From Antedon bifida (Eukaryota; Echinodermata; Crinoidea; Comatulida; Antedonidae), in assembly GCA_963402885.1 (NCBI GenBank), contig OY727094.1, positions 9,240,501 through 9,304,500 on the forward strand: 64,000 nucleotides of DNA, in the 5' to 3' direction. Below the pieces are notes generated by a model. That model made no database searches. It was not told the origin of the DNA and was given only the letters and a program-made list of their open reading frames with translations. The stretch's first letter is position 1. Each line of letters begins with the position of its first letter. Of the stretch, positions 1 through 64,000 are shown one piece after another. The position numbers were made by a program, and so were the translations under genes.

Positions 1-1
1 T

Positions 2-916
2 GAATTCTCGGAACATGAATGGGAAGGAATTAATGTTGCAACTTTTAATGTGACCGACAACATAAAATTACGATGGTTCCAATACAGACTTAACAACAGT
101 ATCCTCACAACTAAAGTCTACCTTAAGATTATTAAGTACATCGACGAAGATAACTGCTCTTTTTGTAACATTAGAAGAGAAACAGTTTATCATTTATTCT
201 GTAAATGTAATATCAGTAGATGGATAAGCAATTTTTTTTTTCAATGGTGTTCTCGAAATCTTGATATTCGCATATGTGTTGGAAAGTGAACTGCTTTTTA
301 GTAATACACCATCCAATAGGATTAATTTACTTTTGTCAATACTAAAGTTGTATATATATAAGAGTAAGTTTTCGGGCCTCCTCTCACCCACCGGCCTCAT
401 AAGCTTTGTAAAATATTACTTTACAATTAAAAAGTTTAGATGTTTGATTAATAATAGAGCCGAAGAATGGGAAGAGTGGAGTGCCTGGGATAATCTTCTG
501 TAACATAGATTTGTATCACTCTACTGACTTGATGTACACAATTGTATTTATTTTATAAGTAATACACCATCCAATAGGATTAATTTACTTTTGTCAATAC
601 TAAAGTTGTATATAAATAAGAGTAAGTTTTCGGGCCTCCTCTCACCCACCGGCCACTTACGCTTTGTAAAATATTACTTTACAATTAAAAAGTTTAGAGG
701 TTGATTAATAATAGAGCCGAAGAATGGGAAGAGTGGAGTGCCTGGGATAATCTTCTCTAACATAGATTTGTATCACTATTTTCTGACTTGATGTGCACAA
801 CTGTATTTATTTTATAAGAAGGTGTTTATATAGGAGAATTGATTATGTATAATTTTTCTTTTTTTTACTCTGTCTGCTTTTTTTTTGTATTCCGATGTAT
901 TAAAGAAAGATTGAAA

Positions 917-948
<32 letters not shown>
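2..948 (+). mobile_element. 3' end of a non-LTR retrotransposon (LINE), cut by the window edge
   Basis: From base 2 an open frame (EHEWEGINVATFN...) runs to a stop at 287-289. It carries a CX2C...HX3C-type zinc-binding motif (CSFCNIRRETVYHLFCKC), typical of the C-terminal end of LINE reverse transcriptases. The polypeptide appears to continue in another frame to about 503, so a frameshift near the T-run at 231-242 breaks it. Bases 301-558 are repeated in tandem at 559-819, duplicating the ORF tail and 3' UTR. An uninterrupted A-run ends the element at about 918-948. Everything 5' of this lies outside the window. The family (CR1, L2 or other) cannot be settled by eye. Confidence 0.8.
301..819 (+). 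repeat. 258-bp tandem duplication in the LINE tail
   Basis: The block starting at 301 (gtaatacaccatccaatagg) recurs at 559 with few substitutions, giving two 258-260 bp units. Each covers the last part of the LINE coding tail plus 3' UTR. The second unit stops in frame earlier than the first. Confidence 0.9.
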
Positions 949-950
<2 letters not shown>

Positions 951-1182
951 AGCACCCTGGGAATTACTTCCGAAGGAGAAACTTATCACAAAATGAGTCC
1001 ACATTTTTGATTTGGACTCATTTAAAGAAACCCAATTTGTGTTTTGTATGTAACATTAGGGTTGAGGGATGGGAAAGCGGATAGGTACAAAGAGGAACAA
1101 TTTTTAAATATATTCTTTATCCACTCAGTAACGAAATATTTTTTTCATGTTTTATAGGCCTATAAATAATATACCTATCACA
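949..1182. repeat. Dispersed repeat, second copy at 25,505-25,735
   Basis: The segment following the LINE poly-A is collinear with 25,505-25,735, which lies in an intron of gene B. Shared words include ggttgagggatgggaaag and tattctttatccactcagta. The copies differ by small indels. No coding potential or terminal repeats are evident, so the class is unknown. Confidence 0.75.
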
Positions 1183-3414
1183 AATGTATGAAGTACATCT
1201 TAAACTTATTGTTATCCAATATTGAATTTAAGTAGGACTATTAGAGAATTGATTTGTTCCTGTTTATCATAATGGTTGAAAGAACTTTAGTAAAATGTTT
1301 GGCTTTATAATACAAACATTTACATTAAAGGTAATTTCCGTATTGTAGACGTAAACCAGATTAGGTATAAGTGAAAGTGAGCGGTATCCCTACACATGTG
1401 AAAGAGCGGGATGATCAAAGTCTCGAGGAAATCATCATCACAGACGAAACTAATAATTATGAGTTGTACAATTATGTAACTCGGGCTCGTAACAGTCCTT
1501 TGATGTTTGGCTGTGAGAATACTAACAGTACTGGTTGAACCTAGGACTGGATCCATATTCTTAAATCCTATTTTGCGAAACATGCTTCCTTGATGGTAAG
1601 ACCTTTATTACCTCCGTCAATGAGGTTAAATTCATGGATGCAATATTATTTGTTTGTACAGTTGTCTTTTTGCATTTGTAGTATTTTTAGGTTTTGATAA
1701 AAATGCCCTTATTTGTACGTAGAACACGTTTCATTTTGATTTGTTTCGTAATAAACTATATTATTTGTTTAGTCATTTTATTAAACGTTAAGTATGCTTT
1801 TAACGCATTATTATATTGTGCCTACGTAAAATGTGACGTTATGACTTCTGAAAGTTCACAAAGCCCATGGTCAGGTAGCAAGAGAATACAAATTTTGAAA
1901 TTCGGCAGTTTAGTTTGTGGACACTCAAACAAATACAACACATACAACATATTCCGGATTGTGAAAACATTATCACCTGGTTTAGATTAAGTAATGAGGT
2001 AGATAGTTCATGAAATATAAACCAGTAAAATAACGCGAGTCAAGGCAGTTTTGTCTAGCTGTCAGCTAGACTTGTGACTCCTTGTGACTCTCTGTGGTGA
2101 TTGGGCTCCCTTTTCCAGTCGCCACCGAGGTTTTCCGCCTACCTCAACGAATCCGGGTTTCAAAATGAACATTAAATGTTTTTTGATTTGCAGAACATAA
2201 ACAACTCTGTTAATACGTGGTATGCCTGTAGATAAGGGGTTTCTTTCAACAATGCCGATTTCTTCATTTCAATCATTGCGTATCCAGGATTTTGTGAAAG
2301 GGGCGCAATTGTAAGGAGGAATCCAAACCCCACCATGGTTGGGACTGAGTTTTGGCGATTTTGAAAATATGACACTTAGGAGGTCGGAAATGGCACTCTC
2401 ACCTTATTATAAATGTATTAACAATTGATATTTTAAATAATATGAAAACTGAGGTAATAGCATAATAAAGGGTGACATTTTCCACATAGGCCTATTTTTA
2501 GTAAAAGCGTCACAACACGGCGCTTCGCGCAAGTCAGCGTTTCTACTTTACATGGCGGAAACGCCAATGGGTGGACTAGCATAAAAAAGATTATAAATAC
2601 CAAACTGAGGCAAGTCTAATCCCTATTTACAGACACCTATAATGAATTGGATACTTTGTCGAAAACGAGCTAAACATAATAGTAATAGGCCTGTTAGCGC
2701 AAATCAAGGATGTGTGAAGGCAATGCCAACGTCGAGAAAGTGCTACCATGTTTAAGCTTGGTTCCCACAAGAGACGCGACACAAGGACGTAACGCAACGT
2801 AAGTGAGTTGACCAATCACAAGCGATGGATTATTCGAACTGTCGCTTGCTATTGGTCAACACGCTTGCGGGCTGATGAAATATTGGTAAGTACAATATTA
2901 CAAGTGATACAACTCACTCCATTATAATACCTAAGCGTACATTTATTTTTCTGTGTCGACACTACCGTTACCTGCCATCAGTAAAATATACTTTTAAAGA
3001 ACGCCGATAATGCAGTCACAGAAAAGTCATTCTGTTTACATATGACATTATAATTATAATTTTTTTATACTATTAACTAGCCTATAAGATTATAATGTGA
3101 ACATTGTGACTTATATACTTCCCACAAAATAATCTAGTTTTATATTGTGATGTGATCAAGAAAAGTTAATTTTTAAAGACTTGTTAATCTATTTAGTTAG
3201 GTTTAGTGAAACAACAGTGCTGCAAATTGACAACATAACGTCATACGTTATTTTATGAAACAGACGACTAAAGCTAACTTCTTTCTTCTTATTTAGATAT
3301 TATTCTGTTATATTGTTCTAAAGAGTTGACGATATTTATTTTCATCGTAAACTTTTTCTTATTTAGGCTGCTACGGCTACTTACTAAGACATAACAATTT
3401 TGGCTTCTCTTAGC
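1183..3414. other. Downstream flank of gene A; start of the tandem duplication unit
   Basis: From about 1,183 the sequence matches 14,591 onward almost base for base, marking the left edge of a tandem unit. A 98-codon frame at 1694-1990 (+) recurs at 15134-15430 with two or three base changes. Since the whole tract is equally conserved, this is not evidence of coding. Bases 2,753-2,880 hold remnants of a small inverted-repeat element. No tail exon with a membrane segment was found. An AATAAA lies on the minus strand at 3335-3340. Confidence 0.7.
2753..2880. mobile_element. Degenerate MITE-like inverted repeat
   Basis: The segment begins with a ttggttcccacaagagacg-type terminus. It holds an internal inverted pair, gttgaccaatcacaagcga near 2,806 and tcgcttgctattggtcaac near 2,842. 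Related termini occur in the matching flank of gene B at 15,776-15,860 and 15,964-16,054. Confidence 0.55.
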
Positions 3415-6400
3415 CTACACATCTGAAATAAAAAGAAACACTCTTGTAATCTGTATATTAGTTATTAGGATGCTTTCAATTTGCGACAATCTAGACCAAT
3501 CATTGTGTCGCTGTTCGTCTCCTGGAAAATGTTAGCATTTAGTGAGAAAGCACGCGCATGATGAATTATGACGTAACAGTTCATAAGTCATCGTTCGACG
3601 CAAATCGAAAGCTCCAAATTGTGTGCTAGACCTCTTTTTATTGTTTTGCATAATATTGTTAGGAACGTCAATATGATTTTTATTATGGCGAAGGCAATTT
3701 CAATTACAATGGGAATGTTATGTATGTACTATACTATTCCAATGTATAATTGAAAACGTGGTTCTCAAAAGTGGCCATTATTATGCGTACATATCTAGTT
3801 GTGACCGGCTGTCATGCGTCTAGTAAACTAACTTAGTACACGTCTACATGTAGTATTTTACCTGATAATTTACAGGTTGAGACAGCACTTGCTGGACCTA
3901 ATGGTCCAGATGTCATCTGTCCATCAACATCCTTTAGACATTTGATAGCAACGTTGTATTGTTTTCCTGGTTTTAGCTTAATCAATATAAACTCAGTAGT
4001 TGTTGTAACTCCAGCCGTTGTGTAGTTCCCGCTGATAGAGTCCTTGTATAATACTTCATAGGATACGACTGGACCAGTTCCGAAATCCCGACCGAATACC
4101 CAATCAAACCAGCTGACTGTAATCTCTCGACGGTTTGGCGAAACATACAATATTGGACCATGTTCGAGGTATGGTAATGCTAATTAAGATAAAAATGCAT
4201 TTATTTTAAGTTGCACAAGAAAATAATCCAAAAAAGTTAAATAATAAATTAAAACAACCATTAGTTACCTATTTGACAATCATGACCGCCCCATTCTTCG
4301 TCACATACTCCATCTGCGCATGTGCCGTTGCTATAACAGGAATCTGAATTTTGACAATGGCAATGCTGATTACAGAGAGGTCCAAAAGTACCATTTGAAC
4401 AAGATACGTTTACATGCTCTGCAACAAACAAACAGAAATATATTTCAAATTGTTTTCCCAAGCTGAAAAGGTCTGGCTAACTATTAGTCTAAACTATCCC
4501 GTCTACGATATCCAATCTCTTCCATCAAGATAGTTTGATACCGCCTAACTCTCACTGTACTCACTCTCCAGTCTCTTAAGCCTACATCTATTTACTTTAG
4601 AGAGGAAGCAGAGTGAAGTTCACTTGAGTATTTCAATCTTTAGCCTATGCGAAGTTTATTCCTCAAAGACATCATGGCACAATTCAACTGATGGGCTTAT
4701 CCTACCTTGGCATTGAGGTCCATGAAATCCCGGGAAACATGATTCAATCTCACACCCTGCAACTGAGTCACAATTGTCTTCTGGACAGTTGCACACTTGC
4801 TTACAGTCTGCTCCGTAGAAACCTTCATTGCAGACTGAAATGAGAATCTAAATTATTGTCACATCATCTAATTACCATACGGTACAGTAGTATTACTAGT
4901 TAAGCTAGATTGACAGATATAGTGGATGTAAAGAATATCTAGCTCGAGTCCCTGACAACAGACGGTAGGCGGTAATAGAAGTGGCAAAGGCCAAGAAATT
5001 AAATCAATTGGACAATCCAAATGAACATTTTGTTGGTCATGCTGTCGATTCATGTTACTGTTTGCTAAGCTTCAAAGAATATGTAAAGAAATGTATGTCG
5101 AGCTTTATTACCTTCATTGCAGTCATGTCCATGAAATCCCGGCAAACAAGCACAACCAAGTGGTGAAGCAGGACAGAATAAGTTGCCTCTACAACCATTA
5201 TCTTCATTGTCACAATTCAAAGAACAATCTTCTCCCCAATATCCAGAATTACATACTAATCGAAACAAATGAAGCTTTATTTATCTTCCTTTGAATGTTT
5301 AGACTTGAATTGAATGAAGTGTGAAATGATTTCTACTTCTACTCGCAAACATGGATGAAGTAAATACTTACACCATGTTGCAAAACAAATAGTAATTGTC
5401 AAGTAACGAACCCTCTGAACAATCATTTCCAATGAAACCACTTGGACAGACACACAATGACGTCTGAGCGTCACAAATACCTCCGTTGTAACATACTGGG
5501 CAATTTAAGGCACAGCCAGGTCCATATTTTCCCAATGGACACTCTGTAACAAAATACATAGTGAGGTTAAAACCGTTTATTTTAACTGCTGTTATTAGAC
5601 AACTCATGATGTGCAGCTTTGAAGTTACTTAATCAAGAAGTACCAGAACACCGAGGAGAATGACACATGGTACAACAGTTATCATTAGAATGACGATGCA
5701 ACATGACTAATAATGGGATGAAAACAACCAATGACGGTGGATTTGCTGTGAGTGTTTTATCTGTAACTCTATAACAATAATTATAGTATGATTTTAAAAT
5801 ACATAATTAGTGTTGGTCCTTCTTAATTGTAACTTCTTATAATTGCATTAAAAACCTACCTTTAACATTTAATTGAATAATTGCATGGTTTCCTTGATTT
5901 CGTTTCGCTAGAAAGTGGCATTCGTAAATTCCACTATCTTTGGTTCGCGCATGCTCAATGATCACTGTACCCTTGTCTTTCCATTCTTTGATTCCGTTCC
6001 CACCATTATAGCGCCATCTTAGTCCCGTTGAATTGCTGTCAGTGGTTACAGAGAGAACAATTCTACCACCAGTTCCAACTACAACTGTTCTCTCCACAGG
6101 CTTAACGTTGGCTGAAATGTAAAAAAATTACTATACAATTTACTTCTATTTGATTCCATTTGGAGTTTTTTTTATAAGAAGCGTACAACAATCCTTTATT
6201 TATCAAAGTAAGTAATAACACATTTTGTAAATTTGATCTTTTTGGCCAAAATCAAAATTTACAAATATCTTACCTTATCTTACTAAAAAAATTAATATAA
6301 TAGTAAAATGTTTGCAATTGACAACATTACCATTTTTATCTAAGATAATAATTGTAGACTGACTCGGCAACGCCCATATCCCTAGAATGTCAGCAGAAAA

Positions 6401-9400
6401 GGCACCACTTTTGGCCAAAGAAGATTCTCCTGGAATCTTGGCAATAAGGGCGTGATATTCAAACTCAACAACTGTTTCAATCATTGTATTCTCAGGAAAC
6501 ATCATAGTTGGCAAAACGTGTGATCCTGGGTACGGACTTCCATCAAACCAAGACACGGGTCGGCCAATGACATCAGCTGCACCAGTACTACAGGTACGTC
6601 GTAGCCTCATGTGTGTAGAGAGCGCTCCGGAGTAAACAAAGATGTTAACATTGTCAGTTTTGTTGTAAACATCGACAACTGCTGGATGTGCCATTAACGT
6701 TACTCCGACGCGGCCGTCTGTTGAATAAATTAATTCGGATTAACATTGTGTAGTATAGTAGGCCAATATGCCTCGTGTGTGTATTGGATGGAACTCATCA
6801 TTTAAACAAAATATGCCTAATCACAGGTTTGAATCTTGAAGAGAATAGAGTAATAGATGGGCTACTTGGTATTATCTTACAATTATGAAGTAATATTGCT
6901 ACTTACAGTTACAAGCCATGTCATGAAATACTGATGAACTTGGTCTTCCAATGAATAGCTCACCAGATATGGTTCTATACGCTCGAATACATATCTCGTA
7001 TCGTCTGCAAGGGTTGAGATGACGCAGTACCAGTTCTGTGCCCTCTGTATAATCGCCAGATCGTACAACACCTTCAGAGGGTGTTGTGTACCGATAAAAC
7101 AGACGATACCCGGTAACGTTTCCCAGGCCGTAGTCTTTGTGAACTTCCCATTCATCCCATTCAAGATGAACACTGTGGAAATTAGATCTTAAGATGCGTG
7201 GAGGATTGAGAAGAGCTGGGATAGCTGCAAGTATAAACAGTAAAAACCTTCTCAACAATTTCAATTCTGTTGTTTTACCTTTTTGTTCTTTTTATTTTTT
7301 TCTATCCTTGCAGTTTATATTCATTTCTTTTTAAATACGAGTTTGTGATTTGAGGCACTGTAGTGTCAAATTTGTTTTAAAAATTCAGGCCGAATTTGCG
7401 CAACATTGGCAAGTGATGTTACTCGCTGTTGAATGTATGTTGAAAACAATTTAAACATAGAGTATGTTGGTATATATATGTACTGTGATGACTATGGCAA
7501 TGGTGCACATTCAAGATAATCTTTTAAGTTACCAAATTGACAGTCCTCGCCACCCCAACCTTCTTGGCAACCAAAGAGACAAGTTCCATTCTTGAGACAT
7601 CCTAGCGTCATAGAACAGTGACATTTATACTGGCACAATTTTCCGTAGAAACCATCGGGACATGGTGTCGAATAATCATAATCTGCAACAAAACAGCCAT
7701 GTCATTCTACTGTATATCGGTTATTCGTCTATATTCACCGTATTAAACAAACACAAATTGTATGACGTGTTACGACGTCACAGAATTGTAGATGACGTCA
7801 GATTTATTAAATATCCTTACCTTGACATTGTGGTCCACTGAAACCTTCATCGCATGTTATATTCATACAACCCATTGACCTATCACAGGCGTTAAACTTG
7901 CAGTGGCACAAACTCTTGCAGTCGGCGCCAAACGTCCCGTATGGACACACTTGGAATATAAGATAGAAACCATTAGTTGCTTTCTTTCTAATTGAAGAGA
8001 GAGAAAAACTAAAGTAAAAAACAACACTTATCTTGTCCTTATACTTACATTCTTTGCAATCCGGCCCTTTGAACCCAGCCATACATGAGCATCCTAATGG
8101 TTCAGGCAAACAGAACAAAATGTCGTCGCAACCTCTATTTAAACTACTGCAAATTTCTGAACAGGAACGTCCCCATTTATTGTCACCACATGCTTCAAAA
8201 ACAAAAAATGACTCTCTTTCTAATTTTGTATATTCAACATTTTTTTTAAAGCATTAAATATTCGAAATGAAAAAAAACCTATACGTACGTTCACTACAGT
8301 CATCACCCATAAACCCAGAAGGGCACAAACATGTCCCGTTGATAGTATGACATACTCCTCCATTATAACAAACTGGGCAATCTTTGTCGCAATCGGCGCC
8401 CCATTTGGGTTTTGGGCAATCTAAAACAACATACAGTTCATATCATGAATACAAATTCATCAAATTACGTCTTTTTTATTTTATAATGAAATTGATAGTT
8501 GTGTAGACTTTTATTGACTTTTAACCTTTAAAAACTTAGTTGTATTTAAATGTTTGCATATTATGCTTATCCATCGAGAGAGCTTTAAAATAGATCAAAA
8601 ATAAAATTAAAATAAATTGTCACCTCTTATAAAAACTTGAATTATTGCTTGCAATCCCAACTCTCTTTCCCCATCTATGTAACATTCGTATATACCGCCA
8701 TCTTTAGTACGAACACTTTCAATAATTAAACTAGTCTTTCCATTCCAGTCGATCATTACATCTCCTCCGTTATGGCGCCAACGTAGTTCATCTAAATCAA
8801 CACTGTTTTCTATATCAACCTCTACTTCAAGTCTTTCTCCAAAACCTGCTAATATCGTTCTGTTCTTTGATCGAATCTTTGCTGTAAATCAAATCTGAAA
8901 ATTATACATAATATTTCCTTTCCTTGAGAGAAGAAACCCACATTTTTATTGAATCGGTTTAAAAATAACTTTAATAATCTTGCCAACATTCTGTATACAT
9001 ACGGTAGGCCCTACTAACAATTTTTCCCTCACTAAAAATCGTTAGAGCCTACGGTAATTTTTTTTAAATATAGACTTTAGCCAAAAATAAATATTCAAAG
9101 CGAAATTGACTTTATTAGAAATCGTTACCTTCCTTTGAAACACTAAACGTTGTGATATCAGAAGTTAGTACCCCAGTTGTTGCCCAAGTGTAGAACACTC
9201 CAATATTTTTGGAAGTCGTGTTAGCTGGAAGCACCAGTAATATCGATGTAAAATCGAACTTCCGCATCATGGATACTGTGCTTTGCAAAGGAAACATGTT
9301 GTTACCCGATGTCAAACCACCGTTGTCAATTAGGCCTAGGTTTAGCTCTTCATCTCTAGTACCGTTTCTGGTATCACTGTTGAATTTACGACCAAAGTTG

Positions 9401-12400
9401 ACGTTATTTGTTTGATGATCTCCTATGGTGTAACCTCCAATCTTGAGACTTGAATTGGGGTTGTTCAATTCAATCAAAGGACTATAATTCATTACAACAA
9501 AATCCATTTCTTTTCCTATTAAAAACGAAATTCGAATATGGTTACTGTTGCAGTGCTCAAAAACAAAAATGTTTAAATTTATTAGCTGAATCCGCATAAT
9601 ACTAACTGTAGGCCAACAAAGATTTTGTGTACACACCCTGACAACCTACTTTCTAGAAATTATCAATCGCCTCAACGTTTTACTTGCCTGACTTAATCTA
9701 TAAGATTGAGTACAACAATCGAAACGTAGAAACTTAATCTTTCTGTTAAAATGGTACAGAAAACCATAGGCCTACTATACTATAGTTTTTCATCGCTATG
9801 CAAAATTTTAAACAATATTACATAATTAATTTATTAATTATACAAATTATGCGCATACTATCCCTATACAAATTATAGGAATTATTTTATTTCTGTTTAA
9901 CATAATTTGTTATATTTATTGTTTTCATTTCAACAAACAAATGATACCATTACGTTAATAAGCTATGCCTTTCTTTCGCAAGTTTCTCCAATAAGCTGAG
10001 GTACTAATCTATTATGTTATTATATGTTCGGCAAGCAAGGTCAATAAACGCAGATTGCTAAAATAGTCGTATCCGTGATTACGACTTATCATTCTAATTC
10101 TTACCGTCTGTGTAAGTTGTGAAGTTCACCGTTGGTGACAGAGGTCCTCGTGTTGACGTAGATCCAGTTTTTATCCGACATGCTACACCGATTTCAATGT
10201 TTCTACCAGCAGGAAGAGTGTTTGTATGACAAGATGTAGATGGTACTCCAACATTACAAATTACACGTTCCTCGTAGCCGATCTGAGATGCATCGATGTA
10301 GTATGCAGAACACCCGACAACGACAGGACCATAATCATAAGGAAATGTATCCCAGTTTACTGTTGGATTCAGTTGTCTCAAGTCGTTCGAAACAATCCGA
10401 GGTGGTTTTGTGAATACTGGAAGTTCTGTAAAAAATAACAATTTAAGTAATTTATAAGTGTAAGATTTGAATTGTGAATTCTACACTCCGTCCAGTTACG
10501 AAGGGTACGATATTTTCACAGAAGTTGAAAACGTTGCGTGCGATCAGAAGCATTCTATTTAGGCCAAATGTATTTGTATTTTTGTCTTCCCTATATTGAA
10601 TATCATAATAATGCTAAAAAGTGTTTAAAAATAGGATAGTTGGCACACTTCACATCGTCTGTCGGCGTCACTGTCACATAGAGTGTCGATTTTACAGAAA
10701 TAGGACCTTTATCATTGTTTGATTGAAGTCCAATTAATCTTTTCTACCAAAAAAACAAAAAACCCGGATAAATTCATAACTTTTTTTTGTTTTTTGTATA
10801 CCACTTACCGATTTGACAAAAATCTCCGGTCCATCCCACAGAACATTGGCCACCGGGACAACTTCCGTTTGTTCTGTAACATTCAGAGGACATCAAGCAG
10901 TGACATTCTGCGAGATAAAAACATAGTTTCCATCAAATAACATCATTAAATGTTTTATTCTTAAATAGGATTGTTGTTCTGAAAGTAATTTAAAAAATAC
11001 CAAAATGCTGTCTTCTAGGATGACATTTAACGCTGACGTCATATGAATGAGTACAATAAGATGAAGTGTAATGATCGCTACAATCACCAAGCGTTGGTTC
11101 CCAACCTGAGCATTTCACATGTGTAGAGCACATGGTACTCTGTGATTGGCCATAACGTGCACGGGTGTAACCAGACGAGGACCCAAATGAAATAATGCCG
11201 TCAACGAATCCAAGCTGCCTGCAAATTACCTGTTAAAATGTTTTAATCATTATCAATACAATCATGTATCATACATACAAGGGCAAAAACAAGAAACAAA
11301 GACAAAGAGGAAAAGAAATGAAAGAAGACAAAATGAACCATGTGTATCAAAAATTAGTCCATGCCTAAACATGTGCTTTAGGTCTAAACATTAGAAGTAC
11401 GTAATAGGTCTTACTCTTAAGATATTATTATTAACAAAACCAGGCACGTATCTAGAAATTATGCATGGTAGAGGGGGAAATATTTAAAGTACAAATAATT
11501 ATATAAGAAAACTAATATTAATGAAAATATATAAATAATTATATAACTTTAATATAGTTATTTGAGGTGGATGCGTCAAACTTTTTTATATAGGCTTAAT
11601 TTAGATAATTAATTATAAATACGTACCTTTGCTTCTGATTCAGTAAAGGAAGACGTGGTGATTGAAAGCCATGTGTTACCATTCAAAACTTCTACGCGTC
11701 CTTGATTACCTGAACTACCACCAACAAGACGTATTTTCGAGGTCTTAGCTAAAAATAGTAAAATAATGTTTCAATCAGTGGCGTATAGCAGATTTTGGGA
11801 CGCCTGTTTTGGTTGTTTTAAATCTTAGATTTATGCTACGCCTTTTTAAATTGAGTGTAACAGAAAAGTAGAATTCATGAGACCATTATCACCTGTCGGA
11901 TTTAGCCCAAGCCTTTAATTGCCATCCCTTTCTGTTCTGTGCTGTCCTAGCCCAATTTGTTTCTGAATAAGATATGTCATTCCATCATTGCGGTTTTCCT
12001 GTCACACATGATATCTGCTGAAGCAGCTCCGGCCAGCCTTTACTCTGATAAGAACTTCGTCTGAACTATTTCAACTGTCTGGCCCAGATACTTGTCATTT
12101 TCAATATCTCTATGTTATAATTATATGTTAATATGGCCTACTTTGTTTTTCCTTTGTGTATTTTAAGCCAATATTCTTACTTTTTCTATTCATTAGATAG
12201 ACTTATATGTCCGCGACTGATGTAGTTGTCAGAGCATCCGCAAATCTAAGGTCAGTTACACTTTCTCTGTCAATGTTGATTCCATTTTCATCAAGATTCA
12301 GATTCTTAAATATCTTTTGTCTATGGTGAAGATTTTGGGTGATAATGTCTATCCTTGTCTGACACCTATTTACTGTATATGTATAGGTTTGTATACATTA

Positions 12401-14369
12401 ATTATAATATAAAAACAACTAATTTAATGTTTGTCTTTAGTGTAATGCCTAGATTAAGATTTCAGTGAAAGCATTTCTTAGGCTGGGTTGAAGCATCAAA
12501 GACCCGTAACTTTTCCATTTTCACGCGCGCCCGGCTGCGCATGGCTGGCCTTGGTTTTGTAATACTTCACTTCCGCGTGTTCCATCCAGCAACGCTCGAG
12601 AGAACCAAGAAACTATGATCGATCGCGTGAAATTTTGTAAATATTCACGGTCCGGCTCGATAATCGTTATTTATCTTCAACTTAACGCAACTAGTCGTCG
12701 TAAACATTTGGTTGACAAAAAAACAGGCTTTAGGCTATTGGCGCAAAAAAAACAGTTTCGTGTATTATATGGTCTATAAAACCCACTATATTCAGATAAT
12801 TATATAACAAGAATCGACTAGCCAAAACGCCTCAAATGCTATCTCCGGGCGTCTAGAAAAAAAAACCCTAGACGATTATTTTCCCATATCGGCCCCTTTT
12901 TATCAAAATCCTAGATCCGCCCCTGGAGATGATCGATGTTTTAATACACACGAATATTCATCTGACACAAATTACTGTAAAGTCTATAAGAAATGTTTGC
13001 CAGTTACAACACGTGGACACATTACAACCCACACATAAAACAAATGCTTGTGTACTCCGCATACTGTACATTTAGCTTTCAGTTAGCATCCTATGAATAA
13101 GGACATTCATTTGTTAACAATTATTCACACTAGACACGAGACTGATGTACAGTACAACTCGTTCAATCAACAGTGATTGTTTTATACAAGTTATCCTTTG
13201 TTATCCTTCACCTCATGATGGGCTATGCCCGAAAAATGTCGTTAATAAATTTATATTGAAGCAGTTTTAACTTGTTTGATTTTGATTTTTTCTATCTACC
13301 CTGTCTATGCAGCTCTTTGATTTATATTTACTTACGTAAATTTATTTAAATAACATTTCTACGGCACCGTTATTTATGTGCATTTCCTTTGAGGAATGTA
13401 TGGAGGTGTGTGTAAAAGCAGTTGGATAGGTGTGTATACGTTGTAAAGTAGGCTTCAATTGTCCTCTGTCAACTCTGACAATTGAAAGTTATTGTTCATT
13501 ACAAGTAACGCAAAAAAAAGCAAATTAACTTACTTGAACAGGTAATTAAAACAAAATCGCAGGAAGAGTATCCCTGGTATCTTTCAGAACAATCTGAAAG
13601 ATGTGTTTCAGTTCCTTGGCAATAGTATCCGTAGTTGTTACTATACCTTGGAAAGGTATCACCAAGTCCCGTTGTTCGACTGCCCGACTCTTTAGTATAC
13701 GATACACTTCCTTCATAACCAAGTTGTCTACAGACAACTTTAGTGTCTTCCATATCCCAAGTATTACAAAAAAAATACCACGTGCCGCCTCTCCGCACCA
13801 GTAGCTTACCATTACCAAAGTCTGTACCATCGACAAGTTTAACAGAATGGCTCGGTGATGTACCTAACATACAAAAGAGGTAAGCTACTTAAGTTAATTA
13901 AATAATTTGTTTCTACAATTTAAAACAGTAGACTAGAATAAAATAAAAGTGCGAGAAACTAATACATTCTAAGTACGGAAGTTTGATAACCGTAGACCCA
14001 GGCCTTCTTCAATCAGTGCAATGTGCCAAGATTCAAATTGACAACTTAATTTGTTTATATTTCATACTCAACAGCGAGACACGCCAACTACAGGATCATG
14101 GAGTGAATGAAAATGAACTTAAGAGTCGTGAGTTACAACACTGGTCATGATTGAACACTGTTAGCTGGAAGGCAAGCACGTTAACCAAAGAGCTAGCTAA
14201 CAGTTGTAATTATAATTAGTTACTTCAGGGAAGTAGCTTGCTTGGAGTGTTGCTGTCAACAAAAATTGGGTTAAATAATTCTTTACAAATTCTTAAAAGT
14301 TCACTCACCACTAATTCTTTCCAAACTGACTAAGAGAGCAAACACAAAAAGATGCATTGTCAAACACAT
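3415..14369 (-). CDS. Gene A: secreted multidomain SRCR/EGF/FN3/Ig-like protein
   Basis: Exons, 5' to 3': 14309-14369, 13534-13863, 11627-11748, 11001-11229, 10809-10907, 10105-10425, 9129-9515, 8624-8881, 8289-8420, 8049-8192, 7821-7949, 7533-7682, 6907-7224, 6331-6717, 5860-6111, 5412-5543, 5112-5255, 4706-4834, 4269-4418, 3862-4179, and a short terminal exon 3415-3422. All joins keep frame, giving about 1,399 residues. Domains: signal peptide 1-20 (MCLTMHLFVFALLVSLERIS), SRCR 21-131, SRCR 131-248, EGF to 281, FN3 to 388, unnamed domain X to 517, Ig-like to 603, four EGFs to 788, FN3 to 894, X to 1023, Ig-like to 1107, four EGFs to 1292, FN3 to 1398. If the last donor is not used, translation ends at 3833 instead. 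Neither end has a membrane segment or kinase, so the protein is probably secreted. The X-Ig-EGF-FN3 order recalls Tie/angiopoietin-receptor ectodomains, and the SRCR domains recall scavenger receptors. The ligand is unknown. Confidence 0.85.
3862..4179 (-). other. Gene A exon 20: third, last FN3 domain
   Basis: This 318-nt phase-1 exon encodes an FN3 domain with VSWFDWVFG, the VVSYEVLYK strand and the TEFILIKLKPGKQYNV loop. Its donor (G|GTAAAATAC) can splice to an acceptor after a pyrimidine tract (TTTCAG, exon from 3422), giving a two-residue tail and a stop. Reading through gives a nine-residue tail (KILHVDVY region). Both options are conserved in gene B. Confidence 0.8.
4269..7224 (-). other. 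Gene A exons 13-19: second FN3-X-Ig-EGFx4 module
   Basis: This is the second copy of the seven-exon module. FN3 (6907-7224) has VTGYRLFYRY. Domain X (6331-6717) contains VSWFDGSPYPGSHV. The Ig-like exon (5860-6111) has GLRWRYNGG and SGIYECHF. Four EGF exons follow. Exon 16 (5412-5543) ends at an unusual GTTCGT donor, supported by its length (132 nt, same as exon 9) and by conservation of the same donor in gene B. Confidence 0.87.
7533..10425 (-). other. Gene A exons 6-12: first FN3-X-Ig-EGFx4 module
   Basis: Seven phase-1 exons of 321, 387, 258, 132, 144, 129 and 150 nt encode FN3, domain X, an Ig-like domain and four EGF-like units. The next seven exons (6907-7224 down to 4269-4418) measure 318, 387, 252, 132, 144, 129 and 150 nt in the same order with recognisably related peptides, for example CPVCYNGG in exons 9 and 16. 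This is an internal duplication of a whole module. The Ig-like domain keeps the LRWRHNGG tryptophan strand and GIYEC but lacks an obvious first cysteine. Confidence 0.88.
11001..11748 (-). other. Gene A exons 3-4: second SRCR domain, split by an intron
   Basis: Exon 3 (11627-11748) encodes IRLVGGSSGNQGRVEV and the TWLSI strand. Exon 4 (11001-11229) continues with VICRQLGF and the cysteines of GWEPTLGDC and DVSVKC. The intron between them is phase 0, unlike the phase 1 introns elsewhere in the gene. Splitting over two exons is usual for group A SRCR domains, whereas the first SRCR is a single exon, so the two domains may have different origins. Confidence 0.82.
11900..12370 (-). mobile_element. 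Decayed RTE-like LINE fragment in intron 2 of gene A
   Basis: On the minus strand, pieces of a reverse transcriptase are readable: VRQG near 12,352-12,366, then LSPK.FT, then RFAD near 12,232-12,250. Nearer 11,905-11,960 is a C-terminal RTAQNRKGW-like piece. The motif order matches RTE-type endonuclease-RT proteins. Stops and deletions show it is dead. The much shorter matching intron of gene B has no counterpart. Confidence 0.6.
12371..13533. other. Rest of gene A intron 2
   Basis: This AT-rich intron sequence holds no recognised exon. A hAT-type terminal word (aatcctagatccgcccctg) lies at about 12,907-12,925 with no matching opposite end found. The same 19-base word occurs, also on the coding strand, in the last SLC6 exon near 51,010-51,030. 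Confidence 0.5.
13534..13863 (-). other. Gene A exon 2: first SRCR domain
   Basis: One 330-nt phase 1-1 exon encodes a scavenger receptor cysteine-rich domain. It has the hallmark start (VKLVDGTDFGNGKL), the VVCRQLGY core and six cysteines, ending DFVLITCSS. SRCR domains bind ligands outside the cell in many animal immune and adhesion proteins. This exon is among the most diverged from its partner in gene B (28267-28596), roughly 60% identical by eye. Confidence 0.88.
14150..14215 (-). mobile_element. Possible tRNA-derived SINE head in gene A intron 1
   Basis: Read on the minus strand, the segment resembles tRNA-like SINE heads: a GCTCTTTGGTTAACGTGC stretch like an A box, then GTTCAATCATGACC like a degenerate B box. 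No body or tail was delimited. Confidence 0.35.
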
Positions 14370-14441
14370 AACTGTTGTTACTGTTGATTGTAGATGCGGC
14401 GGCAGCCTACTCTTACTGAAAATTATACTGTGGGCGTGGTG

Positions 14442-14449
14442 TATTTATA
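14442..14449 (-). promoter_or_regulatory. TATA box of gene A
   Basis: TATAAATA on the minus strand lies about 75 bases upstream of the start codon at 14369. The surrounding GAGCCGTATAAA is also conserved upstream of gene B (29219-29226), suggesting a shared core promoter for both paralogues. Confidence 0.6.
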
Positions 14450-15775
14450 CGGCTCTTGTTGCAAATTCACACTAAATTTGAATCGAACAATATTATCAAA
14501 ATGTAGAAAGTTATACGGCCGGCTGCTCTAATCAAGTGTTTAGTGTTCTCACAGGTATTATGTCTATATTAAATGTTGACTTTATTTTATTACAAATTTA
14601 TGAAGTACATCTTAAACTTATTGTAATCCAATATTGAATTTAAGTAGGACCATTAGAGTATTGATTTGTTCCTGTTAATATAACTACACTAAATTATCCT
14701 GTTTATCGCAATGGTTGAAAGAACTTTGGTAAAATGTTTGGCTTTATAGTATAAACATTTACATGAAAGGTAATTTCCGTATTGTAGACGTAAACCAGAT
14801 TAGGTATAAGAGAAAGTGGGCGGTATCCTTACACATGTGAAAGAGCGGGATGATCAAAGGAAATCATCATCACAGACGAAACTAATGAGTTGTACAATTA
14901 TGTAACTCGGGCTCGTAACAGTTCTTTGATCCTTTAATGTTTGGCTGTGAGAATACTAACAGTAGGCCTAATGGTTGAACCTAGGACTGGATCCATATTC
15001 TTAAATCCTATTTTGCGAAACATGCTTCCTTGATTGTAAGACCTTTATTACCTCCGTCAATGAGGTTAAATTCATGGATGCAATATTATTTGTTTGTACA
15101 GTTGTCTTTTTGCATTTGTAGTATTTTTAGGTTTTGATAAAAATGCCCTTATTTGTACGTAGAACACGTTTCATTTTGATTTGTTTCGTAATAAACTATA
15201 TTATTTGTTTAGTCATTCTATTAAACGTTAAGTATGCTTTTAACGCATTATTATATTGTGCCTACGTAAAATGTGACGTTATGACTTTTGAAAGTTCACA
15301 AAGCCCATGGTCAGGTAGCAAGAGAATACAAATTTTGAAATTCGGCAGTTTAGTTTGTGGACACTCAAACAAATACAACACATACAACATATTCCGGATT
15401 GTGAAAACATTATCACCTGGTTTAGATTAAGTAATGGGGTAGATAGTTCATGAATTATAAACCTGTAAAATAATGGAGTCAAAACAGTTTTGTCTAGCTG
15501 TCAGCTAGACTTCGTCAAGTCTTGTGTGGTGATTGGGCTCCCTTTTCCAGTCGCCACCGAGGTTTTCCGCCTTCCTCATTGAATCCGGTTTTCAAAATAA
15601 ACATACCTTAAATGTTTTTTGATTTGCAGAACATAAACGACTCTGTTAATACGTGGTATGCCTGTAGATAAGGGTAATATGAAAACTGAGGTAATAGCCT
15701 AATAAAGGGTGACATTTTTTCCCATAGGCCTCTTTTTAGTAAAAGCGTCACAACATGGTGCTTCGCGCAAGTCAG

Positions 15776-15860
15776 TCAACTGTCGCTTGCCATTGGTAAA
15801 CACGCTTGCGTTGCGTCTACGTCCTTGCGTTGCGTCTTAGTGGGAACCAGGCTTTAATTT
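15776..15860. mobile_element. MITE half-copy
   Basis: This sequence, from the gtcgcttgccattgg segment to ttagtgggaaccaggcttt, forms one arm of the same inverted-repeat family as 2,753-2,880 and 15,964-16,054. It contains repeated ttgcgttgcgtct words. Confidence 0.5.
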
Positions 15861-15963
15861 TACCAAAGCCAAACAATTCCAATTCCAAATCAATTTCATC
15901 TTCGTTATCGTCGTCATAATCATCAATCATCATATCACAATCATCCTAATATCATTGACATCA

Positions 15964-16054
15964 TTTAAGCGTGGTTTCCACTAGAGGCACAACGCAAGGA
16001 CGTAGAAAAACAAGCGACGTCCGTGGGTTTCGTCTCTAGTGGGAACTAAGCCTT
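15964..16054. mobile_element. Complete about 90-bp palindromic MITE
   Basis: The left end reads taagcgtggtttccactaga. The right end reads ctctagtgggaactaagcct. They are imperfect inverted repeats with matching acaacgcaagg/cgacgtccg-type inner arms. It lies in the gene B flank and is absent from the equivalent place near gene A. Confidence 0.6.
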
Positions 16055-16499
16055 ATATTCAACATTATCATCGTCATTGTTATCGTTATCATTACCGTGA
16101 ATATTCCATATTTATCATCACGTGTTGTAATTTTCTTCGTTGTAACACTTAATATGCAAACCATTTGCACACACACACACCTGCTGCACAATGCAAGTGG
16201 AATGATTTGCTGCTTGAGTATGGCATACCAAAGTATATGTATAATTTGGCATACTTACAAACTATGTTCTAGCAAGTGTTTTTGTTTTCGAATAATATCC
16301 CATTCACTACTTGAAATACGTTGGGATTTATACGCTCGCCATTCAGCAAGTACAAGAAGAAAAGATGATAGTGGAAGATGCAGGCTGATGAAATATTGGT
16401 AAGTACAATATTACAACTGATACAACTCACTCCATTTTAATACCTAAGCGTACATTTATTTGTCTGTGTCGACACTACCGTTACCTGCTATCAGTAAAA

Positions 16500-17063
16500 T
16501 ATTTTTTTGTTTTCTTCATTTATTTCCTTTATTGCATCAAGTAAACAGTGATGAAGTTGACATAAATATTTGAAAAACTTTATCAAAGAAAAAAAAAACA
16601 TAGTATAACACAAACCAAACAAGTTACTAAAATATATCGTAGTCCACAAATCAGTCTTTCAATGGCCATCATAGTACATCCAGTAACACAAACCAAATGG
16701 AGTTCACAATTTGCTTATCATAACTCAGTTTCTGATCATTCACCAATCATTGAAAACTCCGTGGAAAGTAATGAAGTTTTTTGTGCGTTGTGTCCTGACT
16801 TTGGGGAGGGTGAACGATCTAACGCGTCGGAGCTGATGGTTGTGTGTGGGAGGTTTAGGTAAAAGAGAGTGTAATCTATGATCTTCTTTTTTCATTTTAT
16901 CAAAGAATTTTCTTGACAACTTCTCGCGGCGTTCAGATAGAGTGATGATATTAAGGTATCTGCGGGTATCAGCATACGAGGTACCATCCGGGCATATTAT
17001 GTTACACGCTCTTCTTTGGACATGTTCGATTTGGTCAGAGTGTGCTTTGGATAAACTCTTACT
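16500..17063 (-). mobile_element. 5'-truncated LINE insertion specific to the gene B flank
   Basis: On the minus strand an open frame of about 100 codons ends at 16740-16742. It reads like the end of CR1/L2-type reverse transcriptases (HSDQIEHVQRRACNIICP, SYADTRRYLN, LSERREKLSRKFF). The matching flank of gene A lacks it and preserves the empty site near 2,985. The insertion therefore postdates the tandem duplication, or was lost from the other copy by conversion. Confidence 0.75.
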
Positions 17064-17526
17064 ATACTTTTAAAGAACGTCGATAATGCAGTCAAAAAAA
17101 GTCATTCTGCTTATAGATTCCATTATAATTATAATTTCGTTATACTATTAACTATAAGATTATATAAGATTATAATGTGAACATTGTGATTTATATACTT
17201 ACTAACCACAAAGTTATCTAGGTTTATATTGTGATGTGATCAAGAAAAGTTAATTTTTAAAGACTTTGTTAATCTATAATAGTAGTTAGGGTTTAGTGAA
17301 ACAACAACAGTGCTGCAAATTGACAACATAGATAACGTCATACGTTATTTTATGAAACAGACGACTAGATCAGTAACTAAAGCTAACTTCTTTCTTTTGA
17401 TTTAGATATTATTCTGTTATATTGTTCTAAAGAGTTGACGATATTTATCTTTTATCGTAAACGTTTTCTTATTTAGACTGCTACGGCTACTTACTAAGAC
17501 ATAACAAGATTTTGGCTTCTCTTAGC

Positions 17527-20500
17527 CTACACATCTGAAATAAAAGGAAACATTCTTGTAAACTGTATATTAGTTATTAGGATGCTTTCAATTTGCGACA
17601 ATCTAGAACGATCATTGTGTCGCTGTTCGTCTCCTGAAAAAATGTTAGCATTGAGTGAGAAAGCACGTTTAAATGTCCTAGTCTTCCCATTATGAATTAT
17701 GACGTAACAGTTCATAGGTCATCGTTCGACGAAAATCTAAAGCTTCATATTTTTGTGCTAGACCTCTTTTTATTGTTTTACATAATATTGTTAGGAACGT
17801 CAATATGATTTTATTTTCTGGCGAAGGCAATTTTAATTACAATGGGAATGTTATATTTATGTACTGTATTACTATTCTCTATACTTTACAATCAGAAACA
17901 TGATTCTCAAATAAATAACGCATATTATGCGTACATTTGTTTTGTACGGCTGTCATGCGTTTAGTAAACTAACTTAGTACACGTCTACATGTAGTATTTT
18001 ACCTGTTAATTTACAGGTTGAGACAGCACTTGCTGGACCTAATGGTCCTGACGTCATCTGTTTATCAACATCCTTTAGACATTTGATAGCAACGTTGTAC
18101 TGTTTTCCTGGTTTTAGCTTATTCAATATAAACTCAGTAGTTGTTGTAACTCCAGCCGTCGTGTAGTTCCCGCTGATAGAGTCCTTGTATAATACTTCAT
18201 AGGATACGACTGGACCAGTTCCGAAATCCCGACCGAATACCCAATCAAACCAGCTGACTGTAATCTCTCGACGATTTGGCGAAACATACAATGTTGGACC
18301 ATGTTCGAGGTATGGTAATGCTAATTAAGATAAAAATGCAGGCATTTTCAAGTTGCACATGAAAATGTAATCCAAAAAAGTTAAATAATAATTAATTAAA
18401 ATAACCATTAGTTACCTATTTGACAATCATGACCGCCCCATTCTTCGTCACATACTCTATCTGCGCATGTGCCATTGCTATAACAGGAATCTGAATTTTG
18501 ACAATGGCAATGCTGATTACAGAGAGATCCAAAATTACCATTTGTACAAGATACGTTTACATGCTCTGCAACAAACAAACAGAAATATATTTCAAATTGT
18601 ATAGTGTTTCCCAAGCTGAAAAGGTCTGACTAACTATTAGTCTAAACTATCCCGTCTACGATATCCAATCTCTTCCATCAAGATAGTTTAATACCGCCTA
18701 ACTCTCACTATACACACTCTCCAATCTCTTAAACCTACATCAATTTACTTTAGAGAGGAAGCAGAGTGAAGTACACTTGAGTATTTCAATCTTTAGCCTA
18801 TGCGAAGTTTATTCCTCAAAGATATCATGGCACAATTCAACTGATGGGCTTAGCCTACCTTGGCATTGAGGTCCATGAAATCCCGGGAAACATGATTCAA
18901 TCTCGCACCCTGCAACTGAGTCACAATTGTCTACTGGACAGTTGCACACTTGCTTACAGTCTGCTCCGTAGAAACCCTTATTGCATTCTGAAATGAGAAT
19001 CTAAATTATTGTCACATTTACAAATTACCATACGGTACAGTAGTATTACTATTTAAGCTAGATTGACAGATACAGTGGATGTAAAGAATATCTAGCTCGA
19101 GTCCCTGACAACAGACGGTAGGCGGTAGTAGAAGTGGCAGAGGCCAAGAAATTAAATCAATTGGACAATCCAAATGAACATTCTGTTGGTCATGCTGTCG
19201 ATTCATGTTATTGTTTGCTAAGCTTCAAAGAATATGAAAAGAAATGTATGTCAAATTTATTACCTTTATTGCAGTCATGTCCATGAAATCCCGGCAAACA
19301 AGCACAACCAAGTGGTGAAGCAGGACAGAATAAGTTGCCTCTACAACCATTATCTTCATTGTCACAATTCAAAGAACAATCTTCTCCCCAATATCCAGAA
19401 TTGCATACTAATCGAAACAAATGAAGCTTTATTTAACATCCTTTGAATGTTTAGATAATTAATTACTGGATTTACAGTAAATCGTCTTCTACTTGCAAAC
19501 ATAGATGAAGTAAATACTTACACTATGTTGCAAAATATTTGGCGAAGCATCCGTTTACATTTGCTATTATACCAATTACATCGAAATATGTTGGCGGCAC
19601 AGAGAAACGTATAGGCCTATTATATTTACACGGAAAATAATAATATATATACATATATATGCGACACATAATAATTGAAGAGAGTAACGAACCCTCTGAA
19701 CAATCGTTTCCAGTGAAACCACTTGGACAGACACACAATGACGTCTGAGCGTCACAAATCCCTCCGTTGTAACATACTGGGCAATTTAAGGCACAGCCAG
19801 GTCCATATTTTTCCAATGGACAATCTGTAACAAAATACATAGTGAGGTTAAAACCGTTTATTTTAACTAATTAAAATCTCATGATGTGCAGCTTTAAAGT
19901 TACTTAATTAAGATGTACCAGAACACCGAGGAGAATGACACCTGGATACAACATTTATAATTAGAATGACGATGCAACATGACTAATAATGGGATGAAAA
20001 TAACCAATGACGGTGGATTTGTTGTGAGTGTTTATCTGTAACTCTATAACAATAATTATAGTATGATTTTAAAATACATAATTAGTGTGGGCCCTTCTTA
20101 ATTGTAACTTCTTCGTCGTTATACTTGCAGTCAAAACCTACCTTTAACATTTAATTGAATAATTGCATGGTTTCCTTGATTTCGTTTCGCTAGAAAGTGG
20201 CATTCGTAAATTCCACTATCTTTGGTTCGCGCATGCTCAATGATCACTGTACCCTTGTCTTTCCATTCTTTGATTCCGTTCCCACCATTATAGCGCCATC
20301 TTAGTCCCGTTGTATTGCTGTCAGTGGTTACAGAGAGAACAATTCTATCACCAGTTCCAACTACAACTGTTCTCTCTACAGGCTTAACGTTGGCTGAAAT
20401 GCAAAATTTACACTTTTTATATTCTATTTGAATGGTAAAAACAAATCAATCTCTTGTAAAGAATGAACTTTTTTAGAAATAAGTAAATAATATTATTTAT

Positions 20501-23500
20501 AAAAGACAAAATACATTGCCAAACTTTAACCGACAGTCAGCAACAATGTTTACAACAATCTTTTTTTGTTATAAAGTGTACTAATAATAAAATGTTATAA
20601 TATAGAAATGGTCACACCATTTTTATCTAAGATGATAATTGTAGACTGACTCGGCAACGCCCATATCCCGAGAATGTCAGCAGAAAAGGCACCACTTTTG
20701 GCCAAAGAAGATTCTCCTGGAATCTTGGCAATGAGGGCGTGATATTCAAACTCAGCAATTATTTCAATCATTGTATTCTCAGGAAACATCATAGTTGGCA
20801 AAACGTGTGATCCTGGGTACGGACTTCCATCAAACCAAGACACGGGTCGGCCAATGACATCAGCTGCACCAGTACTACAGGTACGTCGTAGCCTCATGTT
20901 TGTAGAGAGAGCTCCGGAGTAAACAAAGATGTTAACATTGTCAGTTTTGTTATAAACATCGACAACTGCTGGATTTGCCATTAACGTTACTCCGACGCTG
21001 CCGTCTGTAGAAGAAACTAATTCGGATTAACATTGTGTTAAAGTATAGTAGACCAACATGCCTCGTGTGTGTATTGGATGGAAGTCATCATCTAAACAAG
21101 ATAGGCCTAATCACAGGTTTGAATCTTGAAGAGGATAGAGTAATAGATAGGCTACTTGGTATTGTCTTAGAATTATGAAGTGATATTGCTACTTACAGTT
21201 ACAAGCCATGTCATGAAATACTGATGAACTTGGTCTTCCAATGAATAGCTCACCATATATGGTTCTATACGCTCGAATAAATATCTCGTATCGTCTGCAA
21301 GGGTTGAGCTCACGCAGTACCAGTTCTGTGCCCTCTGTATAATCGCCAGATCGTACTACACCTTCAGAGGGTGTTGTGTACCGATAAAACAGACGATACC
21401 CGGTAACGTTTCCCAGGCCGTAGTCTTTGTGAACTTCCCATTCATCCCATTCAAGAAGAACACTGTGGAAATTAGATCTTAAGATTCGTGGTGGATTGAG
21501 AAGAGCTGGTATAGCTGCAAGTATAAACATTCAAAAAGTTCTTATCAATTGTTTTACGACGTTTATATTCGTTCTAAAAGAAAAACAGTTTTTTGTGGCA
21601 CTAGTGTCAAATAATTGTTAGACCGCATCTGCTTTGACAAGTTTTGTTACTTACTGTTGAAAACAACTTAACCATTGTGAGCAAGATAGTCTTAAATTAA
21701 TTACCAAATTGACAGTCCTCGCCACCCCAACCTTCTTGGCAACCAAAGGGACAAGTTCCATTCTTCAGACATCCTAGCGTCATAGAACAGTGACATTTAT
21801 ACTGGCACAATGTTCCGTAGAAACCATCGGGACATGGTGTCGAATAATCATAATCTGCAACAAAACAGCAATTTTGTCATTCTACTGTATATCGGTTATT
21901 CGTCTATAATCACCGTATTAAACACACACGAATTGTATGACGTGTTACGACGTCACAGAATTGTAGATGATGTCAGATTTATAAAATATCCTTACCTTGA
22001 CATTGTGGTCCACTGAAACCTTCATCGCATGTTATATTCATACATCCCATTGACCTATCACAGGCGTTAAACTTGCAGTGACACAAACTCTTGCAGTCGG
22101 CGCCAAACGTCCCGTATGGACACACTTGGAATATAAGAGAGAAACCATAAGTTGCTTCCTTTCTAATTGAAGAGAGAGAAAAACTAAAGTAAAAAACAAC
22201 ACTTATCTTGTCCTTATACTTACATTCTTTGCAGTCCGACCCTTTGAACCCAGCCATACATGAGCACCCTAATGGTTCAGGCAAACAGAACAAAATGGCG
22301 TCGCAACCTCTATTTGAACTACTGCAAATTTCTGAACAGAAACGTCCCCAGTTATTGTCACCACATGCTTAAAAAACAAATAAAAAAATCAGTAATTGAC
22401 TCTCCTTCTACTTTTATATTATTTAAAGTGTGTTGAATAGCATTAAATATTCGAAATGAAAAAAAAACCAAAATGATACGTACGTTCACTACAGTCATCA
22501 CCCATAAACCCAGAAGGGCACAAACATGTCCCGTTGATAGTATGACATACTCCTCCATTGTAACAAACTGGGCAATCTTTGTCGCAATCGGCGCCCCATT
22601 TGGGTGTTGGGCAATCTAAAAAAACAGAGAGTTTTTGTAATTTATTTTGAAGAATACAAATTCATAAAATGACGTCTTTTTTTATTTGTAATGATATTGA
22701 TAGTTGTGTAGACTTTTATTACCTTTATAACATTTATAATCTTAGCTTCTCCTTCGAGAGCCATTTGAAATTTTAAAAATAAATTGTCACCTCTTATAAA
22801 AACTTGAATTATTGCTTGTAATCCCAGCTCTCTTTCCCCATCTATGTAACATTCGTATATACCGCCATCTTCAGTACGAACACTTTCAATAATTAAACTA
22901 GTCTTTCCATTCCAGTCGATCATTACATCACCTCCGTTATGGCGCCAACGTAGTTCATCTGAATCACCGTCTTCTATGCTCACCTCTAGTTCAAGTCTTT
23001 CACCATAACCTGCTATTGTCGTTCTGTTCCTTGATCGAACTTTAGCTATAAATGAAAAGATAATAATAAAGGCAACTGCAATTATAGGCCTACTAGTCTT
23101 TTCAATTTCAATTTTAATTTATTAATACACAATGAAATAATGTTAAACTAGTTTGTTAATAAATAAATAAAATTGCATATAAATACAATGAAAAGTAGTT
23201 CGGTCATGTTGGGGGAGAGTTATATCAGTCAGAACGACTTTTAAGACTGCTCAAAGATTTTTGTGTACCTTTCTTAAAACTTATCTTCATATAACATTTG
23301 TCTCTAAATTGTGAACATAATCTCATTTATGTTTTCTTCAGACCAATTATTAGTAAAGAGGCTTTCGTATGAGCAAACTTTCAGTTTTTTAAATTATGGA
23401 CTTCAGTTTGAAATAAAATATTGAATTGCTTTTATCTGAGGTAAACATAGTTTAAATATCATTCCCAACGGGATGTCAAATCTTAAATTTCACCTCTAAA

Positions 23501-26500
23501 CAGGCAATATCTGTATAAAATAGTTACCTTCTTTTGAAACACTAAACGTTGTAATATTAGAAGTTAGTATCCCAGTTGTTGACCAAGTGTAGAACACGCC
23601 AATATTTTCGGAAGTGGCGTTAGCTGGAAGCTCCAACAGCACCGATGTGAAATCAAACTTCTGAACGACCGATAATGTGCTTTGTAGAGGAAACATGTTG
23701 TTATCTGATGTCAAAATACCGTTTTCAAATAGGCCTAGGTTCAGCTCTTCGCCATCTGTACTATTCATTGCATCATTGCCGATTTTACGCCCAAAGTTGA
23801 CGTTATTTGTTTGATGTTCACCTGTGTTGTAACCTCCAAGTTTGAGACTTGACTCAGGGTTGTTTAATTCAATCAAAGGACTGTAATTCATTAAAATAAA
23901 GTCCATTTCTTTTTCTAAAATAATAACAATACTGATTAGACTGTGCTTGTTCAATTCATTATTTGCGTCAACTTGACTCCAGAAGGCAGTTGACTACAAC
24001 AATCGAAACGTCGAGAAACACTCACTCAAATATTGATTCCTTTTGGAACGACATAATAATTATAGGCTAACGCAAACCTTACTTTATTTGAGTTTTGTCG
24101 AGAATTAATCTTTTAGAAGTATTACCAAATAAAATTGTAAAAATAATATAATGCACGGTAGCCTACATAATATAATTACTGTATGTAAATTATAGAAATT
24201 ATTTATTTTTAAAAAGCAATAAAATGTCATCCGCGCTTATCCAATAGGGTTGGTGAAATCTGTTGATTAATATTATGTTTTTATATTATTATTATTATAT
24301 TTTTTTATTTCTTTTATAAAGTTTCATCACGAGACTTATTATGTTGTGACCTATGATATTTAATTACAAATTTATAGTGATAGGCCTAATTTAAAACGAT
24401 TTTCTTTCTTACCGTCTGTATACGTTGTGAAATTTACCGTTGGTGACAGAGGTCCTCGTGTTTTTGTAGATCCAGTTTTTATCCAACATGCTACACCGAT
24501 TTCAATCTTTCTACCAGCCGGAAGGGTTGATGTACGACAGGTTGTAGTAGCACCAACATCACAAATTAAATGTTCTTCGTATCCTATCTGAGATGTATCG
24601 ATGTAATAAACAGAGTATCCCACAACAGGAACAACAGTAAAATCATTGTAAGAAAATGTATCCCAATTTACTCTTGGACTCAATGAACTTCCGGAAGGGA
24701 CCATCCGAGGTGGATCTGATAAGGCTGGTGGTAGTTCTATTTTCGAAGGATTTTAATTAGTAAATAAACGAATAAACCTGTCAATCTAAGATTAAAACAT
24801 GTAAATGCTCTACTTATACAGAAGTATTGCCCAAAAATGTATTGACGTAGTCGGGGAAATTCAAATTTTTATTCACACTTTACACAACGTGTATTAATAG
24901 TAGTGAAATAGACCTACGCACCTTGCTATATAATATTGTATATTAGAGTTATATTGATATGGGTGTTGTAATCAGTATGCATTGCAACATTTTAGAAAAC
25001 AAAAACTTATTATGTAAGTAAAGTAATAGAATAGTAAAAATTATTATTGAGCAAAATAAACAGAACAATAGAGATACCATTAAATTGGAATGGAGCAATT
25101 GATTTACAATGATGGATCTAATTATTAGTCCTCTTGAGCATTTTCCAATTAAATTTAACTTTTTACCGATTTGACAAAAATCTCCGGCCCATCCAACAGC
25201 ACATTGGCCACCAGGGCAACTTCCGGTTGTTCTGTTACATTCAGAGGACACCAAGCAGTGACATTCTGAGAAAAAACATAAATAATTTTTAATAAGCAAT
25301 TCCACTACCTTCCCCCTTACCTACAGTATACTGGCAGTTACCTTGTGACCAACCAAGTTAAAATTAAACCACATAGAAGAATACCAATATAATCAATGTT
25401 TTTCTCGAATACACAGTAATTTCAGCGTTAAAAAAGTACGTACCGCAGGACTATAATACATTGTTTACAGAAACGAATAAATAGACACGATAATTTATGT
25501 AGTCAAGTAAAATTGGCACCTTGGCAATTACCTCCGAACGAGAAACAAATTTTTGATTTGGACTCAATTTGTGTTTTGTATATGACATTAGGGTTGAGGG
25601 ATGGGAAAGAGGATGGGTACAAAGAGGAACAATTTTTAAATATATTCTTTATCCACTCAGTAACGAAATATGTGTTCATGTTTTATAGGTCTATAAAATA
25701 ATATACCACTAAATACAGTAAAACATTTGAGATTTAATATTTAAAATTGTCATAGTAAATTGAAATAGTAAAGTACATGTAACGATACACCAATACGACG
25801 TTTATATTTTTGTAATTATTAATTAATACAAACGTTAAGAAGCGACTGTCATTAATAAAGTTTATTTGTATATTATGTGTTTATATATATAAGTAAGAAT
25901 ATATCTAAAGGTTTTAAGTTTATCCCCAAGGACCCATAAATTTAAGTAAATCGGCCTATCTTCAACATTTTGATGCTGTACTCGAGCTATTCAACCGGTT
26001 TTCAGCTAGTATCGTAGAAGGAGATAGGTAAATGCGAAGCATCCTCGTATTATTGTGTGCGGGTATTTTTCAAGATGGACATCCAGTGTATACTGGAAAA
26101 CACCCCTGGGGCAAATCTTTGAATCCAAACTAATTATCTAACTCAATTTAAGTAGTAAATAGGGTTACATCAGGTGGTTAAAATCAGTACCGAATGTAGG
26201 AACCAACTTTATAATTATACTATCGAGTAAACATCCTAGAAGTAACGCGCGATTTACCGAATGTTGCCGTTACGTAAATTTATATATAGATAATGACTTC
26301 TATTAAATAGTAAACCTAATCTAGGCAAAAGGTTTTGATTCATAAATGGGATTTTTAAAATTCATTTAGACTTACCGACATATTGCCTTTTAGGATTACA
26401 TTTAACACTGACGTCATGTGCATGAATACAATAAGATGAAGTATAAAGTTCGCTACAATCACCAAGCGTTGGTTCCCAACCTGAGCATTTCACATTTGTA

Positions 26501-29138
26501 GAACACGCGGTACTCTGTGATTGGCCATAACGATAACTGGTGTAACCAGACGATGATCCGAATGAAATAGCTCCATCAATATATCCTAGCTGTCGGCATA
26601 GAACCTTTTATGTTTTTTAAAGAAAAATGGTCATCAATAATTGATCCTGAAGATCGAAGGAAAGTAGAAAAATTCCTTTAAAAAACAGTATAAAATGTAA
26701 TATCACCAATGTTGACGTCATTATCAAATATCTACAATGTTCTCTGCTACTCTTATAAAAAATAGAACACGAATTCGCAATACAATAGGCCTACGAATAA
26801 TTAATTATACGAAAATATACACAAATAAAATTATGCAAGATACATTTTTGTTCTTTAATATATTATTCACATGGTTACTTTAAAGCTAATTACTGTATGA
26901 TTTTACTGCTAACCTTTGACTCTGATTCTGTCCAGGAAGACGTGGAGATAGAAAGCCATTTGTTACCACTCCAGAACTCTACCCGTCCTTGGTTAGCTGA
27001 ACTACCACCAACAAGTCGAAATGATGAGGTCTTGTCTAAAGAATAAATAACTATGCCTATGAGTTTCAAAAACAATCTTTCGATCATCGATAAGATGACC
27101 ATTATTATTTTTAAAGTCAGTGTAAAACGAAGATGTGGAGAACTCGTTGGACCATGGGTTGTAAGTTGTAAGCCTATAATGAGTAGGGAGGGAAGGAGGG
27201 CATCCGTATATATTAACATAATTAATCTGACTAATAGTAGTATTACACCAAGTTCTGATTCAAACGACACAATCTGTCTCATTTTGAGGTAATTAATTAC
27301 CCTTTTTTCAAGAAAGTGTTAATGAATAGTATTTTCTGTGTAGGCCTACCAACTTTGTGAGTTCAAAATTAAATTTAAATTGTATTTAAAAATTCGAATC
27401 AACTTTACACATAAGTTTAGAGAGTTGTAAGATGTTCTTAGTTCTATGCCAATCATTAATATAATATATTATAAAGTATTATACATATTTATTGTCCTAC
27501 AGTACTCCTGTGGGAAATATTTCTATCCGCCATTGAACTTTGCGTTCCTCTTCCTCCATTTCATAGCCGATGGATAACCGTACAAACCTGGACAAAAAGG
27601 CTGTTTTCGGACTTTAAACTCAATTACATGTGTAACCTAAATTTCATTTCTCATTACACAAGGTCAAATTGCTCAAAAACCAGAAACAACAGCAGAAACA
27701 AATCCGCCACTTACAGCTTTGTTTAACAGAAACAAAGACAATTACAACGAACTCAGAAACACTCAAATTACGACCAAACAGATAAAGATGAATAATTTAA
27801 AATGTCGATATGAGGATGGACATGGACTAAATATAATTATAAGATAAAACTTAATCTACTAATGTAGGCCTAACCATTTTTAGTAGGTAGGTCTACATTT
27901 ACTCTACTAAAGGGAACACAGAGGATATTGCTGTTTCTTTAAATTACGGGCGGGGACACGAATACCGAAATTGGAGATAGAATTTCAGTCAAAAATAGAA
28001 TGAAGACATTTAAAAAGAAAAAGAAAATCAATGTGACATCGACGGAAGAAAGGGAACTTTTTATCTTAATAATAATAATATACTTTTTTTCACACTGAAA
28101 AACTTGAATAACCCAATGGTGTTTTAAACTATTTCAAGGATTGTGGTGAATCAGCTTGGGTTTAAGGTGTAATTGAAAAATATATGTCCATACTATAACC
28201 CGGTTTGTTCTACATGTAATACACACAAAAAGTTCATGTACAATAACAATAAGCAAATTGACTTACTTGAACATTTAATTAAGACATAGTCGCAAGAGTC
28301 ATGCCGTCCCTGGTATTCTTCAGGACAACTCGAAAGACGTGTTTCAGTGCCTTGGCAGTTGTTTTTGTAGTAGTTATCTAATTTGGAAAAAGAGTCACCA
28401 CTCGCTGTTGTTCGACTCCCCGACTCTTGTCTGAACGATACCGCGCCTTGAAACCCTAGTTGTCTGCAGACAACTTCGGTGTTTTGCATTTGCCAAAATT
28501 TACAATCAAAATACCATCGGCCGTTTCGCCCCGACTGTAACTTACCGTTACCGAAGTCGGTGCCATCGACAAGTCTCAAAGAATAATCCGGTACACCTAA
28601 CATTGAAGAAATGTTAATCTACCATACAGACATTGCAGTAATACCAGGTAATATGAATTGAGAAAGTTCACTATTTTACTAATTTATTTATTAATTCTGG
28701 AGTGTGACTCAGGAAGTGTGTTACCTCAACCATGGACCTATAACAATTCTATAGCTTTATGCCTCAACAATACAAAATGACATAAATAGAAACATAATTT
28801 AGAAGAATTATTAATTAATTATTAAGATACACAAAAGGTGCTTAAAAAATGGTACCAGATAGACTAGAGAGATACCACCTAATTAAAAGACATGATGTCA
28901 CTGAATAGCAATGGAACTGATGAATAGTAACAATAACCTAACAATATTTGGGTAATAAATAATTTTTTTTAATGGGATCATTCTTAAACTATACATTTTC
29001 TAACGGATTTACACAACACTTCGATTATAATTTTATTATATTTATTTTGTATAACTCACTTGTATGATAACCATGTGCTTGAATTCCTTCCAAACTTGCT
29101 AAGAGAGTTAACAAAATCAGAGGCATTGGCAAACACAT
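17527..29138 (-). CDS. Gene B: tandem paralogue of gene A
   Basis: Exons: 29060-29138, 28267-28596, 26914-27035, 26376-26604, 25167-25265, 24413-24736, 23528-23914, 22791-23045, 22484-22615, 22224-22367, 21996-22124, 21705-21854, 21197-21514, 20618-21004, 20142-20393, 19693-19824, 19264-19407, 18859-18987, 18416-18565, 18003-18320, 17527-17534. All joins hold frame, giving about 1,405 residues. Domains match gene A: signal peptide (MCLPMPLILLTLLASLEG), SRCR x2, EGF, then FN3-X-Ig-EGFx4 twice and a final FN3. Exon lengths equal those of gene A except exon 1 (+18), exon 6 (+3) and exon 8 (-3). If the final donor is unused the frame stops at 17974. No stops, frameshifts, membrane segment or kinase were seen, so this looks like a functional secreted paralogue. 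The exon 4 acceptor (ACATAAAAG) has a weak pyrimidine tract. Confidence 0.85.
18416..21514 (-). other. Gene B exons 13-19: second FN3-X-Ig-EGFx4 module
   Basis: Exons at 21197-21514, 20618-21004, 20142-20393, 19693-19824, 19264-19407, 18859-18987 and 18416-18565 have the same lengths as in gene A and almost the same protein. Introns also align well. Exon 14 uses a GTGTGA donor where gene A has GTAATG. Confidence 0.86.
21705..24736 (-). other. Gene B exons 6-12: first FN3-X-Ig-EGFx4 module
   Basis: This module spans FN3 (24413-24736), domain X (23528-23914, MDFILMNYSPLIELNNP), Ig-like (22791-23045) and four EGFs. Its match to gene A is moderate through FN3, X and the first half of the Ig exon, then becomes nearly exact from DELRWRHNGG onward, a step within one exon. 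Confidence 0.85.
25505..25735. repeat. Dispersed repeat, partner of 949-1,182
   Basis: This intronic copy in gene B shares the gttgagggatgggaaag and tattctttatccactcagta blocks with the left edge of the window, in the same orientation. Confidence 0.75.
25940..26295. repeat. Dispersed repeat, partner of 39,175-39,562
   Basis: This intronic block shares several exact words with the intron of the oxidoreductase gene: gaaggagataggtaaatgcg, ggtggttaaaatcagt, gtaaacat.ctagaagtaacg. Small indels separate the two. No ORF or terminal repeat was recognised. Confidence 0.75.
26376..27035 (-). other. Gene B exons 3-4: second SRCR domain
   Basis: The exons at 26914-27035 and 26376-26604 carry an SRCR domain split by a phase 0 intron, exactly as in gene A. 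GGSSANQGRVEFW leads into TSSWTESESK, followed by VLCRQLGYIDGAISFG and the conserved cysteines of SGWEPTLGDC. Confidence 0.82.
27036..28266. other. Gene B intron 2
   Basis: AT-rich intron with a short AAT run near 28,070 and no recognised exon or element. It is shorter than the gene A counterpart, which gained the RTE-like fragment. Confidence 0.5.
28267..28596 (-). other. Gene B exon 2: first SRCR domain
   Basis: This single 330-nt exon shares LVDGTDFGNGKL, VVCRQLGF, ESGSRTT, CQGTET and six cysteines with the gene A exon. Many surface positions differ, giving roughly 60% identity by eye against about 96% for the last FN3 exon. Confidence 0.88.
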
Positions 29139-29218
29139 GACTCTATCGTGGTATAAGTTGATTGTAGATACAGTAGCAGCAGCCTATACTATCTGAACGT
29201 ATCGCTGTGAATGTAGTG

Positions 29219-29226
29219 TTTTTATA
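29219..29226 (-). promoter_or_regulatory. TATA box of gene B
   Basis: TATAAAAA on the minus strand lies about 80 bases upstream of the start codon at 29138, within the GAGCCGTATAAA context shared with gene A. Confidence 0.6.
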
Positions 29227-29299
29227 CGGCTCTTGCTACGAGTTCATCCAAAATTTGAATACAATACTCGAAAATATTTAAATATTGTTACAGTGTCAC

Positions 29300-29653
29300 T
29301 GTCATTTATGAACCGGTAACATTCAAAATTGACATTTTTATTATTAAAAAAACTATCAAATTTGGACATTATTTAAGAAATCATAAACTGCTCTAATTTA
29401 GTTTTTTTTCACATTGTTTGTATACGTAAGTTTATTAAAAAACTGAACAAACCATGAAATAGGCTACATAGATGCAGACTCTAAAATATAAGTTGCATTT
29501 GAATAATTTTATAGGCCCTATTCTTTCCATTTCATTATTGTCAAAACCAGTTTAAATCACTTTAAATCATTAATATTTTTTAATTCAAGTAAATCTTTAA
29601 ATGTGTTAAGATAAGTATTACTGTTGGTTCCTGTTAAGATATTAACCAAATTA
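29300..29653. other. Upstream of gene B
   Basis: AT-rich sequence upstream of the gene B promoter. Nothing recognised. Confidence 0.4.
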
Positions 29654-30336
29654 CCGTAAAACCTCGAAAAGAAGCCCATGGGCTTAAACCTCGAAAAGAA
29701 GCCCAACTCGAAAAAAAGCCCCCTCTACAGTTTGCAAAAGTACTCTCGAAAAGAAGCCCATCTCGAAATGAAGCCCACTGGGCTTCTTTTCAAGATAGTA
29801 TGGGTTCTTTTCGAGATAGACTACTATACTGTATTAAGAATGTATGTTTATTAACTGAACGTCAAAGGAACAGAAATAAACAATACAAACACGTGATTAA
29901 GAGTTACTGTAGTAGGATAATTTAATGCCAGATAATTGTGATGCAGACTGATGATAATAATTAATATGTATGATCGTGTTTATCATACATTTATTTTACA
30001 GTTTATTGTCGTCCAAATGGTGCTTTGATCGCATCTTGTATCTTTTTCTTGTCTGCTTCGTTGGCATATATATATGTTTTTTTGCTTTTTATATTGTTTT
30101 TTAATGGTATATTAAATATAATTTTATGGTTGAAAAAATGTCTCAAAAGTCATATTATTGTAGTAGAAATTCACAAAATTGACAGCATTCATTTCGAAAA
30201 GAAGCCCCCTCTACAGTTTGCAAAAGTATTCTCGAAAAGAAGCCAATCTCGAAAAGAAACCCATCTCGAAAAGAAGCCCACCCAAGAGCACTAAAAAAAG
30301 AAGAAGCCCGTGGGCTTCTTTTCGAGGTTTTACGGG
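29654..30336. mobile_element. 683-bp non-autonomous DNA transposon with terminal inverted repeats
   Basis: The left end is ccgtaaaacctcgaaaagaa and the right end ttcttttcgaggttttacgg, exact inverted repeats flanked by TA on both sides. Inside are many copies of tcgaaaagaagccc in both orientations clustered at 29,660-29,820 and 30,190-30,330, giving hairpin-rich ends. The AT-rich core has no transposase. A TA duplication would fit a Tc1/mariner-type mechanism, but the family is not established. Confidence 0.8.
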
Positions 30337-30794
30337 TATACCTTTCCTGTTCGTCTCAATGGTTGAAAGAGCTTTTATAAAATGTATTTATTTTATTTAT
30401 TTATTTAATCACACTCTTGTGAAATACAAGACCAACCAATTCTGGCTTATGAGTGAATATATAAAATAACAATTATAAATAGACACGGATTAAAAATAGA
30501 CACAGATAAAAAAAATAAAATAAAATAACTACTTTACAACAGACTTATTACACCAAACCTCTTTTTTTTCCTTTCTCTTTTACCGAGTAGAAGGAAAAAA
30601 GAGAAAAAAAAAATTGTATATGTAAATAAATATGTTAAAAATTACTTGTTAAAACAATGGACTGGCGCTAACATTTCATTTACAGATTAGTTTTTTTAGT
30701 TCTTTCTTAACAAAATGTTTCATTCATTTCGTCTTCGATCCACCTTTTCCCCATTCTTAAATCTTGATAAAATTTAACACAATCATGATTCGTT

Positions 30795-31480
30795 CAATTC
30801 ACCTTCACCCCAAATCTAAATGGCGACAAGAATTTAAAAACATTTAAGGTATTCTTATCATTTGAAGTGGGTTTTAATTTATGATATTGCGATCATTTGA
30901 ACTTGTTTAGTTCCTGTTCACATTACATTTCGTGTCATGTTCGTCCTGCTATTGTCGGTATAAGAGTCACCTTCCTCTTCCGATTGCAGAAATCAGATCA
31001 CTAATGGAATGAACACAACACTGCAAACAATGAGGTGATGTTGATAAGTTTTGATCTGTTTGTCAAGAACTTTTGACTTGATCAGTTCATTTTATAGGCC
31101 TATTTCTCCACCAAAAAATATAATAATGTATGGTAGCATATAAAGCAAGACATTTAACTCAGAGCACAGATATTTATACACATACAACATTTTTAAAAAG
31201 CCTAGGCAAAATATTAAATACAAATAGCAATTCACCTTCACCCCAAATCTAAATGGCGACAAGAATTTAAAAACATTTAAGGTATTCTTATCATTTGAAG
31301 TGGGTTTTAATTTATGATATTGCGATCATTTGAACTTGTTTAGTTCCTGTTCACATTACATTTCGTGTCATGTTCGTCCTGCTATTGTCGGTATAAGAGT
31401 CACCTTCCTCTTCCGATTGCAAAAATCAGATCACTAATGGAATGAACACAACACTGCAAACAATGAGGTGATGTTGATAA
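30795..31480. repeat. 253-bp direct duplication separated by 180 bp
   Basis: Bases 30,795-31,047 recur at 31,228-31,480 with apparently a single mismatch (gattgcagaaatc against gattgcaaaaatc). The ends are not TG...CA, so these do not look like LTRs. The near identity implies a recent duplication or conversion. A TAAA microsatellite follows at 31,480-31,499. Confidence 0.85.
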
Positions 31481-31850
31481 TAAATAAATAAATAAATAGC
31501 AATATTTTTGTGATGGGAAAAAAAGAGAGAAAAATAAAAATACATTATTTAAACAGAATTGTATTCCAAGTTGCTGAAGATGCCGGTAGAAGCTCGCAGG
31601 CCTAATGCCTATGCCTAATTTTCTAAACTGAAACCAGCGCCTACATTGGAATAGTCTAGAATGTGAATGTAAGCCTACAGTATTCCGGACGTAACATACA
31701 ATCACAAAATCCAATCTTCTCGAAATACTGCGCAAAAATATTGTAAACCGTTGTAACCTCCAGAAACTTTGCAAAAACAAATTTACCACATTAGAAGCAC
31801 CTCTGAGATGTACAATAATAAGACTGAATTGTATTTTGATAAACAGTATA

Positions 31851-32014
31851 ATAAGCTCTGCCTATACTAGTTTGGCAAAAAAGTGTGATTTGCCCAAATA
31901 TGGTAGTGATATGTTCTTAAATATGGTAGTGATATGACGTCAACATGTCCATATATGGGTACATCACATTTTTTTTGTCATATAAATTTTGATAGTGTGT
32001 AGTAGACAGAACTT
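31851..32014. mobile_element. MITE copy 1 (GCTCTGTCTACACTATC family)
   Basis: Terminal inverted repeats of the aagctctg...cagaactt type surround the family signature: ttggcaaaaaagtgtgat, ccaaatatggtagtgatatg, then atgtccatatatgggtacat. It contains an internal partial duplication of atatggtagtgatatg. Other copies are at 37,750, 41,154, 51,308 and 60,556. Confidence 0.75.
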
Positions 32015-33039
32015 AACAAGGCAATTTCCTGGGTAATAAACTGAGAAGAAATTGAATTCTAGTCAACTTTTTATTAAGTACGACCGTATAGGACCAACAG
32101 TTTTAAATTCTCAATTTGCGAGGAATTAACGAAGATCTATAAAGACAGCACTGTAGGCCAATAAAGATAAATTGGAAAAATACTTTTTGAACTGATCTGA
32201 ATTTAAAAACGAACAATGTATCTTTATTATTAGTTATAATTGAACTCAACTTCACAGGGTTCCTCAAACATTATTAGTATTACAGTATCCATTTTACTTC
32301 TTTCTCTGTCGTTTATTGTTGACAACTTTCTTTAAAAAAGTAAGTAAAAGTTTTTTAAATAGGGGTACAATAATGTTATAACATAACCTGGAGTTAATTA
32401 ATACAAAGTGTGTTATTAAAAATTTTGTCATGTTAATATACAATTAGATTAAATTCAAATCAAATAGTTGTTTTATTCTTTCAGCAGTGAAATAATAACA
32501 TTCTTTCTTTTTAAAAATATTTAGATATAAATTGCTTAAAAAAGATTTATCAAGATTTTAATATTGAATTCTTGTTGTATATACCTCAGTATGATCTGGT
32601 GATCCATTTTTACAGAACTTTGCATAACAGTCTACATAAAGTATAATAAAATATTCATTAGGCCTACCTCCACTTTAGGTGTGCGTTAAAAAAAATGTTA
32701 ATAATTAAACGCACCCCCAATTATTTTTTCTACTGAGAGAAACAGTGACATAAGGAACCTTGCCAACATTAAATGCCTACTGCAGTAACTACAGTAGTAG
32801 GCAGGCCCTAGAATAATTGACATGTTTTTTTGTCAATCAATTAAATAAAGTCGCCCTCTCTATTGAAAAAACTGACACACGTCACACGCGAACTTTATCA
32901 AAAGAAATTAAAAGTAAACAAACTACTGTACACACACAAAATTCCAACCGTGACTGGTGTGGCGTAAGTAAAAAGATTAATGTAAAATCACATCTGTGTA
33001 ATGTTTAGATTGTAAATGTTGAACACTCAGAACTGAGAT

Positions 33040-33125
33040 GAATGATGTAGACCTAGGCTAGCCTAGGCCCTAGGCCTAGCTAGAGCCTAGATAAGCCAGG
33101 GTACTAGGCCTAGCTAGCTAGGGAG
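33040..33125. repeat. TAGGCCTA-rich cluster
   Basis: A dense run of overlapping CTAGGCCTAG and CTAGCTAG palindromes. It is followed at 33,130-33,245 by CpG-rich sequence (gggcgccgcc, gcggccgcc) unlike the surrounding AT-rich DNA. Confidence 0.65.
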
Positions 33126-33359
33126 TATGGTCGAAGCGGGCGCCGCCAACGAAAGCGGCCGCCAGTTTAATATCGTCATTTGTATGGAACGCCGTGTGCG
33201 CTTTGATTGTTGTCAACGGCGGGTTGAGTTACAGCTAAAGCCAAAGGAGTACGGTCAAACCAATAATAAATTATTTACTATCGAATCTTTAATATTTCTA
33301 TAATATTAAATAATTAAATTTGCCTACTAAACATACTTTTTATATCTCATTTTCCATTA

Positions 33360-33595
33360 ATTTACATAATATTTCATGATAATCTACAGTATTTATATAT
33401 TTTATTTTATGTGGTTTTTTTTTCATTATGATCTGCAGTATTTATTATTAATTATTGAATTAAATCAATGTACAATTTATTATTATTAATTTACATGAAA
33501 TCGAATCTTATGTTTTAATTTATGATCTGCAGTATTTATATTATTAATTATTGCATTAAGTCAATGTACATTTTATTATTAATTTACATGAAAAA
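33360..33595. repeat. Two to three copies of a roughly 105-bp AT-rich tandem repeat
   Basis: The words atgatctgcagtatttat, attaattattg and attattaatttacatga recur in the same order. The units are degenerate and lack coding capacity. Confidence 0.6.
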
Positions 33596-33913
33596 AATAA
33601 CGGGTTAGGAAATAAAAAATTATTTCCATTATTAATTCTTTGAAACTATACAGTATTTTTTCTTGATTAATCAGAAAATGATTGCTTTAACATTTATTAA
33701 TATGATGTTATACGTTCAAAATACTTACTACTCCAAAAAATAATAATTTTCAGAAAATAGTATGACTGTCACTGATGTTTTACAAAATTCTGTTAAACTT
33801 ATCTTACTAACCATTGACATACAGGTAGTAGAAGAATATTGTTTATATTTCAATTATACCACATAATTGCGTTCATTACTAAAATATTTTAGGATTTAAA
33901 AGGATAAAATATC

Positions 33914-34140
33914 AATGTGACGGAGATGAAACCGTGACGGTTATGACAAACCTAAAATCATGTGATGGAAATTACTTTAAGATATGATTTGAATACGTTC
34001 ATTGACCAGAGTCACATAGATATACAGTGTAATAACATAATAAAGATACAAAACAAAATATACAACAAAAAAATCCCCTGACAATAACAGAAAGTCATAT
34101 CCGTCACTGGCCGTGGTCACTGGCCGTTATCTCCGTCACA
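33914..34140. mobile_element. Small inverted-repeat element with tgtgacggagat ends
   Basis: tgtgacggagat at about 33,914 faces atctccgtcaca at about 34,128 as an inverted repeat, with inner ccgtgacgg/ccgt pairs. A further tgtgacggag lies just outside near 34,157. No ORF. Probably a MITE. Confidence 0.45.
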
Positions 34141-34523
34141 ACGAAACATTAATAAATGTGACGGAGCTGAGATGATGTATTTAGCATAGGACAGCCCAGG
34201 ATCACCCCATAGGCATGTCTGACAGAGACGGAGTACACACTGCTAGATACCGTGAATAAATTGTACTTCCAGTTGAAAAAAAAGCACAATCAAATTTTTA
34301 CCCCGCCATTCATTAAACAGCCTTTTAAATTATGTGACGGTATATGACACAAATCTCGGGACAAGCTTTTTCCTACAAAAACTTTAAAGTTTGAGATTTA
34401 ACGCATATGTAGAGATAAAATCGCATGAAATCATGATTAACTAACTAACTTTTACAATATTTTCATGAACAAAAGTCCTGTTATAAATATTGAAGATATT
34501 GAAGAGACAGGAGGTTTTAGGGG

Positions 34524-35120
34524 GGGTGTGTAGAAAGCGACGACCTCGAATTGGACGACCCCAACGACCCGGGCGACCTCGAATTGAACGACCTAGAATT
34601 GGACGACCCATAACACGAAACCGACGACCCCTATAGCCTAGCCTAGGCCTAAGCGTGGTATAACATCCCGAAGCCGAAAATAGCCAAAGATCTTTAAACC
34701 ATACCTTATTTAATACTCGCAAGCAAGCAATTGATTGAAAAAATACAGAAATATCGCCATTTGATACTGAATGTGTCGACACGAACAAACGAACAGATAT
34801 GGAACGCCAAGAGTGCATCATTAAAACTGCATTCGACTCGATTAGCACACGAAATATCATAAACATGGCAACCCAGGTCAAAACGGCCCCTTTTCAGCAG
34901 CGGCAATTGCTTGTTTGCGAGTATTATATAAGGTATAGTTTAAAGATCTTTGGCTATGTTCGGCTTCGGGATGTTATACCACACTTAGGCCTAACGCCTA
35001 GGCTAGGCTATAGGGGTCGTCGGTTTCGTGTTATGGGTCGTCCAATTCTAGGTCGTCCAATTCGAGGTCGCCCGGGTCGTTGGGGTCGTCCAATTCGAGG
35101 TCGTCGCTTTCTACACACCC
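34524..35120. mobile_element. 597-bp fold-back element with about 210-bp arms and a 10-bp target duplication
   Basis: The left arm (34,524-34,733) is the near-perfect reverse complement of the right arm (34,904-35,120). The outer ends are gggtgtgtagaaagcgacg and its complement. Both flanks carry gttttagggg (34,514-34,523 and 35,121-35,130), a 10-bp target duplication. Each arm contains short GGTCGTCCAATTC/GAGGTCG tandem units, so arginine-glycine-rich frames appear on both strands. Long inverted repeats with a 9-11 bp duplication are typical of Mutator-like or fold-back non-autonomous elements. The unique core of about 170 bp has no transposase. Confidence 0.85.
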
Positions 35121-35685
35121 GTTTTAGGGGGTTGCCTGAAACATTTTTATAAAAATTAATAATATCAATGTTATTATCTTTGGTTTATGTAATTAATTAT
35201 ATTTACAATAATGTTGATTATGATATAAGTCAAGAATTTTAAATTTTCAATGATGAATTTTCAGTCTCTTTCTGTCTCACCAAAGTATCGGGACACGATT
35301 TTAGACACTTACTAAAGAATGACCCCAGAATGACCCATTTACGGCCGCCATCTTGCATGGTTCCCCCTCCTGTTGGAATCACTTTTCAGTCTGTAGCACG
35401 CCCTCTAGCCTTCGGCTTATTACAACTCTCTGATCTAGGCCTAAACTACTATACTACTAGCCTAGGCTAGACTACTACTACATTAACAGTAACTAGGGAC
35501 ACAAGTTATATGCCTATAGCCTGGCCAAGGTCTACAATTAGGATAGGGCCAAGATAACGGGAAGAAATGGCCTACTTATAAAACTACCCTAGCCCTATAC
35601 TATAGGCTATAAAATAGTAAGGGAATACTATTATTATAATTTCACCAGTGTACAACTGTATAACCTACAACCAACATCACATTTA

Positions 35686-36301
35686 CAGCCCACGAAATTC
35701 AGAAAAAAGAAGGTCGGCAAAAAATTGCCGACCTTAAATTCGCCAAGGTCGGCAGTCTCGGCAGTTCTAAAAATAGAAAATTCACCAAGGCCTAACCTCT
35801 TGCTAACCTAGGCCTAGCCTCCCTAGCTATATGTTATGCAAAAAGAACTAGCAAAATTAACTAAAATATAAAAACCTAACACTAAAATTTACAAGATAAA
35901 TTCTATTTGATAATTGCTGAACATCGTGGTTCTGGAGCTAGTCGTACACAGAGCATAGTTGCTTGCTTGGCATAACAGGGTATTCCCCTACACAGGTCTG
36001 GCGCTGTGCCCAGCCAGCTTGATAGAAAGCATGCAGCTCACACACAACATGATGTAATGGTTGAGTGAATTCAGGGATCATCTTAATTCCATGGTTTGTT
36101 AACTAAACACAACATGGTGGTGAATATGCTTGTTAAAATTTCAATGATACGATCCCTTAAAGTACCATGTTGTTGCTAGGAGGCTTGAAAGGAGGGATCT
36201 AGCCTAGTTTCTAGGTCGGCAATCTCTTGCCGTCCTCTGACAATTTAAGGTCGGCAATAAGGTCGGCAATTGCCGATTGCCGACGTGAAATTCGTGGGCT
36301 G
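35686..36301. mobile_element. 616-bp inverted-repeat transposon with GGTCGGCAAT palindromes
   Basis: The ends are cagcccacgaaattc and gaaattcgtgggctg, flanked by cattta on both sides (35,680-35,685 and 36,302-36,307). Subterminal hairpins are built of ggtcggcaa and ttgccgacc words (35,712-35,760 and 36,215-36,285). No transposase is encoded. The CAG...CTG ends could fit a hAT or PIF-like group, but the 6-bp duplication is not decisive. Confidence 0.75.
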
Positions 36302-36719
36302 CATTTATAAAATTTTATAGCATAATAAAATATAATGCACTATGTTAGATATCTCTATGTTAAACACAATTTTGAAAGTTGTCCCTTTGAGTAGGCCTAA
36401 ATTAAAGTCAACCTAATGCTTTTGTAGGCCTACTCATTACGCTTACGCCACCTTTATTAATCTAATAATTTTCTATCATATCTTTTTTAATCGCACGTAA
36501 TGGCTACCAACCATTAATATTATAAACATTGTTTGCCGAGAACTTATTATAGGATGGCATACATCAACATTTTCCGATTGTATGTTAACATACGTGCATG
36601 TTTAAAAAATATTAATGTCAATACAATTATAAAAATGATCATCCATAATTCGTCAAAGTGACGAATTAAATTCTAGTTATAAACTATAATGGAACAGATT
36701 TACAAACGATACACTTGGC

Positions 36720-37200
36720 TATCGGGCCGAATGTTAAGACTATCGGGCCCAACAATTAAGACCATCGGGCCCAAGGCATAAGGGCGTGTGGCGCTGTGTG
36801 TTGGACGTTCGACTACTGATCGTTAGACCGAGGTTCAAATCCAACTCTCGCCGCATTGCTTGTATCCTTAGGCAAGATACTTTACTTACGTTTGCCTCTC
36901 TCCACCCAGGTGTATAAATGGGTACCCGGTTAGATCAAGACACAACTTTGCGCTGATTACTAGCTGCATATATGGGAGTATGTTTCCATAGGTGTTTGAT
37001 CAGGAAATGACTGGGGTAATAATGTTCAGCGCATTGAGAGCTTGCTTATATGCGCTATATAAGAATGAACTATTATTATTATTATTAAGACAATCAGGCC
37101 AAACGTATAAACGATCGGGCACATAAAAAAATGGGCCCAGATCGTCTCTATGATGGCCCCGATCATCCGTGGCCCCCGATCGTCCTTGGCCCCAATCGTC
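36720..37200. repeat. About 22-bp tandem repeat with ATCGGGCCC core, split by a SINE
   Basis: Units such as gactatcgggcccaacaa and gaccatcgggcccaagg lie at 36,718-36,780. More degenerate units resume at 37,087-37,195 (gacaatcaggcc, cgatcgggca, cccccgatcgtcc). The intervening block is the SINE listed separately. Confidence 0.65.
36781..37086 (+). mobile_element. tRNA-derived SINE
   Basis: The head contains a B-box-like ggttcaaatcc at about 36,832 preceded by a plausible A box (gtgttggacgttcgactac). The body includes ctctccacccaggtgtataa and gggtacccgg. The 3' end is a tatgcgctatataagaat segment followed by (ATT)n. These are the standard parts of a tRNA-headed SINE. It would have been transcribed by RNA polymerase III. 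Confidence 0.75.
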
Positions 37201-37420
37201 TGTTCACCATTACAAACCTCAGTCAAAATGATCATGTAACCCAACAGAAAACATTTTCATTTCATGAGTTAGTTTTTTTTTTCTCTTGATTCTTTTGCAA
37301 AATGTGGCCTGTAAAAAAGGTGTTATAAATGAATATTATAGGCAATGTCATTATTTTGTTTCCATAGCATCCAGTGAAAGTATACTGTTCTACATACCTA
37401 CACTGAATCATACACTAAAC

Positions 37421-40400
37421 ATGTCAAAACCTCATAAGATTGGTCTTACGATTTTCGGTCTTGGAAGGGCCGGAATGATCCACTTACAGAATGCTGTCCG
37501 TAATCCAAGGGTGTGTTTGAAATGGATTGTTGAAGAAGATCTTGAGAAAGCTCTTAAGATAAGGGATGATTGCTTCTTGACAGACTCGGTGCAAATAGTA
37601 AAGGCAGATGAATCTAAGAAAGCATTGCAGGACAAGAGGTAATTTGTTTTCTTCTGCAGGGGTGAACTTAACCATCCGATGCCATGATAAGGAGCAATCG
37701 TATGTAAGGAAGCTCTTTTAAGACCTCCCAGTAGGTCTACAGTGTCTCATTAAGCTCTGTCTTGTGTGACAAACAAAAGTGATGTACCCATATATGGACA
37801 TGATGATGCAATATCACTACCATATTTAAGCATATATCACTACCATTATTTAGCCACATCACACTTTTTTGTCAAACAATTTGATAGTCTACTAGACAGA
37901 GCTTTAAAATATTTGTTAATAATGTGTATTGGCACCATTGATTGTTGAAAACACTTTACATTAGTCCAGAGAAATGTACGGGCAGGCACTACAAAAAAAG
38001 TGCTGTTTTCAAACTAGATTTTAGAAGTGATGGTAAATAGGTCTCCTAGCTACGTCGATTTTTTACCCTTTGTGAAAAAAGGAACCCCTATAAAAAGTCC
38101 TACCTATGGGTTTGATAAATGACAATACATCTAACTCTACTTGTTTTGTTGTAGTAGTAGAATTAATTTATGTTTTTATATTGTTAGTGTGGAAGTTGTT
38201 ATTGTGTGTACACCAACAGCCTATCATTCAGATATCATTCTAGCAGCTTTAAAAGAAGGTACGTGTCATTGATTTATACACTGGCTGCAATATCGACCTT
38301 TGTTTCATGATATAACTACGCAGCATGTTTCTCGAGCATGCACATGATGACATTGACTGGATATGTGCCACGTCATAAATATTTTTTAAGAGCAGGTACT
38401 GCAGTTATTCAACAGTCATATTAGTTACAGTAGTAACAAGATTTTTTTTTTATTATGGTCGTGAAGGCACCTTTAATTACTAAAGAATTGATTTTAAAAA
38501 GGAATGCAAAATCAAAATTTACAAAACACTCTACATACACATGATCATATTATGTATTCTCCTATACAGAAATGAACTGTACAGAGAGAGAACAAATTTA
38601 TAGAATATTTTCCAACGTAATCAGTCAGCTTTTTGTTAATTATTTTACAATTGGTGACGTGTTGACGTCTTTCTGAGCAGCTCTTGCAAACTTTTTGGTG
38701 TCGCTAAGAATGTAAAAATGTTTCACAATATCTTTCACAGGAAAGGCTGTGTTTTGTGAAAAACCAATTGCAATAGAAGAAGAGGTGGTACGAACATGTT
38801 ACGCAGCTGCTAGGGAGTGTGGAAAGTTGTTATACTGTGCTCTTAACAGGTAATAATATTAGTTTATATTTTATATCGCTCCAAAAATGTACTTTCATCG
38901 CTAAACCAGTCATACTTTAACATTCAAATCGCGGCGAAAGTACAAAATAGGTGGCGCTGTTGTATTTCAAAAGCAATAGTATAAAACAAAATATTTTCCG
39001 AACGCGAAAAGATTTTTTTTTTCATACACGAAAATAAGTACTGTACGATCGTTTAATAGTGCGTACTATTGCACGCCATGTAACCCACATTCGTCCAAAA
39101 AAAATGACAGGAATTTATTTAGGTGTTATATAAAAATGTATATTAAATCTATCAAAATAGTATTTTTTAAAGAAAATCGGCTTGGCTTTAATATTATGAT
39201 TCTGTACTCAAGCTGTTTAACCAATTTTCAGCTATTAAAAACAATTATCATAGAAGGAGATAGGTAAATGCGAAGCATCCTCGTAATATTGTGTGCAGGT
39301 ATTTTTCAGCATCGACATCCATTAGACAGTGTATACCACGATCGGAAAACACCCCTATTTGGAGCAAATCGTTGAACCTCAATTCGTTTTAATCGTCAAT
39401 AACTAATCATCTAACTCAACTTAATTAGTAAACAGGCTTACATAAGGTGGTTAAAATCAGTGCCGAACGTACGAACCAACTTTATATACCATCGAGTAAA
39501 CATTCTAGAAGTAACGCGCAATTTATCAAATTTTGCCCTTACATAAATTTATATATAGAAGCCTATACATTTGTACAGGTCAAATGTTTGCCCTACATAC
39601 TGATGTAATTGTATTGTGTAAAAAAAAACACATGTATAGCATGTTGATTGCATTTATGCCTATTATTATTGCGTAATAAAAATGAATTAATTATTATTAA
39701 AACTACAGTATTATTATTATTTTCAGACGGTATGATCCATCAATGCGAGAAATTTATACACGTGTAAAATCCGGTGAAATAGGACAAGTTAGATCTATTA
39801 AAACTACAAGTAGAGACCATCCTCAGCCAACCACTGCCTTTTTAAAAATTTCAGGTTAGCTATTATTTATTGTGGTTACATTTTTTTTTCAGGCTTTAGC
39901 ATAACAGAAGAAGAGAAGAGTTAATTAAAAACTTGGTGGTGACATAATAGTTATGCTGCCATTTTTTTTCACCCACCAGATCCTCACTCTCTAAGTATAA
40001 GATAAGGCTTTTAATGTATTGGTTCTGAAACCTCTGTTTTTGCTCCCTGGAAAGGTAGAAGTGGGAAGATGAGAATGGTGAGGGAAGGGCCTGCAAATTG
40101 AAAAATAATGCTGAACTTTACACTAATATTCATTATAATATTCACATTGCATTGTATAAAAATTAAGTATATCTGATACATGGTTTCTCTAAGGATTAGA
40201 GAATTCCAATTTGTTTACATTGAACACATTTTGTTAATAGGTGGTATATTCCATGACTGTGCTACACACGATATGGATATGATATGCTGGATTATGGGTG
40301 AAGCTCCCTCTACCATAGTGTGTCAAGCTCATTCATTTATTCCCGAGATAAGCGCCCTCAATGATGTGGATCAAGTCGGAATCATGATGAAATTTCCGAG

Positions 40401-42127
40401 TGGTGCTATTGCTCAAATCGATCTAAACCGTAATGCATATTATGGGTATGATCAGAGACTTGAGGTAAGGAGCGAATGCTCTTTTGACCTTTGACATGAA
40501 ACATAATTTGATAAATCCAATATGTAAAAAACAAAAACATTTAGCTTCATAGGATATGTAGTGTCCAAGATGCAGGCTAGAAGAAATTTCATTCAAATTT
40601 TCAATTAAATTTCATTTAAATACCACGTCTCTTTTTAAGGCCTGTATCTCAGAATTTACATATCATATTAATTTGTTTTTTTGTGTGTTTTGGTTAAATG
40701 ACACTAAAATATCTATAAAATTTAATTAAATATGGTATTAAAACAATAATTAATCCTTGTCACTAAAAATAATAATAATCTAAATATTGTTTATAATTAA
40801 ATGCAATAAAAAACACAAATATTTATAAATTTCTATAAAATATAATATGAAAAAATAATCTTTAAATCCAGTCTATAAAATTACTTTGTAATTTCAGTAA
40901 AAACAATAAACACCTGTCTGCCTATTCGATTATTACAATTTTTTTTTTTACAAAAATGTAATCAAGGTGACTGGAGAGAGTTTTGCATTACAATAAAAAT
41001 ACAAATTTTTCTTTATTCTGGAAAATAATACATTTAAAGTACTGGTCTACCAAGATGGAAAATAAAATAAAAACAATGTTAGTATAAACAAAAACTATGT
41101 AAAATCAATAGAAATTATAAATATTTTTTAATTCAATTAGATTAGATTTTAGGTTAAAGCTCTTCTAGTTTGACAAAAAAAAGGTGTGATGTGTCCAAAT
41201 ATGGTAGTGATATGATGTCATCGTGTCCATATATATGGGCACATCACATTATTTTGTCACATCAACTTTGATAGTGTTCACATAGTTTTAGTTTTTCATG
41301 ATTTTTTGATATATGTACAGGAAAATTATTCCACAGGGTTGATGCTCTATAAATAAGTATTAGTTGATTGCTGTATAATTGCACAGATAGCATCCTACTG
41401 TAAATAGAGCTTCTAATTTGCGATGACCAAACTATGTCATAATACTGGTTCTTTGTGCCCATGCGGGATGTTGCGGTATGTACTACTATGTCTATACTTA
41501 CATTATAAACACTTTGTCATGTTGTTCTCAGGTATTCGGTTCTAAAGGTATGCTGCAAACTGCGAATCAGTATCCCACGTCCGTAAGCGTCAATAATGAA
41601 CATGGACTGTGCAATGGTGCGATTCAACGTTCGTTTCCAACTCGTTATAAGGATTCATACATTCTCGAATTTGAACACTTTTTAAATGTATTACAAGGTA
41701 CGGTAAAAAAATAATTTATATATATTGTTTGAAGGTTTGCATGGCGAAATCAAATGTTGATATAAAATTTGCGGTACATCTCAGGAGTAAGAATGCGCTC
41801 ACTCCCGAGGACGATCAAAGCATATTGATCGAAACCTCGAGAAACTCCTCAGAACTAATATACGGAGTGTACCAAAAACTTTATATCAACAAGGTACAGT
41901 AATAAAACAATTTAGAAAAAGATTCTATAAGGAAAAAATACCACATCAAAAAATGTTGACAACATTTAAACAAAGTATTTTGTAATTGATTGTAATTGTT
42001 TTGTTTTACAGGATTTGAGGCTTCCTTAGACGTCACTGAAGAACAATGTTTATTGGTAACTCGTCTAGCCGAGTCATGCGAAGAATCTCTCAAATCTGGC
42101 AAACTAATCAACTTCAAGATGGATTAG
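37421..42127 (+). CDS. Gfo/Idh/MocA oxidoreductase, inositol 2-dehydrogenase-like
   Basis: Seven exons: 37421-37638, 38188-38258, 38741-38849, 39727-39854, 40241-40464, 41532-41697, 42012-42127. The joins are in frame and encode 343 residues, the normal length for bacterial-type myo-inositol dehydrogenases. The N-terminus has the Rossmann NAD(P)-binding loop FGLGRAG. Exon 3 has the VFCEKP motif with the catalytic lysine. Exon 5 has GGIFHDCATHDMD, whose Asp and His four residues apart match the catalytic pair of the IolG group. The family oxidises polyol or sugar hydroxyls with NAD(P)+, probably in the cytosol; the substrate here is inferred. I chose the ATG at 37421 because homology begins right after it. 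An in-frame upstream ATG at 37286 would add 45 unremarkable residues. The gene seems intact. A candidate AATAAA lies at 42747-42752. Confidence 0.88.
37750..37908. mobile_element. MITE copy 2 in oxidoreductase intron 1
   Basis: Same family as 31,851-32,014, opposite orientation: taagctctgtct at the left end, agacagagcttta at the right, with cccatatatggacatgatga and cacatcacacttttttgtca inside. Confidence 0.75.
39175..39562. repeat. Dispersed repeat, partner of 25,940-26,295
   Basis: This copy in oxidoreductase intron 3 shares long words with the gene B intron copy, including ggagataggtaaatgcgaag. It is slightly longer owing to small insertions. Confidence 0.75.
41154..41292. mobile_element. 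MITE copy 3 in oxidoreductase intron 5
   Basis: Begins ttaaagctcttctagtttga, carries ccaaatatggtagtgatatg and atgtccatatatatgggcac, and ends in a degraded tttgatagtgttcacatag terminus. Confidence 0.7.
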
Positions 42128-43434
42128 AATTCCGTTTCAGCCATCACTCAATTACCGTATATGACTGAGTATAATCTCATACTCAAGCATAATTCTACCC
42201 TCTGATCTAGACTGAATATGGACAAAAGACTTTGGTCAATTCTATCTGTGTTTAATCATAGAGATTATTATAGTGAACTATTATTTCTATGGTATAATTC
42301 CACTCCCTAATTTTTGCCAATACAATATACTTGGACATATATGGTTTATATTTTAAATCAGGGACACCCACCTTTAAAGTTTTCTACCCACCTTTAAACA
42401 TTTGTAGGCCTTCGTAGTCTAATTTTAATAACCCACCCAAGAAACCTCACGTTACCAGAAAATGCCGTCCACAATTTGTTTACACCCATCCTTTGAGCTC
42501 TCTGTTAAATGTCCTTAATATTGGCAGTATAGTAATTTTATTATGGGAATATGGATCCTTTCAAAATTATTCTACTGCATTAAACTACATTATTTTTCAC
42601 TGAAATAATTATTTTCGTTTCAGTTTTATGAGGCAGTCACTGCAATAGACAGTATGATAATAGTGAAGTAACCTTGCTAAATAATTGCATGAATAGGTAA
42701 TGCACTAACTGCAGTAGAATAATATTGTCCTTAAATAGAAACATAAAATAAAAAAACTTGAATTACATTTGCTGCTGATTTTTGAAATTTAAAAAAAAAA
42801 AATGTCTAAATAATTTTTTGTTGAATATGCCATTTTAATATACTTTTAACTTTTACCAAAAATCGAATAGTCTCTTTATAAGTGAAGTGTGGTAGTGAAT
42901 AACTTGATTAAAATTACAAAATGGCCTATTTAAAATTTGATGTTTAGAGGACAATAAATTATCATTAATAAATAAATTATTTACTATATTTAATAACATT
43001 TTAAAACGATCGATAATAGAGTATTTTAAGCATAAATATATGTTTATTAGAATTAACAAATAAATGATTTAATATAATATAATTCATGACTAACTCCATG
43101 AATAGAGTATAAACAAAATGTATACTGTTGTAAATGTAATTTTAACAAATACAACTCACTATTTTAAAATAATCGATTATGACAATAATAAGTGTGTTAT
43201 TATATTAAAATTAATTCAATATTAAGGGGAATATAAAAATTACAGTTTCAAAATCATTTGTTGTGTCAAATATATATAAAAAAGGAAAAAATGCTCTGGT
43301 GTATCTGTTTTTCATGTCTTAACAAAGTTATGTGTGGATAGAATCCAGATTTATTCATATGTGTAAAATAATATAAAATTATTTTGATGAAAAGCAACGT
43401 ATTTATTATATACAGTACAATACCTTTCACAGGG
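42128..43434. other. 3' flank of the oxidoreductase gene
   Basis: AT-rich DNA holding the presumed 3' UTR and the AATAAA at 42747. No other coding or repeat structure was recognised before the minisatellite. Confidence 0.5.
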
Positions 43435-44253
43435 CCATAAAACTGTGAGTGAACTCTGGAGTACAACAAACACCAGGGTTTTAACACCGGCGTTTGTGTA
43501 AACTCTGAAGTACAACACACACCATGGCCTTAATACCAGCATTTTGTGTGGTATCCACAGTTACTAATGTGTGTGTAAACTCTGGAGTACAACACACACC
43601 AGGGCCTTACCACCAGCGTTTTGTGTGGTGTGCACAGTTACTGGTGTGTGAAAACTCTGGTGTACAACACACACCAGGGCGTTAACACAGGCGTTTTGTG
43701 TAGTGTGCACACTAGAGTGTGTAAACTCTGGAGTACAACACACACCAGGGCGTTAACACAGGCGTTTTGTGTAGTGTGCACACTGGTGTGTGTAAACTCT
43801 GGTGTACAACACACACCAGGGCGTTAACACAGGCGTTTTGTGTAGTGTGCACACTAGAGTGTGTAAACTCTGGAGTACAACACACACCAGGGCGTTAACA
43901 CAGGCGTTTTGTGTAGTGTGCACACTAGAGTGTGTAAACTCTGGTGTACAACACACACCAGAGCGTTAACACAGGCGTTTTGTGTAGTGTGCACACTAGA
44001 GTGTGTAAACTCTGGTGTACAACACACACCAGGGCGTTAACACAGGCGTTTTGTGTAGTGTGCACACTAGAGTGTGTAAACTCTGGTGTACAACACACAC
44101 CAGAGCGTTAACACAGGCGTTTTGTGTAGTGTGCACACTGGTGTGTGTAAACTCTGGTGTACAACACACACCAGAGCGTTAACACAGGCGTTTTGTGTAG
44201 TGTGCACACTAGAGTGTGTAAACTCTGGTGTACAACACACACCAGAGCGTTAA
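43435..44253. repeat. 71-bp minisatellite, left block
   Basis: About eleven head-to-tail units around gcgttttgtgtagtgtgcac and gtgtgtaaactctgg. The period is 71 bp, since unit starts at 43691 and 43762 are 71 apart. Two variants alternate: cactagagtgtg and cactggtgtgtg. The leftmost units near 43,440-43,640 are the most diverged. Because 71 is not a multiple of three, stop-poor frames appear on both strands without being genes. Confidence 0.92.
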
Positions 44254-44462
44254 TGTAAAAGGCTCTGCCCTCCCTAACTTGTGTGGGATTGCGGTTGACA
44301 CGTGCAATAATACCAGGTAACTCGTCTGAACAAACATTTATTGGCAATAAAACAGGCAAGCAAAACAGCCTCAGTTTATGGCAGTTTAATTAATTAATTA
44401 CAAATTCTTAGCATTTATTGTATTTGCTTTAGCCAGGAGAACACTACTCTCCTTGCCAGTCA
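44254..44462 (-). repeat. 3' LTR of the gypsy-type element
   Basis: 209 bp, identical to 48476-48684. The last codons of pol extend into it, the stop lying at 44444-44446. Confidence 0.92.
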
Positions 44463-47038
44463 CCCTTTGCCAATATTGCATCGCTTCTCTGGAGGTTAGC
44501 TAATTGTTGGTGAGTGTAGGACGGAAACAAACTATGTGTTTCATCTTGAGGGTGAATTTCTTTAGTAGTTTGATTTGCATTTCGGATGTTGATGGGTACT
44601 AAACTACAGGCTGTCACTTCTTTTACCATTACTGTAACATCACATACTTCAGCATCTGGACATCTGCTTAGTGCGTCTGCACACTGATTGCTCTTCCCGG
44701 GTTTGTACTTAATGTCGATATTGAAAGGTGCGAGCTGAGCCACCCAACGATGTTCCGTTGCTCCTAACTTGGCTGTCCTTAAATGAACTAATGGGTTATG
44801 ATCTGTAAAGACAGTGCATTTTGATCCTCTAATGTATGATCCAAACTTTTCTGTTACAGCCCATTTCAGAGCGAGAAGTTCTACTTTGAAGCTTGAGAGA
44901 TCTGCATAATTCTTTTCAGCTCCACGAAGGCTGCGGCTGGCATATGATATGGGGTGAAGTTTTCCATCTTCGTCTGCTTGCATTAAGCATGCTCCTAGAC
45001 CATTGAAAGAAGCGTCCACTTCTATAACAAACTCCTTACCGAATATGGGGTAGGCCAAGACAGGTGCTGTTGATAGTGCTTTCTTCAGTGTCTGGAATGC
45101 TGTTTCGGCTTGTCCACTCCATTCAAACGATAGCTTCTTCCCCGCATTTCTGGTTTTCTTTCCGGTCAATCCATGTAATGGAGCAGCAACTTTCGAGAGG
45201 CCAAATATGAATCGTCTATAGTAAGATGCAAGTCCCAAGAATGAACTCACTTGCGATGAATCTTTGGGAGTAGGCCACCGCATAACTTTCTCTACCTTAC
45301 TTGGGTCTACCGATATTCCATTTTTGTTGACGATATGACCTAGATGAGTTACTTCAGTCTGGAACAACTTGCATTTTCCACCTTTTAACTTCAAACCACT
45401 CTTCTGTAGTCTCCTGAATACTTCAGCTAATCGGTCCAAATGTTCTTCAAAAGTGTTTGAAAATACAAGGATGTCATCCAAATACAATATCAATTTTTCG
45501 AGGTTTAGATCACCAAATATATTTTCCATAATTCGCTGGAATGTTCCTGGACTATTACACAATCCTTGAGGCATGCGATTGAATTCGAATAACCCCCAAG
45601 GAACTCGAATAGCTGTTAATGGGACGGAGTCTGGGTGCATCGAAACTTGAAAATATCCATGAGAGAGATCCATAGGTGAGAAATATTCGGCTCCACCTAA
45701 AGCTTCAAGAGTCTCGTCAATCCGAGGTAACGGGAACGAATCCTTGATTGTGATTGCATTGAGTTGTCGATAATCCACACACAGTCGCAGTGCTCCTGAG
45801 CTTTTCCGTACAAGTACTACTGGGCTAGCATACGGACTAGAGGACTTCTGTATAATTCCTTTATCGAGCATGCCTTGTAGCAGCTGTTTGACTTCGGCCA
45901 TTTGTGATGGTGGTATTCTACGATAGGGCATACGGATTTGCTTGTCAGTGGAGACTTTGATTTCATGAGGAATTAAATCACAATATCCAAGATCGAACTC
46001 GCCAGTTGAGAAAACCTCTTTATGATCTACAAGCAATCTTGCAACTTGGTCAATTTCATCAGGATCGATGTTATTGAGACTTACTCCAAATGGTAGTTCC
46101 AAGATTGTGCCATCTCTACACACATGTCTCTCACAGGTATTTATTTGCGTTAGTGGAATGGGTGAGCTGTTAATTACTTGACTCTCATCAGTATAAACTT
46201 CTCTAACATCTATTTGTAGAACATCATCTGTCTGGAATGTAACTACATGAGCTTGTTGAACTAGCTCTACTGCTGCTGCTACCATGGTTTTGGGTTTTAA
46301 GATTAGTTCTTCGTCAGTTGAATTCGAAACAAGCAGACTCACTTGTGAAACTCCGGATACACAACCTTCAATTACCTCCAGACCTTCTCTATCACTGGAT
46401 GATTTAATTAACCATAGACTCTTAACATCATTATCAAGCCTACATGTGGCATCAAAACAGCATTCTAGTCTTTTTACTGATCGTGGGGGAACGACTTCTA
46501 ACAAATCTTTGGTTAGTACACCACGTTTCCCACATGTTACTTTGGACTCTGCTGTTTCATTAGACATCTTCAGGCTATTAATCACCATGCTTAGGTTTTC
46601 ATCTGGTGTATCAATGAATAATCGTAGGGCATTACATCCTAGTATCAAAGGAAAATCTTGCTTACGTCCACATTTAGGTGAATTGCTTTCTACCACCAGA
46701 AACCCAACGACGACCGTCTTATTTCCTATGGTAACAGGTATCTGTACATAACATTCAACTGCTATTTTGGTTCCTGTAACTCCAACAATCTTAATAGCAG
46801 AATCTAGGTTTTCCATTGGACCAATACGAGGCTTCAGTATTGAATTGTATACATCAGTTGGGATTATTGAGGCTTCGGCTCCTGTATCAAGAATGCAGCC
46901 GATCCGTGCACCAGCAATATCCAACATCATTTTCGGGCTCGGCGCCAGTAGTCCCAACCTAGTCGATTCAGTTTGATCCTCACTTTTCACCCTACTCTCA
47001 TGTGCAACAATAGGCAGTTTATCACTCCCTCCTACCAC
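44444..47038 (-). CDS. pol: Retrotransposon pol: protease, reverse transcriptase, RNase H
   Basis: An 864-codon open frame. The aspartic protease motif DTGAEAS is at residues 51-57. RT motifs include LRLCVDYRQLN near 418-427, FNRMPQGLCNSPGTF at 486-500 and the catalytic YLDD at 519-522. An RNase H region has FVIEVDASFNGLGACL and FTDHNPLVHL, ending with the chromo-type KPGKSNQCADALSRCP. The frame then stops inside the LTR after about 80 more residues, where gypsy elements normally carry a zinc-finger integrase of several hundred residues. That domain is missing. It overlaps gag by 7 nt in a different frame, implying ribosomal frameshifting. It copies element RNA into DNA in cytoplasmic particles. 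Confidence 0.92.
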   Translation of the reverse strand: MVGGSDKLPIVAHESRVKSEDQTESTRLGLLAPSPKMMLDIAGARIGCILDTGAEASIIPTDVYNSILKPRIGPMENLDSAIKIVGVTGTKIAVECYVQIPVTIGNKTVVVGFLVVESNSPKCGRKQDFPLILGCNALRLFIDTPDENLSMVINSLKMSNETAESKVTCGKRGVLTKDLLEVVPPRSVKRLECCFDATCRLDNDVKSLWLIKSSSDREGLEVIEGCVSGVSQVSLLVSNSTDEELILKPKTMVAAAVELVQQAHVVTFQTDDVLQIDVREVYTDESQVINSSPIPLTQINTCERHVCRDGTILELPFGVSLNNIDPDEIDQVARLLVDHKEVFSTGEFDLGYCDLIPHEIKVSTDKQIRMPYRRIPPSQMAEVKQLLQGMLDKGIIQKSSSPYASPVVLVRKSSGALRLCVDYRQLNAITIKDSFPLPRIDETLEALGGAEYFSPMDLSHGYFQVSMHPDSVPLTAIRVPWGLFEFNRMPQGLCNSPGTFQRIMENIFGDLNLEKLILYLDDILVFSNTFEEHLDRLAEVFRRLQKSGLKLKGGKCKLFQTEVTHLGHIVNKNGISVDPSKVEKVMRWPTPKDSSQVSSFLGLASYYRRFIFGLSKVAAPLHGLTGKKTRNAGKKLSFEWSGQAETAFQTLKKALSTAPVLAYPIFGKEFVIEVDASFNGLGACLMQADEDGKLHPISYASRSLRGAEKNYADLSSFKVELLALKWAVTEKFGSYIRGSKCTVFTDHNPLVHLRTAKLGATEHRWVAQLAPFNIDIKYKPGKSNQCADALSRCPDAEVCDVTVMVKEVTACSLVPINIRNANQTTKEIHPQDETHSLFPSYTHQQLANLQRSDAILAKGDWQGE

Positions 47039-48354
47039 CTTGCCTCTGATGGCGGAGGGCAGAAGTTTTCCGGGTGCTGTACTCCTGCCGACTGCTGCAT
47101 AGCTGGTTGTGTGGTTCGCTGTTGCTGCATGGTTTTCTGAGATGAATAGTTCATCTGCGGCTGGTAAGTTGCCTGTGGCTGACCAGTTAGTGGTGGTTGG
47201 TATGTTGGTCTAGGTTGATTGACTACCTGTGGCTGGTAAGTTGTCTGTGGATGACTAGTTATTGGTGGTTGGTAATTTGGTCCGGGTTGATTGACTGCCT
47301 GTGGCTGGTGCATCTGTTGAGGTGTAGGTCGAATTTGGTAGGCTCCTTGAAGTTGGGGAACTGGTGCTTGGTGGTAAGCTGGTTGAGATTTGAAGCTTGG
47401 CTGTGGTTGGTAGGATCTTTGTGAATAGGTGTCCTGTGACCAATTTGTGTTATGGCACTGGCGTTTATAATGACCTTTCTGCCCACACTCGTAGCACTTA
47501 GCATCTTTAATTGACCTGCTTTTAGTACTTGTACTCCATGGCCTATCCATTTTCTCGATCACCAACCTTAATTTGGCCATTTCATCTTTCAGGGTGTTGA
47601 CCTCTTTGGATAACTCATGACTCCCGGTTGATTGGTTGTTTTGGTCACGATGAAAAGTATTCGCCACTTGGTCAGCATGCACCTCGTATACACCATGGGA
47701 CCTTCTAGAGATTGGTTCCTGATCTTGGAAAAAATCAAGTGCACTTCTACGCATTTCCATAAACGTCCTGCCCCTGCAATCAATTTCTATTCGCCGCAAC
47801 TCCCGCTGCACCCATTTTTCGCGGACACCTCTAACCAGTCTTTCTTTCAGAGTATTATCTTTTAGTCTTGCCATTGCAGTTCTTTCACCAGCATCTGTCG
47901 TTGCTGTTTCCATTTTTCCATACAGTCTCATTAGTGCTAAACTAAACTCTGCCAGGCTTTCTCCATCTTGTTGTACACGATTATGTAGAGTCTCACTCAA
48001 CGAGGCATTTGTCTCAAGTGGACCAAAACGTTCTTTCAACACATTGATTATTCGCTCATGGTTGCTTCGCACATCAACCCCATAACACATCAGTTCTTCT
48101 TTAGCACTTCCACCTAAATGGTCCAACAAGGCTTGAGCTTTCTTGGCATCTGCCAGTCCATACTGATTTGCGTAGGCTGAGAAATCTTCCAGCCACTCAG
48201 TCAACGAAGGTTCGTTGGTTGCCTTGGAACCTCTAAACTTGGTCAACTTGATTCCAGGATGAACATGATGGACGTTGATGCCTTGAAGTGCAGTTGCTAT
48301 TGTTTGTAAAATCTCCTGTGTAGAAGGACCTTCTCCGTTTTCCATAGCCATCAT
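47032..48354 (-). CDS. gag: Retrotransposon gag with CCHC zinc knuckle
   Basis: A 440-residue open frame: an N-terminal capsid-like region (LTEWLEDFSAYANQYG, LKERFGPLETNASL), a CCHC zinc knuckle (CYECGQKGHYKRQC) around residue 290, then a long Pro/Gln/Tyr-rich tail with repeats of YQPP and YQPQ. Gag packages element RNA and builds the particle. An intact frame next to an intact protease-RT agrees with the identical LTRs. The start at 48354 has a second methionine two codons later and another shortly after, so the exact start is uncertain. Confidence 0.9.
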   Translation of the reverse strand: MMAMENGEGPSTQEILQTIATALQGINVHHVHPGIKLTKFRGSKATNEPSLTEWLEDFSAYANQYGLADAKKAQALLDHLGGSAKEELMCYGVDVRSNHERIINVLKERFGPLETNASLSETLHNRVQQDGESLAEFSLALMRLYGKMETATTDAGERTAMARLKDNTLKERLVRGVREKWVQRELRRIEIDCRGRTFMEMRRSALDFFQDQEPISRRSHGVYEVHADQVANTFHRDQNNQSTGSHELSKEVNTLKDEMAKLRLVIEKMDRPWSTSTKSRSIKDAKCYECGQKGHYKRQCHNTNWSQDTYSQRSYQPQPSFKSQPAYHQAPVPQLQGAYQIRPTPQQMHQPQAVNQPGPNYQPPITSHPQTTYQPQVVNQPRPTYQPPLTGQPQATYQPQMNYSSQKTMQQQRTTQPAMQQSAGVQHPENFCPPPSEARW

Positions 48355-48475
48355 AAATAGTATATAATATGATTATGTAAAAAGTATAGGTCTTCCATAA
48401 ACTGAGGCTGCTTCCTTGAATAACGTACTTTTTACCTTTATCTTGTCTTGTGTTCAATCCCACTTCTGACACCAC

Positions 48476-48684
48476 TGTAAAAGGCTCTGCCCTCCCTAAC
48501 TTGTGTGGGATTGCGGTTGACACGTGCAATAATACCAGGTAACTCGTCTGAACAAACATTTATTGGCAATAAAACAGGCAAGCAAAACAGCCTCAGTTTA
48601 TGGCAGTTTAATTAATTAATTACAAATTCTTAGCATTTATTGTATTTGCTTTAGCCAGGAGAACACTACTCTCCTTGCCAGTCA
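48476..48684 (-). repeat. 5' LTR of the gypsy-type element
   Basis: 209 bp with TG...CA ends. Followed inward on the minus strand by the putative primer-binding site and then the gag leader. Confidence 0.92.
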
Positions 48685-48805
48685 CCCAGGCCAAAAAGAG
48701 AGATGTCTCCTTGGATACAGCTCTCTAGGCTTGGGTGTCCAGCAGGGTTCCCATCCCCCATGGACTATTCCATTATCACAAAATCAAACAAAATCACTGA
48801 ACCAT
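48685..48805. other. Unexplained 121-bp segment between LTR and minisatellite
   Basis: This sequence (starting cccaggccaaaaagagagat) is neither LTR nor 71-bp repeat and has no counterpart on the other side of the retrotransposon. It may be part of the original array flank, or a trace of rearrangement that would also account for the absent target duplication. Confidence 0.6.
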
Positions 48806-49150
48806 AACATTAACACAGGCGTTTTGTGTAGTGTGCACACTAGAGTGTGTAAACTCTGGAGTACAACACACACCAGGGCGTTAACACAGGCGTTTTGTGT
48901 AGTGTGCACACTGGTGTGTGTAAACTCTGGAGTACAACACACACCAGGGCGTTAACACAGGCGTTTTGTGTAGTGTGCACACTAGAGTGTGTAAACTCTG
49001 GAGTACAACACACACCAGGGCGTTAACACAGGCGTTTTGTGTAGTGTGCACACTGGTGTGTGTAAACTCTGGAGTACAACACACACGAGGGCGTCAACAC
49101 AGGCGTTTTGTGTGGTATCCACACTGGTGTGTGTAAACTCTGTAGTATTG
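48806..49150. repeat. 71-bp minisatellite, right block
   Basis: Nearly five more units of the same repeat in the same orientation and phase family as the left block, ending in a degenerate unit near 49,150. Confidence 0.92.
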
Positions 49151-49470
49151 CTAGGCCTTGTTCAAGGGCTATACAGTAACTGTGTCAGACACCGATGGAT
49201 TGCATTGAACACGTAAATATAACAAAAACAATAAATATATTAAACAAGTTAATTAAAAAGACTTGGAAGTAAGTGGATGACAACAAAAATGTGGAGAGAT
49301 AACATCAAGAAATATTTGGGAAATTCAAACTTGAAACAAGTGTCAGGTCAGCAATGGATGGCATCCTGAAGTATCCCTTAAAAGGAGTTGATCTACTCTA
49401 CAGTATAACATGGTTGGAAGTTATCAGACTCTAAATAATAGATTGTAACAATCATATAGTGTGTTATTCT
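49151..49470. other. Spacer between the two minisatellites
   Basis: No gene or repeat recognised. Confidence 0.4.
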
Positions 49471-50150
49471 TTTTTATTCTCTCAATAATATTTAGGGTAC
49501 AGCTCTAGTAGGCTACAGTACTGGTGAAAACTGTGTCCATTTCTGTAATGATGTAGTCCTTGTGGTTTTTTTATTCTCTCAATAATATTTAAGGTACAGC
49601 TCTAGTAGGCTATAGTACTGGTGAAAACTGTGTCCATTTCTGTAATGATGTAGTCCTTGTGGTTTTTTTATTCTCTCAATAATATTTAGGGTACAGCTCT
49701 AGTAGGCTATAGTACTGGTGAAAACTGTGTCCATTTCTGTAATGATGTAGTCCTTGTGGTTTTTCCATTCTCTCAATAATATTTAAGGTACAGCTCTCGT
49801 TGGCTACAGTACTGGTGAAAACTGTGTCCATTTCTGTAATGATGTAGTCCTTGTGATTTTTTTATTCTCTCAATAATATTTAGGGTACAGCTCTAGTAGG
49901 CTACAGTACTGGTGAAAACTCTGTCCATTTCTGTAATGATGTAGTCCTTGTGGTTTTTTAATTCTCTCAATAATATTTAGGGTACAGGTCTAGTAGGCTA
50001 CAGTATTGATGAAAACTGTGTCCATTTCTGTAATGATGTAGTCCTTGTGTTTTTTATTCTCTCAATAATATTTAGGGTACAGCTCTAGTAGGCTACAGTG
50101 CTGGTGAAAACTATATTCATTTCTGTAATGATGTAGTCCTTTTCCTCTAT
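49471..50150. repeat. 97-bp minisatellite, about seven copies
   Basis: Units start at ttattctctcaataatattt (49,476, 49,573, 49,670 and so on, 97 bp apart) and include gtacagctctagtaggcta and ctgtaatgatgtagtccttg. Divergence between units is low. The array lies immediately downstream of the SLC6 gene. Confidence 0.92.
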
Positions 50151-50568
50151 TGTCTTGACCTTTACATGAACTTTGGTCCAGATCCATTTTATGTAGACAC
50201 TAGACTTCCTTTGTCGCATCATCAGCTTTTCATGTTCTTATTCTGTTTAAAAGTAAACAAAGAAACACAATAATTTACTTTAATTAATTAAACATTCCCT
50301 TTTCAAACATTTTGTCATTTACACCACCAAGTGACACAACACTGATGTTAATCTATTGAATTACTTAATAAGACAATAAATAATAGCTTATTTTTCAAGC
50401 TTAAAATGTGTTAAAAAATGAAAAATGTGTTTCAGTGAAGCTCTCTGCTGTGATCATTCTTCAAAATGCTAATAGTCGAAAAGTTTTGGTTAGTATCACT
50501 TGTGGTAGGATCACTGACGATACACTCAACATTTATATAATATAACATAATATTTCCTTACCATATAA

Positions 50569-50658
50569 TTTTGAAGCCTCCGATTGTCCCATGCACGCCT
50601 CTGCTTCAAGTAGGGTCATGTGAGGCTTTGTTAGCCTCTGTAGAGCTACTTGTTTGGC
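50569..50658 (-). other. Candidate alternative 3' exon
   Basis: The minus strand has a long pyrimidine tract and TTGATTAG acceptor, then one open frame (AKQVALQRLTKPHMTLLEAE...) ending at a GTAAGG donor. The other two frames contain stops. A further acceptor near 50,245 would add a residue and a stop. Joining it to the SLC6 frame needs a weak GTCAGG donor in exon 13, so it could be an alternative C-terminus or part of another transcript. Confidence 0.35.
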
Positions 50659-50800
50659 CTAATCAAGTAGAACAGAGAGAAAAAAAGCATTAATCATTAA
50701 ACAATATTTATTTGTTCATAGTACACAACAGTGTTACATCAATATTACTGTAGAATTATTCAGAATTTATTTTATTTACTACAGCTGTTGAAAGGGTTTT

Positions 50801-53800
50801 TCATGAACCAATATTTTTCAAGACACAGATGCAAATTTTCCCTTTTGACTCATCTTTATTATACCTATCATTATTTAGATAACTAGCAGTAATTTCTGTA
50901 TTACAATTATAATATAATATATTCTTATCCTTTTCCTGTTCAACCAGATCTGCTATGGTGGAAACTGAACTTTCAGATGTCCTGACCAATGCTTGATGTT
51001 TGTCCTCAGGGGCGGATCTAGGATTTTTATAAAGTGGTCCCCAATCTTCCGCTGGAGAGCTGATGAGTTTTAGTCGCTGAAATTAATCAATTAAAAACTA
51101 AAATTAGATGTAGTACTTCTCAGAGATGTATTTCATAAATCTATGTTATTTTTTGTACATTTTTTTTATATTTAAATTTAAATTCCAAAACAAATCTATC
51201 ATGTGTTTAGACAAATTACTAAGAGTATAACCATAAGCAAATTCTGCAACCCTGTTCACGGGCATATACACCCACAGACATATACACAAGATGCTCTACA
51301 AAAAGTCTAAAGCTCTGTCTACACTATCAAACTAGTATGTGTCTAAATATGGTAGTAATATGACATCATCATGTCCATATATTTTTTTTTCACATAAAGT
51401 TTGATAGTGTAAACAGAGCTTTATATTACAAGTCTTTGGGAGTGGAATTGTTTTTTGCCGTGAGAAAAAAATCTCAACATCTGATCCCTAGGTATAGTAG
51501 CAGATCATCTAATCCACCCAGCTACATACAGATGAAATGATATCTGATTCGATACCAAATGTTTTTTTTCTACTTACTTGAAGGAATGTGCCTGGTGCAT
51601 TACGCAGCTCTACAATGATGAAGATTGGAACCAGAATTATGGTGGAGCCTGTAATGAGCCATCCAATTGTATGTGCCCAGGTTGGAAAGCCTCCGTTGTA
51701 AGATGGAGCATTCCAGTTGACAAAGCTGTACACTTGTACAAACTGTAAAATCAACATATTTCTCAGTCATAGACTTAAGTTAATAAAACAGTCAGTCGAC
51801 TGCATTAACACAATCATAGAAAAGCCAAGTGGTCAAGGAATCTCCAAATGGAGGGCCTGCATGCCCCAGCATTATTTTTTCTCCTATCAAGTCAAGTCAT
51901 GACAGAAATCATGAATAGTTCATGATATTAATTATGGCATAAACTATGACATTATAGGGGGTTCTATATAAGTATAGATATCAAATCAATCAAATAGTTT
52001 GTGTCAACAAGTTTCGCCAAGACAAATGTGGTGTAGGCTTCAGTCTAAGGAACTGGAGCCCTGGGTTCAATGCCCATCAACATCATCTGTGTTTTTTAAT
52101 GGTTGAGATTTTGAAAATAATTAGGCTCATGCATTATTCATAATTTCTCTAACCTGATGGGAAGGGGGGGATCACCAAACATGTCTGCAGAAATTGGCGA
52201 ATTAATTAAAGTTTACTCACACTAAGCAGAGCTGGTGTGATAAAGCACCAACAGACACGCCAGTAATTGAAGAGTTTGTTGTTAACTCTTGCAGAACCAA
52301 TCATCGTGGAGATGTCTTCCTTGAATCTGTCATAGCCATACACCCAGGATACAATTATGCATTCCATGGAGGCAAAGGTCAACATGACAAAGCTAGCTGA
52401 GTATGAGTCTAATAGACTCACCCAGTATACTCCAGCCTGTAAAGAGAAATCATTTAAGCATCCTGATAATCATGGGAGTTATATATTAAATATTTCAAGT
52501 GATCTCCTGTCTACACCTAAAGGTAAAATTTCTCACAATTCTTTTTCTCTCTTTTAGGCTCTACTACTACTCTTTTGGTTAAGCTATTTTTAACAGACTA
52601 ATTATATTATGTTAACACTTCCCTCGTTTGTAAAAATTCAAAATACCTCAGTGACACAGATGAGTGAGGCGAGGCACATCATTGTACAGCTAGCTAAGAG
52701 AACCTTTGGTTTGTTCCTCCTCAGATTTGGAAAGAAATCCGTAATAAATGTCATAACGGTCTCCATGAGGGTGAACTAAAATCAAAATCATTGTTATAGT
52801 GCATTGGTGAAATACCATTACAATTAATACATAATATTAACAAAAGATAGGTTAATTTTATGAAAGAGGTTCCCCAAAACATAAAAGTTTGAAGTATTAA
52901 TACAATGTATCATAGAGAGAAAAAAAAGTGATTATTAAAAATATAATTTAATTTAAACCAAAAAGTTGATGCAATATAAACTTGGCCTAACCGATACAAT
53001 GGGCTTCTGAGTTGACTTTTTTTTTCTTTGAATTATGTTTCAAATATTTTTGGTCAAAGTGAATAACATTGTTATGTCGTTACAATGGCATAACATATTC
53101 AATAAGAAATTGTTTCAAAATGATAGGGATAAAATATTATCTTTATGTACATGTTTATTTTATTTTATTGCTTTCAGTGGATGTCTCTTTAACCGAATGA
53201 ATTCAACTATATAAATAAACTCTACCTGGGTGTCCAGGCCTAAGGTGAGCAGCATGAAGAAAAACAGTATTGACCAGACTGGTGCTGCAGGCAGCCTAGC
53301 AAGGGCTTCTGGGTAGGCAATAAAAGCTAGACCAAAGCCTACACAAAAAAAAATATTTAGTAGTTTTTACATATTGTTTTGAAACCACAACAAAATGTAT
53401 GTTTTGGTCATCAGGAATCGTCTGCCTTTACACATTAGAAACGATTGATTTTGTAATACTCCCTCTTTCTTGACCACCTCAAGTGATCTTATTAATTACC
53501 AGTGTTTCACAAATTTATAGCCTACAAATGTTCATACAGTACCTTGGTCTACAACTTCACTGACTTCTCGTCCCAGTTCATTAGCCATAAAGCCAAGGAT
53601 GGAAAAGATAACAATTCCAGCGAACACACTGGTCATACAATTGGCTAGGCCTATGAATACGGCGTCACTGTAAAGGTAATCTTATTAATTACTGTCATGG
53701 CTGTGAAAATGCTAAATTATCACTATATATATTATTATTAGCATTATCATTATATAATTTTATCATGTAATAAAAAAGTTTGCATGGTGAAAAAACAATT

Positions 53801-56800
53801 TGAAAAAATTTCTGACATCGAAAACCAACTATGTTGTTTATGTACTCATAACGTGATATTAGAATGTGTTTTTCAGCTCCCACCCATGACCCAGTTTTGA
53901 TGGATTTTAGGTCCACATAACAACGACCGATGACACATCAGGTTGGCATTGGTCTTTGCAAAACGAAAGCTTCCTGTCAGATTCCGTCAATAGAATATTT
54001 CTTCAAAGTTAATAGTATTTTTCTAAATGCTGCTGAATAGATATTGGTTCCAACCAGATGGTCAAATTTTATTTGCTTTTGTCAATTTTAACAAATACAA
54101 AATATTTTAGTTTAAAATATAAAACAGTATTTCACTTACAAGTAGCAGTTGTTGTGAAACCTGTTGTATGAAGACAATGTCAGTAATCCCCCAAATGATG
54201 TACTAAGGGAGAAGAAAATCTGAATTGCTGCGTCCAGCCATACCTAAAAAAATGAAATGGTGATTATTTGTATTTGTGCAAGTGCCATCTTCATCTTATT
54301 TTAAATAATTATGTTCAAGTAAGAAAATAAAATGTTTATTTGAAATTGAAAGGTCAGACAGCACCATGGCTTCATTCTGACAAAGAACCAGAACATCATT
54401 GTTGTAACCCCTTACTGGGTTCTCTCTAATGAGCACACAAGCTGTGTGTACCTCCTGTGTGTACCTCCATTTTTAAGTCATTATTAATAGAAAGAGTTGT
54501 TCCACCACCAGAACTATGTATGAGGAGAGCTCCAAACTGGGCCTGCATTAAAGTGTTTCTTTCTATATTTGATAATTAGCAGGATTACTCAAAAAGTTAT
54601 TGTTGAATTTTTATATGATTTTAAAGGATGGTTTCATAGCTGTATGGGAATACATGATTTAAGTATATGCCTAGACGGAGGTCTGCGCTCTCTGAGTGCC
54701 TTTCTAGTTGTTTATAAACCACATCAAAACAATACTGTAATAAAATAGCACCATCATAAAAGCATGAAACATGCATTAGTAGTGTCACTAATACTAAATA
54801 GTTGGTTGGTTTGTTCTAAATTCTAAGGTAATTTCTAAATTCAGTACTTAGTACTACTAGTACTACAAGATGAATATTTACAACCATAAACGTTGACAGC
54901 AGGTTAGTTATAATCAGATAACATTACCCAATGTATCACATATTTTACACAATAAATATAGATAGGTTGTGAAACGTCTCTGTTATATTAACAAGTAAGT
55001 CCAGTTGAATAGATTTATCCTTTTAAACTTAATACTACCTGGATGAATGACAATATCCACACCCACAATAATATAGAGGTATACCTCCCTGATTTAACAA
55101 ACTTACTTTTGGTTCATAGAGGATTTCCCAGCGTGGGGTGAGGAAGAACATGATGCCATTGTAACTACCTTCCAATGTCAGTCCAAGTATCAAGAAAAGT
55201 ACCAATACAATGTATGGGAATGTCGCTGTAAAGTACACCACCTATATAAAACAAGACACTCAAACATTAACAATTTATTGGTAGCTATACTATAAAATTG
55301 AATACAGTACATATTTCAGTTGTTGCTACTACCACTAGTCAATAAACTCAATAGCTAAACATGCAATTTATACCAAGTCACACCTATAGAAATCTCATTG
55401 TCAAATCTTAAATTTAAAAAAAGTGCATGTTTTAAGACACACAAAATGACTCAGCCAAATTGTTTAATAAAGAGAGAGGAGTTGCCTATCATTTTAGAAT
55501 TTTTAGTCTTTGTAACTAATTGTATTTCCTGTCACCCTTTGGTGTTCGTACTTTGTTTAGTTGTTAATGTGACTCATTTGATCTTGAGAATGGTTCCATG
55601 ATGGTTCCGAAACGTCTTTTTTTTTTGTCATTACATTTTATTTTAAAGTTATATGGTAAATGTCTCTTAATTTATAAGTTTAAATCAACGAAGAAAAGCA
55701 CAGAATCATGCATTCAATTTAAATTAGCATGGACAAATTGTCTGTATTGAGAGATTAATTTAAAGATCTTCTTTGATATAAATTGAAATATTTTGCATTG
55801 CTTACTTTTCCTGAAGATTTAATGCCTTTTTGAAGACAGAAATAGATGATGATCCAAGCAAAGACAAGACAGCTTAGTAATGGCCAAACAACAGTGCCTA
55901 ATTCACCAATCCCAGAGGCCTCATGCAGGACAGCATTCCTAAAATAAAAATAGTGAGTTTTTGCAACCATTTGACATTACAAAACTGCTCCCCGTTTCAA
56001 TTCATCAAAGTTGATTTTATCAATGTATTGTAAAACGGCTAATGTTCATAAGTACAATGAACATACCTAGCCGTCAAATTTTAGAAAGCATTCTCGTAAA
56101 AGTACATGTTTAGAGTTACTCTGTGGTATCACTGATTAAACAGTAATCTAATCAGACATCATTTTTCAACTCTTTATAAAATAAAACTATAAAATTACTT
56201 GAAATACTCTTCGCTGGGAAGTTTCCGTTTTGACTTCAATGGATCGATGTAGTTACTTAGATCTATTTCTCCTAGTGTGTCGAGTCCAATATTGTAAAAT
56301 TCAAGTTGTTCTTCTGAAAGGGAGTCGACACCAACGCATGTGTTGTTCACCGTCATGATCTTGTTACCAGTGCTCAGACACTCGTCGTAGATGCCGTTAC
56401 ACATGTCCGTGTTCCAAGGGTTGTTACATCCGATCCAGGGCAGTTTGTTGGTGAATGAAGCAAACATGTAATACAATATGTACGTTATAATCACATTGTA
56501 GTAAATGGCGATAAAAGTTGAAATCATCACCATTCCGTAACCCATTCCTATACATGACAAACAAAATTTAAAAATAAGTATAAAAATAATGATTCTTCAG
56601 GAATCAAAAATAGGAAACCATAGAGAGACCATAGCCTATAAAAGATTTCTGGAGTGGACTTACGAATTCCAAGTGAATAATGATATTAATAATTATGTTA
56701 GTCTTAACGCCTAATACAATGTTTCTAAGCACTTTACACACAAAAATTATCCATAAAATAGCCTAAAATAACCAACAAAAAAAAAAGAAGAAAAGCAGAG

Positions 56801-59800
56801 GAACCATTTACACCACTCTGTTATCCAGCACTTTGAAGGTCCCATATGAGAGCTCGCTGGAACAGTATTCACTGGAGCTCGAGAATAAAGAATTAACAAA
56901 ATACATTCATATAGTAAAAAAAGGACTAAAATATTTTATACAAAATTGGCAAAATTTATAAACAGATTTTAAATGAGTTTCCAGTGATGGTGCAGTAACA
57001 TTCAATAATATTCAAACTAACATGTGAAACGATAAAATGACACTATCTTTGAGAGTAACAAACAATTAGTGGTTAATTTAGAGGACAATTCTATTAAGAC
57101 ACTTTCCCATGACATGAACAAGGGAAATATATTGTGTTTTACCACTTCAACCAACCCATAATCAAGATACACTTCTATTAAGGGGACACTTTTTGGTCCC
57201 AAAGGGTGTCCCCTTAATAGGGGTTCTACTATAATACTATTTAGTATCTAGGTTAAACTCCAAAATTCATTAATATACTGTAATATAATTTTGTGTTCAG
57301 TTACTAATTGTAGTATTGAAAACAAATTGAAACCAGTTTTCTGTTTGTTCATTTTGTTGCTGTAGTTAAACGTGTCTGTTAAATTAAATGTAGTGTTGTT
57401 TTTATTCATTATTTAGAGTTTTGGATTTCAAACCATCATTTTTTTGATCTACAAAGAAAAGTTTAACGACCTACAGGAGTGGGAAAAAAATAGAAAAATA
57501 CATAAGACCGAACTGGACTTTAACTTTCTCCAAAATTGCAAAAGGTTCAGAGTTTATTCAAAACTGAATTTACCTCTAAACATTGGCGATATCCTCCAGA
57601 CAGTTGCTGGTCCACTGCTGGAGTACTGTCCAAGGCAAAGCTCCATGAAGAACATGGGAAGTCCAGCTAACAACAGCATGGTTGCATAAGGTATAAGGAA
57701 TGCACCTAAAATGATACATGATTTTTATATACATGTTCTCATCACACAGTCTGTAGTGTGCAATAATAAGATGAACATTTTACTTTAAAGATATATTGTC
57801 CCTTGAAGCAGAAAAAACAAAGGCCAAAAGATTCTAAATTTAATTTGGCCATATCAAATAATATTAAAGTTATTCACTTTAAGTAGAAAAAAAAAACAAG
57901 TTTACGTAAAATTAACAGGTAAATTAATTTCATTACATTTGTCTGGAAAATCGTCGCGAGCGAAAGTAAACAAAACAAATATTTCAAACCATGATTATAC
58001 ATTATGCATGATGCTAATTAGGATTGGTTACAACTCGTCACAGTTGAGAAGGTGTTTTCACATAGATCGCGTGGAAGTTTTACGATTATGCATACAGAGT
58101 AGCCAAACAAGCGTGTTCGCATTATGAGATATGTTTTGATCGAAAACTTTGACTGGAAGCCAAAGTTATATTTTGAACAAAAAAACATCTGTATTTCAGT
58201 TAAATGATTTTTTTTTCAACTAATTTTTGGTGAAAGTTAATACTTCAAAATGACCCACTTTTTTTCAAAATCTTTTTTTATATTTTTTGGGAATTAATCA
58301 AAGAGACAATACATCTTTAATCATATGATTTAATAATTATGATGTGATTATGAAAATATAATAAAATAATAATCAGACCAGAGCAATATAGATGAAAACA
58401 ATATCAAATACTTGATCTGCATAGTAATTTTTCTTAAACCATTCAAAATAATTAATTTTCAAACTGAAACCGTTAACTGTTTCTTTTGTCTTTTTAATGT
58501 GAAATAATAATGTTTGTGTTGTTTTTTTTACAGTGAATAACTTTATTAAAACTGCAAAATGTCCTACCTATTTAAAGTCTGATTTTATTAATATTCATTT
58601 TTCATGTTATTGTGACAATACAATAGATTTAATTTAGAGATATCCATAATTTTTGCTCAGAAAAAAAGAAATGAAATGTTCAGAAGTCTTAATTAAGGCG
58701 AACATATGGTAGGCCTCTAGAAGACCTAGGCCTAGCCTACGCCACATTTTATGTAGACTGCATAGAATAGTATTTAGTACTTATATAGTCTATACTATAG
58801 TCTAGGGTTATAGGCCTAGGCCTGCCCTAGTGGTACAGTAGCGAAGCCTTCAAAACATGCACTTTTATGTTATCTCTAATCTAGGCCTAGGCTATAGGCC
58901 TATCAATATTTAATACTAATGATGTTTAAAAAGATAAAGATTTTAAACAATAAACACAAACAATTAAGAATCTTACCACCACCATTTTCATAACACAAGT
59001 AAGGGAATCTCCATATATTCCCTAACCCAACAGCATACCCCAGACAAGACAACAGAAAATCTGTTTTCTTATCCCATGTGCCTCTACTTGAGGTGCTGTT
59101 TTCACTACTAGAACTACTACTTTGTCCTTCTTCAAAAAGACTCTTGTCTTTTGGGTCTGATGAGGAATCACTCTCAGTCTCATTCTCAATTTTAAGGGTG
59201 CATGCATCCCCCACAGATGTGCTTTCTTGAGATAGGCCTAGGCCTACATCACCCTCTGATTGAGATTCGATGTCCTCAATGTTATCAATCTGCACAAATA
59301 GATTAAAAAAAATACATCATAATTAGGCCTAACCTAAACCATTACTAGGCCTAGGCCTGTCGACGGGTTATGTTCTCTCTCCCACCACCTCCTCTCTCGC
59401 CTACCACTCGTCGTCGTGTCATCGTGAAGGAAAACTAATATGAGATGATCCCCAAAATAATATGAAATCGGACATCAGACTGAAGCTTATTGGTTAAAAG
59501 TAGACGCCGCCTCACACGTCACACACAACCGCCAACTGTTGTCAAGACAGAACCTGCGCTGTTGTTATGTGCAGATGACATATTTGCGTTATTATTGTCT
59601 TATATATTTTTTTCTTTTTTTTGTTTTACAAATAATAATTATAGCAATAGAGAGATAATGCAAAATTACTAAAAGTTATAGCTAAAGCCTTATACTAAAT
59701 AGTATGTGATAAACTTAAATATTTCTCTCCGAGTTGTTGACACATGTAGGCCTACGTGATACACCCAACCCAAATCACACATTGCGCGCGGACCTTATTT

Positions 59801-59964
59801 TTTATGACGTCCCCCCGATGAGCGCCCAATATACTTTTTTAAATCACTGTATTTTCGCCTAAATCTTAAATAAAATAAAACCAAACTATACAGTTTGTAG
59901 GAAATGATATTCAAGAATAACTTACTGGTTCTACTTGAATAAAACGAATCTTTAATGTCGACAT
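50801..59964 (-). CDS. SLC6 Na+/Cl- dependent amino-acid (glycine-like) transporter
   Basis: Thirteen exons: 59926-59964, 58977-59289, 57574-57705, 56199-56547, 55806-55938, 55107-55241, 54140-54243, 53543-53667, 53226-53338, 52647-52775, 52221-52436, 51578-51742, 50801-51076. All phases agree and give 742 residues. An acidic Ser-rich N-terminal tail of about 85 residues precedes TM1, which has the signature [16 protein letters not shown]1 has Gly where monoamine transporters have Asp, pointing to an amino-acid substrate. [20 protein letters not shown] (TM6) and [10 protein letters not shown] resemble glycine transporters. The Gln and Ser of IQIFFS and the TM7 Ser fit the chloride site. The long second extracellular loop is in exon 4. 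Twelve membrane helices are accounted for. The protein would move a small amino acid into cells with Na+ and Cl-. Two AATAAA signals (50766-50776, minus) lie just past the stop. Glycine specificity is inference. Confidence 0.92.
51308..51424. mobile_element. MITE copy 4 in SLC6 intron 12
   Basis: aaagctctgtctacactatc at the left and gtttgatagtgtaaacagag at the right are clear terminal inverted repeats. This is one of the best-preserved pairs of ends in the window. Confidence 0.8.
52028..52080 (+). mobile_element. Possible tRNA-derived SINE fragment in SLC6 intron 11
   Basis: ggtgtaggcttcagtctaag followed by gggttcaatgccc resembles A and B boxes of RNA polymerase III promoters. No body or tail could be delimited. 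Confidence 0.3.
57085..57235. mobile_element. End of a DNA-transposon-like element in SLC6 intron 3
   Basis: A perfect hairpin, ctattaaggggacac and gtgtccccttaatag, separated by about 15 bases lies at 57,174-57,222. Diverged partial words (ttagaggacaattctattaa) lie near 57,078. It looks like one terminus of an inverted-repeat element. Confidence 0.45.
58690..58900. repeat. TAGGCCTA-rich cluster in SLC6 intron 2
   Basis: Many aggcctaggcct words within about 200 bases, next to exon 2 of the transporter. Confidence 0.6.
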
Positions 59965-60555
59965 TTTGATTAGCAAAATTGTAAACGATAAATAACCACA
60001 GTATGCTCTACTACGTGCAAACTAACTCGCAGGTCAATTGTTACGTTATTGCAGTTCGTCATCGAAACAAGCGATGTTTGCCATGCGCAGATTGTAATTT
60101 TTGTTTTGTGATTCAGATTTATTATATTCACATTTTTTCAAATGTTTTCGGGTATACAAAATATACAATAACAAAAAAAACACAAAGGCTAATATTGCTT
60201 CTAAAAATATGTCAATAATTTAAAAGTGTAAATAAATTAGCAATAAAGTCTTTAGTTATAGACTTGAGAAAACAATAAAAAAAAAACGTTATTTACAATC
60301 ATATTAAAATGTATCTTTCTAAAGTGATCCCAAATAATGGTGACGTATAAAAAGCAGAACGATTTTCAAAGAAGTTCAGATTGTCATGAACTTAAATATA
60401 CTTATACTATACTTAAATATTCATTTTCAGTATAGTATTTACTACCATGGTCTATCCTCTCCATTTCAAACAATTATGAAAAACGAATAAACGGATGTTC
60501 AGGGCGAAAATGCGTTTCCAAAATAAATGGTGGCATATAAAATGCTGAATGGTCT

Positions 60556-60653
60556 TCAGCTCTGTCTATACACTACAGCATATTTGGGTATATCACTACC
60601 ATTGGCCACATCGCACTTTTTTGTCAAACTAGTTTGATAGTGTAGACATAGTT
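60556..60653. mobile_element. MITE copy 5, internally deleted
   Basis: agctctgtctatacactac at the left, gatagtgtagacatagttt at the right, with cacatcgcacttttttgtca inside. The central cccatatatgg block is missing, so it is shorter than the other copies. Confidence 0.7.
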
Positions 60654-61339
60654 TATTGAGTTGACTTTAGTTTATTTCGAGTTTCGATTTCGATTACAGT
60701 ATGCATTGTTTCAGTGCTAAATTCAAAATTTCATATATCAAATTATCTTTTAAAAGCCGGTATGTGTTTTAGACATTTATTTATTTAACATTTTACATAA
60801 TAAAGAAATGTAACATTGACTTTTGTTCCGATTTATTTTATATTATATTGGACTATGTTTTTTCGAGATCGGAAAGATTTCACGCAATGAGGTTTTTACA
60901 AATGGTGCGTAATTATACCATCTTTGATTTTACTCAACATAGAGGGCGCATTAATAAACTGTTGTTGATTGGTTAGAAGTTTTTCATCGACGTGTCTGGT
61001 TGGTTGTTCGTGCGCGTCTATATATCATTTAGAGAGATTAAGGGGAAAAAAATTAATTTGATTTTGTCGTCTGCGCGCTGCTTGATGATCTAGGCTAGTA
61101 GGAGGCTAGCACAGCCCTTATTTCAATGTTGGAAAAACATGCTTTTTTATCTTAATAGTAAAGCTCACTATATTATCTAGGTATGTACAAATATTATTTT
61201 AATTAATAGTAAATAATAATAATAGTAAATTTCATTTTTATTTATTAAATTCAAACATACAGGAGGGCTGCGGATGATTTTTTTGAAGCATGCATGTGTG
61301 ATGAATTTGTTGGTCGTCGAGAGGAGCGGGTCGAGAGCT

Positions 61340-61700
61340 GCTGCATGCTAGGCTAGCCATCCTGTCTAGCCTCCCTCTCCGTGCCCACCACCAGCCCAGT
61401 ACTAGGGCTAGGGTAAATAGGCCTAGGCTAGGCTAGAAAGGATTAAATACACATTATGTGTATTTATTTAATCAACCCGTCAACTCGATGGCAATAATTA
61501 ATATTCAATAATGCACCAACAACAACATTCAACAACAAGTCGACAATGTATTTTTTTTTAGTTGGCCTACTAGCTAGGCCTGGCACTATCTATGCCTAGC
61601 CTAGATAGGCCTGTTGTAAGGCCTAATTATTAGGCATAGGCCTATGCCTATTTAGTTGTGTTCCAGCCTAGGCCTAGGCTATGCCGGCCCCTAATTAATA
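61340..61700. repeat. TAGGCCTA-rich cluster
   Basis: Repeated taggcctaggcta, ctagcctagataggcct and similar palindromic words. It lies upstream of the weak plus-strand transcription unit. Confidence 0.65.
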
Positions 61701-61762
61701 ATAAGTAGGCTAGGGTATTGAGATTGAGAAATATAATAATTTAATATTATTTTACCCACAGC

Positions 61763-63613
61763 ATGCAGAAGACTTTTAAAATGTCTAAAGACAACATGCA
61801 GTCCCACCACACATCCTTTGTTGATAGCGATGTAAAAAAACAAAATTTGCCCGCACGTCTTCGCACTCAGAGAAGAGTATTGCAATGATAGCATTTCCAG
61901 CTGAAACAATACGGGAAAGACAGGTAACTAAATGATTAAATACTCGTAAATTTAAATAAATTATTATTATTATTTACCAGAATCATATTATTATTATGGC
62001 TGCTGAGAAATGATATTCCTATGTTTGTTTTATTATAATGTCCAAACCATGTCCAAACATACATAACTTAGGCCTACTATTGTACATTATTTATGTATTT
62101 GATGGAATCTCTATTTTTAATAAAAGCAAAATCAAATTTCACTTTACAAATAAAAAATGTTTATTTGTTTACTGTAGTTATCTGTATTGTTGTAGGCTAG
62201 AGAAAAGAGGCTTGTGATATAAGAATGGGGTTTACACCTGTCCACAAATACAGATTTTGATGCTCAGACGGTAGAGGAATTTGTCCTGGATTCAGCCAAG
62301 GTAGGCCTTTGCAAGTGCTTTTGTTACTGCCTGGTTGTTTTTCTTACCATTTTACTCTCAGTCTCGTATAAAGCTTTAAGGGAAGGTTTAGTTCATGTCT
62401 TAAAGTCATCACACCATTTCCTTCTATTCTATCTAGGCCTTCCAGGATCTCTTTGTAATTGGAAGTATTCCCATCAAATATCAAGTGATGAGAGCCATCC
62501 CAACCTCTCCCCAGAATATCTTGCTTTCCACTGCTCTATGTCCATCAACAAGTAATTAATTTTTTTTCAACCACTTATTAGAACTTTTTCCATCCACTAG
62601 TAAGAAAGAAAAGCCTACACAGATTGAATAATTTTATAATGTATTTTGTGTTTTACCTTTTTTATTCCTCTTTTTAATAAATCTATTTATAGCACATGGA
62701 ATTGTTTTCAAGATTCTTGGACAAAAATGATTTAAGGGTATTGATGTTTTTTGTCCAAGAAATAGAACCCCCTGGCTTTGGTGAGTATTTGTGTATATAA
62801 TCAATTTAGTACATAAAGGGTTTGTTTGACAGAATGTGGGAGATTTTTAAAGTGGTGAATGGAAAGAGACAGCGAGAGGCCTCAATTGACTCTTTTATTC
62901 CTATACTAGAGTGAAAACATGGAAAAGAAGTAATAATGTACAGTGGAATCTCCCAAATACTGACCACCTAGTAAATGTGATTTTCTTGCTGAACATATTT
63001 TAGTGAAACCAAATCATGAATTCCATTCCATTGTCAGTCTGGAAGAAAAATTATACTGTATATATGATTGAAAATGTTCATCTGGTTTGTAGTAATAAGT
63101 TATTAGAAATGTTCTTTTTTTCAAACCAACAATTAGTATGTAAACTAACCTTGACAGTATTTTGTAATCTTTGATCCAAACTGTTTGACGATTGTAGTTA
63201 GTGGGAAAGATAGACGGGTTGTGTGGAAATAGTTTAATGATGATTAATTATATTTTGTTTAGACTCTGGGGAGAAGCCTTGGTCTTCCTAAAGGAACCAA
63301 GATGCAAGGTATTATCGTATTACCGTACCCATGCCAACTCGTACCCAACTTGGCTAACCCATACCCAAATAATTGGTCAACTCGTACCCACTTTGGCTAA
63401 CCCGTACCCAAACCAACCCGTACCCATGCCAACCCGTACCCATGCCAACTCGTACCTAAATATTTGGCTTACTCGTACCCAAGTAGTATTTGGCTTACTC
63501 GTACCCATTATTATTATTATAAACTAGTGGTATGCTTTTGCCATATGAATATTTAAATTGTTTTTTTATTTTACAGGTCTCGGTGAAATGTGTGCTAATA
63601 AAAATGACCATTG
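61763..63613 (+). other. Unrecognised, weakly supported plus-strand transcription unit
   Basis: Several exon-like pieces are flanked by splice signals: 61,763-61,925 (acceptor TTTACCCACAG, donor CAGGTAAC), about 62,224-62,300 (WGLHLSTNTDFDAQTVEEF), 62,437-62,551 (AFQDLFVIGSIPIKYQ...) and about 62,696-62,780. A late acceptor at about 63,575 and AATAAA near 63,598 follow. The middle two join in frame; continuing into the next piece stops at 62,730. The first piece does not join cleanly. I recognise no family. It may be a small gene, a pseudogene or a non-coding RNA. Confidence 0.3.
63320..63510. repeat. Irregular repeat of a CTCGTACCCA core
   Basis: About a dozen copies of cgtaccca or a close variant alternate with tggctaac, atgccaac and atttggctta spacers. 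A frame is open through it, giving a Thr/Pro/His-rich peptide, but this follows from the repeat. Confidence 0.75.
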
Positions 63614-63619
63614 ATTTGA

Positions 63620-64000
63620 TTGTAAACTTCGTTTAATTAGGCATATATTTGTTAACATTTATTTAAATGTAGTATTATTATTATTTTTATTCTTATCATC
63701 TAATTATCTTCCCTGATTACATTCAATCAAGTAATTATTATTTCTATTGTATTGGTATATTTAAAATTGGTTGAATTAACAACGCCCTGTTTTAAGCAAA
63801 AAGCCTGCAGGGCTATGGGGTCGAATTACTCGTAGATTTCGTGTTACGTGTTTTTGCTGCCCGTGATTAACCTTTTATTTATAAAAAAACACGCATTTAT
63901 AGGGCGTCAAAGAGACGACTCAGTAATGACGTAAAATCGTTTTCCATATATTTTATTTATTAATAATTTAGTGAAATGATCATATACACGTACTGTAAGG
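63620..64000. other. Right edge of the window
   Basis: AT-rich sequence with nothing recognised. Confidence 0.35.

Follow-up and report, generated by a model that had tools for sequence, protein, structure and literature searches.

In the window, the whole 64-kb stretch of Antedon bifida DNA analysed here, two neighbouring genes lie on the minus strand. Gene A (14369→3862) and gene B (29138→18003) have an identical plan of 20 exons (Table 1). In gene A, all exon ends are in phase 1 except the junction of exons 3 and 4, which falls within the second SRCR domain and is in phase 0; for the repeat exons of gene A, this agrees with the phases given in an initial annotation of the locus. The exon lengths proposed there were also recovered in gene A with AG/GT borders, namely 321, 387, 258, 132, 144, 129 and 150 nt for exons 6–12 (10425→7533) and 318, 387, 252, 132, 144, 129 and 150 nt for exons 13–19 (7224→4269). 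The counterparts in gene B measure 324, 387, 255, 132, 144, 129 and 150 nt, followed by 318, 387, 252, 132, 144, 129 and 150 nt.

Table 1. Features of the two genes and their candidate terminal exons.
Feature	Coordinates	Strand	Description
Gene A exon 1	14309..14369	-	Signal peptide MCLTMHLFVFALLVSLERISG, called by eye; homologous to gene B exon 1
Gene A exon 2	13534..13863	-	SRCR domain 1; Pfam PF00530
Gene A exons 3 and 4	11001..11748	-	SRCR domain 2, split in phase 0 (exon 3, 11627-11748; exon 4, 11001-11229)
Gene A exon 5	10809..10907	-	Lone EGF; nearest to EGF4 of both units
Gene A exon 6	10105..10425	-	FN3-like domain a; similar to exons 20 and 13
Gene A exon 7	9129..9515	-	X domain a, possible Tie Ig1 counterpart; sits before Ig exon
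Gene A exon 8	8624..8881	-	Ig domain a, Tie Ig2 position; Pfam Ig_3, best stretch 523-584
Gene A exons 9-12	7533..8420	-	EGF1a 8289-8420, EGF2a 8049-8192, EGF3a 7821-7949, EGF4a 7533-7682
Gene A exon 13	6907..7224	-	FN3 domain b, closes unit a; best partner exon 20
Gene A exon 14	6331..6717	-	X domain b
Gene A exon 15	5860..6111	-	Ig domain b; Pfam V-set, 27.7 bits (cut-off 26)
Gene A exons 16-19	4269..5543	-	EGF1b 5412-5543, EGF2b 5112-5255, EGF3b 4706-4834, EGF4b 4269-4418
Gene A exon 20	3862..4179	-	FN3 domain c, closes unit b; 318 nt; Pfam fn3, 25.1 bits (cut-off 25)
Gene B	18003..29138	-	Same 20 exons, from signal peptide (29060-29138) to FN3c (18003-18320)
Candidate terminal exon, gene A	1585..1976	-	50 residues in phase 1, stop, AATAAA at 1609-1604
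Candidate terminal exon, gene B	15025..15416	-	Counterpart of gene A 1585..1976

Each gene appears to have its own promoter, as AGAGCCGTATAAA precedes the signal-peptide exons of both. In gene A, the TATA-like motif GTATAAATA lies at 14450→14442, upstream of exon 1, and the exon 1 regions of the two genes (14313-14492 and 29082-29266) align at 72.9%. A single giant gene in which B runs into A was rejected because gene A has a TATA motif and a signal-peptide exon of its own. A Pfam search placed PF00530 in two stretches of the gene A protein (E 2.7e-27; 95.4 bits against a cut-off of 26.1), bearing out the SRCR cap described in the initial annotation. The fn3 score of exon 13 falls slightly below the cut-off of 25, at 23.3 bits, and exon 6 alone yielded no Pfam fn3 match.

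Exons 6–12 and 13–19 had been described as repeating in order. Indeed, of 5040 possible orders of these seven exons, the in-register one pairs best in both genes, and none of the other 5039 equals its score in either. Identity between units a and b of gene A amounts to 40% for the Ig domain, 58% for EGF1, 47% for EGF2, 50% for EGF3 and 46% for EGF4, with z values of 14–29 against shuffles for these pairs. The resemblance is weak between X exons 7 and 14 (19% identity and z 4.1 in gene A; z 5.9 in gene B) and between FN3 exons 6 and 13 (25% and z 4.5–4.8 in gene A; z 8.3 in gene B).

The unit boundary appears to lie one exon away from that of the FN3-X-Ig-EGFx4 module drawn earlier. Exons 13 and 20 form the closest FN3 pair (z 19.4 in gene A, 17.6 in gene B), and exons 6 and 20 of gene A pair at z 5.0–5.2. 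Because the best FN3 partner of exon 20 is exon 13, exon 20 is more likely the end of the second round than, as had been supposed, the start of a third. The EGF of exon 5 scores z 8.4 and 10.6 against EGF4a and EGF4b, compared with 0.5–4.9 against EGF1a–3a, and is more likely the leftover of an earlier unit. Given the pairing of exons 13 and 20 and the EGF4-like character of exon 5, the repeat unit is better read as X-Ig-EGFx4-FN3, present twice after an EGF4-FN3 remnant. Shifting the pairing to this unit changes the totals from 813 to 876 in gene A and from 842 to 884 in gene B.

Searching PDB sequences with the two units of gene A returned TEK (Tie2) as the top match, with E values of 9.5e-36 for unit a and 3e-34 for unit b; the best matches other than TEK reached 9.7e-06 and 1.2e-05, respectively. 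Moreover, all six EGF1–3 exons of gene A have the same-numbered EGF of human Tie2/TEK as their best match. Since EGF1, EGF2 and EGF3 follow the Ig exon in TEK order in both units, the designation "Tie-like ectodomain" is supported. The proposal that such a unit was copied as a block holds up, with the TEK register of EGF1–3 occurring twice and the exons pairing in register.

The PDB alignments with TEK reach just the final part of the Ig exon, and the Ig exons alone score z 1.2 (a) and 4.9 (b) against TEK Ig2. From sequence, we infer that this exon corresponds to Tie Ig2. The X domain may perhaps represent Tie Ig1: the start of Xa aligns with the mature N-terminus of TEK at a level matched by 78 of 2000 shuffles in gene A and 7 of 2000 in gene B. 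Xb gave no match to TEK Ig1. Nothing was found for the X domain in Pfam or in PDB sequence searches with Xa and a four-sequence profile, and its structure models have pLDDT values of 30.9 and 30.1.

The two genes have diverged at two speeds. Between A and B, dS is 0.46 in exons 1–7 and 0.055 in exons 9–20; dN/dS is 0.38 and 0.37, respectively, indicating that both copies are constrained, with no sign of positive selection in this ratio. Introns 1–7 align at 43–63% identity, and nine of the twelve introns 8–19 at 84–97%. This pattern points to a tandem duplication, after which the 3′ halves were homogenised, although introns 12, 14 and 16, at only 70, 50 and 76% within the homogenised half, speak against this. 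No further copies of the exons were matched at 29-64 kb at E 0.01.

The overall architecture is reminiscent of the Tie receptors (vertebrate Tie1 and Tie2/TEK, sea urchin SpTie1/2, the latter reportedly described by Stevens in 2010). Both have an Ig domain followed by EGF1-EGF2-EGF3, here twice, with the X domain at the Ig1 position and FN3 downstream. However, genes A and B add two SRCR domains in front, repeat the unit and carry a fourth EGF between EGF3 and FN3, and no membrane helix or kinase was found in them. Whereas TEK continues after EGF3 with Ig3 and three FN3 domains before the membrane, gene A has no Ig3 and a single FN3 after each EGF4. With the multi-domain SRCR proteins that echinoderms and other invertebrates secrete, such as starfish ApSRCR1, the two genes share a signal peptide, SRCR domains and apparent secretion; they differ in having only two SRCR domains, fused to a duplicated Tie-type ectodomain. 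EGF scavenger receptors of the MEGF10/PEAR1/SREC type also contain runs of EGFs, and Pfam EGF_PEAR1L matches weakly, below its cut-off, but the EGFs of genes A and B are in Tie register and accompanied by Ig, FN3 and SRCR domains, with no membrane part found. Among the matches listed in our literature searches, including the best 20 of 63 and the best 20 of 523, no paper title names SRCR together with a duplicated Tie-type ectodomain, and the main text of the Holothuria glaberrima genome preprint (PMC13228809) contains no whole-word "Tie".

We tentatively favour, with somewhat less than even confidence, the reading that each tandem gene encodes a recognition protein that is secreted and assembled from a Tie ectodomain. 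What the DNA itself shows is the arrangement of the exons, their repetition, the Tie order of EGF1–3 and the two-speed divergence; secretion and the terminal exon we infer. The predicted protein of ~1,400-1,450 residues would comprise a signal peptide, two SRCR domains, an EGF4-like domain, an FN3, two units of X (perhaps Tie Ig1)-Ig2-EGF1-EGF2-EGF3-EGF4-FN3 and a short tail. Phase-1 exons encoding the ectodomain of a Tie-type receptor would have been block-copied within the gene and linked to SRCR exons, leaving the membrane and kinase exons behind. The whole gene would later have been duplicated in tandem, with a much more recent homogenisation of the 3′ half, roughly between exon 8 and the 3′ flank. 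The product most likely acts in the body fluid as a soluble protein of recognition or opsonin-like type; its SRCR head and long Ig/EGF/FN3 stalk may attach to foreign surfaces, altered-self surfaces or other proteins of the matrix. This putative role is suggested by domain analogy and by other species: a starfish SRCR protein reportedly works as an opsonin (Furukawa, 2012, cited in PMC13409769). In Holothuria glaberrima, a TIE1-annotated gene ranks with the leading genes of one coelomocyte cluster (PMC11925454).

The short tail could be encoded by the candidate terminal exon at 1976→1585, whose phase-1 frame contains no membrane helix. Between genes A and B, this block differs by one substitution in 157 positions (1822-1978) and two in 237 (1585-1821), with flanks at 88% and 96%. 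On an acceptor matrix built from 38 modelled acceptors, 5 of which score below 0 when left out, its acceptor scores -0.1, ranking 47th of 130 AGs in gene A and 67th of 177 in gene B. Because of this poor score, the block, though 99% conserved, stays a candidate only. The better-scoring acceptors at 3422 (17534 in gene B; best in gene A, with a stop one codon later) and 3219 (17312; second in gene A) lead to stops within 1-5 codons. A further candidate frame runs from 3521 for 34 residues and is also open in gene B, and reading exon 20 through its donor adds just GKILHVDVY before a stop.

Alternatively, the genes could encode membrane receptors, perhaps signalling ones, with the decisive exon beyond the window or missed in the exon search. 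The 3′ side of gene A extends to the window edge, and there are several candidate terminal exons and in-phase hydrophobic stretches, one of them in both copies. That stretch, VS(L/V)VILYLPIF (2912 and 16425; hydropathy 1.47), has an open phase-1 frame in both genes but spans about eleven hydrophobic residues, and its acceptors are among the worst (118th of 130 and 173rd of 177). Another, at 1979/15419 (hydropathy 1.62), is conserved in both copies and out of phase; in gene A alone there are in-phase stretches (1.53-1.79) that follow fair acceptors (2575, 2690 and 1510). The membrane candidate at 3695-3728 of gene A was rejected because a frameshift in gene B loses the frame. Against a receptor also stands the 3′ interval of gene B, which is wholly visible and closed by the TATA motif of gene A and its gene B-homologous signal-peptide exon. 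Between the last FN3 exon of gene B and that motif, the search revealed neither a kinase nor any convincing membrane exon, and kinase, FN3, Ig and EGF matches were all absent from the three minus frames of 14430-18002 and 1-3863. Outside the 3′ intervals, the search comprised a kinase motif scan of the window and, for 29-64 kb, eight chosen frames; the four kinase motifs yielded one stray HRDL at 63585. As far as the search extended, the earlier statement that membrane and kinase exons are lacking therefore stands, and a membrane receptor is improbable.

Two further alternatives concern soluble proteins. A long modular component of the extracellular matrix, using Tie-like exons as structural blocks only, is unlikely, if the strongest of the alternatives. 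Mixtures of SRCR, EGF, FN3 and Ig domains are common in matrix proteins, and the lack of a positive-selection signal, as well as the gene A protein's 17 N-glycosylation motifs (counted by pattern alone), would suit such a role, but the EGF1-2-3 register of Tie, kept twice, would be needless in a free EGF mixture. Less probable still is a soluble decoy that binds angiopoietin-like, fibrinogen-domain Tie ligands in body fluid and dampens signalling by a kinase-bearing Tie encoded at another locus of the genome. The loop of TEK Ig2 that carries the main angiopoietin contacts aligns, weakly, with a loop that is five residues shorter and unlike TEK in both units. A decoy of angiopoietin is therefore not favoured, and it would leave the SRCR head unexplained. 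Nevertheless, Tie-derived EGF1–3 is retained twice with no membrane part found, and two studies report angiopoietin-like proteins among those of holothurian coelomic fluid (PMC12119288) and a kinase Tie1/2 in the sea urchin (PMC12113024).

Extending the favoured reading of a secreted recognition protein, we consider it possible, though doubtful, that a Tie-type ectodomain freed from its kinase, doubled and SRCR-capped constitutes a dedicated family of secreted immune receptors or decoys, here a tandem pair with homogenised Tie-like halves and diverging SRCR heads. Tie receptors are known chiefly as vascular kinases. If true, the Tie ectodomain module would act on its own as an extracellular binding unit in a setting other than vascular signalling, and invertebrate "Tie-1 receptor" annotations that rest on ectodomain similarity may not denote kinases.

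The window has a G+C content of 34.8%, reads as animal DNA and carries two head-to-tail genes on its minus strand, gene A and, upstream of it, gene B. The exons of gene A were set from open frames and AG/GT borders, then mapped onto gene B. The 20 exons of each gene follow one order: signal peptide; SRCR1; SRCR2 (two exons); EGF; FN3; X; Ig; four EGF; FN3; X; Ig; four EGF; FN3. Re-reading of the borders bore out the exon lengths and phases of the initial annotation; the end of exon 3, inside SRCR2, is the sole exon end not in phase 1. The exon 16 donor, GTTCGT, is unusual yet identical in both genes, and AGAGCCGTATAAA precedes the signal-peptide exon in each.

Features of the window
Feature	Coordinates	Strand	Remarks
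Gene A	14369 (signal-peptide exon) -> 3862 (last FN3 exon)	minus	
Gene B	29138 -> 18003	minus	
Candidate terminal exon	within 1978 -> 1585 (A) / 15418 -> 15025 (B)	minus	50 residues in phase 1, stop, AATAAA
LTR-type retroelement	43444-49147	minus	gag-like frame 47035-48372; 921-aa frame 44447-47209
Sodium:neurotransmitter symporter (SLC6 type) gene	51512-59316	minus	three pieces, one of three below Pfam cut-off; upstream of genes A and B
Inverted repeat	34524-35120		about 210 bases, 94% identical; carries 15-base minisatellites
Tandem repeat	49470-50141		97-base period, 6.9 copies, 94% matches

The internal repeat of exons 6–12 and 13–19 exceeds chance: only the in-register order, one of 5040 exon orders, attains its sum of alignment scores in each gene. 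Between the two copies in gene A (units a and b), Ig exons are 40% identical and EGFs 46–58% (z 14–29); X (19%) and FN3 exons 6 and 13 (25%) pair weakly. The repeat initially annotated is thus real, but the proposed FN3-X-Ig-EGFx4 boundary probably moves by one exon. Pairing exons 7–13 with 14–20 scores higher (876 vs 813 in A, 884 vs 842 in B), among the FN3 exons 13 and 20 pair most closely (z 19.4 in A and 17.6 in B), and in gene A the exon 5 EGF lies nearest the unit EGF4s (z 8.4 and 10.6, against 0.5–4.9 for EGF1a–3a). We therefore favour a block X-Ig-EGFx4-FN3, present twice behind a putative EGF4-FN3 remnant; the shift is favoured rather than proven because FN3 exon 6 of gene B also resembles exon 20 fairly well (z 12.6).

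The suggested Tie-like character of this unit holds for EGF1–3. A search of PDB chain sequences returned human Tie2 (TEK) as top match (E 9.5e-36 for unit a, 3e-34 for unit b), with best non-TEK matches at 9.7e-06 and 1.2e-05 respectively. Tested against TEK EGF1, EGF2 and EGF3, all six EGF1–3 exons of gene A prefer their same-numbered counterpart (z 17.5, 18.4, 9.0 and 14.4, 10.3, 11.8 in the two units); both EGF4 exons lie nearest TEK EGF3. The Ig, at the position of TEK Ig2, is likely of Tie type; the PDB alignments cover only the last part of the exon, and the gene A Ig exons alone match weakly, with z 1.2 for Ig a and 4.9 for Ig b. X sits at the position of Tie Ig1. The start of Xa resembles that of mature TEK (reached by 7 of 2000 shuffles in B, 78 of 2000 in A); Xb gave no match to TEK Ig1. 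We infer that X may be Ig1; it has no Pfam family, PDB sequence match or usable structure model.

In agreement with the initial annotation, Pfam, motif and hydropathy scans revealed no kinase exon and no convincing membrane exon. In Pfam searches of the three minus frames of 14430–18002 and 1–3863, the only match at E 0.1 was a stray to VirK below threshold (E 0.072), and four kinase motifs scanned across the window gave a single stray HRDL. The 3' interval of gene B is closed by the gene A promoter. Over the two 3' flanks together, all minus frames counted, fifteen hydrophobic stretches exceed 1.6. The one stretch of the fifteen identical in both copies (1979/15419) is not in phase with the acceptor close by; VS(L/V)VILYLPIF, open in phase 1 in both (2912, 16425; hydropathy 1.47, just under threshold), follows acceptors ranking 118/130 (A) and 173/177 (B). 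In-phase stretches of 1.53–1.79 lie behind fair acceptors (2575, 2690, 1510) in gene A only; 1510 has a gene B counterpart, 14944, where the frame stops after two codons.

All shared terminal-exon options yield a short tail without a helix. From the best acceptors present in both copies (3422/17534, 3219/17312), the frame meets a stop after 1–5 codons. The block holding the candidate terminal exon differs between A and B at 1/157 and 2/237 sites, its flanks by ~12% and ~4%; its acceptor scores –0.1 (rank 47/130 in A, 67/177 in B), compared with values above 0 for 33 of the 38 modelled acceptors. This block, about 99% identical, could be a terminal exon or very recent gene conversion. Across 1532–1997 and 14970–15437, A/B similarity (about 99% over 1585–1978) is far above that of most introns.

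Exons 1–7 of A and B diverge with dN 0.18 and dS 0.46, exons 9–20 with 0.020 and 0.055. Introns 1–7 align at 43–63%, nine of the twelve introns 8–19 at 84–97%, and introns 12, 14 and 16 at 70, 50 and 76%. Exon and intron divergence fits an old tandem duplication, after which the 3' part would have undergone later conversion or unequal exchange; an assembly chimera is a possible source of the same two-speed pattern. Intron 14 (6112–6330/20394–20617) has its low value despite flanking exons 97–99% identical; the figure may be partly an alignment effect, and local alignment did span the intron.

Elsewhere, the 921-aa frame of the retroelement matches protease, RT and RNase H. Its ends are related, sharing a 71-bp tandem repeat (10.5 vs 4.8 copies) and a 212-base stretch that is 100% identical.

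The domain anatomy points to a secreted protein of the modular extracellular kind. The initial proposal that it is soluble is supported and unproven; by analogy with SRCR proteins, we favour soluble recognition. As context from echinoderms, one coelomocyte cluster of a holothurian is reported to have a gene annotated TIE1 among its top genes (PMC11925454), SpTie1/2, a receptor tyrosine kinase, is described as having elevated expression in axial organ and coelomocytes (PMC12113024, PMC6494969), and holothurian coelomic fluid is reported to contain angiopoietin-like proteins (PMC12119288).
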